A stretch of 59,983 nucleotides of DNA, from contig NZ_WTVM01000007.1 in NCBI RefSeq assembly GCF_012910885.1, positions 1-59,983 on the forward strand. The letters run 5' to 3'. Origin of the DNA: Azoarcus taiwanensis (GTDB lineage: Bacteria > Pseudomonadota > Gammaproteobacteria > Burkholderiales > Rhodocyclaceae). The notes beneath the pieces were generated by a model. The model saw nothing but the letters and a program-made list of their open reading frames with translations, did no database searches and was not told the DNA's origin. This document shows positions 1-59,983 of this stretch, piece by piece; position 1 is the stretch's first letter, and every line of letters begins with the position of its first letter. The translations under genes and the position numbers were made by a program.

Positions 1-660
1 GTCAATTGGCGCCAATTGATTTGGGATTCATTGCCACCAAGTCGTCGCCTACGGAGCGCCGTTGCAGTCCTTCAGCTCAGTGGTTGCCGCCCAGACGAGC
101 TACAGAAAGGCGTCGTCGTGCGCTTTGAGCCGGCTGTTGAAGGCTATCCGATCGGACTCGAGCTCACCATCCTTGGCGCCAAGGTTGGTCGCATTCGAGA
201 CTCCAAAGGGATCGAGCACGATCGCGGCCAGGAACGGAGATCCATCCTGGTTTCACTCGACTCACCAGCAGCGCAGCATCTGCTCGACGAATTCGACTGC
301 GCGATGAAGTCTGGCGCTGAGTACTTGCACGTCAGCTATCACAGAAAGTCGCTGAGCAATCGACTGAGCGAAGTAAGCCGAGTCGTCTTTCCGCGGCGTC
401 GGGAACACATTTCAGCGTACTGCTATCGTCATCAGATCACGAGTGATCACAAAGCCGCTGGCGTTGCACGAGAAACCATCGCCGCAATGCTTGGCCAGCT
501 TTCGGATTATTCGCAGGGCTCGTACGGGCGGCCTCGAAATGGGCGCTCGGCTACGCAACCGCTCGTTCTCGGAGCCTTCGCAACTAACCCAGTGAAGCGC
601 TCAAAGAAGACAGACCGCTTACAACACTTCAAGAAACCGAAGAAGACGCCGGCTCCGTAG
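1..660 (+). CDS. Tyrosine recombinase-like protein, 5' end cut off by window edge
   Basis: The reading frame is open from base 1, so the gene starts outside the window; the TTG at 16 is only the first possible start inside it. About 219 codons are visible. The segment GCRPDEL fits the first catalytic arginine box of tyrosine recombinases. YRHQ fits the HxxR box with the His replaced, and LSDYSQGSYG fits the box carrying the nucleophilic Tyr. A basic Lys-rich tail follows. Together these suggest the C-terminal catalytic half of a phage-integrase-family protein, possibly a divergent one. It converges on the DUF499 gene with a strong hairpin between them. It may belong to the same genomic island or to a neighbouring one. 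The family call is inferred from three short motifs. Confidence 0.55.
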   Translation, partial: VNWRQLIWDSLPPSRRLRSAVAVLQLSGCRPDELQKGVVVRFEPAVEGYPIGLELTILGAKVGRIRDSKGIEHDRGQERRSILVSLDSPAAQHLLDEFDCAMKSGAEYLHVSYHRKSLSNRLSEVSRVVFPRRREHISAYCYRHQITSDHKAAGVARETIAAMLGQLSDYSQGSYGRPRNGRSATQPLVLGAFATNPVKRSKKTDRLQHFKKPKKTPAP

Positions 661-677
661 TCTCAGTTTCGTTCTAC

Positions 678-720
678 CCCGTGCGCCCTTTCCGCGAAGC
701 GGTCACAAAGGGCGCACGGG
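678..720. terminator. 14-bp-stem hairpin between convergent genes
   Basis: Bases 678-691 and 707-720 are perfect inverted copies (14 bp). The 15-nt loop contains a smaller CCGC/GCGG stem. It lies 18 bases after the stop of the recombinase-like gene and 15 bases beyond the stop of the DUF499 gene. A bidirectional terminator is the natural reading, although no T-run follows on either strand. Confidence 0.55.
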
Positions 721-734
721 CGTCAGGTTCAGAA

Positions 735-3569
735 TCAGTCAAACTCGGCGTTCTTGAACCTCAACACACCGCAGTTTTCCCGCACCGCACGCTGCAACCC
801 ATCGTCGAATCCTGAGTCAGTCTCGGCATCGATCTCGATGGAAATCCGCACCTTCACGCCTGGTTTGGCGGTGAAGTTCAACACGACCTCATCCACGATC
901 TCGGCAAACTGCTTCTTCGCCATAACCGGATCGAGATCGATCGTGCCGAAGAAATGCGTTCGCTTTGCCCCGTCCTGCGGTGGTGTTGTGACCACCGGGC
1001 CGGCGCCACGTCCAGAGTCTTCGGCCTTCGTATCACTGCGCCCGCCGCCAGTCGGATAAACAACAGTTCCGCCACCTGATCCTGGTTGCTGAACGGCTTC
1101 TCGCGCACGCTGCTCCTCTTCTGCATACGCGGTAGCCGCAACCGGCTCGAGCAGAATCAACGACGTATCCAGGATCGGTGTCGTGCGCCTGCCGAAACTG
1201 AACCCAAGGTAACGATCGCCTTCCTTGCCCTGCGCGAATCCAAAAAAGTCCCGACTCTCCGCACCCGCTGCCAGCGTATTGTGGAACACCCCGTCGTCGC
1301 GCAAGCGCGGCAAGTACAGTTGCTGGCAAGTTTGCTGCCACACGTTTAACGCATTGGCCTCAGTGTTACCGTCCTTCCAGAACCAGGTCTTCAGCAGATT
1401 GTGCAGGTGGATGGGCGCCCACTCGGTGATCAGCAGCTCGTTCTCGCGCAGCACCCGCTCGATCTCTTGAGTGAGGTTCTGCGCCCCTGTATTGATCTGG
1501 AACGGCTCCCACTGCAGTTCCGACAAACCCTTACCGCGCTCGGCAAACTGCGCCGGAGCCAGCAACCAGCGGTATGTTTCCTTCACCATCCCGCGCAGGG
1601 CCTCGTTGGCGTCATCCAGGCTGCGGCTGGCCTGGCGGGCCTGGTATTGGTCAAGGTTGAGCTTCAGGTCCTTGATGTCGGCGACAATCGATTGCCAAGC
1701 CAGTACGGAGCGCACTTGGTCCTTCAAGCGGCTCACGCTGTCCGCATCCGGGGCCAGGAAGATCAACCGGTTCTGCTTGAAGCGTGGCTGCTCGCCACGT
1801 TGCTTGAGGATTTCGGTGGCGTTGCGGATCGCCGACTGATCCCCGCTGCGGCTGTAGCCGGCTGTCGGCGGCAGCACGACCAGGCGCAGTGCCCAGTCGT
1901 CAGGAATGTCGGCACTGGCGGTGAACACATGCACGCCACCGAACACGCCTTGCGCCAGGGTTCGCTGCACACGGTCGCGCACCGCCGGAATCACATCGTC
2001 CTTGTCCTGAAAGCGCCGCTTGCGGTCTTCCATCTCGCGGCGCAGGTTCGGACGCGTGTCGAACCAGAAGCGGTTATTGCCGGAGTTGAGATAGTGCAAA
2101 CGGTCGTTCAAGCGACGCAGCGCATCCTTGAACACCCCCAATTGCTGCCCTGGTTGCGCGACACCCAGTAGCACCCGCTCCAGTTCGATGCCACGCACCA
2201 TCTGGCTCGCCGTGGTCGGTGCGCTGCCCAGGAATATGGTCCGTGCGGTACGGCGGCACGCCTGCACGCTGCCCAGGCGGGTATCCAAGCTTTCCAGATC
2301 CGTCGTCTCCGCCCGCTCGCCGTCGATGTCGCGCTCCAGCACCGGATCCCAACCCTGCGGCAGGTAGTAGATCGACTCGTTGCGAGTGTCGGCGTCGTAC
2401 AGCGGCAGGCTCCCCGGCATGATCAGCAGGTCGGAATTGTTGTCCTTCCACAGCCGGTGAATGATCTTCGCCATCAGCTTCAGCACGCCGCGGGTACGCT
2501 GGAAGTTGTCGAGCGAAGACCAGTCTTCGTACAGCCGCACGAAGACCTCGGGATGGATCGGATAGGCATGCATCAGGCGCTCGAAGTAGCGCGCCTCTTG
2601 AGTTTCATGCGGCAAGTCCGCGGCGTTGGCGATGTAGTAGTCGGCATACGCGCGGCACACTGCCTCCGCACCGAGCTTGTCGTTGATGTCGGAGAACAGA
2701 CGGCGGCGCACGATTTCGAAGGCTTCTTCGGACGACACCGGCTTCCACAGCGCCTGCACCCGCCCGAAGTAATGCGACAGCGTCGCCAGCGCCTTCACCC
2801 CGCGCTGGCTGCCGGCTTCCTTGTCGGACTCGGGCAGCGAGGCCAGCAATACCGCCGTCGGCACCGCCTTCAGCGCCTCGGTCAGCGCCTGAATAAAGCT
2901 CAAATTGGAATCGAATGAGCCGCCGGACAGCGTCTTGCCTTCCTCGAACTGGCGGATATACGCGACCAGCTCGTCGATCAGAATCACGCAGGGTGCAAAG
3001 CGTCCGAGCAGGTCCGCCAGCACGCCCTTGCCCGGTGAGGTGCCGGACTCGTCCGCCTCGCGCACCATCTCGTAGCCTTCGGCACCCCCCAACTGCCACG
3101 CCAGCTCACCCCAGATCGTCCGCACCGCCTGCCCGTCGCGCTGAATCGGCTGGTTGGGCGACAAGCGAATGCCATCGAGCACCGCGATGCGCGCCCGCGG
3201 CATCTCCACGACGCCAGCCGCATTCAGTATCGATGGAATCCCCGGCATGTTCGACGCCGTCACTTCGCCTTTGGCCAAGTGGTACACCGCCAACATCGTG
3301 TGCGTCTTGCCGCCGCCAAAGGCGGTCTGCAGCTGAATGACCGGATCGCCGCCACGCCCACTCAGACGCCGAACCACTGAATCCAGCAGCAGGCGCATGC
3401 CTTCCGTAATGAACGTGCGCTGGAAGAACAGCGACGGATCCTGATACTCGGCGGTCGCCGTACCCAGATGCACGCGAGACAGATCAGCCGCAAACTCGGC
3501 CTGCTGGAAGGTGCCCTTGAGCACGTCCTCGTGCGGAACGGCGATCTCACGCCACGGTTTCAAACTCAT
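735..3569 (-). CDS. DUF499-family P-loop ATPase of defence operon
   Basis: This is a large ATPase (944 aa from the chosen start). Walker A GGGKTH lies near residues 85-90 and Walker B ILIDEL near 196-201. The N-terminal half is AAA-like. A Gly/Ser-rich linker precedes a C-terminal segment beginning [12 protein letters not shown], a layout I associate with DUF499 proteins. DUF499 ATPases are known from defence islands, usually beside DUF1156 methylases and SNF2 helicases, which is the setting here; their mechanism is not settled. The start at 3569 was preferred to an ATG nine bases upstream because GGGAG (3579-3583) is correctly spaced for it but touches the upstream ATG. It is the last gene of the minus-strand operon, 80 bases after the Hsp70-like gene. 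Confidence 0.85.
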
Positions 3570-3649
3570 CCCTTTCATCTCCCATGAAGCAGCCGAAACT
3601 CAGAGCTTCGGCAACTTCGATACCGCGATCATTCGATGTTCAAAATGGG

Positions 3650-5392
3650 TTATGCCCCACTCACCTGAAGATTCCCGACCTCGTAGGCGGCTCGACCTCC
3701 ACCGCCCGCGAAAGCTTCAGGGCCATCGACCGTTTCCGGCAACTCATGCGCCGCGCCGCCAATCGCCACGGCCAGCTGCGGATAAACGGGTTCCAGATCC
3801 GGACTATCGTCAAGAATCCAGCTCGGCAGCGGATTGACCACCTTGCGCCCAATCCGCTTTCCACGCACTTCCACCCAGCCCTCAGCCAGTGCGCGCATCA
3901 TCGGCAGGCTTGCGCCGCCACCAGTGAGGATCACCGTGAGGTCGGTCTTGGTCAGGTAGTTGATCCAGGTGTCGTGCAACCCCTCCAGCACGCCCCGGAA
4001 ACCTTGATCGACACGCTCGGAAAACTCCCTGACCGGCCGCGACGCCATGAAGTCATCCAACTCAATCTTACCGAGCGTACCGTCGCTAAGCACATACTGG
4101 ACCGAGGTGTCGGCAAACAAGCGCTCCTTCAACCCACGAATTCGACGGCTCAGATCGGCTGCCACAAGTCGGCCGTGAGGCTCGGTCAGGTCGACACCCT
4201 GGGCATCCAGGATGAACTTCTTCAGCATCATGTCAATCCGATCGCCTGCCTGCATCAGGGCCTTGATCGATCCCGGCACCTGAAACACACGCGTGATCTC
4301 GCGCTGCTCATCCTCGCGAAGCAGGAAGAGTCCGAAATCGGTCGTACCCGCGCCTACGTCGATCACCATGAAAGGAAGGCGCTTGTCCTCGCCGTCGACG
4401 AGCGCACCGGCCGCCACGGCCACGGGCTCGGGCACACCGTCGGCGATCAGATACTCCGGTCGCCGGTCCAAGGCGCGCACCTGATCGACAGCATCTTTAA
4501 CTTCAGCCACATCCAGGCCGCCCTCCCACCGACCGTGAAACGTGTCGGCAAGAATCTGGGCCTCGGCCATCCAGTGACGCATCAAACGGTCCGCCCACGA
4601 CTTCTGCGCCGATGACGGCCAGCACGGATGCGCAAACCGCCGACGCACATAACGAGAGAGTGGGCCTTTCGTGTCTTCCACCGACCAGGTCTGGACCTGC
4701 GACACCGCCAGATCGGTCAAGTACGCGAGATAGATCCGGATCAGATCGCCTTCGGTCAGCTTGACCTGGGTCGGATTCATTTCGGCGCGCAACGGGTATG
4801 CGTCAAGATTTCCGTCAGAGCGCTGACTCAGCCAACTCTTGATCGAATCCAATCGAGCCCGGTTGGAGTCAGAAAGCTCCTGACTCGCATCCACAGCCTC
4901 GAAACCGAATAGCACCTTGCCGCCATCAGTGATGAAAACCGACGACGGCACTGCATAGCCTTCACCTCCGGCTTGAGCACCCAGTTCGAGCTCAAACGGC
5001 TGACCATCGTCCGATTGCGCAAACGCCTTGGACATGGCCGTCCCAAAGTCCAGGCAAAGCAGCACATCGGGGTCGTCAGGCGTGCTCCTGTCCAACGCAT
5101 CCGTGACCAGTGCGACCTGCGGCTGAGGCGTTTCCGGCAACTCTGGAACAGGCGCCTCCTCCTGAGGAGTTGGCGCGGAAACGGTTGCACCCCCGGCAAG
5201 AGGCGGCGGACTTGGCGGCATGGGAGTCGGTGTCTCAGGGGGTTTCGGGGTTGGTCCGGCAGCCCTGCCGCGCAGCAGACCCAAGGCGACCCCCAGCGCC
5301 TCACGCTCTGCAGACGAAATTGTGCCGATGGCATTGCGATCGATACGCTCGATCAAGCTCTCCAGCAGAAACCTGGCAATCTCCGGATTCAC
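3650..5392 (-). CDS. Hsp70-like ATPase lacking a substrate-binding domain
   Basis: This is an actin/Hsp70-fold ATPase of about 580 aa. Three nucleotide-binding motifs are visible: LCLDFGTAMSK (about 112-122), VIDVGAGTTDFG (about 343-354) and ILTGGGAS (about 488-495). The first ~110 residues are a helical stretch followed by a Pro-rich linker. The protein ends about 85 residues after the last motif, so the beta-sandwich substrate domain and lid of DnaK are missing. A GTG start at 5392 is preceded by a strong GGGGAGGGGG ribosome site; the in-frame TTG at 5407 lies inside it. The upstream gene ends 27 bases before and encodes a possible GrpE-like partner. In a defence operon it might work as an ATP-driven assembly switch rather than a folding chaperone, which is inference. 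Confidence 0.85.
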   Translation of the reverse strand: MNPEIARFLLESLIERIDRNAIGTISSAEREALGVALGLLRGRAAGPTPKPPETPTPMPPSPPPLAGGATVSAPTPQEEAPVPELPETPQPQVALVTDALDRSTPDDPDVLLCLDFGTAMSKAFAQSDDGQPFELELGAQAGGEGYAVPSSVFITDGGKVLFGFEAVDASQELSDSNRARLDSIKSWLSQRSDGNLDAYPLRAEMNPTQVKLTEGDLIRIYLAYLTDLAVSQVQTWSVEDTKGPLSRYVRRRFAHPCWPSSAQKSWADRLMRHWMAEAQILADTFHGRWEGGLDVAEVKDAVDQVRALDRRPEYLIADGVPEPVAVAAGALVDGEDKRLPFMVIDVGAGTTDFGLFLLREDEQREITRVFQVPGSIKALMQAGDRIDMMLKKFILDAQGVDLTEPHGRLVAADLSRRIRGLKERLFADTSVQYVLSDGTLGKIELDDFMASRPVREFSERVDQGFRGVLEGLHDTWINYLTKTDLTVILTGGGASLPMMRALAEGWVEVRGKRIGRKVVNPLPSWILDDSPDLEPVYPQLAVAIGGAAHELPETVDGPEAFAGGGGRAAYEVGNLQVSGA

Positions 5393-5419
5393 CTGCCCCC
5401 TCCCCAACTTCGTTCTGAG

Positions 5420-6889
5420 TTATTCGACCAATCCCTTCAACACCACGTCGCCCGCCGTTCCATCCTTGCGTATGCGCACCACAGCAGGTTGGCGGATGAC
5501 AACCTTCTGGCGCGCCACCTCACCCACCGCCTGAAAATACTTCGGCGCAAAATCGACCTCCTGCCCAACCTCCCCGTACAACGCAAGGCTTCGCTGCTGG
5601 GCAACCTGGTCCATCTGCAACAGCAACCCTTCGAAACGCTGGAAGCAATCCTGCGTAACGCTCACCAGGCTCTGCTCGTAGATATCGAGCACCGAGATCA
5701 CCGGTTCCTTCACGCCCGCAACCGCCTGCCGGGCTTCCCTGGCTGCATTCAGCGCCAGTCCGATTGCCACATCCGCCTCGCGCGCCGCCACCTCCAGCGC
5801 GGTACTGCTGGCCTCACGCTTGGCGATAACGCGGCCATGGATGAGCCATTGCCGGGTGTCCTCATCCAGCTCCGGATGCCGTTCCGCAATCTCCTTCGCG
5901 ATCGCGCGCGCCCGCAGTGGATAGTTGCACAGCATGTCGAGCTGCTCCAAGAGACCTTGGTCACGCACGCCTTGCCGACCCAGCAGAATCAGCGCCTCCC
6001 TCACATCCTTGACCAACAATGACAGGGCGCCCTGAAGCACGTCCGGCCAGGTACTGCCGCCCAGCATCTGCCGGCAGTAGGCCACCGCCTGGAAAACCGC
6101 CGGATCGGTCGCCACCGAAAAGCGCGACCGCACGATCTCGTGTGTCAGCAACACCACCTCTTCCGCCAGTTCATGCTGAACCTTCTCTTCCTTCGGCCGG
6201 CCAACCGCCCGCAGCGGCAAGCTCACCAGCGCATGCAGCGCCTTACCCAACTCATCGCCCGCTTCCAGCTCGGATGTCGGAATCAATGCACGCAGGGCTG
6301 ACAGCGTCCGCGCTTGCCGGCGGCCGATGGAATCGCCCGGCTTCTCGGTTTCGGGTCTAACTCCGGCCATTGCCTGCGCCACACGCCCAAGCAGCTCAGC
6401 CAGCGTTTCACTGCGCGCCAGCAAGGCAGCAATCAACTCCTCGCGAGCCTTTTCACCGGTCTCCTCGTATGCAATCGCATCCGCAAGATACCCAGCCAAC
6501 CAGGCACCGTCCGCCAGCGCCAAGGCACGTGCAACGTTCAGCCGATCATCAGCCTCCTTCAGCAACTGCAATGGCGGAAAATCCTCGCCCATTGCGGGCG
6601 CCAGCCACAGCTGCAGATTCGGCTGCAGACGCTTCACCATCTGCGCGGCATGAACCACGCAGGCAATTGCCAGCAGACGGGTTTCCGGTTCTACCGTGGG
6701 GTCAACCGCCACCTGCGTCAGCTGCGCCAACCCCGCCTTGAAACGCGCGTCATCCGCCTGTTTGGGAATCAGCTTCTCCCGCATCAAGGCTCTTAGGGCT
6801 TTCTGCTTGTGCACGACAGGGCTATCGGACGCAAAGACGTCGAAGGCAGCGTCGCCGCTGATCGCATCAGTCATATCCGCCTGAGTCAT
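5420..6889 (-). CDS. Helical protein with possible GrpE-like C-terminus
   Basis: This is a 489-aa protein of no family I can name with certainty. It is Ala/Leu/Glu-rich and mostly helical, without membrane segments. The last ~60 residues (starting near LYGEVGQEVDF and ending VVLKGLVE) have the length, Gly pattern and beta-rich look of the GrpE C-terminal domain. GrpE is the nucleotide-exchange factor of Hsp70, and the very next gene encodes an Hsp70-like ATPase, so the two may form a chaperone/exchange-factor pair. The ATG at 6889 was chosen over an upstream TTG because a G-rich ribosome site precedes it. The GrpE link rests on pattern and neighbourhood only. Confidence 0.6.
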   Translation of the reverse strand: MTQADMTDAISGDAAFDVFASDSPVVHKQKALRALMREKLIPKQADDARFKAGLAQLTQVAVDPTVEPETRLLAIACVVHAAQMVKRLQPNLQLWLAPAMGEDFPPLQLLKEADDRLNVARALALADGAWLAGYLADAIAYEETGEKAREELIAALLARSETLAELLGRVAQAMAGVRPETEKPGDSIGRRQARTLSALRALIPTSELEAGDELGKALHALVSLPLRAVGRPKEEKVQHELAEEVVLLTHEIVRSRFSVATDPAVFQAVAYCRQMLGGSTWPDVLQGALSLLVKDVREALILLGRQGVRDQGLLEQLDMLCNYPLRARAIAKEIAERHPELDEDTRQWLIHGRVIAKREASSTALEVAAREADVAIGLALNAAREARQAVAGVKEPVISVLDIYEQSLVSVTQDCFQRFEGLLLQMDQVAQQRSLALYGEVGQEVDFAPKYFQAVGEVARQKVVIRQPAVVRIRKDGTAGDVVLKGLVE

Positions 6890-6947
6890 ACCACCACCCC
6901 CCCTGCCAGCTGCCTCAGAAAGCAACAGACTCCTCGTACTGCACTGC

Positions 6948-8663
6948 TCACGCCAGCACCTCTTGGTCCTTGCGCAGCATGTAGGCGAACTTATCCTTGA
7001 TGAGTGCCCTGCGGGCGGCGATGAAGTCGTCGTAGCGTTCCAGCGCCCACAATGCTGGGTCCTCTGGAATCAGGTGCATCTGCAGATAGCGCTTGTGCTC
7101 CTCATCCGTGGCGAATCGGGAACGGTCAAACCACTGGGCCGGCGGCGTGTCGCACTTGCCCGAGAACCCATTCTCATCGGCCGTCAGCAGCATGCAGTTG
7201 GCGATCTGGTCGCGGTGCTCGGCACGGTAGTGCAGGATGTTGCGCTTGCCGCTCTCCGGGTTGATGTCCTTCACCGTCTTCAACAGGCTCTGCGGGAAGA
7301 TGTGGTCCACCTGTGGGCCGTTTGCATCCAATGCGGGCGAATAGTCGAAGTCCCGATACCAGAGGTTGAAGAAGAGGTGGATCGTCCTCGACCCGTAGTA
7401 CTGGTCGAAGATCACCGCCGGCGTAATTTCCAGGCTGCGCCCTTCCGCACGGATCACGCCATAGACCTCGGAGAGTACGAAATCCTGTTGCTCCTGGATG
7501 TTGCGCACCAGCTTGTCGATCAGGTTGTCCGGGCTGCCACCGAACACCCCCGTCACCAGCACCCGCAGCAGGTAGGCCGCCATGTCCCGATTGAGCGCGA
7601 ACTTCGCCGGGTAGTGGAAGCGGTAGTAGATGAGCGGGATCAATGCCAAATATGAGGGCATCGCCCGGTCGGAACGGATATAGGTCTTCGCAACCAGCAG
7701 ATCCCGCACCGCCTTGATCGCTTCGGCCAGCTCGTCCCACTTGGCAATGATCTCTTCCTTGGTCTTGCCGTCGCGGAACTTGCCCACCTCGTAGCGCGCG
7801 CCCCTGCCCAGTATCGTCAGGCAGGACTTCAGCACGAAGTCGCGATCGAAATCGAATCCCCCTTGGTTGAGATCCTCCAGCAGCGCTTCCATCTCGCCAT
7901 CAGCCTCATCCCAACTCGAAGTCAGCAACGAGAACAACAGGTCGGACTTGCCCAGCTTGGTGCCGCCGGAGTTGGCTCGGATGAAGATCTCGACGATGTC
8001 ATCCACGCGGTAGGCATCCGGGTTGTCGATGCCATCCAGCTCCTGGAAGGTAATGTTGTCGTCGGTCACAAACTCCTGCCGCACCCGCTCGACGTTCCTG
8101 CTAACGGTGCGGAAGGCGTCTTGTGACAGCGGATCAGGGGCATTCTGCGTGAGTGCATCCGCCATCTCACCCGGCAGTTTGTTGTTCTGGAAAACGAGAT
8201 CCTTGAACCGCACCCAGGGCCAACCTGGATTCGCCGCCTTGAAGGCAAAGCGGAAACGGATGTCCTCCGGTGCCGCCGCCGCGCCGCCACTGAGTACGTC
8301 GAAATACATCTCGCGCCCCTCATAGCTGCCGCGCAGACCAATGAAAAGGCTTTGCAGGCGCTGCTGCCCATCGAGCACCATCATCTTCGAGCGCGTATTG
8401 TCCGGCACATAGAAATCGGTCAGCTTGATGTCGCGCCGGTAGTTGTCGATGAACTTGCGGTGCTTCACCGCCTCCTTGGTCTTCCACACTAGCAACGTGC
8501 TAATCGGGTACTCGCGCATGATCGAATCGAACAGGCGCGCAATCTGCTCTTCACTCCACACGAAGGGGCGTTGAATGTTCGGCAACCAGAAGCCACCACC
8601 TTCCGCCTCGTCGTCGTTCAGGTAGCTGACGATCTTCCGGATCGGCAGTTTCTTGTTCTGCAT
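6948..8663 (-). CDS. DUF262 protein with C-terminal HNH-type nuclease motif
   Basis: A 571-aa protein. The N-terminal DUF262 domain (ParB/sulfiredoxin-like NTPase fold) shows QRPFVW at 31-36 and the hallmark DGQQR at 98-102. A later segment, ANSGGTKLGKSDL, is also typical. Near the C-terminus, VDHIFPQSLL (about 452-461) followed by NCMLL (about 489-493) fits an HNH/DUF1524-type nuclease centre. DUF262-DUF1524 proteins include the GmrSD type IV restriction enzymes, which cut modified DNA. Here the gene lies in a methylase/helicase operon, 17 bases downstream of the DUF1156 gene, so it may be the DNA-cutting component. Substrate choice cannot be read from sequence. Confidence 0.85.
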   Translation of the reverse strand: MQNKKLPIRKIVSYLNDDEAEGGGFWLPNIQRPFVWSEEQIARLFDSIMREYPISTLLVWKTKEAVKHRKFIDNYRRDIKLTDFYVPDNTRSKMMVLDGQQRLQSLFIGLRGSYEGREMYFDVLSGGAAAAPEDIRFRFAFKAANPGWPWVRFKDLVFQNNKLPGEMADALTQNAPDPLSQDAFRTVSRNVERVRQEFVTDDNITFQELDGIDNPDAYRVDDIVEIFIRANSGGTKLGKSDLLFSLLTSSWDEADGEMEALLEDLNQGGFDFDRDFVLKSCLTILGRGARYEVGKFRDGKTKEEIIAKWDELAEAIKAVRDLLVAKTYIRSDRAMPSYLALIPLIYYRFHYPAKFALNRDMAAYLLRVLVTGVFGGSPDNLIDKLVRNIQEQQDFVLSEVYGVIRAEGRSLEITPAVIFDQYYGSRTIHLFFNLWYRDFDYSPALDANGPQVDHIFPQSLLKTVKDINPESGKRNILHYRAEHRDQIANCMLLTADENGFSGKCDTPPAQWFDRSRFATDEEHKRYLQMHLIPEDPALWALERYDDFIAARRALIKDKFAYMLRKDQEVLA

Positions 8664-8680
8664 CGTTGTCGCTTCCTAAA

Positions 8681-11560
8681 TCAGATATCCAGACTCGCCT
8701 GCGCCCCCACATGGCCCGCCTCGCTCGCCCCGCGCTCCACGCCGCTCCAGGCGGTGATCAGCTCGTTGTAGGCGCGAGCGTCTTCGGCCCAGCCCTTGCG
8801 CTCGCACAGGGTATAGAGACGATATGCCAGCGCGCGGATGGGTTCGGCGCGGGCGGGCATGCGGGCGAGCAGGCTGCCTGCGGCGGATTCGCCGTCCTGG
8901 TTGAGCGCGCGGATCATCTGGTGCAGCGCTTCCCACACCGGCACGCGGGTGTCGGTTTCCGGGTTCCAGTCGCGCGGCATCTCGGCCCATTTCAACAGGC
9001 GCAGGTCGCCCTTGCCGGATTCAACCACGCCGGCCTCAGTCAGGCCGGACACGCTGGTGCCCTTGGCGCGGGCGAGCACGTCGGCCTCGCCATACTTGCC
9101 GGTGGCCCAGCCCTGGCCCTCGAACCAGTGCAGGCAGAACTGGGTGTCGTGGTCGAAGTCGTCCTCGGCGAGAAAGCGGTTGATGAGTTGCAACGCGGTG
9201 CGCACGCTCATCGGCTTGCCATCGGCTTCCAGCACCGCCGCGTACTGACTGAAGATCGCCATGCCCGGGCCGATGATGGCCTGCGACAGATCGACCGGCG
9301 CCACGGGGCTGTTGATGCCGCCGCGGGTCATGTCCATCAGCGCCTCGGGCAGCACGGCGTTGAGTTCGCGAATGAACTCGCGGCGACTGACGGTGGCGGC
9401 ACCGGCGTCGCGCTTGCGGCAGACGAGGACGATGCTGGAGGCGAGCGCGTTGGTGCCGCTCGCAATCATTCGACCAGCGCCCTCGGTGCGCACCGGCCAG
9501 GTGCCAGTGAGGGCGAAGCCGGCGCGAATCACGGCGTCGAGGAAGGTCTCCCAGCCAGTACTCGAGGTGCCTGCGTCGCCCTTGGTTTCCGCCTGCTTGA
9601 AGGCGTAGTAGATCGTCACCGGAAAAGTCGGGTGTGCCAATTCCGCCAAGTTGTGGATGGCATGGGTCATACCGTCGAGGAAAAATGACTCTGCCTTTTC
9701 CTTGCTGCCGTGACGGTAAGGCGTCGCGACCAGTTCCTCGGCTTTCGGTACCGCCAGCGTCGCGTAAAGGCCAGGGAAGATCGACCTCAGGCTCTTGCGC
9801 AGCCAAACGTAAAAGAAATCGGATAGGTCGGCGTAACCAATGTTGTCGTAGTACGGTGGATCGGTGGAGACGACTTTCTGGCTACTGATGGTTTGTGTTT
9901 GAGCATCTTGCTGTACGGCGAGGCCAAACCCGCACTTCGGCAAGTCACGAACTGACATTGACCCCTTATCGACCGCAGCCTCCAGGCTTCCGCCCGCGTC
10001 AGCAAATGGGTTCGACTCCGCAAAATCCCAAACCATCGGGATCGCTTGGCGGGCAAAAGTCTCGCGGAACGCCCCCCTGTCATTCATCCATGAGGCAATG
10101 GATGAACCAATGTTCGCAACCTTGCTGATGGCAAAGGCTAAATACACCCCCACCGCCTGCGCATACGCCGTCGCGCCGCTGCCGCCCGCATCCAGCCCTG
10201 TGCCGTCGTCGGCCAATCCTGCGGTCAACGCGTCCTGACGGCAGTTTTCGATGGCCTCCTGCACCAGATCGGAAAAGGTGGTCAGCGCTACCAGTTGGCG
10301 GGGGGTGAAGAGGTCGCCGAATTTGCTCAGCCCATAGTTCAGCGTCCAGAAGTTGCGCGGATCGTCGGGCAACGGGGTTTCCGGCTTCCATTCAGGCTGT
10401 GCCTGACGCGCAATGGCTTCATGCAGTTCAGTCGGCGACAGATAGACCCGGCTGCGCACACCTTCGGCGACGACTGCCATCAGCCGTTGCCCGAGTCGTC
10501 CGGCAACACCTTCCGCCTTGATGTGCTTCGGTTCAATCGGCGTATCCGACAGCAGACATTGGAAGTTCGCGCCACGTCCAAGCTTGGTTCCATCCTTCGC
10601 ACTCTCCGGCGGCGTCCCCACTTTCACCGTGAAACGATAGCCATCCCCCTCGACCACCGGCGCCACATACGCCTCCTTGCCCGCCTTGCTCGACAGCACG
10701 AAGGTCGAGGCCAGCGGCACCTCGGCATGGCTGAAGGCTGGGTTGGGGCTCTTCACCGTGCGCGCCCACAGCCACGCGATCACGGTGAGCTTCTGCCCGA
10801 GCAGCGGCTTCAGGTCCGGGCGTTCGGCGACCATCTCGGCGGTGACTTCGATCTTCGGGTACAGGTGGCCGATGCGCTTTTCCGCCTCCGCCCGCATCCA
10901 GGCGCCGTAGCGGCGCACGTCCTCGGCCAGTCCCTTGGCGCCGGACCAGTCCTCAGAAAGCCTGCCCTGCTTGTCGCCGGGGATGCGCGGTCCCACCGGC
11001 GCACGGCCGGCAAAGCGCGGCGGGATCTCGATCATCGCCTTGTTGATGGTCACCGCCACCGGGTTGAGGTCACTGGCGTAGCTCTCCAGCCCCAGGCGCT
11101 GCGCCTCCAGCGGCAGCGCACCCCCGCCCGCGAAGGGGTCGTGGAAGGCGGGCAGCTTGTCCGGGTTGAAGAGCTCGGCCGCCTGCGGATGGCCCTTGTT
11201 GAGCGCACAGGTCTCGCGCCAGCTCTTCCAGATCTCCTCGCGGGCGCGGGCGAGCACCTCCTCGTTGTTGGTGTTCTCCCACTGCACGAGGTCTTCGATG
11301 ATCTTGAACAGGCGCTCGCGCTCGACGGCCGCCTTTTCCTTGTTCACCCCGCGCCCCAGGTGGCGCTCGTAGCCGGGGTCATTGACCATCTGCGCAAAGA
11401 TCACCGCCCGCGCCGCGGCCAGCGGCCGGCGCGCCCACCACAGGTGCAGCGTGCTGGGGTGACCGTGGCGGATGGACTTCTCGCGCGCCGCGGCGACGTT
11501 GATGGCGTCGAGCGGGAGGGCGACTTCGATGAGCTTTTTGGGGGTTTTGATGGGGGTCAT
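8681..11560 (-). CDS. DUF1156-containing adenine-type DNA methyltransferase
   Basis: A 959-aa protein. The N-terminal DUF1156 region has [14 protein letters not shown] (about 33-46). A SAM-binding motif I, DPFAGGG, lies at 141-147. The catalytic motif DPPYYDN lies at about 567-573 and fits amino-methyltransferases acting on adenine (or cytosine N4). Large inserts separate the motifs, as is usual in this family. The frame stays open about 117 codons upstream, but that part overlaps the NYN gene in another frame. The ATG at 11560 matches the family N-terminus ([16 protein letters not shown]) and has GGAG about 11 bases ahead. It starts 8 bases after the NYN stop, suggesting coupled translation. 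It probably marks host DNA or is the modification arm of the defence system. Confidence 0.9.
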
Positions 11561-11568
11561 GGGGTGCT

Positions 11569-12189
11569 TCAACTCCAGCTCGCCGGGCGGTGCAGAACGA
11601 AGCCGTCCGGCTTGGCAATGTGTTCGGGTAACTGACTGGCACGCAGCTTGTCTTCGCCAATGGCGAGATGGCCGTTGGCGGTTTGCTTGAGTGCCTTGGA
11701 ATGGCGCCGGGGCGGAAAGGCAACGATGACGCGCTTGTTTGCAAATCGCTCGCGCACCCGCCGGATGGGCGTGACCAGATCGCTGTCGCCCGAGATGACG
11801 AGCGCGGTGTCGAAGGCATCGTCGAAAGCGTCGGTCATCAGCTGGATGGCGATATTCACGTCGGTCATCTTTTCTTCGTAGTCGGGCCAGGTGGCATGGC
11901 AGGCCCGGCATTCTCGGACCTTTTCAAGGTAGTGACCGAACTGGCAGCGCACACCTTGCACGGCAAGCGCCTCGAGATAGTCGTTCTGCCGCTTCTGGTC
12001 GGCTACGTTGCGGCCGTTGTCGCGGATGCGGGCGGTAAAGTAATGGGTCGCCACCAGGGTTTGCCCCGGCTTGAGCAGTTGCTGGCCCAGCGCGGCGACA
12101 TCCAGCCAGTAGTAACGCTTGAAACCCGCCTGCTTGAGACCGAAATACAGGTTGAAGCCATCAATGTAGGTGATGACGCGCTGCATCAT
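11569..12189 (-). CDS. NYN-domain (LabA/DUF88-like) putative RNase
   Basis: A 206-aa protein with the NYN/PIN-like fold signature. YIDGFN lies at 8-13, an acidic TDVNIA at 109-114 and SGDSD at 133-137; these carry the metal-binding aspartates of this nuclease group. A CRAC Cys pair at 94-97 and further Cys/His nearby could hold zinc. NYN proteins are generally RNases, but the target here is unknown. It lies between the helicase and methylase genes of the defence operon, after a 211-base gap holding structured repeats, and 8 bases before the methylase start. Two ATGs in tandem (12189, 12186) are equally possible starts. Confidence 0.85.
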
Positions 12190-12257
12190 GCACTGCCCTC
12201 CAGGAAGTCAGCGCGCTTGACAATGCAGGACGGCATGGCCAGAATTGAACCACTAAC

Positions 12258-12383
12258 CCCCCCGGAGATAGCATCTCCGGCCCGACGCCCCGCAAGGGGC
12301 GTCTCTGTTTGTGGAGTTAGTTTGCGCCCCGCCCGGGATCGCATCCCGGGTCCGACGCCTCCCTTGTGGAGGCGTTTCTGTTT
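12258..12383. repeat. Two tandem copies of a two-hairpin element
   Basis: Copy 1 (about 12258-12310) has hairpin a at 12262-12280 (8-bp stem, 3-nt loop) and hairpin b at 12284-12303 (8-bp stem, GCAA loop). Copy 2 (about 12328-12383) has hairpin a at 12332-12350 (8-bp stem) and hairpin b at 12355-12375 (8-bp stem, 5-nt loop). Both copies end in a shared tCTGTTT. The stems differ in sequence between copies yet all remain fully paired, as expected for structure under selection. The pair fills most of the helicase-NYN gap. It could be a REP-like element, an RNA processing or attenuation site, or a small RNA. Confidence 0.75.
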
Positions 12384-12400
12384 CTGGCTCTCACCAAGCT

Positions 12401-15400
12401 TCAAGGCAGAACCTCCGCTGAGGTGGCGCGCGCCAGCAACTGCGCCAAATCCAGATTGATGCTGCTCACCGCCCAGTCGGGCTCTTGCACGAACGGCCGC
12501 CGGACGTAGTACGGACCCTCCACATCGTCGCCATCGGCCAGCACCACCGGCAGGATGAACTTGTCGGCCTGGTTGAGCCCGTAGAGGATCTCGTTGCGGG
12601 TGACGGTGATGGTGGTGGCGCCTTTTGCCCGGCCCTTGACCTCGATGTGACGGGCGGGCGGCAGGCGGCCATCGACTGACTTGGGCAGACTGGTGACGTC
12701 CCAGCCGCACTTCTGCGCGGACACGTCGATGACCTCATGCCCGAGGGCGCGCTCGGCATTCATCACCGCCTGCATGGCAATGGCCTCGATGCGGGCGCGG
12801 GCGGCGGCGTCTGCGCTCCAGCCGGGTTCGCCACGACGCTGAAGCAACAGCCCCTGCGGGATGACCAGCGCGCCGCCAACCACGGTGGGTGTGCTGGAAA
12901 TGACATGGCGCATGGCCTGCAGCTCGGCGGTGCGAGTCTGCAGCCGGGCGGATAGCTCGTCCAGGGTACGCAGGGCGTTGTCGTAGTTGAGGCGCGGCTG
13001 CTTGCCGGCGGCGACGTCGTCCTTGAGCTTGATCGAGCGGTCCTGCCAGTAGTTGATTTCCTTTACCAGCCGCTCATGCACTGCGGCGAGCGTCTTGTCG
13101 ACCTGCTGCACGCGGCGGGCGCGGACTTCCTCGAAGTGCTCGGGCACGAGATGGGTGGAGGCGTGGGCGAGCGCCCGCTGTTCGAGTTGGTTGGCGTGGC
13201 CGGTGGCGACCCAGGGGGCGTCGAGCACGTCGCGGATGCGGGCGAGATCGTCGGCGGCGATGGGTTCAAGATCGAGGTGTGGCGCCCAGCCGGCATGGAT
13301 GGCCTCGCCTGCAGGGTCGATCTCCACGAACTGCATGCGGCGCGACACGATACGGTTTTGGTCCGCGCCTTCCTTCACCGCGTGATCGACGATGAACATC
13401 AGCCGCGGCGTGAGCCCCATGTCTGCCGGATCGACCAGCACCGCACCTTGCTTGAGCTTGTTGCGATGCTGTTCCAGCACGATGTCGGTGACGGACTGCA
13501 TGAGCGGGTGGCCAGGGTGGAGGAGGCTCGCCATCTTGGCCTCCACCCGGCCGGGCACGCGAACGTGGTCCTTCTCGAAGCAGACGCGCTCGTAGCGGCG
13601 CAGCACCGGCTCGTTGTAGCGCCTGTCCCTGCCGGCGATCTGGCGGTCGCGTTCGCGGATGATGGCCGGCACATGGGTGATCTCGGCGCGGCCGGCTTCG
13701 CGCGGTCGCAGTTCGCCCCCGAGCGACTGGAATGCCTGATTGAAGAAGGCGCGGATGAAATAAGGCTGCAGCTTGCGGGCTTCGGCCTTTTCCATCTCTT
13801 CCTTCACCGCGTAGAGGCGCTGCGGGTCCATGACCTCTTCACACAGCGCGTTGCGGCGGATGATGGTCTGCAGGTGGTCGGTATCGAGGGCGCCTTCGAT
13901 CTTGCGGAAGAGCTCGGCTTTGCGCGCGGGGTCTTCGCCGTACTTGATGGCCTCGATGAGTAGCTCGCGCAGACTCTTTTCCTCGAACACTTCACCGAGG
14001 ATGTCGAACACCCGCCCGCCCAGGGCCTTGCGCTCGACTTCGAGCTTGTCGAACAGGCGCTGGAAGACGTCGCCTTCACGCGTTTCATTGGCGACCATGT
14101 TCCACAGGTGGCAGATCTCGGTCTGGCCGATGCGGTGGATGCGGCCGAAGCGCTGCTCGATTCGGTTGGGGTTCCAGGGCAGGTCGTAGTTGACCATCAG
14201 ATTGGCGTTCTGCAGGTTCACGCCTTCGCCGGCCGCGTCCGTGGCGATGAGCACGCGCACCACCGGGTCGTTGCGAAAGAGCTCCTGCACCTTGCGCCGG
14301 TCCTCGCGCTTGACGCCACCGTGGATGAGCACCACCGCCTCTTCGCTGCCAAGCACGCCGCGGATCTTTACGGCGAGGTAGTTGAGGGTGTCGCGGTGTT
14401 CGGTGAAGACGATGAGCTTGCGCTGCCGGCCGTCGGCGTCGTGCATCTCGGGCGTGTCCTGCAACAGGCGCGAGAGTTCGTCCCACTTGCGATCCTGGCC
14501 GGAATGCACCACTTGGCGGGCCTGTTCTTCGAGCCCTTCGAGGATGACGATCTCGGCCTGCAGCTCTACGATGGTGCGCGCGGCAGTGGCCTGATCGACG
14601 ACGGATTCCTCGAACTCCTCGTAGTCTTCCGGGGTGAGGTTGTCGGGCGCGTCCCAGATATCGTCGCCGGCGCCATTGGCGAACACGCTGTCCGCCAGCA
14701 CTTCACCGCGCTGGCGCAGCTTCTCTTCCTCGACCCGACGCTGCAGCTTGGCCCGACGACGGCGCAGTGACTGATAGATGGCTTCCGGGCTGGAAGCCAG
14801 CCGGCGCTGAAGCGCAGTGAGCGCGAAACCGACCGTACCGCGGCGCGCGCCGTCTTCGAGTTGGTCGGCGCGGTTCATCTCCGTCTTCACGTAATCCGTG
14901 ACTGCGGTGTACAGCGCTGCCTCCAGATCCGAGAGGCGGTAATTCACCGTGTAGGCTCGCCGTTCCGGGAAGAGCTTGGTGCCGTCAAAGCGCAGCATCT
15001 CCTCCTTGACCATGCGGCGCATGAGATCGGACACATCCACTTTGTGGGCGCCATCGCGGAACTTGCCGTAGAAGCGATCGGAATCCAGCAGCGACAGGAA
15101 AAGCTGGAAGTCCTCTTCCTTGCCGTTGTGCGGCGTCGCCGTCATCAGCAGGAAATGCCGGGCGATGCCACCGAGCAGTTCGCCGAGCTGAAAGCGCTTA
15201 GTCTTGTTGATCTTGTTGCCAAAGTAGCTCGCCGAGAGCTTGTGCGCTTCATCGACCACCACCAGATCCCAGCGGGTGAGTTCAAGTTTGGCGAGCAGGT
15301 CCTCGTTGCGCGAGAGCTGATCGACTCGGGCTACGAGCAGGTCCGTGTCCTCGAACGGGTTGCCGCTGGCGCTGTTCTCGACGAGGTCGCGACCGAAGAT

Positions 15401-15940
15401 GCGGAACTCCAGCCCGAACTTCTCGCGCATCTCGTCCTGCCACTGCTCGACCAGGCTACCCGGCGCGACGATGAGCACGCGGCGGGCGTCGGCGCGCATC
15501 AGGAGCTCGCGAATGAAGAGGCCGGCCATGATGGTTTTGCCCGCGCCAGGGTCGTCCGCCAGCACGTAGCGCAGCGGCTGGCGCGGCAACATGGATTCGT
15601 AGACGGCGGTGATCTGGTGCGGCAGAGGTTCGACGTTCGACGTATGCACCGCCATCATCGGGTCGAACAGATGGGCTAGGTTGATGCGCCACGCCTCTGC
15701 CGCGAGTTTGAAGGCTTCCCCCGGTGCATCGAAGGCCCACGGGCGCCCCTCTTCGGCCAGCGCCAGCAATGCTTCGTCGCTGCGAAACACCATGCGCTCG
15801 CCCAAGCGGCCATCAGGGGTCTTGTAGACGACGGTGAGCGCTTCTGTGCCAACCGGCTCAACGGCGATGACGCGAACGATCTGGCCCGGTTCGATCCCGG
15901 CAAGCGCGGCGTCTTTCCTGACCTCTTCGAGTCTGAGCAT
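12401..15940 (-). CDS. SNF2-type helicase with C-terminal DUF3883
   Basis: A 1179-aa superfamily 2 helicase of the SNF2/RapA kind. Walker A DDPGAGKT is at 129-136 and DEAH at 230-233. The second RecA-like half has [14 protein letters not shown] and the closing motif [10 protein letters not shown]. The last ~110 residues match DUF3883: GWDVTSLP (about 1079-1086) and HIEVKGR (about 1098-1104), a layout like the D/E-x-K core of restriction-endonuclease folds. Such helicases accompany DUF1156 methylases and DUF499 ATPases and probably move along or remodel DNA. It is the first gene of the seven-gene minus-strand cluster. The helicase call is firm; the system role is inferred. Confidence 0.93.
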
Positions 15941-16086
15941 GGGTATCCGGGTTCAACAGCAGGCAAATTGGGGATTATGCCAGCCAGCCAACCTATCGGG
16001 CCGGCACGATCGCACATTGTCATTGTGCCGACCCCACAGGCTTACTGAAGGCGCCACCTGCCAGCCGGTGGCACTCAGCTGTCGGA
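15941..16086. promoter_or_regulatory. Leader region of the defence operon
   Basis: This 146-base gap lies between the HTH gene and the helicase start. It holds a 6-bp GCCACC/GGTGGC stem near 16048-16067, which could end the HTH transcript. A short inverted pair GCACA/TGTGC around 16012-16028 could bind a regulator. No convincing -35/-10 pair was found, so the promoter is unplaced. Confidence 0.3.
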
Positions 16087-16359
16087 TCAGCTGACTTTCC
16101 GCGGGCGCCCGACTTTCGGCCTGGTGACGACTTCAACGCCGCCAGCGGCAATAGTAGTCATCGGATCGACAGGCCACTTCGCGAACTGTGCAAGCACGAC
16201 TGTTCGCGAATAGCGTGGCATATCGCCAACCATGACGTAGGGAAAGATCGGCTCTCCACGCTGCCGCGCGCGCCGAATAGTTCGAACATCCACTTCCAGA
16301 AGAACCGCCAGTTCGACCTCGGAAAGAATTTCTTTCGGCTCCTCTACTCTTGCCGGCAT
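16087..16359 (-). CDS. Small helix-turn-helix protein, excisionase/regulator type
   Basis: A 90-aa protein. LSEVELAVLLEVDVRTIRRA followed by a Lys/Arg-poor turn and PRYSR looks like a MerR/excisionase-type helix-turn-helix. The C-terminus ends GRPRK, an AT-hook-like tail. The frame runs back to 16509, but GGAGG (16367-16371) sits 7 bases before the ATG at 16359, so the shorter form is preferred. The location beside an integrase module and directly upstream of the defence operon fits either a recombination directionality factor or a regulator of the island. Which of these applies cannot be told from sequence. Confidence 0.6.
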   Translation of the reverse strand: MPARVEEPKEILSEVELAVLLEVDVRTIRRARQRGEPIFPYVMVGDMPRYSRTVVLAQFAKWPVDPMTTIAAGGVEVVTRPKVGRPRKVS

Positions 16360-16582
16360 CTCGAAACCTCCAACAGACACAGATACCGGAATTCTATTTC
16401 GACACTTTTCCCTTTGAAAAGCTTTGTAAGCGTCGTCAACCAGAATATCTACCCGTCTACTGAATTGATTCAATAGCCAGATTTTAGCTACCAAATCTTT
16501 ACTGAGCACAGTGCTATAGGGTTGAATTAAGAAGAGAGGTCAAATAGCCCAAGGGCGTTTAATCGTTTATTTAATCAAATCA
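16360..16582. promoter_or_regulatory. A/T-rich divergent intergenic region
   Basis: This region lies between the HTH gene (minus) and the Rep-like gene (plus). It is clearly more A/T-rich than the flanking defence operon, with several TTTAAT/ATTTAA-like stretches around 16555-16580 suitable for promoters in both directions. An open frame across 16360-16509 could extend the HTH protein by 50 residues, but it lacks a ribosome site. No individual promoter is claimed. Confidence 0.35.
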
Positions 16583-17998
16583 ATGGGCGAATCAATCAAT
16601 CGAGCCGGATCTGCAGTTTGCGATCTTTCACCCGGCGTCGCCGAGCGACTCGCTGAGGCCGCCAGAAAGCATCGTCGGGGATCGAGCGGCACCCTTGATT
16701 CAATCAGTGAAATCCATGCATTTCATCCGAAAATTGTTGAGAAGATTCAACGCCATCACGAAGGCAAGAAGTTCTCTCGCCAGCACATGGCATCTTACTG
16801 GAACCGCCTATTGCGTCATGACCGTGCGCTTTGGAGCTGCCACAAACTCAAAACTTCGACCAAGTTGACAACAGCAGAGCAGCGACTTGAGTCGGACAGA
16901 AGATCAAGAGATGAAATGTTCGGCAATGTGCAGCGACGGAGAAATAGTAGAAGAACACGGAAGATCAACGAGCTCATTCGTGTTGCAGCGCCGGCTATCG
17001 ATGCCGGCCGACCTGTCTACTTCGTAACAATCACGCCAGGCGGGCCGCCGTCAGCTGCTCTTTCGCTGATTGATGCAGCGCTCAATGCAGCACGTCGACA
17101 ATCAATCGCGTTCAGCGGGCTCATCGAAGTGGAGAAATCCGGTGCTCTTTCATTCCACGGGATTGCATTTTCCACAAACCTTGAAAATCCGTCACGAGTC
17201 CGCGAAACAAAGAGGGCGTTCGCGGAGGGTCTTATATCCAAAAATTTTCCGCGAGCAGTTCGAGGGCCGGCGATCGACGTAAGACGAATCTCGACTGGCG
17301 CTTCACTCGTTAAGCGCGCGCGTTACACGTATAAGTCATACGGAACGCCATGGAATGAAGCTCGCCGCCTCGGGCTCGGACAGCGAACACTCTTTCGATC
17401 CTGCAATTGGCGATCTCAATCCAGGAAGAACATTGTCGTCTTGGAGCCAACTCAATTACTGCGCCCGAGCCTAGAAAGCAATAACTCAACGCGTGCGTCG
17501 ATTCCGTCACACTTGCTTCATACCGCCGGGAATAAACCTGAGGGTATCAAGCCGTACGTTTTGTCCGGCAACATAGACTTCGAATACGGTCAGCCCTTTA
17601 CGACTGACTCTGCGTTGTCCGCTTCGAACCCAAAAAACTCTAAATTCAAAACAGGTAAAGCAAAGCCAAGGCGGATTCATGCAAGCGCATTCTACGCATC
17701 GAAATGCCTTGCAGCACTTATCATTTTATTCAAGTCAATATATAGGGGTCTGCTCCGACATCTTTTAGCCCCAAGAATATCGCTTGAGACTCTCGGCTCA
17801 GAGTTTTCAGTTGAATCCGATCAAAAGCGCTCAAGTCCCGCTGGCGCTTGGGCGCCAACGGGATCCGTGCCACCTCGTTCCAGAGGCCCACCCAGCTCGA
17901 CAGCCTCTCCTCGTATAGCCACTCATTGGGTTTGCCGCGTCGCTACCGGTGAAATCCCTACGTCATTGCATCGGCTACACTCATCGCAATGTCTATGA
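16583..17998 (+). CDS. Possible HUH-type replication initiator-like protein
   Basis: A 471-aa protein without a clear family match. Three segments recall rolling-circle Rep/relaxase motifs in the right order. YFVTITP (146-152) resembles motif 1. SGALSFHGIAFS (186-197) resembles the HxH metal motif with the first His replaced by Ser. ARYTYKSYG (246-254) resembles the Tyr/Lys motif 3. The first ~130 residues are basic and the last ~60 are Ser/Pro-rich and probably disordered. The 3' end overlaps the integrase gene by 6 bases on the opposite strand. Codon use is more A/T-rich than in the core genes, which suggests transfer. It may initiate replication or transfer of the mobile element. Confidence 0.4.
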   Translation: MGESINRAGSAVCDLSPGVAERLAEAARKHRRGSSGTLDSISEIHAFHPKIVEKIQRHHEGKKFSRQHMASYWNRLLRHDRALWSCHKLKTSTKLTTAEQRLESDRRSRDEMFGNVQRRRNSRRTRKINELIRVAAPAIDAGRPVYFVTITPGGPPSAALSLIDAALNAARRQSIAFSGLIEVEKSGALSFHGIAFSTNLENPSRVRETKRAFAEGLISKNFPRAVRGPAIDVRRISTGASLVKRARYTYKSYGTPWNEARRLGLGQRTLFRSCNWRSQSRKNIVVLEPTQLLRPSLESNNSTRASIPSHLLHTAGNKPEGIKPYVLSGNIDFEYGQPFTTDSALSASNPKNSKFKTGKAKPRRIHASAFYASKCLAALIILFKSIYRGLLRHLLAPRISLETLGSEFSVESDQKRSSPAGAWAPTGSVPPRSRGPPSSTASPRIATHWVCRVATGEIPTSLHRLHSSQCL

Positions 17999-19117
17999 CG
18001 GCTGTTCCGCAAGGCGAGCTCCCAGAAGTTTGGCGACATCTTTCGCGGTTGGATGCGTATAGCGCTTCAATGACTCCCAGTCGCGATGACCCGTCACGAC
18101 CGCGACGTGCGCAATGTTGCCCAAGCGCGCGAGCGCATCAGTTGCAGCCATGTGCCGCAGATCATGCCAGCGGAAATGACGTGTTCCCGCTTTCTCCCGG
18201 ACTCGTCTGAATGCCGACTTGAGGGCTTCATACGTAATCGGGAACACCTTGTGTCGCAGGGCAGGATCGACCGCTCGTGGCACACTTCGCAGAATCTCGA
18301 GCGCTTCCGCAGAAAGCGGTGTCTCTCGCTCTTCACCGTTTTTCGTGCCGCGGGTTGTTCTCTTTCCCTTGCTATCCGGCAAATCATCAACGCGTTGAAC
18401 CCGGAGCACCGCATTTTCGAAGTCCACGTCAGTCCACTCCAGGGCGAGAAGCTCGGCTTTACGCAACGCAGTCGCTGCAGAAAATGCGAAAGCGTGAGAC
18501 AGCCAAGGATTGCGCCGGGGATTGCTGGCATTGACTTCACATTGCTCGATAAAGCGTTCTCGCTCCGACACCCCCAGCAGATTACCAACTTCTGGGTCCT
18601 TTTTCGGCAATGATTTGATCGCAGAGCGAACTGGATTGTGAAGAATCGCGCCCGCTTCGATCAAACGATTGAACGCAGCACGCAACAGATTGAGTTCGCG
18701 CTTCACAGTTGAGCGGGCAACGCCGTCGTTCAGCCGGGCTTTCTTGTAGTTCAGGAAATCCCGGTCTGTGAGTTGCTTCACGACGATGTCGCCGATCGGT
18801 CGAGGGCTTTGCTGCCCAACATCGATGCTCACGATCTTGCGCACACGTGCGTCATGTGCGAGTGCAGAGCCTCGCGTGCGAATGTCGAGTTCGTCTTTCT
18901 GTTGCTCGAGCAACTCACGCAACGTGAGCTTGGCCTGCTCTCCGCTCCGCTGCGGCGGTCGGTTCAAGAGCTTGAGCTCGGCTGTTCTATGTTCGCGCCA
19001 GCTCTTGGCTTCGGCGAGTGTGTTGAAGGTTGCACTGTCGCGATGTCCGTTGACACAGACTTCCGCACGCCAGGCGTTTCCCCGCGGCTGAATACCAGGA
19101 TGTTTCCGTTTCGTCAT
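17993..19117 (-). CDS. int: Tyrosine-type site-specific integrase
   Basis: A 374-aa protein with the full integrase layout: an N-terminal Arm-type region (GNAWRAEVCVNGHRDSATF), a SAM-like core-binding domain and a C-terminal catalytic domain. The catalytic boxes are visible as ALRKAELLAL (first Arg), HDLRH (His-x-x-Arg), GHRDW (His) and LKRYTH (nucleophilic Tyr near 358). The gene reads away from tRNA-Arg, whose 3' end is 211 bases upstream. This is the usual position for an integrase that recombines at the tRNA gene. It would insert and excise the element that includes the neighbouring HTH and Rep-like genes and possibly the defence operon. Confidence 0.93.
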   Translation of the reverse strand: MTKRKHPGIQPRGNAWRAEVCVNGHRDSATFNTLAEAKSWREHRTAELKLLNRPPQRSGEQAKLTLRELLEQQKDELDIRTRGSALAHDARVRKIVSIDVGQQSPRPIGDIVVKQLTDRDFLNYKKARLNDGVARSTVKRELNLLRAAFNRLIEAGAILHNPVRSAIKSLPKKDPEVGNLLGVSERERFIEQCEVNASNPRRNPWLSHAFAFSAATALRKAELLALEWTDVDFENAVLRVQRVDDLPDSKGKRTTRGTKNGEERETPLSAEALEILRSVPRAVDPALRHKVFPITYEALKSAFRRVREKAGTRHFRWHDLRHMAATDALARLGNIAHVAVVTGHRDWESLKRYTHPTAKDVAKLLGARLAEQPS

Positions 19118-19291
19118 TGCAGCTACTCCTCAAATCGATCAGTCAGAAGCGCTGACAAGAAGGAGGGGCTGCAGAGGTGGGGCAGCGGCATTCAGCGACG
19201 CCCCGAGTTTCCAAGACGGCGGAGCGGACGTAAAGCTTTTGCGAAGCGAAAAATGGCACGGTTACGCCATTTTTACGCCAAACCCAAAGAA

Positions 19292-19319
19292 AATGGGCTA
19301 GCTGCACAGCTAACCCATT
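19292..19319 (-). terminator. Rho-independent terminator after tRNA-Arg
   Basis: Bases 19292-19303 and 19308-19319 pair over 12 positions with one G-T pair and a 4-base loop. On the minus strand a T-rich TTTTCTTT run follows. The stem begins 8 bases after the tRNA 3' end. Confidence 0.75.
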
Positions 19320-19327
19320 GAAAGATA

Positions 19328-19404
19328 TGGCGCGCCCGGCGCGATTCGAACGCACGACCCCTGCCTTCGGAGGGCAGTACTCTATCCAGCTGAGCTACGG
19401 GCGC
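19328..19404 (-). tRNA. tRNA-Arg (anticodon CCG)
   Basis: A 77-nt tRNA with encoded CCA. The 7-bp acceptor stem pairs GCGCCCG with CGGGCGC. The anticodon arm is CTGCC-CTCCGAA-GGCAG, giving anticodon CCG, which reads CGG arginine codons. The T arm loop is TTCGAAT. It is the likely attachment target of the adjacent integrase, and the gene remains intact at this junction. Confidence 0.96.
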
Positions 19405-19446
19405 GGGGGCTTGGGTAGCGATGACACTGCCTACGCAAGGCCGGTG

Positions 19447-19475
19447 ATGGTAGCCTGAATCGTTCGACAAGTCCA
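19447..19475 (-). promoter_or_regulatory. Candidate sigma-70 promoter of tRNA-Arg
   Basis: On the minus strand TGGACT (19475-19470), a 17-base spacer and TACCAT (19452-19447) match four of six consensus bases each. The predicted start lies about 35 bases before the tRNA. Confidence 0.4.
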
Positions 19476-19505
19476 TGCCACTGCGCAAAACCGTTTTCGT
19501 GACGC

Positions 19506-19511
19506 TATAAT
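19506..19511 (+). promoter_or_regulatory. -10 box before the cytochrome c gene
   Basis: A perfect TATAAT stands 36 bases before the ATG of the cytochrome gene. No good -35 box is visible at 16-18 bases, so the promoter may need an activator. Confidence 0.5.
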
Positions 19512-19547
19512 TCGGCTTTCGCCCGCCTACTGACCAAAGGATCAAGC

Positions 19548-20006
19548 ATGTCGAAGACTTCTGTCCAGTCCGCTCCCCGGCAACGTGTCCGTTTCGCTCT
19601 TCCGGCTGTCGGCATCATGGCTGCGCTGGTCGTGGCAGGCTGTGGCAAGGCGCCCGAGGTGGACCACGAGGTTACCGCCTCCTTGATCCAGCCGGTGGCG
19701 CAGATCGCGATTCAACGCGTGCAGATCACCCCGGGCAACCGCACCGGCGCCGAGATCTATCAGGCACTGTGCACCACCTGCCACGCCTCGGGTCTGCTCG
19801 ATGCACCCAAGACCGGCGACGCTGATGCATGGGCACCACGTATCGCCGAAGGCTTCGAAGCGAACGTATCCTCGGTGATCAACGGCCTCGGCGCGATGCC
19901 GGCTCGTGCCGGTTCGCCGGATCTCACCGACACCGAGATCGAACGCGCGGTGGCCTATCTGCTGAACACTGCAGGTGGCGACTTCACCGAGCCGCCGGTG
20001 GAATAA
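19548..20006 (+). CDS. Cytochrome c5-like lipoprotein
   Basis: A 152-aa secreted monohaem cytochrome. The N-terminus has basic residues, a hydrophobic stretch (about 17-31) and a VAGC lipobox with Cys32, so it is probably a lipoprotein on the periplasmic side. The haem-binding CTTCH is at 75-79, and GAMPARAG near 116-123 supplies a likely axial Met. Size and spacing fit the small cytochrome c5 class that shuttles electrons to terminal oxidases or other reductases. It is monocistronic, with a -10 box upstream and a strong terminator downstream. The specific partner is unknown. Confidence 0.85.
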   Translation: MSKTSVQSAPRQRVRFALPAVGIMAALVVAGCGKAPEVDHEVTASLIQPVAQIAIQRVQITPGNRTGAEIYQALCTTCHASGLLDAPKTGDADAWAPRIAEGFEANVSSVINGLGAMPARAGSPDLTDTEIERAVAYLLNTAGGDFTEPPVE

Positions 20007-20030
20007 GACGGCGCAAGCTGCAAATACCGA

Positions 20031-20054
20031 AGGGTGGCCGAGGCCACCCTTTTT
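20031..20054 (+). terminator. Rho-independent terminator of the cytochrome gene
   Basis: A 9-bp GC-rich stem (20031-20039 with 20042-20050) is followed by TTTTT. It also stands just beyond the stop of the convergent rep gene and may act for both. Confidence 0.85.
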
Positions 20055-20071
20055 GTTGCGTGCTACAACCG

Positions 20072-22066
<1,995 letters not shown>

Positions 22067-22274
22067 GCGTGGGGCGAGACCTCAAAAACGATGCGCCACC
22101 CCGAGGCGGCGCATGTGAATGCCGGGAATTCTACTCCCTGCACCGCCGACGGTCATCCGCCCAGACGACACCCGACGGGCATATAAGGCATGACGAATAC
22201 GTTGTTTGTCACGGAAACGTGGCGGTTTGGCTGGACAAGCAGGGCAGGTTAAGGCTCAAATACGAAATGAGACA

Positions 22275-22303
22275 GTCGTCCCCACCGGCGGTGGACCGAC
22301 GAC
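22275..22303 (+). other. Stem-loop in the dksA leader
   Basis: GTCGTC (22275-22280) pairs with GACGAC (22298-22303). Inside, CCACC (22282-22286) pairs with GGTGG (22290-22294). It lies about 30 bases before the dksA start within the 268-base rep-dksA gap and could affect mRNA stability or translation. A TATAAG near 22180 might be a -10 box, but the promoter is uncertain. Confidence 0.45.
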
Positions 22304-22334
22304 AACCGGCAGGGACTGCCAAGGAGTGGTGACA

Positions 22335-22766
22335 ATGACGAAACAAAACGCGCCCGAATCGCCGGAGATCAGCATGGACGAAGTGCTCGCCATGCCCGAA
22401 GGCGACTACATGAACGCGAAGCAGCTGGATTTCTTCCGCGCCATGCTGCAGCACATGCGTGACGATCTTCTCGAGAACGGACAGGCGACGATTCACCACC
22501 TGCAGGAGACCGAGGCCACGCCGGACGAGGCCGACCGCGCCACCCAGGAGGAAGAGCACGTGCTCGAACAGCGCATCCGCGACCGCGAGCGCAAGCTGAT
22601 TCACAAGATAGACCAGGCGCTGGACCGCATCGCCAACGGCACCTACGGCTACTGCGAGGCCTCGGGCGAACCGATCGGCTTGCGCCGGCTCATCGCCCGT
22701 CCGACCGCTACACTGTGCATCGAGGAACAGGAGCGGCACGAACGCGAAGAGCGCATGTTCCGCTGA
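22335..22766 (+). CDS. dksA: RNA polymerase-binding transcription factor DksA
   Basis: A 143-aa protein. DksA binds the RNA polymerase secondary channel and, with ppGpp, controls rRNA and amino-acid genes. The long coiled coil (about 30-105) carries the tip sequence TEATPDEADRAT, and the zinc-finger end reads YGYCEASGEPIG...RPTATLCIEEQ. Only two of the four zinc cysteines of E. coli DksA remain, so zinc binding is doubtful, as in known Cys-poor DksA variants. The ATG at 22335 is set by AAGGAG at 22321-22326; the frame open to 22206 is non-coding leader. A terminator follows. Confidence 0.93.
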   Translation: MTKQNAPESPEISMDEVLAMPEGDYMNAKQLDFFRAMLQHMRDDLLENGQATIHHLQETEATPDEADRATQEEEHVLEQRIRDRERKLIHKIDQALDRIANGTYGYCEASGEPIGLRRLIARPTATLCIEEQERHEREERMFR

Positions 22767-22787
22767 GATTCAGTACCCGCCAGAAGC

Positions 22788-22813
22788 ACGAAGCCGCCCG
22801 AGGGCGGCTTCGT
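22788..22813 (+). terminator. Terminator hairpin after dksA
   Basis: A 12-bp perfect inverted repeat (22788-22799 with 22802-22813) stands 21 bases after the dksA stop. Only a weak T content follows. It also lies beyond the stop of the convergent lipA gene. Confidence 0.7.
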
Positions 22814-22848
22814 AGTCTAAATCGGAGCCGGAACGGACTGCCGGAGAG

Positions 22849-23796
22849 TCACACCACCCCAGCGCCGTGGGCCTGCTGATCCGCCCAGTAGGACGAGCGC
22901 ACCATCGGTCCGCAGGCAGCATTCTTGAAGCCCATTTTCAAGGCCTCGGTCTCGAACATCTTGAAAACATCCGGGTGCACATAACGCAACACCGGCAGAT
23001 GGCCGCCGGAGGGCTGCAGATACTGCCCGATGGTGAGCATTTCGACATCGTGGGCACGCAGATCGCGCATGACTTCGAGGATTTCCTCGTCGGTTTCGCC
23101 TAGGCCAACCATCAGGCCGGACTTGGTCGGCACCTCGGGGTGGCGACGCTTGAACTCCTGCAGCAGCTTGAGCGACCAGGCGTAATCCGAACCCGGTCGC
23201 GCCTGCTTGTAGAGGCGGGGTACGGTCTCGAGGTTATGGTTCATCACGTCCGGCGGCGCCTGGTCGAAGATGTCGAGCGCAATGTCCATGCGACCGCGGA
23301 AGTCCGGAACCAGTACCTCGATGGTGGTCTTGGGCGAGTGCACGCGGGTCTCGCGAATGCAATCGACGAAATGCTGTGCCCCGCCGTCGCGCAGGTCGTC
23401 GCGGTCGACCGAGGTGATGACCACGTAGTTGAGGCGCATCGCGGCGATGGTCTTTGCCAGATCCAGCGGCTCGTTGGGGTTGAGCGGCTCGGGCCGTCCG
23501 TGACCGACGTCGCAGAACGGACAACGACGGGTACAGATGTCACCCATGATCATGAAGGTCGCGGTGCCCTTGCCGAAGCATTCATGGATATTGGGGCAGG
23601 AGGCTTCCTCGCACACGGTGTGCAGCTTGTGCTCGCGCAGCGTGGCCTTGATCTCGTTGAAGCGCTCGGCCTCCTGGCCGGCGCCGAGCTTGATGCGGAT
23701 CCACTCGGGCTTTTTCAGGCGCTCGGCCGGGACGATCTTGATCGGGATGCGGGCGGTCTTGTCTGCGCCTCGCTGCTTGCGGGCTGTGGTTTCCAT
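22849..23796 (-). CDS. lipA: Lipoyl synthase
   Basis: A 315-aa radical-SAM enzyme that inserts two sulfurs into protein-bound octanoyl groups to make lipoate. The auxiliary cluster motif [12 protein letters not shown] gives Cys62, 67 and 73. The radical-SAM motif CTRRCPFC gives Cys88, 92 and 95. The C-terminal RSSYWAD supplies the conserved RSSY serine ligand. It lies 27 bases downstream of lipB, and the two enzymes act in sequence. Last gene of the minus-strand cell-wall/lipoate block. Confidence 0.97.
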
Positions 23797-23823
23797 GTCG
23801 GGGGTCTCGATCTGTTATCGGTA

Positions 23824-24507
23824 TCAGTTGCCAGCCGGGGCTTTTGGCCTGACTGGCGGCAGCAATCTCTCGAGGTGGTCAAGCAGGGCTTCGCCGGCGG
23901 CTTCGACGCTGGTGCGAATGCCGTAGCCGGTAAGCTGCACCGTTTGCAAACCCTCGTATCCACAAGGGTTTATCCAGCCAAAGGGGGTTAGATCCATGTC
24001 CACATTGAGCGACAGCCCATGATAACTGCAGCCGTTGCGAACGCGAAGCCCGAGCGCGGCGATCTTGGCGCCGCCAACGTATACGCCGGGGGCACCGGCC
24101 TGCCGCTCGGCGCTCAGCCCGAAACCGGCGAGGCAGTCGATGACGGCCTGCTCCATGAGATTGACCAGTTCGCGCACCTTGATGCCGCGTCGCGCCAGAT
24201 CGACGAGCAGATAGACAACCACCTGACCAGGGCCATGGTAGGTAATCTGTCCGCCGCGATCGATGCGGACCAGCGGGATGCCCTCGTCCCGCAGCAAGTG
24301 CTCAGGCCGGCCAGACTGGCCGAGGGTGTACACCGGCGGATGCTCGAGCACCCAGATTTCGTCGGGCGTGTCGGCCTGGCGCGCGTCGGTGAATTCACGC
24401 ATCGCCTGCCAGGTCGGCTCATAGGGCACGAGCCCGAGTCGGCGCACCCTCAGCCAGCGTGCTTCGGGTTCTTTTGCCTGCTGGGAAGTAGGTGCGACCA
24501 AAGCCAT
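23824..24507 (-). CDS. lipB: Octanoyl-[acyl-carrier-protein]:protein transferase
   Basis: A 227-aa enzyme that moves octanoyl from ACP to lipoyl domains, the first step of lipoate synthesis. [12 protein letters not shown] is the family signature. GGAKIAALG contains the catalytic Lys, and INPCGYEG contains the catalytic Cys. The start at 24507 ([10 protein letters not shown]) lies 16 bases after the ybeD stop; the frame is open further upstream but overlaps ybeD. Order dacC-ybeD-lipB-lipA is the same as in E. coli. Confidence 0.95.
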
Positions 24508-24523
24508 CAGAGGACCGCTGCGC

Positions 24524-24796
24524 TCAGAGAACGACCTTGACCATGGAGTGGGAAGACAAGGCGCGATAGATGTCGTCGAGCTGGGCCTGCGACACCGCAC
24601 GCACGGTACAGGTCAGGGCGAGGTAGTTGCCCTTGCTCGAGGCGCGCATCTCGATCGTCGCGGGATCGAAACCGGCGTCGAAACGCTGCACGACTTCCAC
24701 CACCGCCTGGGCGAAGCCGTCGACCCGAGCCCCCATGATCTTGATCGGAAAGTCGCAGGGGAACTCGATGAGGGTTTCCCGGGGAGTTTCGCTCAT
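24524..24796 (-). CDS. ybeD: YbeD/DUF493 family protein
   Basis: A 90-aa small alpha/beta protein. [11 protein letters not shown] near the start and the [15 protein letters not shown] strand pattern match the YbeD family (ferredoxin-like fold, role unknown). The start at 24796 ([12 protein letters not shown]) was chosen over 24838, which would overlap the carboxypeptidase gene. It is regularly found between dacA-type and lipB genes, as here, though a functional link is not established. Confidence 0.9.
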
Positions 24797-24801
24797 GTCG
24801 A

Positions 24802-25929
24802 TTACAGGCTCTTGATCCAGAGGCGCAGCGCATCCCACAGGCGCCCGAAGAAGCCGGCCACTTCAACGTCCTGCAGCGCAACGACCGGGTATTCGCCAAG
24901 CAGGCGACCATCAACGCTGAGCGTCAATGTACCCAGCTCCTGGCCACGCTGGATCGGCGCCATGACCGGCTGATGGCTTGCCAGTGCGGCCTCGACGCGC
25001 TGGGCGCCATCCTTGGGCAGCGACATCACGAAATCATCGAGGAAGCCGACCGGCACATCGTTGACGATGCCTTTCCACACCTGGACGCGCGACATTTCCT
25101 GCTCCGCCCCATACAAGCGAACGGTGTCGAAGAACTGGAAGCCGTAGTTGAGCAGCTTCAGCGATTCCTGGGCGCGGACAGTCTCGGATTCGGCGCCGAG
25201 CACCACCGAGATCAGCCGGCGCGGACCGCGCAAGGCGGTCGAAACCAGGCAGTACCCTGCGGCGCGGGTGTAGCCGGTCTTCATGCCGTCGACCGTGCTG
25301 TCCAGCCACAGCAGGCGATTGCGGTTGGGCTGGGTAATGTCGTTGTAGGTGTATTCCTTCTGCGAATAAAGCGGGTAGTACTCGGGAAAGTCACGCACCA
25401 GCGCGGAGGCAAGCAGCGCAAGATCGGTCGCCGTGGTGTAGAGCTGTTCGTCCGGGAGACCCGAGGAGTTGGCGAAGTTCGTGTTGCGCATGCCCAGTCG
25501 CTGGGCCTCGCGATTCATGAGATGGGTGAACGCCTCCTCGGAGCCGGCGATCAGTTCGGCCAGTGCGACGCAGGCATCGTTGCCGGACTGCACGATCATG
25601 CCGTTGATCAGCTGCTCCACCGTCACGGGGCGGCCCGGCTCGATGAACATCCGTGAACCGGTCATACGCCAAGCCGTCTCCGAGACTGCCACCTCCTGGT
25701 CGAGGGTGATCGTGCCGGCACGCAGGGCCGAGAAAGTCACGTAGGCAGTCATCAGCTTGGTCAGCGAGGCCGGCTCGATACGCTCGTCAGGGTTGTGCGC
25801 GGTAAGCACCTGACCGGTCTGATGATCGATCAGCAACCAGGCGTTGGCGGCAAGCGACAGTTGGGGCGCGGTTTGCGCGGAGACAGTGAGCGAGACGGCG
25901 AAAAGCAGTGCGGTGAGGAGAAAACGCAT
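24802..25929 (-). CDS. dacC: D-alanyl-D-alanine carboxypeptidase (PBP5/6 family)
   Basis: A 375-aa periplasmic enzyme that trims the terminal D-Ala from peptidoglycan stem peptides. A signal peptide spans about 1-18 (cleavage after VSA). The active-site boxes are SLTK at 55-58, SGN at 115-117 and KTG at 217-219. A C-terminal PBP5-type domain follows, ending in an amphipathic membrane-anchoring helix (GRLWDALRLWIKSL). It might equally be called dacA; the family is firm, the letter is not. It lies 5 bases before ybeD. Confidence 0.93.
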   Translation of the reverse strand: MRFLLTALLFAVSLTVSAQTAPQLSLAANAWLLIDHQTGQVLTAHNPDERIEPASLTKLMTAYVTFSALRAGTITLDQEVAVSETAWRMTGSRMFIEPGRPVTVEQLINGMIVQSGNDACVALAELIAGSEEAFTHLMNREAQRLGMRNTNFANSSGLPDEQLYTTATDLALLASALVRDFPEYYPLYSQKEYTYNDITQPNRNRLLWLDSTVDGMKTGYTRAAGYCLVSTALRGPRRLISVVLGAESETVRAQESLKLLNYGFQFFDTVRLYGAEQEMSRVQVWKGIVNDVPVGFLDDFVMSLPKDGAQRVEAALASHQPVMAPIQRGQELGTLTLSVDGRLLGEYPVVALQDVEVAGFFGRLWDALRLWIKSL

Positions 25930-25963
25930 GTGGGTCCGTGGAGTGAATCAGGTTCTGGAAAGC

Positions 25964-25982
25964 GCCCGCGCCAGGCGCGGGC
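25964..25982 (-). terminator. GC hairpin between rlpA and the carboxypeptidase gene
   Basis: Bases 25964-25972 and 25974-25982 are a 9-base inverted repeat. On the minus strand CTTTCC follows, a weak tail, so it probably ends only part of the transcripts coming from rlpA. Confidence 0.5.
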
Positions 25983-26021
25983 AACCGGAAGACAGCTTGA
26001 CCGGCCGGACGGCGGCTTGGT

Positions 26022-27155
26022 TCAACGCATGACGACGAAAGGTTGCAGGTCGAACATCATACCGATGCGCTGCGCCTCGAGCCTGGCATCGTCAGCGGAG
26101 GCGAAGGGACCGAGTTGCAAACGGTAGCGGCCGCCCTCGTCGAGCAGATGCAGGCGGTCGGCAAAGGCCGCGAGTTCGGTGCGCACTCGTGCCGCCAGCG
26201 TCTCGGCGTTGGCCGGGGTGGAGAATGCAGCAAGTTGCAGATAGGCCCCGGATTGCACCGGCCCGGACATGTTCCGTAACGGTGCGGCCGCTTGCAACGC
26301 GGCGCCATCGGCATCGCTCGCGATGGGCGAGCGTGGCAACAATGGTGGCAGGCTCTGTTGCTCGATGGCTGCGATCTGGCGCGGCGGCTGTTGTGTCGGA
26401 GCAGGTGCGACCGCAGGCGTGGGTGCCGATGCGATCTGAGTCCCGGAGGACGCCGTGCCGGGCAATGCCGGCACCCCGCGCGCATCGGCAACGCGGATGT
26501 CCTCATGGGTGATGGATTCGACCTCGACCATCGCACTGCCGGCGTTGATGTATCCGAGACGATGAGCGGCGGCGTAGGAGAGATCGATGATGCGTCCGCG
26601 CAGGAACGGGCCGCGGTCGTTGATGCGCACGATGACGCTGCGACCGTTGGCGATGTTCGTCACCCGTGCGTAGCTGGGCAGCGGCAGTGTGGGGTGCGCC
26701 GCGGTCATTGCGTACATGTCGTAGGGCTCGCCGGTAGACGTCGGGTTGCCGTGGAAGCGGCGTCCGTACCAGCTGCCATGGCCCCGCTCGCGGAATGGCG
26801 TGAGCTCGGTACGTGGCACGTACTCCTGGCCGAACACGGTATATGGGCGAAACGCCGGGCGGTGAAAGGGCTCGATACGCGGTACCGCATCGGGAATCTC
26901 GTCCAGGCCGACAGGGATCACCGCGTCGGGGCCATCGTCGAGGTAGTAGCCGCCACCACGTGTGGTAGTGACCGCACTCGCCGGCGCAGTGCCCGTCGTC
27001 GCGCCGGAAGCGTCCGAAACCCTGGTCGGCTTGCCGCCGCAGGCCGCCAGACCGAAAACGAGAACACCCGCCACTGCCAGTCGGCAGGCGAGCACTGAAA
27101 ACGGGGCGCTGGGCGGCATGGCGTGTTGCCGGCTGGAAAGGGTCGGAATGGTCAT
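26022..27155 (-). CDS. rlpA: RlpA septal ring lytic transglycosylase, SPOR domain
   Basis: A 377-aa lipoprotein. The hydrophobic stretch ending LAAC marks the lipidated Cys near residue 39. The double-psi beta-barrel RlpA domain has GHGSWYGRRFHGNPTSTGEPYD and VRINDRGPFLRGRIIDLS, including the catalytic-type Asp. The last ~75 residues (YLQLAAFSTPANAE...LQLGPFAS) form a SPOR domain that binds denuded glycan at division sites. An internal ATG at 27119 would give a shorter, more usual signal sequence. It lies 6 bases after rodA, in the classical rodA-rlpA-dac order. Confidence 0.93.
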   Translation of the reverse strand: MTIPTLSSRQHAMPPSAPFSVLACRLAVAGVLVFGLAACGGKPTRVSDASGATTGTAPASAVTTTRGGGYYLDDGPDAVIPVGLDEIPDAVPRIEPFHRPAFRPYTVFGQEYVPRTELTPFRERGHGSWYGRRFHGNPTSTGEPYDMYAMTAAHPTLPLPSYARVTNIANGRSVIVRINDRGPFLRGRIIDLSYAAAHRLGYINAGSAMVEVESITHEDIRVADARGVPALPGTASSGTQIASAPTPAVAPAPTQQPPRQIAAIEQQSLPPLLPRSPIASDADGAALQAAAPLRNMSGPVQSGAYLQLAAFSTPANAETLAARVRTELAAFADRLHLLDEGGRYRLQLGPFASADDARLEAQRIGMMFDLQPFVVMR

Positions 27156-27161
27156 GATGTC

Positions 27162-28304
27162 CTATTCTTTGACCGCGTGCCGGTTACGCTCGATGCTCAT
27201 CAGGATGCCGATCCCGAGACAGAGCGTCACCAGCGCGGTACCACCGTAGCTGATGAACGGCAATGGTACACCCACCACGGGCAAAATGCCGCTCACCATG
27301 CCCATATTTACAAACGCATAGGTGAACACCACCAGGGTGATCGCCCCTGCCAGCAGCCGGCATGCAAGCGTCGGTGCAAACGCGGCGATGAAGAACCCGC
27401 GCAGCAGCAGCACCATATAGATCGCCAGCAGACCCAATGTACCGACCAGACCGAACTCCTCGGCCAGCACCGAGAAGATGAAATCGGTGTGGCGCTCGGG
27501 GATGAAGGCCAGATGCGTCTGGGTGCCTTCGAGCCAGCCTTTACCGAACGTGCCCCCGGAACCGATTGCGATGGTGGACTGGATGGTGTGAAAACCTCGA
27601 CCCAGCGGGTCCTGGGTGGGGTCGAGCAGGGTGCATACCCGTTGTTTCTGGTAATCGCGCAACACCTGCCAGTCCACCCCCGGCTGACAAAGCGTGTCTC
27701 CGAAGCCGACGACTGCGCCGATACCGACCACAGCGACCACGGCGACAGGCACGATGAGCTTCCATGACAGACCGGCGAAGAAGATCACATAGAGTCCCGC
27801 CGCACCGACCAGCAAACTGGTGCCGAGATCCGGCTGCACCACGATCAGGCCCAGCGGCAAGCCAAGCAGCAGCGTCGCGACGATGAAGTCGCCGAAGCGG
27901 ATCAGACCCTCGCGCTGCTGGAAGTACCAGGCGAGCATCAGCGGCACCGCGATCTTCATGATCTCCGAGGGCTGGATGCGCGCCACGCCGATGTCGAGCC
28001 ATCGCTTTGCGCCCTTGCTCGTCTCACCCAGGAAGAACACCCCGACAAGGAGGAACAGCCCCAGGAGATAGAGCGGTAGCGCAAGCGACAGCAAGCGCTT
28101 GGGCGGCAGCAACGCCACCACCCACATCGCACCAATCGCCGCCATCATGTGAATCTGCAGCACGGGCAAGCGCTCCGGCGAGGCGCTCATCATCAACGCG
28201 TAGCTGTAGCCGAGCAAACCCGCGAGCACCAGCAGCAGCAATGGATCGAGCGGCCGGAAAAGCGCCTGCAGCAGTGCGAGGGGATGGAAACGCCAGCCGC
28301 TCAT
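27162..28304 (-). CDS. rodA: Rod shape-determining glycosyltransferase RodA
   Basis: A 380-aa SEDS-family integral membrane protein with about ten hydrophobic segments. RodA polymerises peptidoglycan glycan strands during side-wall growth in partnership with PBP2. Typical sequences are RWLDIGVARIQPSEIMKIAVP, the conserved SEDS region, and LPFISYGGTAL near the C-terminus. The start codon overlaps the stop of mrdA by 4 bases, indicating coupled synthesis of the two partners. Confidence 0.96.
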   Translation of the reverse strand: MSGWRFHPLALLQALFRPLDPLLLLVLAGLLGYSYALMMSASPERLPVLQIHMMAAIGAMWVVALLPPKRLLSLALPLYLLGLFLLVGVFFLGETSKGAKRWLDIGVARIQPSEIMKIAVPLMLAWYFQQREGLIRFGDFIVATLLLGLPLGLIVVQPDLGTSLLVGAAGLYVIFFAGLSWKLIVPVAVVAVVGIGAVVGFGDTLCQPGVDWQVLRDYQKQRVCTLLDPTQDPLGRGFHTIQSTIAIGSGGTFGKGWLEGTQTHLAFIPERHTDFIFSVLAEEFGLVGTLGLLAIYMVLLLRGFFIAAFAPTLACRLLAGAITLVVFTYAFVNMGMVSGILPVVGVPLPFISYGGTALVTLCLGIGILMSIERNRHAVKE

Positions 28305-30199
28305 CGCTCGAGCTCCTCGGCCAGCAAGGGGTCGCCTTCTTGAGCGGGCGCCTCAACCGGCGCGCCGAGCAGATAGTAGTCGAACACCTGTCTTGCCACC
28401 GGCGCCGCCGACTGACCGCCGAAACCGCCGTTCTCGACGAGCACCGCCAGCGCGATGGTCGGATTCTCGGCCGGGGCGAAACCGATGTACCAGGCGTGGT
28501 CACGCAAGTGTTCTGGGATCTTGTCCGCATCGTAGCGCTGGCCGCGCAGGGAGAAGACCTGTGCAGTGCCGGTCTTGCCCCCCGAGGTGTAGGGCGCATC
28601 CCTGAAGGCCTGCACCGCGGTGCCGGTAACGGTGACGTCAGCCATCGCCTGACGGATGGCGTCGACATGCCTGGGGTTGAGCGGGATGCGCGCAATCGGC
28701 TCCGGCTCGACCAGACGTCGCTCGCCGGTCACTGAATCGACGATATGGCTGACGACATGCGGCCGGAAGAGATTTCCGCCATTGAGCAGGGTCGCCAGCC
28801 CGTTCGCGAGCTGGATTGGGGTGAAAGCGTTGTATCCCTGGCCGATACCCACCGAGATGGTTTCGCCGCCATACCATTGCTGCTGCTCACGGCTGGAAAA
28901 GCGGCTGCGCTTCCAGGCTGGCGAAGGCAGCACACCGGTAGCCTCGCCAGGGACGTCGATGCCGGTGCGCTGTCCGAAGCCGAACTGACCCATGAAGTCG
29001 GCGATCGCCTGAATGCCGAGATCGTGCGCGAGCTGGTAGTAGTACGTGTTGCAGGAATGCACGATGGTCCCGTGCAGATCGACATTGTGCTGGCAGCGCG
29101 ACTTGCGGTCGACATAACGCTGGCCGACGAAGGTGAACAGCCCCTGATTGTTGAAACGCTGTTCGATCTGGCGCTTGCCGCTTTCCAGCCCGAGCAGCGC
29201 GATAAAGGGCTTATACGTCGAGCCAGGCGGATAGGCGCTGTAGAGCGCGCGGTTGAGCAGGGGGTGCTCCGGTGAATCCGATAGCGCCCGCCATTCCGCG
29301 ACCGAGATGCCATCGATGAACAGGTTGGGATCGAAAGACGGGGTGGAAGCCAAAGCCAGCACACCGCCGGTCGCCGGTTCGATGGCCACCACCGCACCCC
29401 TTCGGTTGCCGAGCGCGGCCTCGGCCGCCTGCTGCAGACCGATGTCGAGCGTCAGTTGCAGGTCGTTGCCTGGTATCGCGGGGGTGCGCGACATCAACCG
29501 CACCGCCCGCCCGCCCGCGTTGATCTCCACCTGCTCGATCCCGGTAGTGCCGTGCAGCTCGCGCTGGTAGCTGAGTTCGAGTCCACTCTTGCCGATGTAC
29601 TCCGAGCCCCGATAGTTGGCTGTCTCGCCACGCTCTTCGATGCGTTGCTGATCACGCTCGTTGATCCGCCCGATATAGCCGACCACGTGCGCGGTTGAGG
29701 CGCCCTCGGGATAGTCACGGAACAGTCGCGCCTGCACCTCGACTCCCGGGAAGCGGTAAAGGCGCACGGCGATGCGCGCGACTTCCTCGTCGGTCAGGTG
29801 AGTGCGGATCGGTACGCTCTCGAAATACTTGGTTTCGAGGAGCAAACGGCGGAAGCGTCGCCTGTCGCGTTCCTCGATGGTGACGATCTCGCCCAGCGCG
29901 TCGATCGTGGCATCCAGATTTCGCACCCGCGCCGGATTGATCTCCAGCGTGAGGACCGAGTAGTTGCGCGCCAGCAGCGTGCCGTTGCGATCGACGATGA
30001 CGCCCCGGTTGGGCACCACCGGCAACACCGCGATGCGGTTGCCCTCGGCGCGGGCATGAAAGTAATCGAAGCGCACCACTTGCAGGTAGTAGAAACGCGC
30101 TGCAAGCAGGCCGAAGCAGACCGTGACGAACAGGGCGGCAACCAGCAGGCGCCGCCGGAACGCCGCCAGCTCAGCTTCAGGGCTGCGAAACTCGGTCAT
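28301..30199 (-). CDS. mrdA: Penicillin-binding protein 2 (transpeptidase)
   Basis: A 632-aa class B penicillin-binding protein that crosslinks side-wall peptidoglycan with RodA. One membrane helix lies at about 17-37. The pedestal dimerisation domain follows, then the transpeptidase domain with STYK at 327-330 (nucleophilic Ser), SCN at 382-384 and KTGT at 542-545. Length matches E. coli PBP2 (633). It begins 9 bases after mreD. Confidence 0.96.
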   Translation of the reverse strand: MTEFRSPEAELAAFRRRLLVAALFVTVCFGLLAARFYYLQVVRFDYFHARAEGNRIAVLPVVPNRGVIVDRNGTLLARNYSVLTLEINPARVRNLDATIDALGEIVTIEERDRRRFRRLLLETKYFESVPIRTHLTDEEVARIAVRLYRFPGVEVQARLFRDYPEGASTAHVVGYIGRINERDQQRIEERGETANYRGSEYIGKSGLELSYQRELHGTTGIEQVEINAGGRAVRLMSRTPAIPGNDLQLTLDIGLQQAAEAALGNRRGAVVAIEPATGGVLALASTPSFDPNLFIDGISVAEWRALSDSPEHPLLNRALYSAYPPGSTYKPFIALLGLESGKRQIEQRFNNQGLFTFVGQRYVDRKSRCQHNVDLHGTIVHSCNTYYYQLAHDLGIQAIADFMGQFGFGQRTGIDVPGEATGVLPSPAWKRSRFSSREQQQWYGGETISVGIGQGYNAFTPIQLANGLATLLNGGNLFRPHVVSHIVDSVTGERRLVEPEPIARIPLNPRHVDAIRQAMADVTVTGTAVQAFRDAPYTSGGKTGTAQVFSLRGQRYDADKIPEHLRDHAWYIGFAPAENPTIALAVLVENGGFGGQSAAPVARQVFDYYLLGAPVEAPAQEGDPLLAEELER

Positions 30200-30208
30200 G
30201 CAGGGTAA

Positions 30209-30730
30209 TCAGATCGGCCGGTTGTCATCACGATCGACCGGCTGGTACTGGGGCAACAACAACAGAAAACCGAGCGGCGCCCACAACAAGGCGGACGAGA
30301 AGCTCGACAGGAAATACCACCAACCGGGGAACTCGGCACCGCCAATCAGCCGCACCAGCACCATGATGCTTTGCGCCAACAGCAGCAAAGGGAGTATATG
30401 CATGGCCTGCTGCCAGGCAGAGAACCAGAGCATGCGCCGCGACAGCGCACTGGCGAAGAAGCAAAGCACCACGTAGGCCAGGGCATGCTGCCCCATCGCG
30501 GCGCCCTGGCCGATATCCACCAGCAAGCCAAGCACGAAGCCCATGCCCATGCCGACGCGCAAGGGCTCGCGCACACACCAGAAGGCGAGCACCAGCGCAA
30601 CCCAATCCGGCACGCCTGGCAGACGTCCAGTCGGAATGTAGGTCAGACCGAGCGCGATCAACAGGCTCAGATAGATGAACCAGTTGCGCGCAGGCTGCAG
30701 GATGCGATTCGAGCGATGTGTCGGTTGCAT
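30209..30730 (-). CDS. mreD: Rod shape-determining protein MreD
   Basis: A 173-aa membrane protein with five or so hydrophobic segments (for example NWFIYLSLLIALGL and ILPLLLLAQSIMVLV), part of the elongasome. The ATG at 30730 was chosen because it overlaps the stop of the preceding 68-codon ORF as TAATG and gives the usual MreD length. In-frame ATGs at 30745 and 30760 would add 5 or 10 residues. In most relatives mreD follows mreC directly; here a 172-base stretch up to 30760, filled by that ORF, intervenes. Confidence 0.9.
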   Translation of the reverse strand: MQPTHRSNRILQPARNWFIYLSLLIALGLTYIPTGRLPGVPDWVALVLAFWCVREPLRVGMGMGFVLGLLVDIGQGAAMGQHALAYVVLCFFASALSRRMLWFSAWQQAMHILPLLLLAQSIMVLVRLIGGAEFPGWWYFLSSFSSALLWAPLGFLLLLPQYQPVDRDDNRPI

Positions 30731-30936
30731 TAGCTCGGATTGCTCCATGCCGAAGGGCAATCATTTGCCCGCATTTTCAGGTGCACATTGCGGTCGCCCC
30801 AAGGTTTGCACTGGGGCAGGCGCGGCATGAGCCGCGAATCAGGTGTCAGATCCGTGGCGAATCGTCGCGAAGTCCGACCCGAAGGCAAAGTGATACGTTC
30901 CCGGCTCTCCGAATACGTGGCAACTGCGGCGCTCAT
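30730..30936 (-). CDS. 68-codon ORF coupled to both mreC and mreD
   Basis: The ATG (30936-30934) overlaps the mreC stop as ATGA, and the TAA (30732-30730) overlaps the mreD start as TAATG. Both junctions are typical of translational coupling, and the ORF fills the whole mreC-mreD gap. The product would be a basic, Arg/Ser-rich 68-aa peptide with two Cys and no hydrophobic helix. I recognise no family. It may be a real small protein, a translated linker that carries ribosomes from mreC to mreD, or chance. The GCCCC/GGGGC pairing around 30798-30820 lies inside it. Confidence 0.4.
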   Translation of the reverse strand: MSAAVATYSESRERITLPSGRTSRRFATDLTPDSRLMPRLPQCKPWGDRNVHLKMRANDCPSAWSNPS

Positions 30937-31886
30937 TGTGCCCCCTCCGCATCCGGCTCGGGTTCGACCGACGCCTGAGCCTCGTCGACCAGATCGTCAG
31001 CGCTGATTGGAATCGCCTCCGAGGCTCGGGGTCTGGACGGCGCAGGCTCGGCACGGCCGAGCACCAGTACCTGAATCGCGCGCTCGACACGGGCCAGAGG
31101 TTCCCCGAATACCGTCAGGAACACCTCGCCGTCGCGTACCACCAGAGTGACCTCGGCAACCGGCAATCCGGCGAGAAAGAAGCCATCGAGGCCGGAGGTG
31201 ACCAGACGGTCGCCCGCGACGATGTCCGACTCGGCCGGCATGTGGCGCAACTCCATCGGGCCCTTGCCGCCGCCGACCAGCACCCCGCGCTGACCGGTGC
31301 GCTCAACCTGCACCGGCACCGACTGCTCCTTGTCGGTGATCAGCGTCACTTCGGACTGGATCGGATAAACGCGCGTAACCTGGCCGATCATGCCATTCGC
31401 GTCGACGACCGCCAGTCCGGTCGCAACACCATGGTGTCCACCCTTGTCGATGATGACCGTGCGCGCAAAGGGATCCGGTGCATCGTAAAGGATTTCGGCG
31501 GCGAGACTATGCACCGCGACCGAGCGCGACATCATCAGCAGGCGCCGCAGCTCCTGATTCTCGCGCTCGATCTGTTCGAAGCGCAGCAATCGCTGGGCAG
31601 CCTCGAGCTGACTGCGCCGCAGGTCGGCGTTTTCGACCTGTACTTCGACCAGAGTCGCGAAATACACCGCGGCATTGCGCACGAAATCCACCGGCGCGGC
31701 CGCCGCGAGCTGCAGCGGATGGGTGACCACCGACAAGCCCTGGCGCACCACCTCGAGGTAGCGGAAGCGCAGGTCGGCGACGAGAATGAACAGACTGAGC
31801 GCGACGAACACCAGCAGCCTCGCGAATGGGCTGAGGCCGCGCTGAAAGAAGGGCGGTGACTGGTGACCGGCCAGCGACATCTTCAA
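30933..31886 (-). CDS. mreC: Rod shape-determining protein MreC
   Basis: A 317-aa periplasmic scaffold of the elongasome. A membrane helix near 24-42 (LLVFVALSLFILVADL) is followed by a coiled coil (about 75-115) and the two beta-barrel domains, with the typical DKEQSVPVQVERTGQRGVLVG stretch. The last ~30 residues are acidic and Pro-rich, probably flexible. It lies 37 bases downstream of mreB. The stop overlaps the start of a 68-codon ORF rather than mreD. Confidence 0.94.
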   Translation of the reverse strand: MKMSLAGHQSPPFFQRGLSPFARLLVFVALSLFILVADLRFRYLEVVRQGLSVVTHPLQLAAAAPVDFVRNAAVYFATLVEVQVENADLRRSQLEAAQRLLRFEQIERENQELRRLLMMSRSVAVHSLAAEILYDAPDPFARTVIIDKGGHHGVATGLAVVDANGMIGQVTRVYPIQSEVTLITDKEQSVPVQVERTGQRGVLVGGGKGPMELRHMPAESDIVAGDRLVTSGLDGFFLAGLPVAEVTLVVRDGEVFLTVFGEPLARVERAIQVLVLGRAEPAPSRPRASEAIPISADDLVDEAQASVEPEPDAEGAQ

Positions 31887-31923
31887 TGCACTCCCGGCGC
31901 GTGTGGCGGCCGAGGGGTGCTAT

Positions 31924-33085
<1,162 letters not shown>

Positions 33086-33373
33086 ATGTCGCTCTCTCTC
33101 GAAGACGTCCGCAAGATCTCCTCACTGGCCCGCCTCGACCTCTCGGAGAGCGACGCCGAAGCCACCCGCAGCAAGCTCAACGGCATCCTCGAACTCGTCG
33201 AACAGATGCAGGCAATCGACACCTCCGGGGTCGAGCCGATGAGCCATCCGCAAGACGTCGCCCAACGCCTGCGCGACGACGCAGTCACCGAAACCGACCG
33301 TCGCGACGACTTCCAACGCGTCGCACCCCAGACAGAAGCCGGCCTCTACCTGGTTCCCAAGGTCATCGAATGA
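33086..33373 (+). CDS. gatC: Asp/Glu-tRNA amidotransferase subunit C
   Basis: A 95-aa small subunit that clamps GatA and GatB together. The N-terminal [19 protein letters not shown] and the C-terminal [17 protein letters not shown] are the family hallmarks. Its presence with gatA and gatB means that Gln-tRNA(Gln) and/or Asn-tRNA(Asn) are made by amidating misacylated tRNAs. First gene of gatCAB. Confidence 0.96.
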
Positions 33374-33379
33374 ATCCCT

Positions 33380-33420
33380 GCCGACCGCGTCCGCCCGCGC
33401 TGCGGCGGGGCGCGGTCGGC
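33380..33420. other. Long GC-rich stem-loop between gatC and gatA
   Basis: GCCGACCGCG (33380-33389) pairs with CGCGGTCGGC (33411-33420), and CCGCC (33391-33395) pairs with GGCGG (33404-33408) inside. It begins 6 bases after the gatC stop and has no T-run. It could slow transcription or protect mRNA ends, thereby setting the GatC:GatA ratio. Confidence 0.6.
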
Positions 33421-33455
33421 ATGCTGCTCGCCACCGACACTGCACGACCCCTCCC

Positions 33456-34934
33456 ATGATCAACGCCAGCCTTACCGAACTGCGTGCCGCACTCGACGCA
33501 GGCCAGACCTCAAGCGTGGAACTCGCAAACCTGTTCCTCGACCGGATTGACCGCCTCGACGGCACGCTGAACAGCTTCATCACCGTCGACCGTGCCCGCG
33601 CACTCGACGCTGCCCGAGCTGCAGACGCCCGTATCGCCACCGGCAGCGCCGGCCCGTTGACCGGCATCCCGATCGCGCACAAGGACGTGTTCTGTACCCA
33701 AGGGGTGCTGACCACTTGCGGCTCCAGAATGCTCTCGAACTTCGTGAGCCCGTATGACGCGCACGTCGTCGAGCTGCTGGGGCGCGCCGGTGCGGTGATG
33801 CTGGGCAAGACCAACATGGACGAGTTCGCGATGGGGTCGTCCAACGAGAACTCCCATTTCGGCGCAGTGCGCAACCCGTGGAACACCGACCGCATTCCGG
33901 GCGGCTCCAGCGGCGGGTCGGCGGCGGCGGTAGCCGCACGCCTGGTGCCGGCGGCAACCGGCACCGACACCGGCGGCTCGGTGCGCCAGCCGGCCGCACT
34001 GACCGGGGTGACCGGCATCAAGCCAACCTACGGCGTGGTCAGCCGCTACGGCATGATCGCCTATGCCTCCTCCTTCGATCAGGCCGGGGTGTTCGCCGCC
34101 TCAGCGGAGGATTGCGCGCTCATGCTGTCGGCGATCGCGGGCTTCGACCCGCGGGACTCGACCAGCCTCGAGCGCCCCGCCGAAGACTACAGCCTCGCCT
34201 TGCAGCAGAGCGCGGCCGAGCCGGCACGCCCGCTCGCCGGGTTGCGCATCGGTCTGCCCGAGGAGTTCTTCGGCGACGGTCTGGCGGCCGATGTGCGCGC
34301 CGCGGTCGAAGCCGCGATTGAAGAATACCGCCGGCTGGGCGCCACCACCGTGGCGGTGAAGCTGCCCAATGCGAAGCTCGCGATTCCGGCGTATTACGTA
34401 CTCGCGCCGGCCGAGGCGTCGAGCAACCTGTCGCGCTTTGACGGTGTGCGCTACGGCCACCGCGCCGCCGAGTACGGCGACCTGGACGACATGTACCGCA
34501 AGAGCCGCGCCGAAGGTTTCGGTGCCGAGGTCAAGCGCCGCATCCTGGTCGGCACCTACGTGCTGTCGCACGGCTATTACGACGCCTACTACCTGCAGGC
34601 GCAAAAGCTGCGCCGGCTGATCGCCGAGGATTTCCGCGCCGCCTTCACGCAGTGCGACGTCATCGCCGGGCCGACCAGCCCGACCACCGCATGGGCGATC
34701 GGCGCCAAGACCGACGACCCGGTGCAGATGTACCTGTCGGACATCTACACCATCGCGGTCAACCTCGCCGGCCTGCCCGGCCTGTCGCACCCGGCAGGTT
34801 TCGGCGACGGTGGGCTGCCGGTCGGCCTGCAATTGATTGGCAACTACTTCGACGAATCCCGCCTGCTCGGCACCGCCCACCGCTACCAGCAGGCCACCGA
34901 CTGGCACCTGCGCCGCCCGGCGATCGCCGCCTGA
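33456..34934 (+). CDS. gatA: Asp/Glu-tRNA amidotransferase subunit A
   Basis: A 492-aa amidase-signature enzyme that releases ammonia from glutamine for tRNA amidation. The catalytic triad is visible: Lys76 in AHKDVF, Ser151 in GGSSGGS and the nucleophile Ser175 in [10 protein letters not shown]. The gene is separated from gatC by 82 bases containing a strong stem-loop and from gatB by 16 bases. Length is normal for GatA. Confidence 0.97.
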
Positions 34935-34950
34935 AAGAGAGTCACCCGAC

Positions 34951-36408
34951 ATGAGCAGAAACGACTGGGAAGTGGTCATCGGACTGGAAGTCCATGCCCA
35001 GCTCAACACCGCCTCCAAGATCTTCTCCGGCGCCTCGACCGCCTTCGGCAGCGAACCCAACCGCCAGGCCAGCGCGGTGGACATCGCACTGCCCGGGGTG
35101 TTGCCGGTGCTCAACCGCGGCGCGGTCGAACGCGCGATCCGCTTCGGCCTGGCGATCGACGCACAGGTCGCTCCGAAGAGCGTTTTCGCGCGAAAGAACT
35201 ACTTCTACCCGGACCTTCCCAAGGGTTACCAGATCAGCCAGTTCGAGCTGCCAGTGGTTTCCGGCGGCACGATCACGATCCGCGTCGGCGAAGGTGACAA
35301 GGCCTACGAAAAGACCGTCAATCTCACCCGCGCCCACCTCGAAGAAGACGCTGGCAAGAGTCTGCACGAAGACTTCCATGGCATGAGCGGCATCGATCTC
35401 AACCGCGCCGGCACGCCGCTGCTCGAGATCGTCTCCGAGCCGGACATGCGTTCGTCGGCCGAAGCGGTGGCCTACGCCCGCGCGCTGCACGCACTGGTGC
35501 GCTGGATCGAGATCTGCGACGGCAACATGCAGGAAGGCTCGTTCCGCTGCGACGCCAACGTGTCCGTGCGCCGCCCCGGCGGGCCGCTCGGCACCCGGCG
35601 CGAGATCAAGAACCTCAATTCCTTCCGCTTCCTGCAACAGGCCATCGACTTCGAGGTCCAGTGGCAGATCGAGCGACTCGAGGACGGCGGCACAATCCAG
35701 CAGGCCACCGTGCTGTTCGACCCGGACACCGGTGAAACCCGGGTGATGCGGACCAAGGAAGACGCGCACGACTACCGCTACTTCCCGGACCCCGATCTGA
35801 TGCCTCTGGTGATCGTCCCGGAATGGATCGACCGGGTCCGCGAGCAGCTCCCCGAATTGCCGGCCGCGATGAAAGCCCGCTTCATCGACGACTACGGCCT
35901 GTCCGCCTACGACGCGACCACGCTGACTGCCAGCCGCGAAGTCGCCACCTATTACCAGGCTGCCGTGGATGCCGCTGGCCAGGCGCAGGCCAAGACATGC
36001 GCCAACTGGGTCATGGGCGATCTGGCCGCAAGACTGAACAAGGCCGAACTCGATGTCACCGCCTCGCCGGTATCACCCACACAGCTCGCCGGCCTGGTCA
36101 CCCGCATCGCCGACAACACCATCTCCAACGCCATCGGCAAGAAGGTATTCGACGCGCTGTGGAACGGCGAGGGTGACAGCGCTGACGACATCATCGAGGC
36201 GCAGGGTCTGAAACAGGTTACCGACAGCGGCGCGATCGAGGCGATGATCGACGAAGTGCTCGCCGCCAACCAGAAATCGGTGGACGAATTCCGGGCCGGC
36301 AAGGAAAAGGCCTTCAATGCGCTGGTTGGTCAAGTCATGAAGGCCAGCCGCGGCAAGGCCAACCCGGCACAGGTCAACGAAATCCTGCGCCGTAAGCTCG
36401 GCGGCTGA
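34951..36408 (+). CDS. gatB: Asp/Glu-tRNA amidotransferase subunit B
   Basis: A 485-aa subunit that phosphorylates and amidates the Glu/Asp on tRNA. The N-terminal [15 protein letters not shown] and [17 protein letters not shown] are diagnostic, and the C-terminal YqeY-like tail ends [18 protein letters not shown]. The start at 34951 gives the canonical N-terminus; the frame is open 38 codons upstream but overlaps gatA. AAAGAGAG lies about 10 bases ahead. Confidence 0.97.
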
Positions 36409-36431
36409 TTCGCAACACGAGGATAACCACC

Positions 36432-36968
36432 ATGAAGACCCCATTCTTGACCGTATGCATGAGTACGCTGCTCGTCGGCAGCGCATTCGCCCAGATTCCG
36501 GCAGACATGCCCCGGCCCGATCCCGGCCTGTGGCAGATGCAAACCTCCATCGTGCAGATGGGCGGCATGGGCATGAGCTATCGCGTGTGCATCGGCGACG
36601 ATGTCGACGACCTGCTGATGCAACCCGAGGAAGACGTCGAGTGCCGCGACCTGAGCTACCGGCGAGACGGCAACCGCCTGATCTACAACGCGACCTGCGA
36701 TGCAGACGGCTCGGAGGCCAAGGTCGAAGGCGTGTTCACAGGAGATGTCCGGCGGAGCTACCAGGGCAACATCACGACCACTTTCACGCCGCCTCTGGAA
36801 GGTATCGCACGCACCGACATGACACTGGAAGCGCAATGGGTCGGCGCCTGCGCTCCGGGCCAGCAAGCCGGGGACGTCATCATCGACGGTATGCCAGGCC
36901 TGCCCGGGATGGGCGAGATCGACCTCGAAGCGATCATGAAGCAACTCGAGCAAATGCAGCGACGCTGA
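36432..36968 (+). CDS. DUF3617-family secreted protein
   Basis: A 178-aa protein with a clear signal peptide (KTPFLTVCMSTLLVGSAFA, cleavage after about residue 20). The mature start, PRPDPGLWQMQTSI, is the usual opening of DUF3617 proteins (GLWEM-like). Cys residues (in RVCIGDD, VECRDL, ATCDADG and GACAPG) could form two disulfides. The function of the family is unknown. It follows gatB by 23 bases but is probably not functionally linked to it. The C-terminus is Met/Gly-rich then helical. Confidence 0.75.
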   Translation: MKTPFLTVCMSTLLVGSAFAQIPADMPRPDPGLWQMQTSIVQMGGMGMSYRVCIGDDVDDLLMQPEEDVECRDLSYRRDGNRLIYNATCDADGSEAKVEGVFTGDVRRSYQGNITTTFTPPLEGIARTDMTLEAQWVGACAPGQQAGDVIIDGMPGLPGMGEIDLEAIMKQLEQMQRR

Positions 36969-37093
36969 ACCCTGCGGCACCTGCCCCCGCTACTGGATCG
37001 ATTCGCGAGGCGCCGATATGCGCCGACAGCGGCCCGAGGAGAAGCGCGAACCGGTGACACCCGCGAATTCCGGAGTTCCTGTAGCGGCGACGA

Positions 37094-37099
37094 TATAAT
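37094..37099 (+). promoter_or_regulatory. -10 box before the glutamine amidotransferase gene
   Basis: A perfect TATAAT lies 37 bases before the preferred start at 37137. No convincing -35 box is seen. Confidence 0.45.
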
Positions 37100-37136
37100 G
37101 ACCTCACGATGGGTTAAGCACCGGGGGTCGTCCGAA

Positions 37137-37952
37137 ATGTGTCAGCTGCTCGGCATGAACTGCAATGTGCCGACCGATATCTGCTTTTCCTTTACCGGCT
37201 TTCAAGCGCGAGGCGGGCTGACCGACCATCATCGCGACGGCTGGGGCATCGCGTTTTTCGAGGGAAAAGGCGTACGTGTATTCCTGGACCCGTGCGCAAG
37301 CATCGAATCCCCGGTCGCGGAACTGGTGCGAAACTATCCGATACGTTCGCTCAATGTCATCGCCCACATCCGCAAGGCGACGCAGGGTGAAATGCGTCTC
37401 GACAATACGCATCCTTTCCAGCGTGAGCTGTGGGGTCGCTACTGGATCTTCGCCCACAACGGCAATCTGATCGACTTTTCACCTCAGCTCGATGGCCGTT
37501 TCCGGCCGGTTGGCAGCACCGACTCGGAGCTCGCCTTCTGCCACATCATGCAGTCACTGGCATCGAGACACCCCGAAGGCATGCCTGCTCCGGATGTACT
37601 TCATCGCACGCTGCGCGATCTCGCGACGGAGATCGGCGGCCATGGCGAATTCAACTTCATGCTGTCCAATGGCGAACGCCTGTTCGCGCACTGCTCTTCA
37701 CACCTTGCGTACATCGTGCGCAAGGCACCGTTTGCTGTCGCGCATTTGTCCGACCAGGATGTCGCGGTGGATTTCGAACGGCTCACCACGCCCCAGGACA
37801 GGGTTGCAGTCATCGCCACCACGCCGCTGACCGACAACGAGACCTGGACATTGATCGAACCCGGCAACCTGCTGAGCTTCAGCCACGGTGAACCGGAAGA
37901 TCTCGGGGCAACAGAAACGCTCGCCTTCACGTCGCAATCTGTCACGAATTGA
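37137..37952 (+). CDS. Class II glutamine amidotransferase (YafJ-like)
   Basis: A 271-aa protein of the Ntn-hydrolase glutamine amidotransferase type. The ATG at 37137 is preferred over 37098 because it puts Cys at position 2 (MCQLLGMNC), where this family has its nucleophile after Met removal; the TATAAT at 37094 also overlaps the upstream start. HRDGWGIAFFEG and HNGNLIDF are further active-site segments. There is no synthetase or sugar-binding domain, as in YafJ, so the acceptor of the ammonia is unknown. Cytoplasmic. Confidence 0.88.
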   Translation: MCQLLGMNCNVPTDICFSFTGFQARGGLTDHHRDGWGIAFFEGKGVRVFLDPCASIESPVAELVRNYPIRSLNVIAHIRKATQGEMRLDNTHPFQRELWGRYWIFAHNGNLIDFSPQLDGRFRPVGSTDSELAFCHIMQSLASRHPEGMPAPDVLHRTLRDLATEIGGHGEFNFMLSNGERLFAHCSSHLAYIVRKAPFAVAHLSDQDVAVDFERLTTPQDRVAVIATTPLTDNETWTLIEPGNLLSFSHGEPEDLGATETLAFTSQSVTN

Positions 37953-38033
37953 TCACGTTTTTGCTTCGCAGCGCCATTCAGTGGGGATAAACTGTAAATT
38001 CGAGTAACCAAAGGTTATGGGGGCCTTCGCGAC

Positions 38034-38444
38034 ATGACCTGCCCGCTTTGCGTTCCCGTGGCCGAAACCGTGTTGTGGCAGGATGAGGCGTGCCGTGTCA
38101 TCGCCGTGGATGACCAGGCGTTTCCCGGTTTTTGCCGGGTGGTGTGGTCGGCCCACGTTGCCGAGATGTCGGATCTGCTGCCTGCCGAACGGCAACACCT
38201 TCTTGACGTGGTGCTCGCAACCGAAAAGGCACTGCGCAGCCTGATGCAACCCGACAAGATCAATCTCGCCAGTCTTGGCAACCTGGTGCCCCACTTGCAC
38301 TGGCACGTGATCCCAAGGTTCCGCGACGACGCTAATTTTCCGGACCCGATCTGGGCTCCTGTCCGCCGTGACGGCACCGGACGGACGGCACCACCTGGCG
38401 AGCTGCTGGCTCAGGCCATCGAATCATCGTTACGTGAAACCTGA
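38034..38444 (+). CDS. HIT-family hydrolase
   Basis: A 136-aa histidine-triad protein. HLHWHVIPR (about 84-92) is the HxHxH core that attacks nucleotide phosphoramides or dinucleoside polyphosphates. NLASLGNLVPHLHW is typical of the proteobacterial branch. TCPLC near the start gives a Cys pair that may bind metal. It is preceded by an 81-base gap after the amidotransferase gene. Confidence 0.9.
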   Translation: MTCPLCVPVAETVLWQDEACRVIAVDDQAFPGFCRVVWSAHVAEMSDLLPAERQHLLDVVLATEKALRSLMQPDKINLASLGNLVPHLHWHVIPRFRDDANFPDPIWAPVRRDGTGRTAPPGELLAQAIESSLRET

Positions 38445-38488
38445 CAAACACAATCAACAACAAGAATGATGCTGCACGTGGAGAACTC

Positions 38489-40102
38489 ATGGACTATCGC
38501 AATCCGGCCGAATGCCTTGACCTGCTGAAACGGCTGAATCCGGTCAACGTCGATGAAACCCAGAAGTCGCTGTCCGACATGGTCAGCGGACTGCTCGACG
38601 GCACCGCACCATCGAACCAGCACCTGGAGGTACTCGAAGCCGCACGGGAAACGATAACCCTGGTCCAGGCTGAACTGGCCAAGCGGTATGCCTCCCGTTC
38701 ACTGCCACCCGACAGCATCGAGAACGCCACTCTGAAGCGCGTGGTGGCGCTGTGGCGCAACCTCGCCGAATCCTATGCGGAAATCACTCGCCGGGACGCC
38801 ACCTCGGGCACGCTCGACGACCAGCGCGCACTGCTTGCCCAGCGTCGGGTCCATTACAAAGGGCTTGCCCTGCTCGAATACTTCCGCGCACACCGTGCGG
38901 TACCAATCGGCATGTGGGCCGAACTGCAAGAGAGCTTCTCGATGGCCGAGGCACAGGGTGTCGCCGACATCCGGGTCGCAGACACGCTCAACCAGATCTG
39001 GCGGGCGCAGAGCGCGACCGAAGCTTTCATCACTTTTCTGCTGGTCGACCTCTCCAACCCTTTCGGGCGGGGAGAGCGGGAGTTCAACTGGATTTGTCGC
39101 TGGTCGCAGCGCTTTGCGCCTTACTGCACTTTGCTCGGCGCCAAGGATGCCGATCCGGCCGTCAAGCCGACCAGCTACGGGATAGACCTTGCAGCCGACC
39201 ACGGCCTGCGCCCCATCGGTGTGCTGAACGCGACAAGCAAGACCTTGCGACGCTTCGATGGCAGCAGGCTCGCGGGCCAGATTCAGGCGGTGCTCGGGCA
39301 GCTCAAGCAAGGGGTGACTCCAGCGTCTCTCGGCCTGGGGTCGGATTGTGCTGCCGAAGCAAGCGCAAAGCTGTTGCTGTCGCTTTACCGCCCCTGGGGT
39401 CTGGCGTCGGTCGGACGCCGCTTTCCCCGCCGCGGCGGACGCGGCCATGTTGAGCTGACCGGAGACTGGCTTGCGATCGGTTTTCACGTGCAGGGAAAGC
39501 TGTTCGAACAGCCGGGCGGGGCACCGGTCACGCGCAGTCTGCGCAGTGACATCACTTTGCTGACTTTTGGCGAACGGGCTGATGGCCGCAACCTGGACGA
39601 CGTCGAACTGCAGCGACGTCGCGAGGCCGACAAGCTCGGCTTCGTCTGCGGCCGTTGGGAAATAAGAGATCAGTCGGTAGGGGGCTTCCGCCTTTCCCAG
39701 CTGCAGTCCCCAGAGCGCCTCGAGCATCATCAACTCGTCGGCTTGCGCCCTGCTGACGGCGGCCACTTCCTGCTTGGCCAGATCAGCTGGCTGATGTTTC
39801 ACGATGACGGCATGCTCGAGGCCGGGATCAACATGCTGAATGGTATCCCGCGTGTTGTCGCCGTTCGCCAGGTGGGCATGCAGGCCACCGTGCGCGGTGC
39901 GTATCAGCAGGCTTTCAGCCTTCCGGAGACGCCAGCCCTCAAGCGGCCGCGGTCGCTCGTTCTTCCGGCCGGCTGGTTCCAGCCGCACCGTGTAATCGAG
40001 ATCCACGATGGCGAAGTCAAACAAGTGCGACTGACCACGCTGTTGCAGCGTGGCGCCAACTACGACCAGGTCGCCTACGAAGCAGTCACATCGAGCACTT
40101 GA
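38489..40102 (+). CDS. Conserved protein with possible PilZ-like C-terminal domain
   Basis: A 537-aa cytoplasmic-looking protein. The first ~330 residues are largely helical. After about residue 400, QRRREADKLGFVCGRW followed by DQSVGG resembles the arginine cluster and D/N-x-S-x-x-G of PilZ c-di-GMP receptors; beta-rich sequence follows. I recognise the general type from betaproteobacteria but not a characterised member. It lies 44 bases after the HIT gene and converges with phoR. A c-di-GMP-responsive role is inference only. Confidence 0.55.
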   Translation: MDYRNPAECLDLLKRLNPVNVDETQKSLSDMVSGLLDGTAPSNQHLEVLEAARETITLVQAELAKRYASRSLPPDSIENATLKRVVALWRNLAESYAEITRRDATSGTLDDQRALLAQRRVHYKGLALLEYFRAHRAVPIGMWAELQESFSMAEAQGVADIRVADTLNQIWRAQSATEAFITFLLVDLSNPFGRGEREFNWICRWSQRFAPYCTLLGAKDADPAVKPTSYGIDLAADHGLRPIGVLNATSKTLRRFDGSRLAGQIQAVLGQLKQGVTPASLGLGSDCAAEASAKLLLSLYRPWGLASVGRRFPRRGGRGHVELTGDWLAIGFHVQGKLFEQPGGAPVTRSLRSDITLLTFGERADGRNLDDVELQRRREADKLGFVCGRWEIRDQSVGGFRLSQLQSPERLEHHQLVGLRPADGGHFLLGQISWLMFHDDGMLEAGINMLNGIPRVVAVRQVGMQATVRGAYQQAFSLPETPALKRPRSLVLPAGWFQPHRVIEIHDGEVKQVRLTTLLQRGANYDQVAYEAVTSST

Positions 40103-40111
40103 GTGCTCGCC

Positions 40112-41455
40112 TCAATGACGGAGCCGATTCGCCGGGAAGACAACGCTGAACCGGCTCCCCTTGCCCGCTTCGCTCTCGATTTGAAGCTCACCGTGATGCC
40201 TTGAGAGGATGTGCTTGACGATCGCCAGGCCGAGACCGGTGCCTCCGGTCTCGCGTGAGCGGCTCCGGTCCACCCGGAAGAAGCGCTCGGTCAGACGACT
40301 GATGTGTTCAGGTGCGATTCCGATACCGTTGTCTTCGACCGTGAACTCGGCACCCTTGCGGGTATGCTGCCAGCCAATGCTGATCGTTCCGCCCGGTTGC
40401 GTGTAACGCACCGCGTTGCTCGCGAGGTTGGCGAATGCCGAGTGCAGTTCCTTCTGGCTGCCCAGCAACTGGTCGCCTTCATCACGCTCGTCGATCAGCA
40501 GCTTGACCTCATGCCGACCGGCAGACAACAACTCTGCCTCCTGATGGACCTTGCGCACGAGGTCGAGAACGCTGACGCGCTCTTCCCGCGGCGGCGGCGC
40601 GCCGGTTTCCAGCGCGGACAGCGCCAGCAAGTCCTCGATCAGGCGCTGCATGCGCACGGACTGCTCGAGTGCGAGATTGAGATAACGTAGAACGTCCTCG
40701 CGCGGCAGGTCATCCAGCCCGTCCATCACCGTCTCCACGAAACCACCAACCACGGTGAGCGGTGTGCGTAGCTCGTGCGAGACGTTGGCAATGAAGTCGC
40801 GGCGCATCGTCTCCAGCTTCTCTATCTGGGTGATATCGCGCGACACCAGCATTTGCCGGTCTTCGGCAAAGGGAACCCGCTGAATCATGAGGCGGATCGC
40901 GGGCCTGCGCGGAGACGGAATCACCAGGGGCTCATCTGACGGCCCTTTCTCGAGGTAGCTCAACAGCTCAGGGTGGCGCACCAGTCCGACCAGCGGATGC
41001 CCCAGGTCGGATAGGTGATTGAGCCCGAAGTGCTGCTCGGCCTTCTGGTTGATCCATTCGATACGACCGTCGTCACCGAGGTAGATGACGCCATCGGGCA
41101 TCGCCTGACTGGCGGCACGGAAGCGCTCGAGCGAAGCGACCAGTTTGTCGTGTCGCTGCTGCAGATCTCGCAGTCGCTGGTCGAGCCGTTTGAAAACCGG
41201 CGCCCACTCGCCGCTACCCTCGGGTACCTGTTGCGCGTCCTCCAGCCAGAACTGCAGGCGCGCCAGGTTGAGCAAATGCCGGAAAATGATCGCCAGCATT
41301 CCGAACATGATTACGGCAACGGCCAACCCGGAGCCGACAGACCACAGCGTGGCAAGGCCAAGCAAGCCGGTGGCGGCCAGTGCATAAAGAGTCGGAATCC
41401 AGACGGGACGTGAGGGAGGCGGCATGATCGATGTTAGTGCGGCATCGCTGCTCAT
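40112..41455 (-). CDS. phoR: Phosphate-regulon sensor histidine kinase PhoR
   Basis: A 447-aa membrane kinase. Two membrane helices lie near 20-60 with almost no periplasmic loop, as in PhoR. A PAS domain follows (ASQAMPDGVIYLGDDG), then the dimerisation box VSHELRTPL with the phosphorylated His227, and the ATPase motifs N (LASNAVRYT), G1 (DNGIGI), F (RFFRVD) and G2 (GGTGLGLAIVK). It phosphorylates PhoB when phosphate is scarce, under PstSCAB-PhoU control. It lies 111 bases downstream of phoB. Confidence 0.92.
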   Translation of the reverse strand: MSSDAALTSIMPPPSRPVWIPTLYALAATGLLGLATLWSVGSGLAVAVIMFGMLAIIFRHLLNLARLQFWLEDAQQVPEGSGEWAPVFKRLDQRLRDLQQRHDKLVASLERFRAASQAMPDGVIYLGDDGRIEWINQKAEQHFGLNHLSDLGHPLVGLVRHPELLSYLEKGPSDEPLVIPSPRRPAIRLMIQRVPFAEDRQMLVSRDITQIEKLETMRRDFIANVSHELRTPLTVVGGFVETVMDGLDDLPREDVLRYLNLALEQSVRMQRLIEDLLALSALETGAPPPREERVSVLDLVRKVHQEAELLSAGRHEVKLLIDERDEGDQLLGSQKELHSAFANLASNAVRYTQPGGTISIGWQHTRKGAEFTVEDNGIGIAPEHISRLTERFFRVDRSRSRETGGTGLGLAIVKHILSRHHGELQIESEAGKGSRFSVVFPANRLRH

Positions 41456-41566
41456 TGTACGCGCGCTGCGGACGCAACCGCCCTCCGCATCAGCGGACTT
41501 GATGGTGGACGCCCACCACCGGTCTGCGCTGTCGCGTGCCCCCGGGACGACGGCGACGATCAGTTT

Positions 41567-42268
41567 TCAGGTGTTGCTTTCGAGCTGAGTGGAGAACCGG
41601 TAGCCACTGCCGCGCACGGTCTGCACGAGTGCGTCATGGCCGGTTTGTTCGAGAGCCGAACGCAACCGGCGGATATGCACATCCACCGTGCGCTCCTCGA
41701 CGAACACATGGTCACCCCACACGCGATCGAGCAGTTGGGTGCGCGAATGCACCCGCTCGGGATGCGTCATGAGAAAGTGCAGCAGCCGGAACTCGGTCGG
41801 GCCCAGAGACAGCGACTGACCGTTCGCACTGACGCGGTGCGTGCTCGGATCCAGGCGAATGCCACCGGCCTCGACCGGGTCGTCGGTGACCTGCGGGGCG
41901 CGCCGACGCAATACCGCCTTGATGCGGGCAACGAGCTCTCGCGGGCTGAACGGTTTGGTGATGTAATCGTCCGCGCCGGTATCCAGTCCAACCACCTTGT
42001 CCTGCTCTTCGCCGCGGGCGGTCAGCATGATGATCGGCACCGGCCGGGTTCGCTCGTCCGCGCGAAGCCGGCGCGCCAGCTCAACACCCGACATGCCGGG
42101 CAGCATCCAGTCGAGCAGGATGAGGTCCGGCAAGGCCTCGCGCACCATGCGCTCGGCGGTTTCCGCGTCCGAGACCCGCACCACGTGGTGGCCCGCTCGG
42201 GTGAGATTCACCGCTATGAGCTCCTGGATCGCAGGCTCGTCTTCTACAAGAAGAATATTGGCAGGCAT
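41567..42268 (-). CDS. phoB: Phosphate-regulon response regulator PhoB
   Basis: A 233-aa OmpR-type regulator. The receiver domain has ILLVEDEPAI, phospho-acceptor Asp53 (LILLDWMLPG) and Lys in TKPFSPREL. The winged-helix domain carries GPTEFRLLHFLM and RTVDVHIRRLR. The ATG at 42268 (MPANILLVEDE) is set by GGGAG just upstream; the longer frame to 42538 is non-coding. A Pho box lies 42 bases ahead, so PhoB likely activates its own gene. Confidence 0.95.
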   Translation of the reverse strand: MPANILLVEDEPAIQELIAVNLTRAGHHVVRVSDAETAERMVREALPDLILLDWMLPGMSGVELARRLRADERTRPVPIIMLTARGEEQDKVVGLDTGADDYITKPFSPRELVARIKAVLRRRAPQVTDDPVEAGGIRLDPSTHRVSANGQSLSLGPTEFRLLHFLMTHPERVHSRTQLLDRVWGDHVFVEERTVDVHIRRLRSALEQTGHDALVQTVRGSGYRFSTQLESNT

Positions 42269-42293
42269 GACTGCTCCCTCTGTGAGAGCCTGC

Positions 42294-42327
42294 AGTGTAT
42301 TGCAGCTATTTGACGTTTTTGTGACAA
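42294..42327 (-). promoter_or_regulatory. Pho box and -10 element of phoBR
   Basis: On the minus strand 42327-42310 reads TTGTCACAAAAACGTCAA. This is two TGTCA-like repeats 11 bases apart, matching 13 of 18 positions of the Pho box CTGTCATAWAWCTGTCAY. TACACT (42299-42294) follows after 10 bases, the normal Pho box to -10 distance. Confidence 0.75.
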
Positions 42328-42446
42328 CATAAACCGCTCCGCCCGACACACTCCCGCTTGCACGACCGCCGACCCGCAAGGGCTTTAACGGCCGGGGATT
42401 CGGGTATGATTGGGACCCCAACCCAAAACCTGGTTCACCCCTCGCC

Positions 42447-42869
42447 ATGGCCGGACTAGACAAGAACACACCGATCCCCACCGACATCACGATGCATCGC
42501 AAGTCACGACTGCTCGAGATCACATTCGACGACGGCAATCGCTTTTCGCTGCCGTTCGAGTTTTTGCGAGTCTACTCTCCCTCCGCGGAGGTGCGCGGTC
42601 ACGGACCGGGGCAGGAGGTGCTGCAGGTCGGCAAGCAGGATGTCTACATCACCGGTCTCGACCCTGTAGGCAACTATGCGATCAAACCGACGTTTTCGGA
42701 CGGGCACGACAGCGGCTTGTATTCCTGGGACTACCTCTACATGTTGGGCAGTCGCTACGAGGCGTTGTGGGAAGAGTACCTCGCACGCCTCGAGGCCGAG
42801 GGCGCGAGTCGCGACCCGGCTCTCGCGCCTCCGCCCGCCCCGAAATCGAGTGGTTGTTCAAAGCACTGA
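42447..42869 (+). CDS. DUF971 (gamma-butyrobetaine hydroxylase-like N-terminal) protein
   Basis: A 140-aa protein. [20 protein letters not shown] followed by [14 protein letters not shown] is the DUF971 signature, related to the N-terminal zinc/iron-binding domain of GBBH hydroxylases. Proteins of this group are linked to iron-sulfur assembly or handling in some bacteria, but function here is unproven. The C-terminal tail is Pro-rich and ends SGCSKH. The stop lies 2 bases before the ubiE start, implying coupled translation. Confidence 0.88.
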
Positions 42870-42871
42870 GC

Positions 42872-43609
42872 ATGAGCGATAACAAGACACACTTCGGCTT
42901 TCAGTCGGTCCCCGAGGCCGAGAAGAGCAAACACGTCGAAAAGGTTTTTTCGTCGGTGGCGAATCGCTACGACATCATGAACGACTTGATGTCGCTCGGA
43001 CTTCACCGCCTCTGGAAAACATTCACGATCCAGATTTCCGGCGTGGGACCGGGCGACCGCGTGCTCGACGTCGCCGGCGGCACCGCCGATCTGTCGCTCG
43101 CCTTTTCCCGCAAGGTCGGTTCAAGCGGACAGGTATGGCTCACGGATATCAACCATGCGATGCTCGCGCGCGGGCGTGACCGGCTGATCGACAACGGATT
43201 CAACGGGCCAGTCGCACAGTGTGACGCCGAGAAGCTTCCGTTTCCGTCAAACTGGTTCGATTGCGTGACCGTTGCTTTCGGCCTGCGCAACATGACCCAC
43301 AAGGACCAGGCGCTTGCAGAAATGCTTCGCGTGCTGCGACCCGGCGGGCGTCTGCTGGTACTCGAGTTCTCCAAGGTATGGGGTCCGCTGGCGCCGGCGT
43401 ACGACTTCTATTCGTTCAAGATTCTCCCGTGGATGGGGCAGCGCGTGGCGAATGACGCCGACAGCTACCGCTATCTGGCGGAATCGATCCGGATGCACCC
43501 ATCCCAGGACGAGCTCAAGCAGTTGATGGAACAAGTCGGTCTCAAGCGAGTCGACTACTTCAACATGACCGGTGGTGTGGTCTGCCTGCACCGCGGCTAC
43601 AAGATGTGA
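42872..43609 (+). CDS. ubiE: Ubiquinone/menaquinone methyltransferase UbiE
   Basis: A 245-aa SAM-dependent C-methyltransferase of quinone synthesis. [11 protein letters not shown] opens the family, [17 protein letters not shown] is the first signature, [10 protein letters not shown] (65-74) binds SAM and [13 protein letters not shown] is the second signature. The start at 42872 ([10 protein letters not shown]) directly follows the DUF971 stop; the longer frame overlaps that gene. Confidence 0.96.
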
Positions 43610-43658
43610 GCCTGGGCGCTCGCGTTTTCCGATTTCGTTTCAAGGAGTCCATAACAAG

Positions 43659-44522
43659 ATGAAGCATCTAGTGATCAGTTTCGTCGTCGCCATCTTCGCT
43701 TTCGCCGGATTCGTGCCTGATGCCGAAGCGCGTCGGCTGGGCGGGGGCAGCAGCTTCGGCATGCAACGCCAGGCAACCCCGCCGTCCCAACCCCGGCAAC
43801 CTGCGGCCACGCCTCAGCGCCAGGGCCAGGGTGCGGCAGCACAACAGGGCGGTCGCTCCTGGATGGGTCCGATCGCGGGCCTCGCTGCAGGTCTCGGCCT
43901 TGCCGCCCTGTTCTCGCACCTCGGGTTGGGCGAGGGGTTCGCCTCCTTCGTGCTCATCGCACTGATGGTGCTCGCCGCGGTCATGCTCTTCCGCATGCTG
44001 TCGCGTCGTGCCGCTGCAAACCAGGGCGGCCGTAACGGACAAATGCAGTTCGCAGCCGCCGGTCAAGGCGCCGGCCGCCCCGAGCCCGCCGCGCCGTTTC
44101 ATCAACCGATGAGCGCCAGCGCTTCGGTGGCACCCGCGGTTGCCAGTCAGCACCCTGATTTCGATGCAGAAGGCTTCGCCCGCCAGGCCAAGGTCAACTT
44201 CATCCGCCTGCAAGCCGCACACGATGAGGGCAACCTCGACGATATCCGCGAGTTCACCACACCCGAGATGTTCGCCGAGATCCGCATGCAGATGAACGAC
44301 TTCCACACCCCCGGGCAGCGGACCGATGTCGTGGAGCTCAACGCCGAGGTCATCGAGGTCGAAGAGGAGGAGAGCCGTTACGTCGTCAGCGTGCGTTTCA
44401 ACGGCCTCCTGCGTGAAGAAGCCGGTAGCGCGCCGACGGCCTTCGACGAAATCTGGCATCTCACGAAATCGAAGGTCTCCGACCGCGGCTGGCTGATTGC
44501 CGGCATCCAGCAAGTTGCCTGA
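43659..44522 (+). CDS. Tim44-like domain membrane protein
   Basis: A 287-aa protein. The signal sequence (HLVISFVVAIFAFAGFVPDAEA) is followed by RRLGGGSSFGMQRQ, a Gln/Pro-rich linker and two membrane helices at about 75-112. The C-terminal ~125 residues are a Tim44/MBA1-like domain beginning FDAEGFARQAKVNFIRLQAAHDEGNL. The ATG at 43659 has AAGGAG upstream. Such proteins are common beside ubiE-ubiJ in betaproteobacteria. Role unknown, possibly membrane-protein handling. Confidence 0.88.
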   Translation: MKHLVISFVVAIFAFAGFVPDAEARRLGGGSSFGMQRQATPPSQPRQPAATPQRQGQGAAAQQGGRSWMGPIAGLAAGLGLAALFSHLGLGEGFASFVLIALMVLAAVMLFRMLSRRAAANQGGRNGQMQFAAAGQGAGRPEPAAPFHQPMSASASVAPAVASQHPDFDAEGFARQAKVNFIRLQAAHDEGNLDDIREFTTPEMFAEIRMQMNDFHTPGQRTDVVELNAEVIEVEEEESRYVVSVRFNGLLREEAGSAPTAFDEIWHLTKSKVSDRGWLIAGIQQVA

Positions 44523-44543
44523 GCACGCGATGGTCTAACGCTT

Positions 44544-44583
44544 CGGTCTGCACGGCGCTGGTCTCCCGGCGCCGTGCAGACCG
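44544..44583. terminator. 15-bp perfect stem-loop after the Tim44-like gene
   Basis: Bases 44544-44558 and 44569-44583 are exact inverted copies with a 10-base loop, 22 bases after the stop. No T-run follows, so it may be a transcript-stabilising hairpin or a Rho-assisted terminator. Confidence 0.6.
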
Positions 44584-44749
44584 CTGCGACACAACTTCCG
44601 GTGGCCGTACGAGCGCAAACCTGATTAGCAGGTACTCAGCTCGGCATGGGGAAGTGCTGGATGGTAAGGGCTTTACTCTTCGCGCAGGTGTCAGATCGCC
44701 CCAAGCCGATGGCCATTGGTGTTGCCTTCCAATTCATAACCCGATTCAG

Positions 44750-45346
44750 ATGCAACTACCCGCAGCCCTCCTGATCGCACCGCTGAATCATGTACTGGCT
44801 GGCAACGCCTGGGCGCTGGAACGTCTTCGTCCTCATGGTGGAGCCGTCGTCTGGATTCACCTGGACGCGCTGGAACTCAGGCTCGAGATCGACCCCCAGG
44901 GGCTGTTTGCCGCCAACACCAGCGAAGTCGAACCCGATGTCACGATCACGGTGCCACTTGCGTCCGTACCCAAGTTCGCCTTTGAAGATCAGCAAAATGC
45001 GATGGGTGCGGTTCGGCTTTCGGGCAACGCTGAATTGGCCGACACAGTCGCGTTCGTGCTCCGCCATCTCGAATGGGACGTCGAAGCCGACCTGGCCGGA
45101 TTCGTCGGTGACATCGCAGCCCACCGCATCGTCGGCGGATTTCGCCGGCTCACACCGGTGCCACGACGGGCGGCCGAATCTGTCGCCGACAACCTGCGTG
45201 ACTACCTTGTCGAAGAGCAGCCCCTGCTCGTTGGGAAGGCAGCCGTCGCGCCGGTCGATTCCGACGTCCGAGCCTTGCGAGACGACATCGCACGACTCGA
45301 AAAGCGGATCTCCCGGCTAGCCCGGATTCCTCGCAGCGGCGCGTAG
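44750..45346 (+). CDS. ubiJ: Ubiquinone biosynthesis accessory factor UbiJ (SCP2 domain)
   Basis: A 198-aa protein. The N-terminal two-thirds is an SCP2-like lipid-binding domain (LPAALLIAPLNHVLA at the start, MGAVRLSGNAELADTVAFVLRHLEWD in the middle). The C-terminal end DSDVRALRDDIARLEKRISRL is the coiled coil typical of UbiJ. UbiJ supports the UbiK/UbiJ complex holding hydrophobic quinone intermediates. In E. coli it lies in ubiE-ubiJ-ubiB; here a Tim44-like gene lies between and ubiB is not downstream. The frame is open to 44654, but the ATG at 44750 gives the family N-terminus. Confidence 0.88.
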   Translation: MQLPAALLIAPLNHVLAGNAWALERLRPHGGAVVWIHLDALELRLEIDPQGLFAANTSEVEPDVTITVPLASVPKFAFEDQQNAMGAVRLSGNAELADTVAFVLRHLEWDVEADLAGFVGDIAAHRIVGGFRRLTPVPRRAAESVADNLRDYLVEEQPLLVGKAAVAPVDSDVRALRDDIARLEKRISRLARIPRSGA

Positions 45347-45354
45347 CAAAAACT

Positions 45355-45380
45355 AAAAAAGGCGACCCTCGGGCCGCCTT
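45355..45380 (-). terminator. Rho-independent terminator of the atp operon
   Basis: AAGGCG/CGCCTT with an inner CCC/GGG stem (45359-45380) is followed on the minus strand by a T-run (45360-45355). It lies 24 bases after the atpC stop and, in the other direction, after ubiJ. Confidence 0.8.
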
Positions 45381-45403
45381 CTTCAGTCTATCCGCAAAGC
45401 GGA

Positions 45404-45829
45404 TCAGTGACCGCGCTTCTTCAGCTTCTGGATTGCAGCGATTTGCGCAATCGCTTCCATCAGCTCGGCCTGAGCCTTCACATAATCGATCTTCGCCGCC
45501 TGGCTCTTCAACGCTTCTTCGGCCTTCTTCTTGGCTTCGAGCGCCTTGGCCTCGTCCAGATCTGCCCCGCGGATGGCGGTGTCAGCAAGCACGGTGACCA
45601 AACCCGGTTGCACTTCGAGAATGCCACCCGCCACGAAGATCAGCTCTTCGTCGGTTTGATTCGGTACCTTGACTCGAACGGCACCCGGCTTGATGCGTGT
45701 CATCAGCGGCATGTGCCCAGGCAGAATGCCGAGCTCCCCGGTTTCGCCGGGCAGCGCGACGAATTCGGCCAGACCGGAGAAGATCTCTTCTTCCGCGCTG
45801 ACGACGTCGACGTGAACCGTCATTGCCAT
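45404..45829 (-). CDS. atpC: ATP synthase epsilon subunit
   Basis: A 141-aa central-stalk subunit that links rotation to the c-ring and can inhibit hydrolysis. The N-terminal beta-sandwich has [16 protein letters not shown] and [19 protein letters not shown]. The C-terminal helical hairpin is Ala/Lys/Glu-rich. It is the last gene of atpIBEFHAGDC and is followed by a terminator. Confidence 0.97.
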
Positions 45830-45886
45830 AATGGTGTCCTCTTGGTTACTGTGAGCCGGTGTTCTTCACCGGCCCACAGGTCAGCC

Positions 45887-47299
<1,413 letters not shown>

Positions 47300-47309
47300 T
47301 CAAAATTCG

Positions 47310-48176
47310 TTAGACCGCCGCGGCACCGCCGACGATTTCGGACAATTCCTTGGTGATCGCAGCCTGGCGGGTCTTGTTATAGACCAGTTGCAGTTCTCCG
47401 ATCACGTTCTTCGCATTGTCCGACGCAGCCTTCATCGCAACCATTCGCGCGCTCTGCTCCGACGCCATGTTTTCCGCCACCGCCTGATACACCAGTGCCT
47501 CGATGTAACGAAGCAGTAGTTCATCAATGACGACCTGCGGATCCGGCTCGTACAGGTAGTCCCAGGACGCGTCCGGCGTGCCGAGCTTCTCGCCCGTCAG
47601 CGGCAGCAACTGGTCAAGCACCGGCTCCTGCTTCATCGTATTGACGAAGCGGGTGTAGGCGATATGCACCGAGTCAAGCTCACCTTTCTGGAACAGGTCG
47701 AGCATGATCTTGACCGGCCCGATCAGATTTTCCAGATGCGGCGTGTCGCCGAGTTGAACCACCTGCGACACGACCTTGGCGCCCATGCGTTGCATGAAGC
47801 CAAGGCCCTTGTTGCCGATGCAGCATGCCTGGATCGAGGCGCCGGCGGCGTCCCATTCCTTCATCGCGCCCAGCGCAACCCGTTGGATGTTGGTGTTGAG
47901 ACCGCCACACAATCCCTTGTCAGTGGTGACGAGGATCAAGCCAACTCGCTTGTTCTCGGCTTTACGGACGAGGAACGGGTGCTTGTAGTCGGTAACGTTG
48001 GCCTGCGAAAGATTCGCAGCGAGGCGGCGGATCTTCTCGGCGTACGGACGGGCGGACCGCATCCGTTCCTGCGCCTTGCGCATCTTGGATGCGGCCACCA
48101 TCTCCATGGCCTTGGTGATCTTGCGCGTGTTCTGCACGCTCTTGATCTGGGTTCGGATTTCCTTACCGCTTGCCAT
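47310..48176 (-). CDS. atpG: ATP synthase gamma subunit
   Basis: A 288-aa rotor shaft subunit. The N-terminal helix [25 protein letters not shown] and the C-terminal helix [31 protein letters not shown] form the coiled-coil shaft, with [12 protein letters not shown] in the Rossmann-like part. Confidence 0.98.
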
Positions 48177-48197
48177 AATGCGTCTCCGTCAGCGGGC

Positions 48198-49736
48198 TCA
48201 GGACCAGCTCTTCTTGAACTCCTGGACCGCACCGGCGAGTTCCTTCTCGCCATCGGCGTCGAGTTCACGCTTGTCGAGAATCCGGGAAATCAGGGCCGAA
48301 TGCTTGGACTTGACGTGATCGAGCAGCCCGTGCTCGAACTTGAGCAAGCGGTCCACCTCGATATCATCGAAGTAGCCGTTATTCACCGAGTAGAGCACGA
48401 TCGCCATCTCGGCAATCGACATCGGCGAGTACTGCTGCTGCTTCATGAGTTCGGTCACGCGACGGCCACGCTCGAGCTGCTTGCGGGTCGCATCGTCAAG
48501 ATCGGATGCAAACTGGGCGAAGGCTGCGAGTTCGCGATACTGCGCCAAGTCGGTACGGATACCACCGGAGAGCTTCTTGATGACCTTGGTCTGCGCGGCG
48601 CCACCAACGCGCGACACCGAAATACCGGCGTTGATCGCGGGACGGATACCAGCGTTAAACAGGTCGGTCTCGAGGAAGATCTGGCCGTCGGTAATCGAGA
48701 TCACGTTGGTCGGAACGAACGCGGACACGTCACCGGCCTGGGTTTCGATGACCGGCAGTGCGGTCAGCGAACCGGTCTTGCCCTTGACTTCGCCGTTGGT
48801 GAACTTCTCAACGTAGTCGGCATTCACGCGCGCGGCGCGCTCGAGCAGACGGGAGTGGAGATAGAACACGTCACCGGGGTAGGCTTCACGGCCCGGCGGA
48901 CGACGCAGCAGCAGGGAGACCTGACGATAGGCCCAGGCTTGCTTGGTAAGATCGTCATAAACGATGAGCGCGTCCTGGCCGCGATCGCGGAAGTACTCGC
49001 CCATGGTGCAGCCGGCGTAGGCCGACAGATACTGCATCGCGGCCGACTCGGATGCCGATGCGGCAACGACGATGGTGTACTCAAGAGCGCCGTGCTCTTC
49101 GAGCTTGCGCACCACGTTGTTGATGGTCGAGGCTTTCTGACCGATCGCAACGTAGACGCAGAACATGTTCTGGCCTTTCTGGTTGATGATCGCGTCGACA
49201 GCGACCGCGGTCTTGCCGGTCTGACGGTCACCGATGATCAGCTCGCGCTGGCCACGACCGATAGGCACCATCGAGTCGACCGACTTGAGACCGGTTTGAA
49301 CCGGCTCGGACACCGACTGGCGGGCGATGACGCCCGGGGCGACCTTCTCGATCTTGTCGGTCAGCTTGGCGTTGATCGGGCCCTTGCCGTCGATCGGCTG
49401 GCCAAGTCCATTGACCACGCGGCCCAACAGCTCGGGACCAACCGGCACTTCGAGGATTCGACCGGTCGCCTTGACCGTCGAACCTTCGGTGATGTGCTCG
49501 TACTCGCCGAGCACAACGGCGCCGACGGAGTCGCGCTCGAGGTTGAGTGCCAGACCGAAGGTGTTACCCGGAAACTCCAGCATTTCGCCCTGCATCACAT
49601 CCGCAAGACCATGCACGCGGCAGATGCCGTCAGTCACCGAAACCACCGTGCCTTCATTCCGCGACGCTGCAGCAAGCTGCAGGTTCTGGATGCGGCTCTT
49701 AATCAGATCACTGATTTCAGAGGGGTTGAGTTGCAT
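48198..49736 (-). CDS. atpA: ATP synthase alpha subunit
   Basis: A 512-aa non-catalytic F1 subunit. The N-terminus [19 protein letters not shown] contacts the peripheral stalk. Walker A GDRQTGKT lies at 169-176 and the signature [17 protein letters not shown] is present. Twelve bases separate it from atpH. Confidence 0.98.
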
Positions 49737-49748
49737 TTACGTATGCTC

Positions 49749-50285
49749 CTAGTTCTTAAGCGCAGCGGCCATGTTCGCGAGCTTGCCGCGGACCGAGGTG
49801 TCGATGACGTCGTCGCCGACCGCGATGCGGACACCCCCGATGAGTTCGGGGTCGAGGCTGACCTTGACATTGAGCCGGGCCTTGAAGCGGGCTTCAAGAT
49901 CGGACTTCATGGTCGCCAGGATGGCATCGTCGATCGGGAAGGCGGAGGTGATGAGCGCCTCCTTGACACCTTCGTGATCGTTCTTGCGTCGAACGAAAAG
50001 GTCACGGATCTCGGGAAGCACCTTGAGGCGTTCGTTCTCGACGAGTAGGCGTACAAAGTTCTGCTGATCCTGATTCAGGACTTCACCGGCAACCCCTACG
50101 ACCAGACCATGAAGTTGGTCATCGGTCAGGTTAGGGTCGCCGATGCATTCCTGCATCGCCGGATCGGCCACGATTGCAGCCAGCTTTGCGAGTGCTTCCG
50201 ACCAAGGCCCCAGCGCATCGGCCCCTTTAGCCAGCTCGAAGGCGGCATCGGCATAGGGACGCGCGATGGTGACGTTCTCGGCCAT
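49749..50285 (-). CDS. atpH: ATP synthase delta subunit
   Basis: A 178-aa peripheral-stalk subunit that joins F1 to the b subunits. The N-terminal six-helix domain begins [15 protein letters not shown]. The C-terminal part has the family signature [24 protein letters not shown]. It follows atpF with a 3-base gap. Confidence 0.97.
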
Positions 50286-50288
50286 GAC

Positions 50289-50762
50289 TTATTGCAGTTC
50301 CTGTTTCAGGTTGGCAAGCAGATCGGCGTGAGCCTTGGCGTCGATCTCGCGACGCAGAATCTGCTCTGCACCGGCAACGGCGAGAAGAGCGACCTGCTCA
50401 CGGAGATCTTGCTTGGCACGCTGGGCGGCGGCGGCGGCTTCGCCTTCGGCGGCTTCACGCGCCTGGGCGATGATGCGGTTGGCTTCGGCACGGGCGTCTT
50501 CGAGCACCTTGGCGCCCTGCTTTTCGGCAGTCGCGCGCACGTCACCCGCTGATTCGCGAGCTTTGCGCATCTCTTCGACAGCCTTCTTCTCCGCGAGTGC
50601 GAGGTCGGCCTTGGCCTTGTCCGCAGCTGCCAGCCCGTCGGCGATTTTCGCCGCACGCTCATCGAGTGCCTTCATGATCGGCGGCCACACGAATTTCATC
50701 GTGAACCAGCCGAGAATGAAGAACACAACGATCTGGGCTATCAGGGTTGCGTTCAAATTCAC
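50289..50762 (-). CDS. atpF: ATP synthase b subunit
   Basis: A 157-aa peripheral stalk subunit. An N-terminal membrane helix ([23 protein letters not shown]) is followed by a long charged Ala-rich helix that dimerises along the stalk. One b gene is present, as in proteobacteria without a b' subunit. Confidence 0.97.
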
Positions 50763-50799
50763 TGTTCTTGGCCCTCGGTTGAGTTGTAGTGGAGACCGA

Positions 50800-51069
<270 letters not shown>

Positions 51070-51098
51070 CTAAGTAAAAACTCGCGATGATACAGAAA

Positions 51099-52296
<1,198 letters not shown>

Positions 52297-52352
52297 GGAT
52301 CCGCGTGGCGCGAAGCGGGCGATGCGCCGACCGTCATGTGTAAACTGGGTGA

Positions 52353-52381
52353 ATGGTAGGGGTTAACCACGACCAAGTCAA
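52353..52381 (-). promoter_or_regulatory. Sigma-70 promoter of the atp operon
   Basis: On the minus strand TTGACT (52381-52376), a 17-base spacer and TACCAT (52358-52353) give a near-consensus -35 and an acceptable -10. The start point would be near 52346, about 50 bases before atpI. The rest of the 216-base gap to the divergent MFS gene holds only a weak plus-strand TTGAAC/AATAAA pair near 52432-52460. Confidence 0.65.
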
Positions 52382-52512
52382 ATCCGTGTGCAATGCAACA
52401 TCGGTCATGGGTCTTATAAAAGACAGCCCTTGAACACGGTTTACGATCTGTGAATAAACGGTGCGATCGAGAGCAGTGATAACCTCGCGCTGATGAGTTC
52501 CAAGGGCAGACA

Positions 52513-53829
52513 ATGATCAGAACGGCAAAGGCGGGGCGGCGCGAAATCTTCGGCTGGAGCATGTTCGACTTCGCCAATCAGGCCTACACGTTGTTGATCA
52601 TCACCGTGATCTTCGGCGACCTCTACACCCGGATCGTAGTGGGAGACTCGCCAGACTATCGCCTGGGCAACCTGTTATGGTCGCTGGCGCTGTGTCTGAG
52701 CTATGCGATCGTAGTGGTGACCGCACCGCTTCTCGGCGCGATGATGGATTATGCGCGCGCGAAGAAGCGCCTGCTGTTTACGAGCTACGTGATCACGGTG
52801 CTGAGCACTGGCATGCTGTATTTCGTCGCGCCCGGCTACATCTGGCTGGGTTTCTTGCTCATCGTGGTCTCCAACACCGCTTATTCCGCAGGCGAGTCGT
52901 TCATCGCGAGCTTTCTGCCGTTTCTCGGCGAGCCTCGCGAGCTGGGCAAGATCTCCGGCCTGGGCTGGGCGCTGGGCTACGCGGGCGGCCTGGTCTCGGC
53001 CGGTTTCGTGCTGCTCTTTCTCGGCGCGGTGACGTTCGAAAATTTCGAGCGCATCCGCTGGGTCGGCCCCTTTGCCGCCGTTTTCTTTCTGCTGGCGGCG
53101 ATTCCGACCTTCATCTGGCTTCGCGAGCCCGCAGTCGGGGTGAGACACGAGCTCGGCACGGATGTGGTGGCCGAAGGCTATCGCAGGCTGCTGGTCACCG
53201 TGCGCTCGGTCGCACGCTATCCGGATCTTGCCCGCTTGTTCCTGTCCATCCTGTTCGCGATGGCGGGGGTCTATGTGATCGTGGCTTTTTCGTTCATCTA
53301 CGGCGCACAGGTCATAGGCTGGAGCGAGGGCACGCGAAACCTGATGTTCGTCGTCGTGCAGATCACCGCCCTGGTGGGCGCGCTCGCGTTTGGCTGGCTT
53401 CAGGGCTGGCTGGGCGGCCGACTGACCTACGCGCTCACGCTCATTCTGTGGATTCTTGCGATTCTCGCGATCTACTTCGTTGCCGAGCTGACGGCATGGC
53501 TCGACCAGTCCTTCGGGCTGTCGCTGGAGGTGGAGCAGGTGTTCCTGTTCGCCGGCCTGCTGTCGGGACTCAGCCTCGGATCGAGCCAATCGGTCGGCCG
53601 CGCGCTGGTGGGCATGTTCTCTCCCGAGCATCGGGCTGCCGAACTGTTCGGGTTCTGGGGATTGTTCACCAAGCTCGCCGCGATTTTCGGCATCTTTGGC
53701 GTCGGTCTGCTGCAATGGGCGTTCGGACTCCAGGGTGCGGTGCTGTTCTGCATCCTGCTTTTTGCAGCGGCACTGATCCCGCTTGCCGGCATCGACGAGC
53801 AGCGCGGCGTCGCCGCGGCGCACGACTGA
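52513..53829 (+). CDS. MFS transporter, UMF1 (Atg22-like) family
   Basis: A 438-aa protein with about twelve hydrophobic segments. FGWSMFDFANQAYTLLIITV is the typical N-terminal signature of UMF1-family permeases, and DYARAKKRLLF fits the MFS loop 2-3 position. The related yeast Atg22 exports amino acids from vacuoles; the bacterial substrate is unknown. The gene is divergent from atpI and converges with parB. Confidence 0.88.
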   Translation: MIRTAKAGRREIFGWSMFDFANQAYTLLIITVIFGDLYTRIVVGDSPDYRLGNLLWSLALCLSYAIVVVTAPLLGAMMDYARAKKRLLFTSYVITVLSTGMLYFVAPGYIWLGFLLIVVSNTAYSAGESFIASFLPFLGEPRELGKISGLGWALGYAGGLVSAGFVLLFLGAVTFENFERIRWVGPFAAVFFLLAAIPTFIWLREPAVGVRHELGTDVVAEGYRRLLVTVRSVARYPDLARLFLSILFAMAGVYVIVAFSFIYGAQVIGWSEGTRNLMFVVVQITALVGALAFGWLQGWLGGRLTYALTLILWILAILAIYFVAELTAWLDQSFGLSLEVEQVFLFAGLLSGLSLGSSQSVGRALVGMFSPEHRAAELFGFWGLFTKLAAIFGIFGVGLLQWAFGLQGAVLFCILLFAAALIPLAGIDEQRGVAAAHD

Positions 53830-53855
53830 CGCGCTGGCAGACCGCTTCAACCGCG

Positions 53856-54707
53856 CTATTTCAAGCGCGCGAGCAATCCATCGAGCTGGTCGAGATTGCC
53901 GAAGCGGATGCTGACCTCGCCGGCACCCTTGCGGTTGGCCTTGATACGCACGGTCGCCCCAAGGTTGTCGGAAACCTCCTCCTGCAGGCGGAGCAGATCG
54001 CGATCGACCGGCTGGGACGCCTTGTTCGGACGGGGGTTGAGCAGGCGCTGCACCATGCGCTCGGTTTCGCGCACCGAGAAGCCGCGGGTCGCGACGAGAT
54101 TGGCGATCTGGATCTGGCTTGCCGGATCGAGCGGCAGCAGTGCCCGTGCGTGACCCATGTCTAGATCGCCAACCATCAGCAGCTCCTGCACCGGTTTGGC
54201 GAGCTGCAGCAGGCGCAAAAGGTTCGATGCTGCCGGACGGGAGCGGCCTACCGCATCGGCCGCCTGCTGATGGGTCATGGCAAACTCGTCGATGAGACGC
54301 TGAATGCCGGCTGCTTCCTCAAGAGGATTGAGATCCTCGCGCTGGATGTTCTCGATGAGCGACATCGCCAGCGCCGCTTCATCGGGTATCTCTCGCACCA
54401 GGCAGGGAACTTCGCCGAGCCCGGCCAACTGCGCGGCGCGCCAGCGCCGCTCACCGGCAATGATCTCGTGACGGCCACCGCCCACCGGACGAACCAGGAT
54501 GGGCTGCATCACACCCTGCTCCTTGATCGACGCCGCGAGCTCCTCGAGCGAACCCGGGTCCATACGGGTGCGCGGCTGGTACTTGCCGGACCGCAGGCTG
54601 TCGATGGCGAGGGTCTGCAATTCGCCTTGAGGCGTTTCGTCTTCGCGGTTACCCGCCAGTAGGGCATCGAGCCCCCGACCGAGGCCCTTGAGCTTGGGTG
54701 GTGTCAT
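53856..54707 (-). CDS. parB: Chromosome-partitioning protein ParB
   Basis: A 283-aa CTP-dependent DNA clamp. [11 protein letters not shown] opens the protein. The NTPase fold has [18 protein letters not shown] and [14 protein letters not shown] (the GERRxR box). The helix-turn-helix includes [24 protein letters not shown], and the C-terminal dimer domain ends the protein. No full parS site was seen in this window. It follows parA by 22 bases. Confidence 0.97.
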
Positions 54708-54729
54708 GCTTGTTCGTTCCGTGTGTGGG

Positions 54730-55500
54730 TCACAACGTCTTCATGCGTTCGATCATCTCGTGGGCGAAGGCCATGTAGGCTTGGGCGCCCTTGGACGACG
54801 GGTCGAATACCACGCCGGGCATGCCATGGCTGGGGGCCTCGGCAAGACGCACGTTGCGCGGGACCACGGCGTTGAAGACCTTGTCACCGAAATGGCTCTC
54901 GAGCTGGGCGGAAACCTGCTGCTGCAGTGTCATGCGCGGGTCGAACATCACCCGCAACAGGCCGATGATCTTCAGGTCGCGATTGAGATTGGCATGGACC
55001 TTCTTGATGGTATTGACCAGATCCGACAGCCCTTCGAGCGCATAGTACTCGCATTGCATCGGGATGATCACGCCGTGCGCCGCACACAGTCCGTTCAGGG
55101 TGAGCATCGACAGCGATGGCGGGCAATCGATGAGCACGAAATCGTAGGCCTCGGCAGCGTCGGCGAGTGCCTGCTTCAGCCGGCGCTCACGGTGCTCGAG
55201 GTCAACCAGCTCGACTTCAGCCCCGGCGAGATCGCGGTTGGCCGGCAGCACATCGAAACCACCGCTCGGCGATGTCGTGCGCACGTCGTCCAGTGCGGCC
55301 AGCCCGACGAGCAGATGGTAGATCGAGCGATCCAGCTCGCGCTTGTCGACGCCGCTCCCCATGGTCGCGTTGCCCTGAGGGTCGAGATCGACCAGGAGGG
55401 TACGCTGACCGGCGCCGGCCAGCGCCGCGGCGAGATTCACGCAGGTCGTGGTCTTGCCAACGCCACCTTTCTGGTTGGCGACACAGAAGATTCGGGCCAT
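54730..55500 (-). CDS. parA: Chromosome-partitioning ATPase ParA (Soj)
   Basis: A 256-aa deviant Walker ATPase. KGGVGKTTT at 11-19 is the deviant P-loop, VDLDPQGNATMG the A' box and LIDCPPSLSMLT the Walker B. It works with ParB to segregate the origin region. Its start overlaps the rsmG stop as TGATG. Confidence 0.97.
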   Translation of the reverse strand: MARIFCVANQKGGVGKTTTCVNLAAALAGAGQRTLLVDLDPQGNATMGSGVDKRELDRSIYHLLVGLAALDDVRTTSPSGGFDVLPANRDLAGAEVELVDLEHRERRLKQALADAAEAYDFVLIDCPPSLSMLTLNGLCAAHGVIIPMQCEYYALEGLSDLVNTIKKVHANLNRDLKIIGLLRVMFDPRMTLQQQVSAQLESHFGDKVFNAVVPRNVRLAEAPSHGMPGVVFDPSSKGAQAYMAFAHEMIERMKTL

Positions 55501-56126
55501 CAGTCGGTTTCCAGGATCACGAGATGTCGCTCCGCGCCCAGGCCGGGCACGTCGAGCGAATGGGTTTCGACGACGCGTACGTCATCAGGGAGTCGGGCAA
55601 TTTCGGCGTCGGGTCGCACGCCCTTCATCGCCAGCAGACGCCCTCCAGGACGGATCAGGTGACGGGTGAGCCGAACGAAATCGGCGAGTTCGGTGAAGGC
55701 ACGCGAAATGACTGCATCGAAACCCGCCTCGGGGCGCACGTTCTCGACCCGCTCGTTGAGCACCACGAAGTTGGTCAAGCCCAGCTCGATGCGCGCCTGC
55801 TGCTGGAAGCTCGCCTTCTTGCTGACGGTCTCGATGGAAGTCACCGACAATGCGGGCCGGGCGATCGCCAGCACGATACCGGGCAGGCCGCCGCCGGAAC
55901 CAGCGTCGGCAATCGTCCCGATACCCTCGAGATGCGGCACCACCGCCAGCGAATCGAGCAAATGATGGGTCAGCACCTGCTCCGGGTCGCGGATCGCGGT
56001 GAGGTTGTAGACCCGGTTCCACTTGGCGAGCAGCGCAGCATAATCGAGCAGACGCTTGCGTGCTTCGGGCGAGAGCGCAAGTCCAAGCCGCAGCAGGCCG
56101 GCCTCAAGACCGCTTTCGATGTTCAT
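55500..56126 (-). CDS. rsmG: 16S rRNA (guanine-527 N7) methyltransferase
   Basis: A 208-aa SAM methyltransferase (GidB). [20 protein letters not shown] is the family signature and [15 protein letters not shown] binds SAM. The start at 56126 overlaps the mnmG stop as ATGA, and the frame upstream of it lies inside mnmG. Loss of this methylation gives low-level streptomycin resistance in other bacteria. Confidence 0.96.
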
Positions 56127-58036
56127 GCGGACTTCTTCTCGCCGGCGATCGCGTCGCGCATCATTTCCTTGCGCTTGAGCCACACGAGCAGCAGGGACAC
56201 CGCCGCCGGCGTCACGCCCTGGATTCGGCTGGCCTGGCCTATGGTCTCTGGCCGATGTTGATTGAGCTTTTGTTGCACCTCTCGCGACAGACCGCGCACC
56301 TCGGCGTAATCGAAGTCCACAGGCAGGCGCGTCGACTCGGCCTGCAATGTGCGCGCGACTTCGTCCTGCTGACGATCGATGTAGCCCTGATACTTCGCGG
56401 CGATTTCGATCTGCTCGACGACGGCGGGTTCGGTCTCCGGTTGCTCGGGTGCACCTGGCAGCGACATCAGATCGGCATACGCGACGCCCGGCCGGCGCAA
56501 CAGATCAAAGTAGCGGTACTCGCGTTCGAGCGTCTTGCCGAAAACACGCTCCGCCTCGCTCGCCGGTATGCGGTCGGGCAAGGCCCAGGCCGCGCGCAAC
56601 CGCGCGGTCTCCCGCTCGATGGCTTCGCGTTTTGCGCAGAACGCTGACCACCGGGCATCATCGACGAGGCCGAGCTCGCGGCCCTTCTCGGTGAGGCGCA
56701 GGTCGGCGTTATCCTCACGCAGTTGCAGTCGATATTCGGCCCGCGAGGTGAACATGCGATAGGGCTCGGACACGCCACGGGTAATCAGATCGTCGACCAG
56801 GACACCGAGATAGGCTTCGTCGCGGCGCGGACACCAGGGTTCACGACCGGAGACCTGCAGCGCGGCGTTGGCACCGGCGAGCAGGCCTTGCGCTGCGGCT
56901 TCTTCGTAACCCGTGGTGCCGTTGATCTGGCCAGCGAAGAACAGGCCGGCAAAGGTCTTGGTTTCGAGTGACGACTTGAGATTGCGCGGGTCGAAGTAGT
57001 CGTACTCGATTGCGTAGCCCGGGCGCAGGATATGGGCGTTTTCCATGCCGCGGATCGAGCGCACCACCGCGAGCTGCACATCGAAAGGCAGCGAGGTCGA
57101 GATGCCGTTAGGGTAGAGCTCGTGCGTCTCCAGCCCCTCGGGCTCAAGAAAGATGTTGTGGCTGGTCTTGTCGGCGAAGCGATGAATCTTGTCTTCGATC
57201 GACGGACAGTAACGCGGCCCGACGCCTTCGATGATGCCGGAGTACATCGGCGACCGATCGAGATTGGCCCGGATGATGTCGTGCGTGCGTTCGTTGGTGT
57301 GCGTGATCCAGCAGGGCAACTGACGTGGGTGCTGATCGGCCGAGCCGAGAAAACTGAACACCGGCACCGGATCGTCGCCCGGCTGCTCCTGCATCACCGA
57401 GTAGTCGACGCTGCGGCCGTCGATGCGCGGTGGCGTGCCGGTCTTGAGTCGACCTTGCGGCAGGGCCAGCTCCTTCAGGCGCCGGCCCAGCGAGATCGCC
57501 GGCGGATCGCCCGCGCGACCGGCCGAGAAGTTTTCGAGACCGACATGGACCAGACCGTTGAGGAAGGTACCCGCGGTCAGCACCACCGCCGGCGCCTCGA
57601 AACGGATGCCGAGCTGGGTGACGACACCGGTAACGCGATCGCCCTCTACGGTGATGTCGTCCACTGCCTGCTGGAACAGGGTCAGGTTCGGCTGGTTTTC
57701 AAGCCGGCGACGGATCGCAGCCTTGTACAGCACCCGGTCAGCCTGCGCGCGGGTTGCCCGCACCGCCGGTCCCTTCGAGGCATTGAGAATCCGGAACTGG
57801 ATGCCACCTTCGTCGGTGGCCGCAGCCATCGCGCCGCCGAGGGCGTCGACTTCCTTGACCAGGTGACCCTTGCCGATGCCGCCGATCGACGGGTTGCAGC
57901 TCATCGCACCAAGGGTTTCGATGTTGTGCGTGAGCAGCAGCGTGTTCGCGCCCATGCGCGCGGCCGCGAGCGCAGCCTCGGTCCCGGCGTGGCCGCCGCC
58001 GACTACGATGACATCGAAACGGGTGGGAAAAATCAT
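56123..58036 (-). CDS. mnmG: tRNA uridine-34 modification enzyme MnmG
   Basis: A 637-aa FAD protein (GidA) that, with MnmE, makes carboxymethylaminomethyl-uridine at the tRNA wobble position. The FAD-binding [12 protein letters not shown] is at 11-22. [16 protein letters not shown] and [15 protein letters not shown] are signatures. The ATG at 58036 ([10 protein letters not shown]) is preferred over 58072. First of mnmG-rsmG-parA-parB. Confidence 0.97.
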
Positions 58037-58197
58037 GAAAGCCCCGGTGCGCCCAAGCATTCGGAAAGGCACCGGATTTTACGCTGTTGCAACGCAAAAG
58101 CCTAGCGTCGAAAAGCGCTGTTTCACGATTTTTCCATTGCGGAACATTGGTTTGCAACAGAAGCCGCGCGACGTCGCAGCCACGCGGTTTGCAGTGC
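58037..58197. promoter_or_regulatory. mnmG upstream region
   Basis: This 161-base gap lies between tpx and mnmG. It contains a parS-like half site TGTTTCACG (58119-58127) without its partner half and no DnaA boxes, so it is read as the mnmG promoter region rather than an origin. A GC-rich CCGCG/CGCGG pairing near 58165-58190 may end tpx. Confidence 0.35.
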
Positions 58198-58698
58198 TCA
58201 CTTCAGCGCGGCAAGTGCTGCAGCGTAGTTGGGCTCTTCCTTGATTTCGTGCACCAGCTCCGAGTGAATGACTTTGTTGTTCTCGTCGAGCACCACGACC
58301 GCGCGTGCGGTCAGGCCAGCCAAGGGCCCGGAGGTGATTTCGACACCGTAGTCGTGCATGAACTGACGGCCACGCATCGTTGACAGGCTGACCACGTTGG
58401 CCAGGCCTTCGGTTTCGCAGAAACGCTTCATCGCGAAAGGCAGGTCGGCAGCAACGACCAGCACCACGGTATTGGCAAGCGCGCCAGCGTCGCCGTTGAA
58501 CTTGCGGGTGGAGGTGGCACACACGGGCGTGTCCAGACTCGGCACGATATTCAGCACCTTGCGCTTGCCAGCAAAGGTGTCGAGAGTGACGTCGGCAAGA
58601 TCGGTCCCGACGAGTGAAAAACCGGGGGCGGAATCGCCAGGTTGCGGGAATCGGCCGGCGACGTCGATGGGATTGCCAGCGAGGGTCACGGTGCTCAT
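58198..58698 (-). CDS. tpx: Thiol peroxidase Tpx
   Basis: A 166-aa atypical 2-Cys peroxiredoxin that reduces hydroperoxides. The peroxidatic Cys60 lies in [15 protein letters not shown] and the resolving Cys94 in [10 protein letters not shown], with the normal 33-residue spacing. It is monocistronic and divergent from the binding-protein gene. A 12-bp palindrome lies about 65 bases upstream. Confidence 0.96.
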
Positions 58699-58762
58699 GT
58701 TGTCATCTCCTGTGAATTAGGTATTTGCTCGACGACGGGCTTGCTCCGACCCGTTCGACCAG

Positions 58763-58800
58763 GGCTTGTTCTCACTTGCGCTGGCGAATGAGAACAAGCC
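58763..58800. promoter_or_regulatory. 12-bp perfect inverted repeat upstream of tpx
   Basis: GGCTTGTTCTCA (58763-58774) and TGAGAACAAGCC (58789-58800) flank a 14-base spacer in the 334-base tpx/binding-protein gap. There is no T-run. It could be an operator with two half sites or an RNA hairpin in the tpx leader. A GATAAT at 58858-58863 may be a -10 box for the plus-strand gene. Confidence 0.5.
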
Positions 58801-58955
58801 TCAGAGATTGCAGCAGAATCCGCCGGCATACAAGCGCAACGGCGAAGGGGTTTCTGGGATAATCCCGAACTCGATGTTCCGACATCAACCGGTGGTCTGT
58901 GTACCGCCATTTAAAGCCATGATCCGGACCTGTGCCCGGCATGGCATCCATTAAG

Positions 58956-59026
58956 CCCCGGCGCATCCCGCCCCGGGGTGGCTGAAGACCACAGGCTGAA
59001 AATCTGCGGTCTCCGACAATTGGGAG
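58956..59026 (+). promoter_or_regulatory. Structured leader that could hide the ribosome site
   Basis: Three pairings are visible. P1 is CCCCGG (58956-58961) with CCGGGG (58973-58978). P2 is AGACC-A-CAG (58986-58994) with CTG-C-GGTCT (59004-59012). P3 is CTCC (59011-59014) with GGAG (59023-59026). P3 covers the ribosome site, and its 5' strand shares bases 59011-59012 with P2, so P2 and P3 compete. This is a riboswitch-like arrangement, but no known class is recognised. Confidence 0.45.
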
Positions 59027-59032
59027 CAACAC

Positions 59033-59959
59033 GTGCGTACATTCGCATCTTCTTCACGGAGAGGCTTTTTGCTCTCCGCGGCCGCGTTTGCGCTGGCCTC
59101 ATCACTTGCCCTGTCGCCGACCGACGCCGTCGCGCAGGCAACCCCCGCCAAGCTGATCATCACCGCGATTCCCGACGACGGCGACGCCGACCGGATGCGC
59201 GAGAACTTCGGCGCGCTGGCCCGTCATCTGGGTGAAGCAGTCGGGATTCCGGTCGAGTACATGCATGTCGAGAACTACGCCGCCAGCGTCACCGCGCTGG
59301 CCACCGGTCGTGCCCATGTCGCCTGGCTGGGCGCGGTGACCACCGCGCAGGCCTACATGCAGATGGGTGATGCGATGACGGTGCTCGGATGCCGCGACAT
59401 CGACAAGGGCTTTGTCACCTACTACATCGCCAACCCGGCGACCGGACTGAGCACGGTCGGGAGTCTCGGCGAACTCGCGAGCGCGGCCGAGGGCAAGGGC
59501 TGGAGCTTCACCTTCGGCAGCAAGAGCAGCACCTCGGGCCACATGATGCCGCGCAAGTTCTTCCTCGACGAGGCTGGCGTTGCGCCGGAGCGGGTGTTCC
59601 GCACGGTGGCCTACTCGGGCAGCCACGACGTGGTGATGCAGATGGTGGCCGATGGCACGCACGATGTCGGCGCATTGAACTACGCCTCCTGGGACAAGGC
59701 AGACGACGCGCTCAAGGCACGCGCGCCCATCGTCTATACCTCGCCCCCCTTCACCAACTACGCACTGGTCGCCCGCAGCGATCTCGGCCCGGAGCTGGTC
59801 GGCAAGCTGCGCGAGGCCTTGCTGGCGATCTCGCCGGACAGCGAACCGGGTGCACAGGTGCTGCAGTACCTGAAGGCCGGTCGCTTCATCGAGGCCGACA
59901 TGTCGGAGTGGATGGGGTATGTGGAGTTGCTGGAGTCGGGGATTGATATCGGGGGGTGA
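59033..59959 (+). CDS. PhnD-type ABC transporter periplasmic binding protein
   Basis: A 308-aa exported protein. The N-terminus SSRRGFLLSAAAFALASSL resembles a twin-arginine signal with cleavage after AVA-Q near residue 35. ITAIPDDGDADRMRENFGALARHL and ENYAASVTALATGRAHVAWLG follow the phosphonate/phosphite/selenate-type binding proteins. The GCRDID segment recalls members annotated as putative selenate binders, but the ligand cannot be assigned. It starts with GTG at 59033 with GGGAG 6 bases ahead. Permease and ATPase genes probably follow beyond the window. Confidence 0.85.
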   Translation: MRTFASSSRRGFLLSAAAFALASSLALSPTDAVAQATPAKLIITAIPDDGDADRMRENFGALARHLGEAVGIPVEYMHVENYAASVTALATGRAHVAWLGAVTTAQAYMQMGDAMTVLGCRDIDKGFVTYYIANPATGLSTVGSLGELASAAEGKGWSFTFGSKSSTSGHMMPRKFFLDEAGVAPERVFRTVAYSGSHDVVMQMVADGTHDVGALNYASWDKADDALKARAPIVYTSPPFTNYALVARSDLGPELVGKLREALLAISPDSEPGAQVLQYLKAGRFIEADMSEWMGYVELLESGIDIGG

Positions 59960-59983
59960 GGGTTGAGGCTTGCTGCTGTGCTG

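What the first reader, a model, noticed from the sequence alone, without database searches (positions are those of the whole stretch)
735..15940. Seven-gene defence cluster: helicase, NYN, methylase, DUF262-HNH, GrpE-like, Hsp70-like and DUF499 ATPase
All seven genes lie on one strand with short gaps. SNF2-DUF3883 helicase, DUF1156 methylase and DUF499 ATPase are a known predicted defence trio (Hma/DUF499-DUF1156 type, from memory). The added DUF262-HNH nuclease, NYN RNase and chaperone-like pair suggest either an extended subtype or a composite system with DNA and RNA effectors. A tRNA-linked integrase module stands next to it.
Basis: partly seen in the sequence, partly recalled or inferred. 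Interest (0 to 1): 0.85.

Follow-up and report, generated by a model that had tools for sequence, protein, structure and literature searches.

The report
Small RNA paired with NYN nuclease
Inside an otherwise known bacterial anti-phage gene cluster lies an overlooked small RNA that comes with one of the cluster's RNA-cutting enzymes in many kinds of bacteria, and that some viral sequences carry alone, which suggests a toxin held in check by RNA and phages that carry the antidote.

Summary
The seven genes are there, in order, on the minus strand. Core: hmaA-hmaB-hmaC (PADLOC Hma; 'Type-1 BREX-related', PMC12839542). The others match PADLOC candidates HEC-09 (NYN), HEC-05 (DUF262-HNH) and PDC-M61A/B. 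They are interchangeable cargo, not a seven-gene subtype: of 31 Hma loci only this one has all four; 2 have M61A/B, 1 GmrSD.

New: the hmaA-NYN gap holds two copies of an undescribed ~60-nt RNA on the plus strand (12251-12312, 12321-12385): promoter-like sequence, hairpin, terminator hairpin with U-tract. 78 of the 80 best NYN loci from 84,980 genomes carry it near NYN, across many phyla; 15 of 18 pairs show two-sided changes. It follows NYN, not Hma: 0 of 8 NYN-less Hma loci have it, and 59 of the 80 NYN loci show no hma match. Nineteen viral contigs (about 8 groups) and one isolated phage carry it with no NYN found nearby. More distant NYN relatives lack this RNA.

Best reading: an RNA-restrained NYN ribonuclease, type III toxin-antitoxin-like, stowed in Hma; phage orphans would be antidotes. 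No activity was tested. Rfam 15 and the paper searches showed nothing; preprints could not be searched.

The parts
12401..15940 (-). hmaA: SNF2 helicase with C-terminal NOV_C domain
   Evidence: PADLOC HmaA 2120 bits over residues 1-1176; Pfam Helicase_C, SNF2-rel_dom, NOV_C
12321..12385 (+). second copy of the small RNA, no promoter-like sequence of its own in the short gap before it
   Evidence: R2 66.0 bits; sequence
12251..12312 (+). first copy of the small RNA: 5' single strand with AACCCC, hairpin 1, linker, terminator hairpin 2 with U-tract
   Evidence: R2 74.4 bits, E 1.4e-19; fold -30.2 kcal/mol, z -4.2, two hairpins; covariation in relatives
12217..12245 (+). predicted sigma70-type promoter of the RNA: TTGACA 12217-12222, 17-nt spacer, CAGAAT 12240-12245 (4 of 6 at -10)
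   Evidence: read from the sequence; same place and spacing in many relatives
11569..12189 (-). NYN-domain protein, likely ribonuclease (HEC-09), partner of the RNA
   Evidence: Pfam NYN E 2.1e-15; HEC-09 E 6e-101; AF2 pLDDT 94.6, nearest PDB folds VPA0982 and MARF1 NYN
8681..11560 (-). hmaB: DUF1156 DNA adenine methylase
   Evidence: PADLOC HmaB 1823 bits, Pfam DUF1156; start corrected
6948..8663 (-). DUF262/GmrSD-type nuclease (HEC-05), cargo
   Evidence: GmrSD_N E 1.6e-27, GmrSD_C just under its cut-off, HEC-05 326 bits
5420..6925 (-). PDC-M61A: helical-repeat protein with long helices and small C-terminal beta part, cargo
   Evidence: PDC-M61A 534 bits; AF2 pLDDT 80 from two sequences
3650..5407 (-). 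PDC-M61B: probable actin/Hsp70-like ATPase, cargo
   Evidence: PDC-M61B 515 bits; weak Hsp70/MreB/FtsA matches
735..3578 (-). hmaC: DUF499 AAA+ ATPase, no HEPN domain found
   Evidence: HmaC 1569 bits, DUF499 E 6.3e-30

Best explanation
The locus is an Hma system carrying cargo. One cargo item is a two-part module: a NYN ribonuclease and a ~60-nt structured RNA with its own promoter-like sequence and terminator. Shown by computation: the RNA is a conserved partner of one NYN clade, placed and built as a separate transcript, and tied to NYN rather than to Hma. Inferred: NYN is a toxin or abortive-infection RNase that the RNA binds and silences, as RNA antitoxins do in type III systems, though with unrelated protein and RNA folds. 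When a phage shuts off host transcription or destroys the short RNA, NYN would be freed and cut RNA, as a back-up if Hma fails. Orphan copies in phages would be decoy antidotes.
For: RNA near NYN in 78 of 80 loci (E up to 1, weakest 27.9 bits; the misses, L126 and L134, have only 74 and 164 nt before NYN on their contigs). Strong RNA hits (over 55 bits) in 5 of 200 relatives: the 4 with NYN plus one decayed hma plasmid. In 339 genomes of the phylum, RNA at 50 bits or more in 8, strong NYN (296 bits or more) in 6, all 6 shared and adjacent. Hma loci: NYN+RNA+ 23, NYN-RNA- 8, none mixed (RNA). Covariation 0.468 vs 0.198 shuffled and at most 0.136 slid. Strand: G-U 122 vs A-C 27 cells; promoter match of at least 9/12 before the RNA in 69 of 89 vs 7 of 89 on the other side (13% in shuffles); TAnnTTTG in 17 of 22 Bacteroidota-type loci vs 0. 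Up to 4 copies. Several unpaired bases strongly conserved while stems vary in step, as expected of a protein-bound RNA. A more distant NYN group in viral contigs has another two-hairpin RNA with a terminator directly upstream, the type III layout. Orphans: 0 of 19 viral contigs with NYN in the fetched flank; isolated phage Dfl-JY45 has the RNA (57.6 bits) and no NYN match.
Against: No toxicity, binding, expression or phage data. In most loci the RNA is divergent from NYN, unlike type III systems. The model finds more than one copy in only 8 of 78 loci (some extra copies, as in L064 and L065, are seen by eye but not hit). More distant NYN relatives lack this RNA: 22 of 23 viral-contig NYN loci and 12 genomes with weaker NYN matches. 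Bacterial orphans exist: G447 behind tRNA-Ala with no NYN match, and Sulfuricystis with decayed hma. L136 has the RNA 2.3 kb from NYN. The 19 viral contigs fall into about 8 groups and were fetched only in part. In phages the RNA could serve merely as a terminator. Unpaired columns 2-5, 9 and 10 vary.
Confidence: 0.6

Rival explanations
1. The RNA is an activating cofactor or guide that NYN uses to find or cut target nucleic acid, rather than an inhibitor.
For: Close pairing of one RNA and one nuclease clade over many phyla; single copy in most loci by the model.
Against: No unpaired variable stretch longer than about five bases apart from the terminator loop, so little room for a guide. Viral contigs carrying the RNA without NYN nearby would then help the nuclease.
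Confidence: 0.17
2. The element is a cis-acting regulator of NYN: antisense RNA, attenuator or terminator, with no trans role.
For: Hairpin 2 plus U-tract looks like an intrinsic terminator; in the hma operon the RNA is antisense to the hmaA-NYN gap.
Against: Same strand as NYN in L106, L111, L112; downstream of NYN in L096 (four copies, each after a promoter-like sequence) and L125; orphan copies in viral contigs; hairpin 1 and the conserved single strands are not needed for a terminator.
Confidence: 0.12
3. All seven genes form one extended Hma subtype.
For: One strand, one order; Caldimonas L065 has six of the seven.
Against: All four accessory genes together in 1 of 31 loci; GmrSD 1 of 31, M61A/B 2 of 31; no hma match near NYN in 59 of 80 loci.
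Confidence: 0.05
4. The RNA is a component of Hma itself, for instance bound by the RRM-like end of HmaC.
For: It sits inside the operon; PMC12839542 describes an RRM fold in DUF499 ATPases (section 29 read).
Against: 0 of 8 NYN-less Hma loci have it (two of the eight are distant relatives); 59 of 80 NYN loci show no hma match.
Confidence: 0.03

Closest known systems
Hma / Type-1 BREX-related (DUF499-centred) systems
   Same: hmaA, hmaB, hmaC in order with full-length PADLOC matches; nuclease cargo beside the core is described in PMC12839542, including GmrSD and, less commonly, PIN endoRNases (sections read), the wider group to which NYN domains are related (recalled).
   Different: Its main text has no 'NYN', 'DUF262', 'chaperone' or 'Hsp70' and, in the parts read, no RNA gene; supplements not seen.
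PADLOC candidates HEC-09, HEC-05, PDC-M61
   Same: The four accessory proteins match these models strongly. HEC as 'Hma-embedded candidate' is recalled.
   Different: They are protein models; no RNA partner is part of them.
Type III toxin-antitoxin systems (ToxIN, CptIN, TenpIN; recalled)
   Same: Ribonuclease gene next to a small structured RNA that can be repeated in tandem; phage-borne RNA copies (recalled for ToxIN escape).
   Different: NYN protein instead of the ToxN fold; two plain hairpins; RNA mostly divergent, with its own promoter-like sequence and terminator; neutralisation untested.
MARF1-type and VPA0982 NYN domains
   Same: Nearest solved folds of the predicted NYN structure.
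   Different: No small-RNA partner known to me (recall).

Membership tests
Hma (Type-1 BREX-related) | helicase HmaA, DUF1156 methylase HmaB, DUF499 ATPase HmaC in one operon | tested here: met
   2120, 1823 and 1569 bits, one strand
Hma (Type-1 BREX-related) | C-terminal nuclease on the helicase | tested here: inconclusive
   NOV_C domain at 1051-1140; its PD-(D/E)XK nature is recalled, catalytic residues not checked
Hma (Type-1 BREX-related) | HEPN fused to DUF499 (in part of the family) | tested here: not met
   Only DUF499 found in the window's HmaC; an optional feature (1370 of 2446 taxa)
HEC-09 / NYN nucleases | NYN domain with conserved acidic residues | tested here: met
   Pfam and PADLOC matches; D10, D110, D135, D137 invariant in 31 sequences; their catalytic role is recalled
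Type III toxin-antitoxin | small structured RNA encoded beside a ribonuclease gene | tested here: met
   78 of 80 loci; covariation; ribonuclease activity itself is inferred from the fold
Type III toxin-antitoxin | RNA in tandem repeats | tested here: inconclusive
   1-4 copies; more than one in 8 of 78 loci by the model
Type III toxin-antitoxin | RNA upstream and co-directional, terminator before the toxin gene | tested here: not met
   Mostly divergent; co-directional only in L106, L111, L112 and in the viral-contig class
Type III toxin-antitoxin | toxin of the ToxN fold | tested here: not met
   NYN fold; no ToxN among the 50 PDB matches shown
Type III toxin-antitoxin | RNA binds, is processed by and neutralises the toxin | not testable with these tools
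   needs experiments
GmrSD type IV nuclease | DUF262 N-terminal and HNH C-terminal domains | tested here: inconclusive
   GmrSD_N met; GmrSD_C 21.7 bits, cut-off 23
Hsp70/actin-like ATPase (M61B) | actin-like nucleotide-binding motifs | tested here: inconclusive
   weak matches only; LDFGTAMSK and DVGAGTTD kept in L065, LTGGG becomes LTGGS; motif meaning recalled
GrpE (M61A) | GrpE fold or sequence | tested here: not met
   no Pfam match, no GrpE among the 50 PDB folds shown; the model rests on two sequences

The most novel reading that the evidence does not exclude
A widespread RNA-NYN immune module, found in many bacterial phyla, alone, on plasmids and inside or beside several restriction systems, in which a short-lived structured RNA restrains a NYN ribonuclease, and against which several phage lineages (one with the RNA right behind a gp32-like gene) independently keep RNA antidotes; each NYN clade has its own cognate two-hairpin RNA.
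Probability: 0.45. Interest if true: 0.93.

Novelty: new variant of a known kind. Interest (0 to 1): 0.85.

Why it matters
If right, this is a large RNA-controlled nuclease family outside the known type III folds, with a ready explanation for why Hma and some other restriction loci carry NYN genes, and with phage-borne RNAs as natural inhibitors. It also warns that protein-only defence searches miss RNA partners inside known loci.

Tried and rejected
The element was first read on the wrong strand (model R1, also used); the promoter positions and the G-U versus A-C count reversed this, and R2 replaces R1. A REP-like mobile repeat was rejected: in the own genome the model hits only the two copies in the window, and in 1.19 Mb of NYN loci the 88 hits all lie within about 2.4 kb of NYN. 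Weak whole-genome hits (3 at about 30 bits, 4 at 29-32 bits) were set aside; viewed they look like lone terminator hairpins. A 17.4-bit and a 13.7-bit hit and a 14-bit hit were also set aside. PDC-M61B: own genome complete plus one fragment at a contig end (G178) in 200 relatives, the other 52 of 54 matching genomes being short generic hits; only the own genome in 398 of the phylum at E up to 1e-14; none on plasmids. An att repeat of the tRNA was not found. Rfam: no family at gathering score for the RNA; only a sub-threshold asX2 match in the window. Papers: HEC-05/HEC-09/PDC-M61/HmaA/Hma-embedded (75 papers hold at least one term, 20 listed, only PMC12839542 relevant by title); DUF499 with DUF1156 and phage (that paper alone); NYN domain with toxin-antitoxin and noncoding RNA (3, none relevant by title); NYN with type III and RNA antitoxin (0); NYN domain with small RNA and phage defense (0); NYN with ncRNA and antitoxin (3, seen only in the listing, none on this subject by title). 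The embedded-defence preprint is recalled and was not read.

Rows dropped: the promoter count left out 12 second copies and the truncated L104 (102 hits to 89); its shuffles keep single-base, not dinucleotide, content; the 22 Bacteroidota-type loci were picked by record title plus L144. A6 uses one copy per locus. Neighbour scans covered 10 chosen proteins from 8 standalone loci with PADLOC and 10 from 9 with Pfam, not all. The A9 class of viral-contig RNAs uses 12 loci picked by a hand-written pattern; 14 of the 26 loci given to that pattern did not match it.
Full report
What was claimed and what is there. The seven genes exist as described, with corrected starts for hmaB and NYN. The core is Hma, also called Type-1 BREX-related; I saw passages, section 29 and part 1 of section 35 of PMC12839542 and the Hma passages of PMC8565338. 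The four accessory genes all have PADLOC candidate models: HEC-09, HEC-05, PDC-M61A and PDC-M61B.

Is it a seven-gene system? No. In 31 loci with hmaB and hmaA or hmaC (L058 and L070 are the same record; two of the NYN-less ones are distant relatives), NYN is in 23, M61A and M61B in 2, GmrSD in 1, by tblastn with the window's proteins. Most of the NYN-bearing loci were fetched for NYN. Among the 10 strong HmaA matches (1248 bits or more) found without regard to NYN in 299 genomes, 4 have NYN and 6 do not. The stretches between hmaA and hmaB, and between hmaB and hmaC, differ in size from locus to locus (39-4391 and 10-5106 bases). The closest relative of the full set is Caldimonas manganoxidans L065, which has all but GmrSD. 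M61B was found complete only in the own genome among 200 relatives and among 398 genomes of the phylum.

The overlooked RNA. The 211-bp hmaA-NYN gap folds unusually well (z -3.5) and has a match between a helicase and a NYN gene on a Thermus oshimai plasmid, and another behind a decayed hmaA on a Sulfuricystis plasmid. A search with a NYN alignment over one genome each of 84,980 species returned the best 80 of at least 526 relatives. A covariance model, built from 40 copies most of which come from these loci, finds the element in 78 of the 80, 88 copies in 1.19 Mb, all within about 2.4 kb of NYN. By record titles the loci include Proteobacteria, Bacteroidetes, Chloroflexi, Planctomycetes, Actinobacteria, Latescibacterota, Verrucomicrobia, Armatimonadetes and others.

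Structure and strand. On an alignment of 80 copies, 93.7% of cells pair, 15 of 18 pairs show changes on both sides, and the covariation score is 0.468 against 0.198 in shuffles and 0.136 at most when slid. The true strand is the one opposite to NYN in most loci: G-U wobbles outnumber A-C cells 122 to 27 on it (55 of the 122 come from one pair), and a TTGACA-N15..19-TATAAT match of at least 9 of 12 stands before the RNA in 69 of 89 copies against 7 of 89 on the other side and 13% in shuffles; with at least 11 of 12, in 23 against 0. In 62 of the 69 the -10 box ends within 8 bases of the model's start. The Bacteroidota-type box TAnnTTTG is there in 17 of 22 such loci against 0. The RNA therefore reads: 5' single strand with AACCCC or AAC, hairpin 1, linker, terminator hairpin 2, U-tract. 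In the window it is on the plus strand, two copies, 74.4 and 66.0 bits, promoter-like sequence at 12217-12245.

Tied to NYN, not to Hma. Among Hma loci NYN and RNA are both present in 23 and both absent in 8. Of the 80 NYN loci, 21 gave any tblastn match to hma proteins and 59 none in the fetched stretch; some contigs are short and diverged hma genes may be missed. L058/L070 has hma genes only 27-32% identical to the window's while its NYN is 60% identical. Whole genomes: strong RNA hits in 5 of 200 relatives, namely the 4 with NYN and one whose hit has the sequence of the Sulfuricystis plasmid; in two searches of 339 phylum genomes, RNA at 50 bits or more in 8 and strong NYN in 6, all 6 with the RNA beside NYN. 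The two without NYN are that Sulfuricystis remnant and G447, where the RNA lies 13 bases behind a tRNA-Ala. The tie is to one NYN clade: 12 genomes with weaker NYN matches lack this RNA, and so do 22 of 23 viral-contig NYN loci, 25-50% identical; a Streptomyces plasmid NYN at 41% has a 30-bit match beside it.

Flexible arrangement. The RNA is divergent from NYN in most loci, co-directional in L106, L111 and L112, and downstream in L125 and L096, the latter with four copies each after a promoter-like sequence. Standalone modules lie next to a type IIG restriction-methylase (L076), a type I methylase (L103) and a Dsr1-like gene (L092), and 1.7 kb from a type III-like gene (L143), but others lie beside housekeeping genes.

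Other clades. Some NYN relatives in viral contigs carry another two-hairpin RNA ending in TGCTTT or TGCATT directly before NYN, on the same strand; in 12 chosen copies 6 of 14 pairs show changes on both sides. Small E. coli and Klebsiella plasmids with a NYN gene also show hairpin-like repeats before it, seen by eye and not analysed further.

Orphans in viral sequences. Two pattern scans of viral contigs hit 20 contigs; one (L265) is the contig of L144, which has NYN. The other 19 all match R2 (43-79 bits), none has NYN in the fetched stretch of 3-14 kb, and none is among the contigs hit with NYN. They are not independent: by flanking sequence they form about 8 groups, one of five near-identical loci, four of which lie on contigs of 270-271 kb. 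In the group L248/L251/L253/L254/L257/L258/L262 the RNA lies just after a gene whose product, tested in L258 and L253, is a single-strand DNA-binding protein (phrog_224; 'gp32-like' is my name for it); in L261 after a baseplate wedge gene. One isolated phage, Dolichospermum phage Dfl-JY45, of 50,697 phage records has the RNA (78% to the consensus, R2 57.6 bits) and is not among the three phage records with NYN.

Mechanism. The NYN model is confident (pLDDT 94.6), nearest to VPA0982 and MARF1 NYN, with invariant acidic residues, so an active ribonuclease is likely. Several unpaired bases are strongly conserved (columns 7, 8, 11, 24, 36 at 1.4-1.9 bits), stems vary in step, and no variable unpaired stretch exceeds about five bases except the terminator loop; this suits a protein-bound RNA better than a guide. 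Adjacency, orientation freedom, occasional copy gain and orphan copies without the nuclease favour an RNA that restrains NYN. That step is inference; nothing here measures toxicity or neutralisation.

Limits. The covariance models were built from many of the loci they were then counted on; the whole-genome searches and the viral scans are the less circular tests, and the viral patterns were consensus patterns that miss diverged copies. Preprints could not be searched; absence from print rests, and absence from Rfam 15.

Noticed in passing
L247:7046-7110 (G447): Orphan copy of the RNA 13 bases behind tRNA-Ala(CGC) in a genome with no HEC-09 match at E up to 1e-15; possibly a solitary antidote read through from the tRNA.
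   Followed up: partly
L056:2170-4215 (G201:C143): RNA copies flank a duplicated end of hmaA before NYN, as if the repeats had recombined.
   Followed up: no
L167 and L168: 3.6-4.2 kb enterobacterial plasmids carry a NYN relative with other hairpins before it; 348 plasmid records match NYN, 207 of them Klebsiella.
   Followed up: partly
window 5420-6925 and 3650-5407: PDC-M61A/B: helical-repeat protein plus probable actin/Hsp70-like ATPase, rare; the pair also lies in Caldimonas between hmaB and hmaC.
   Followed up: partly
window 16001-18000: G+C falls to about 52% between hmaA and the integrase; ORF 16583-17998 (471 aa) has no Pfam or PADLOC match.
   Followed up: no
L096:10664-11044: Four RNA copies about 105 bases apart, each after its own promoter-like sequence, downstream of NYN.
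   Followed up: partly
L027:7516-8947: Decayed hma locus on a Sulfuricystis plasmid with no NYN match but with the RNA and its promoter-like sequence.
   Followed up: partly
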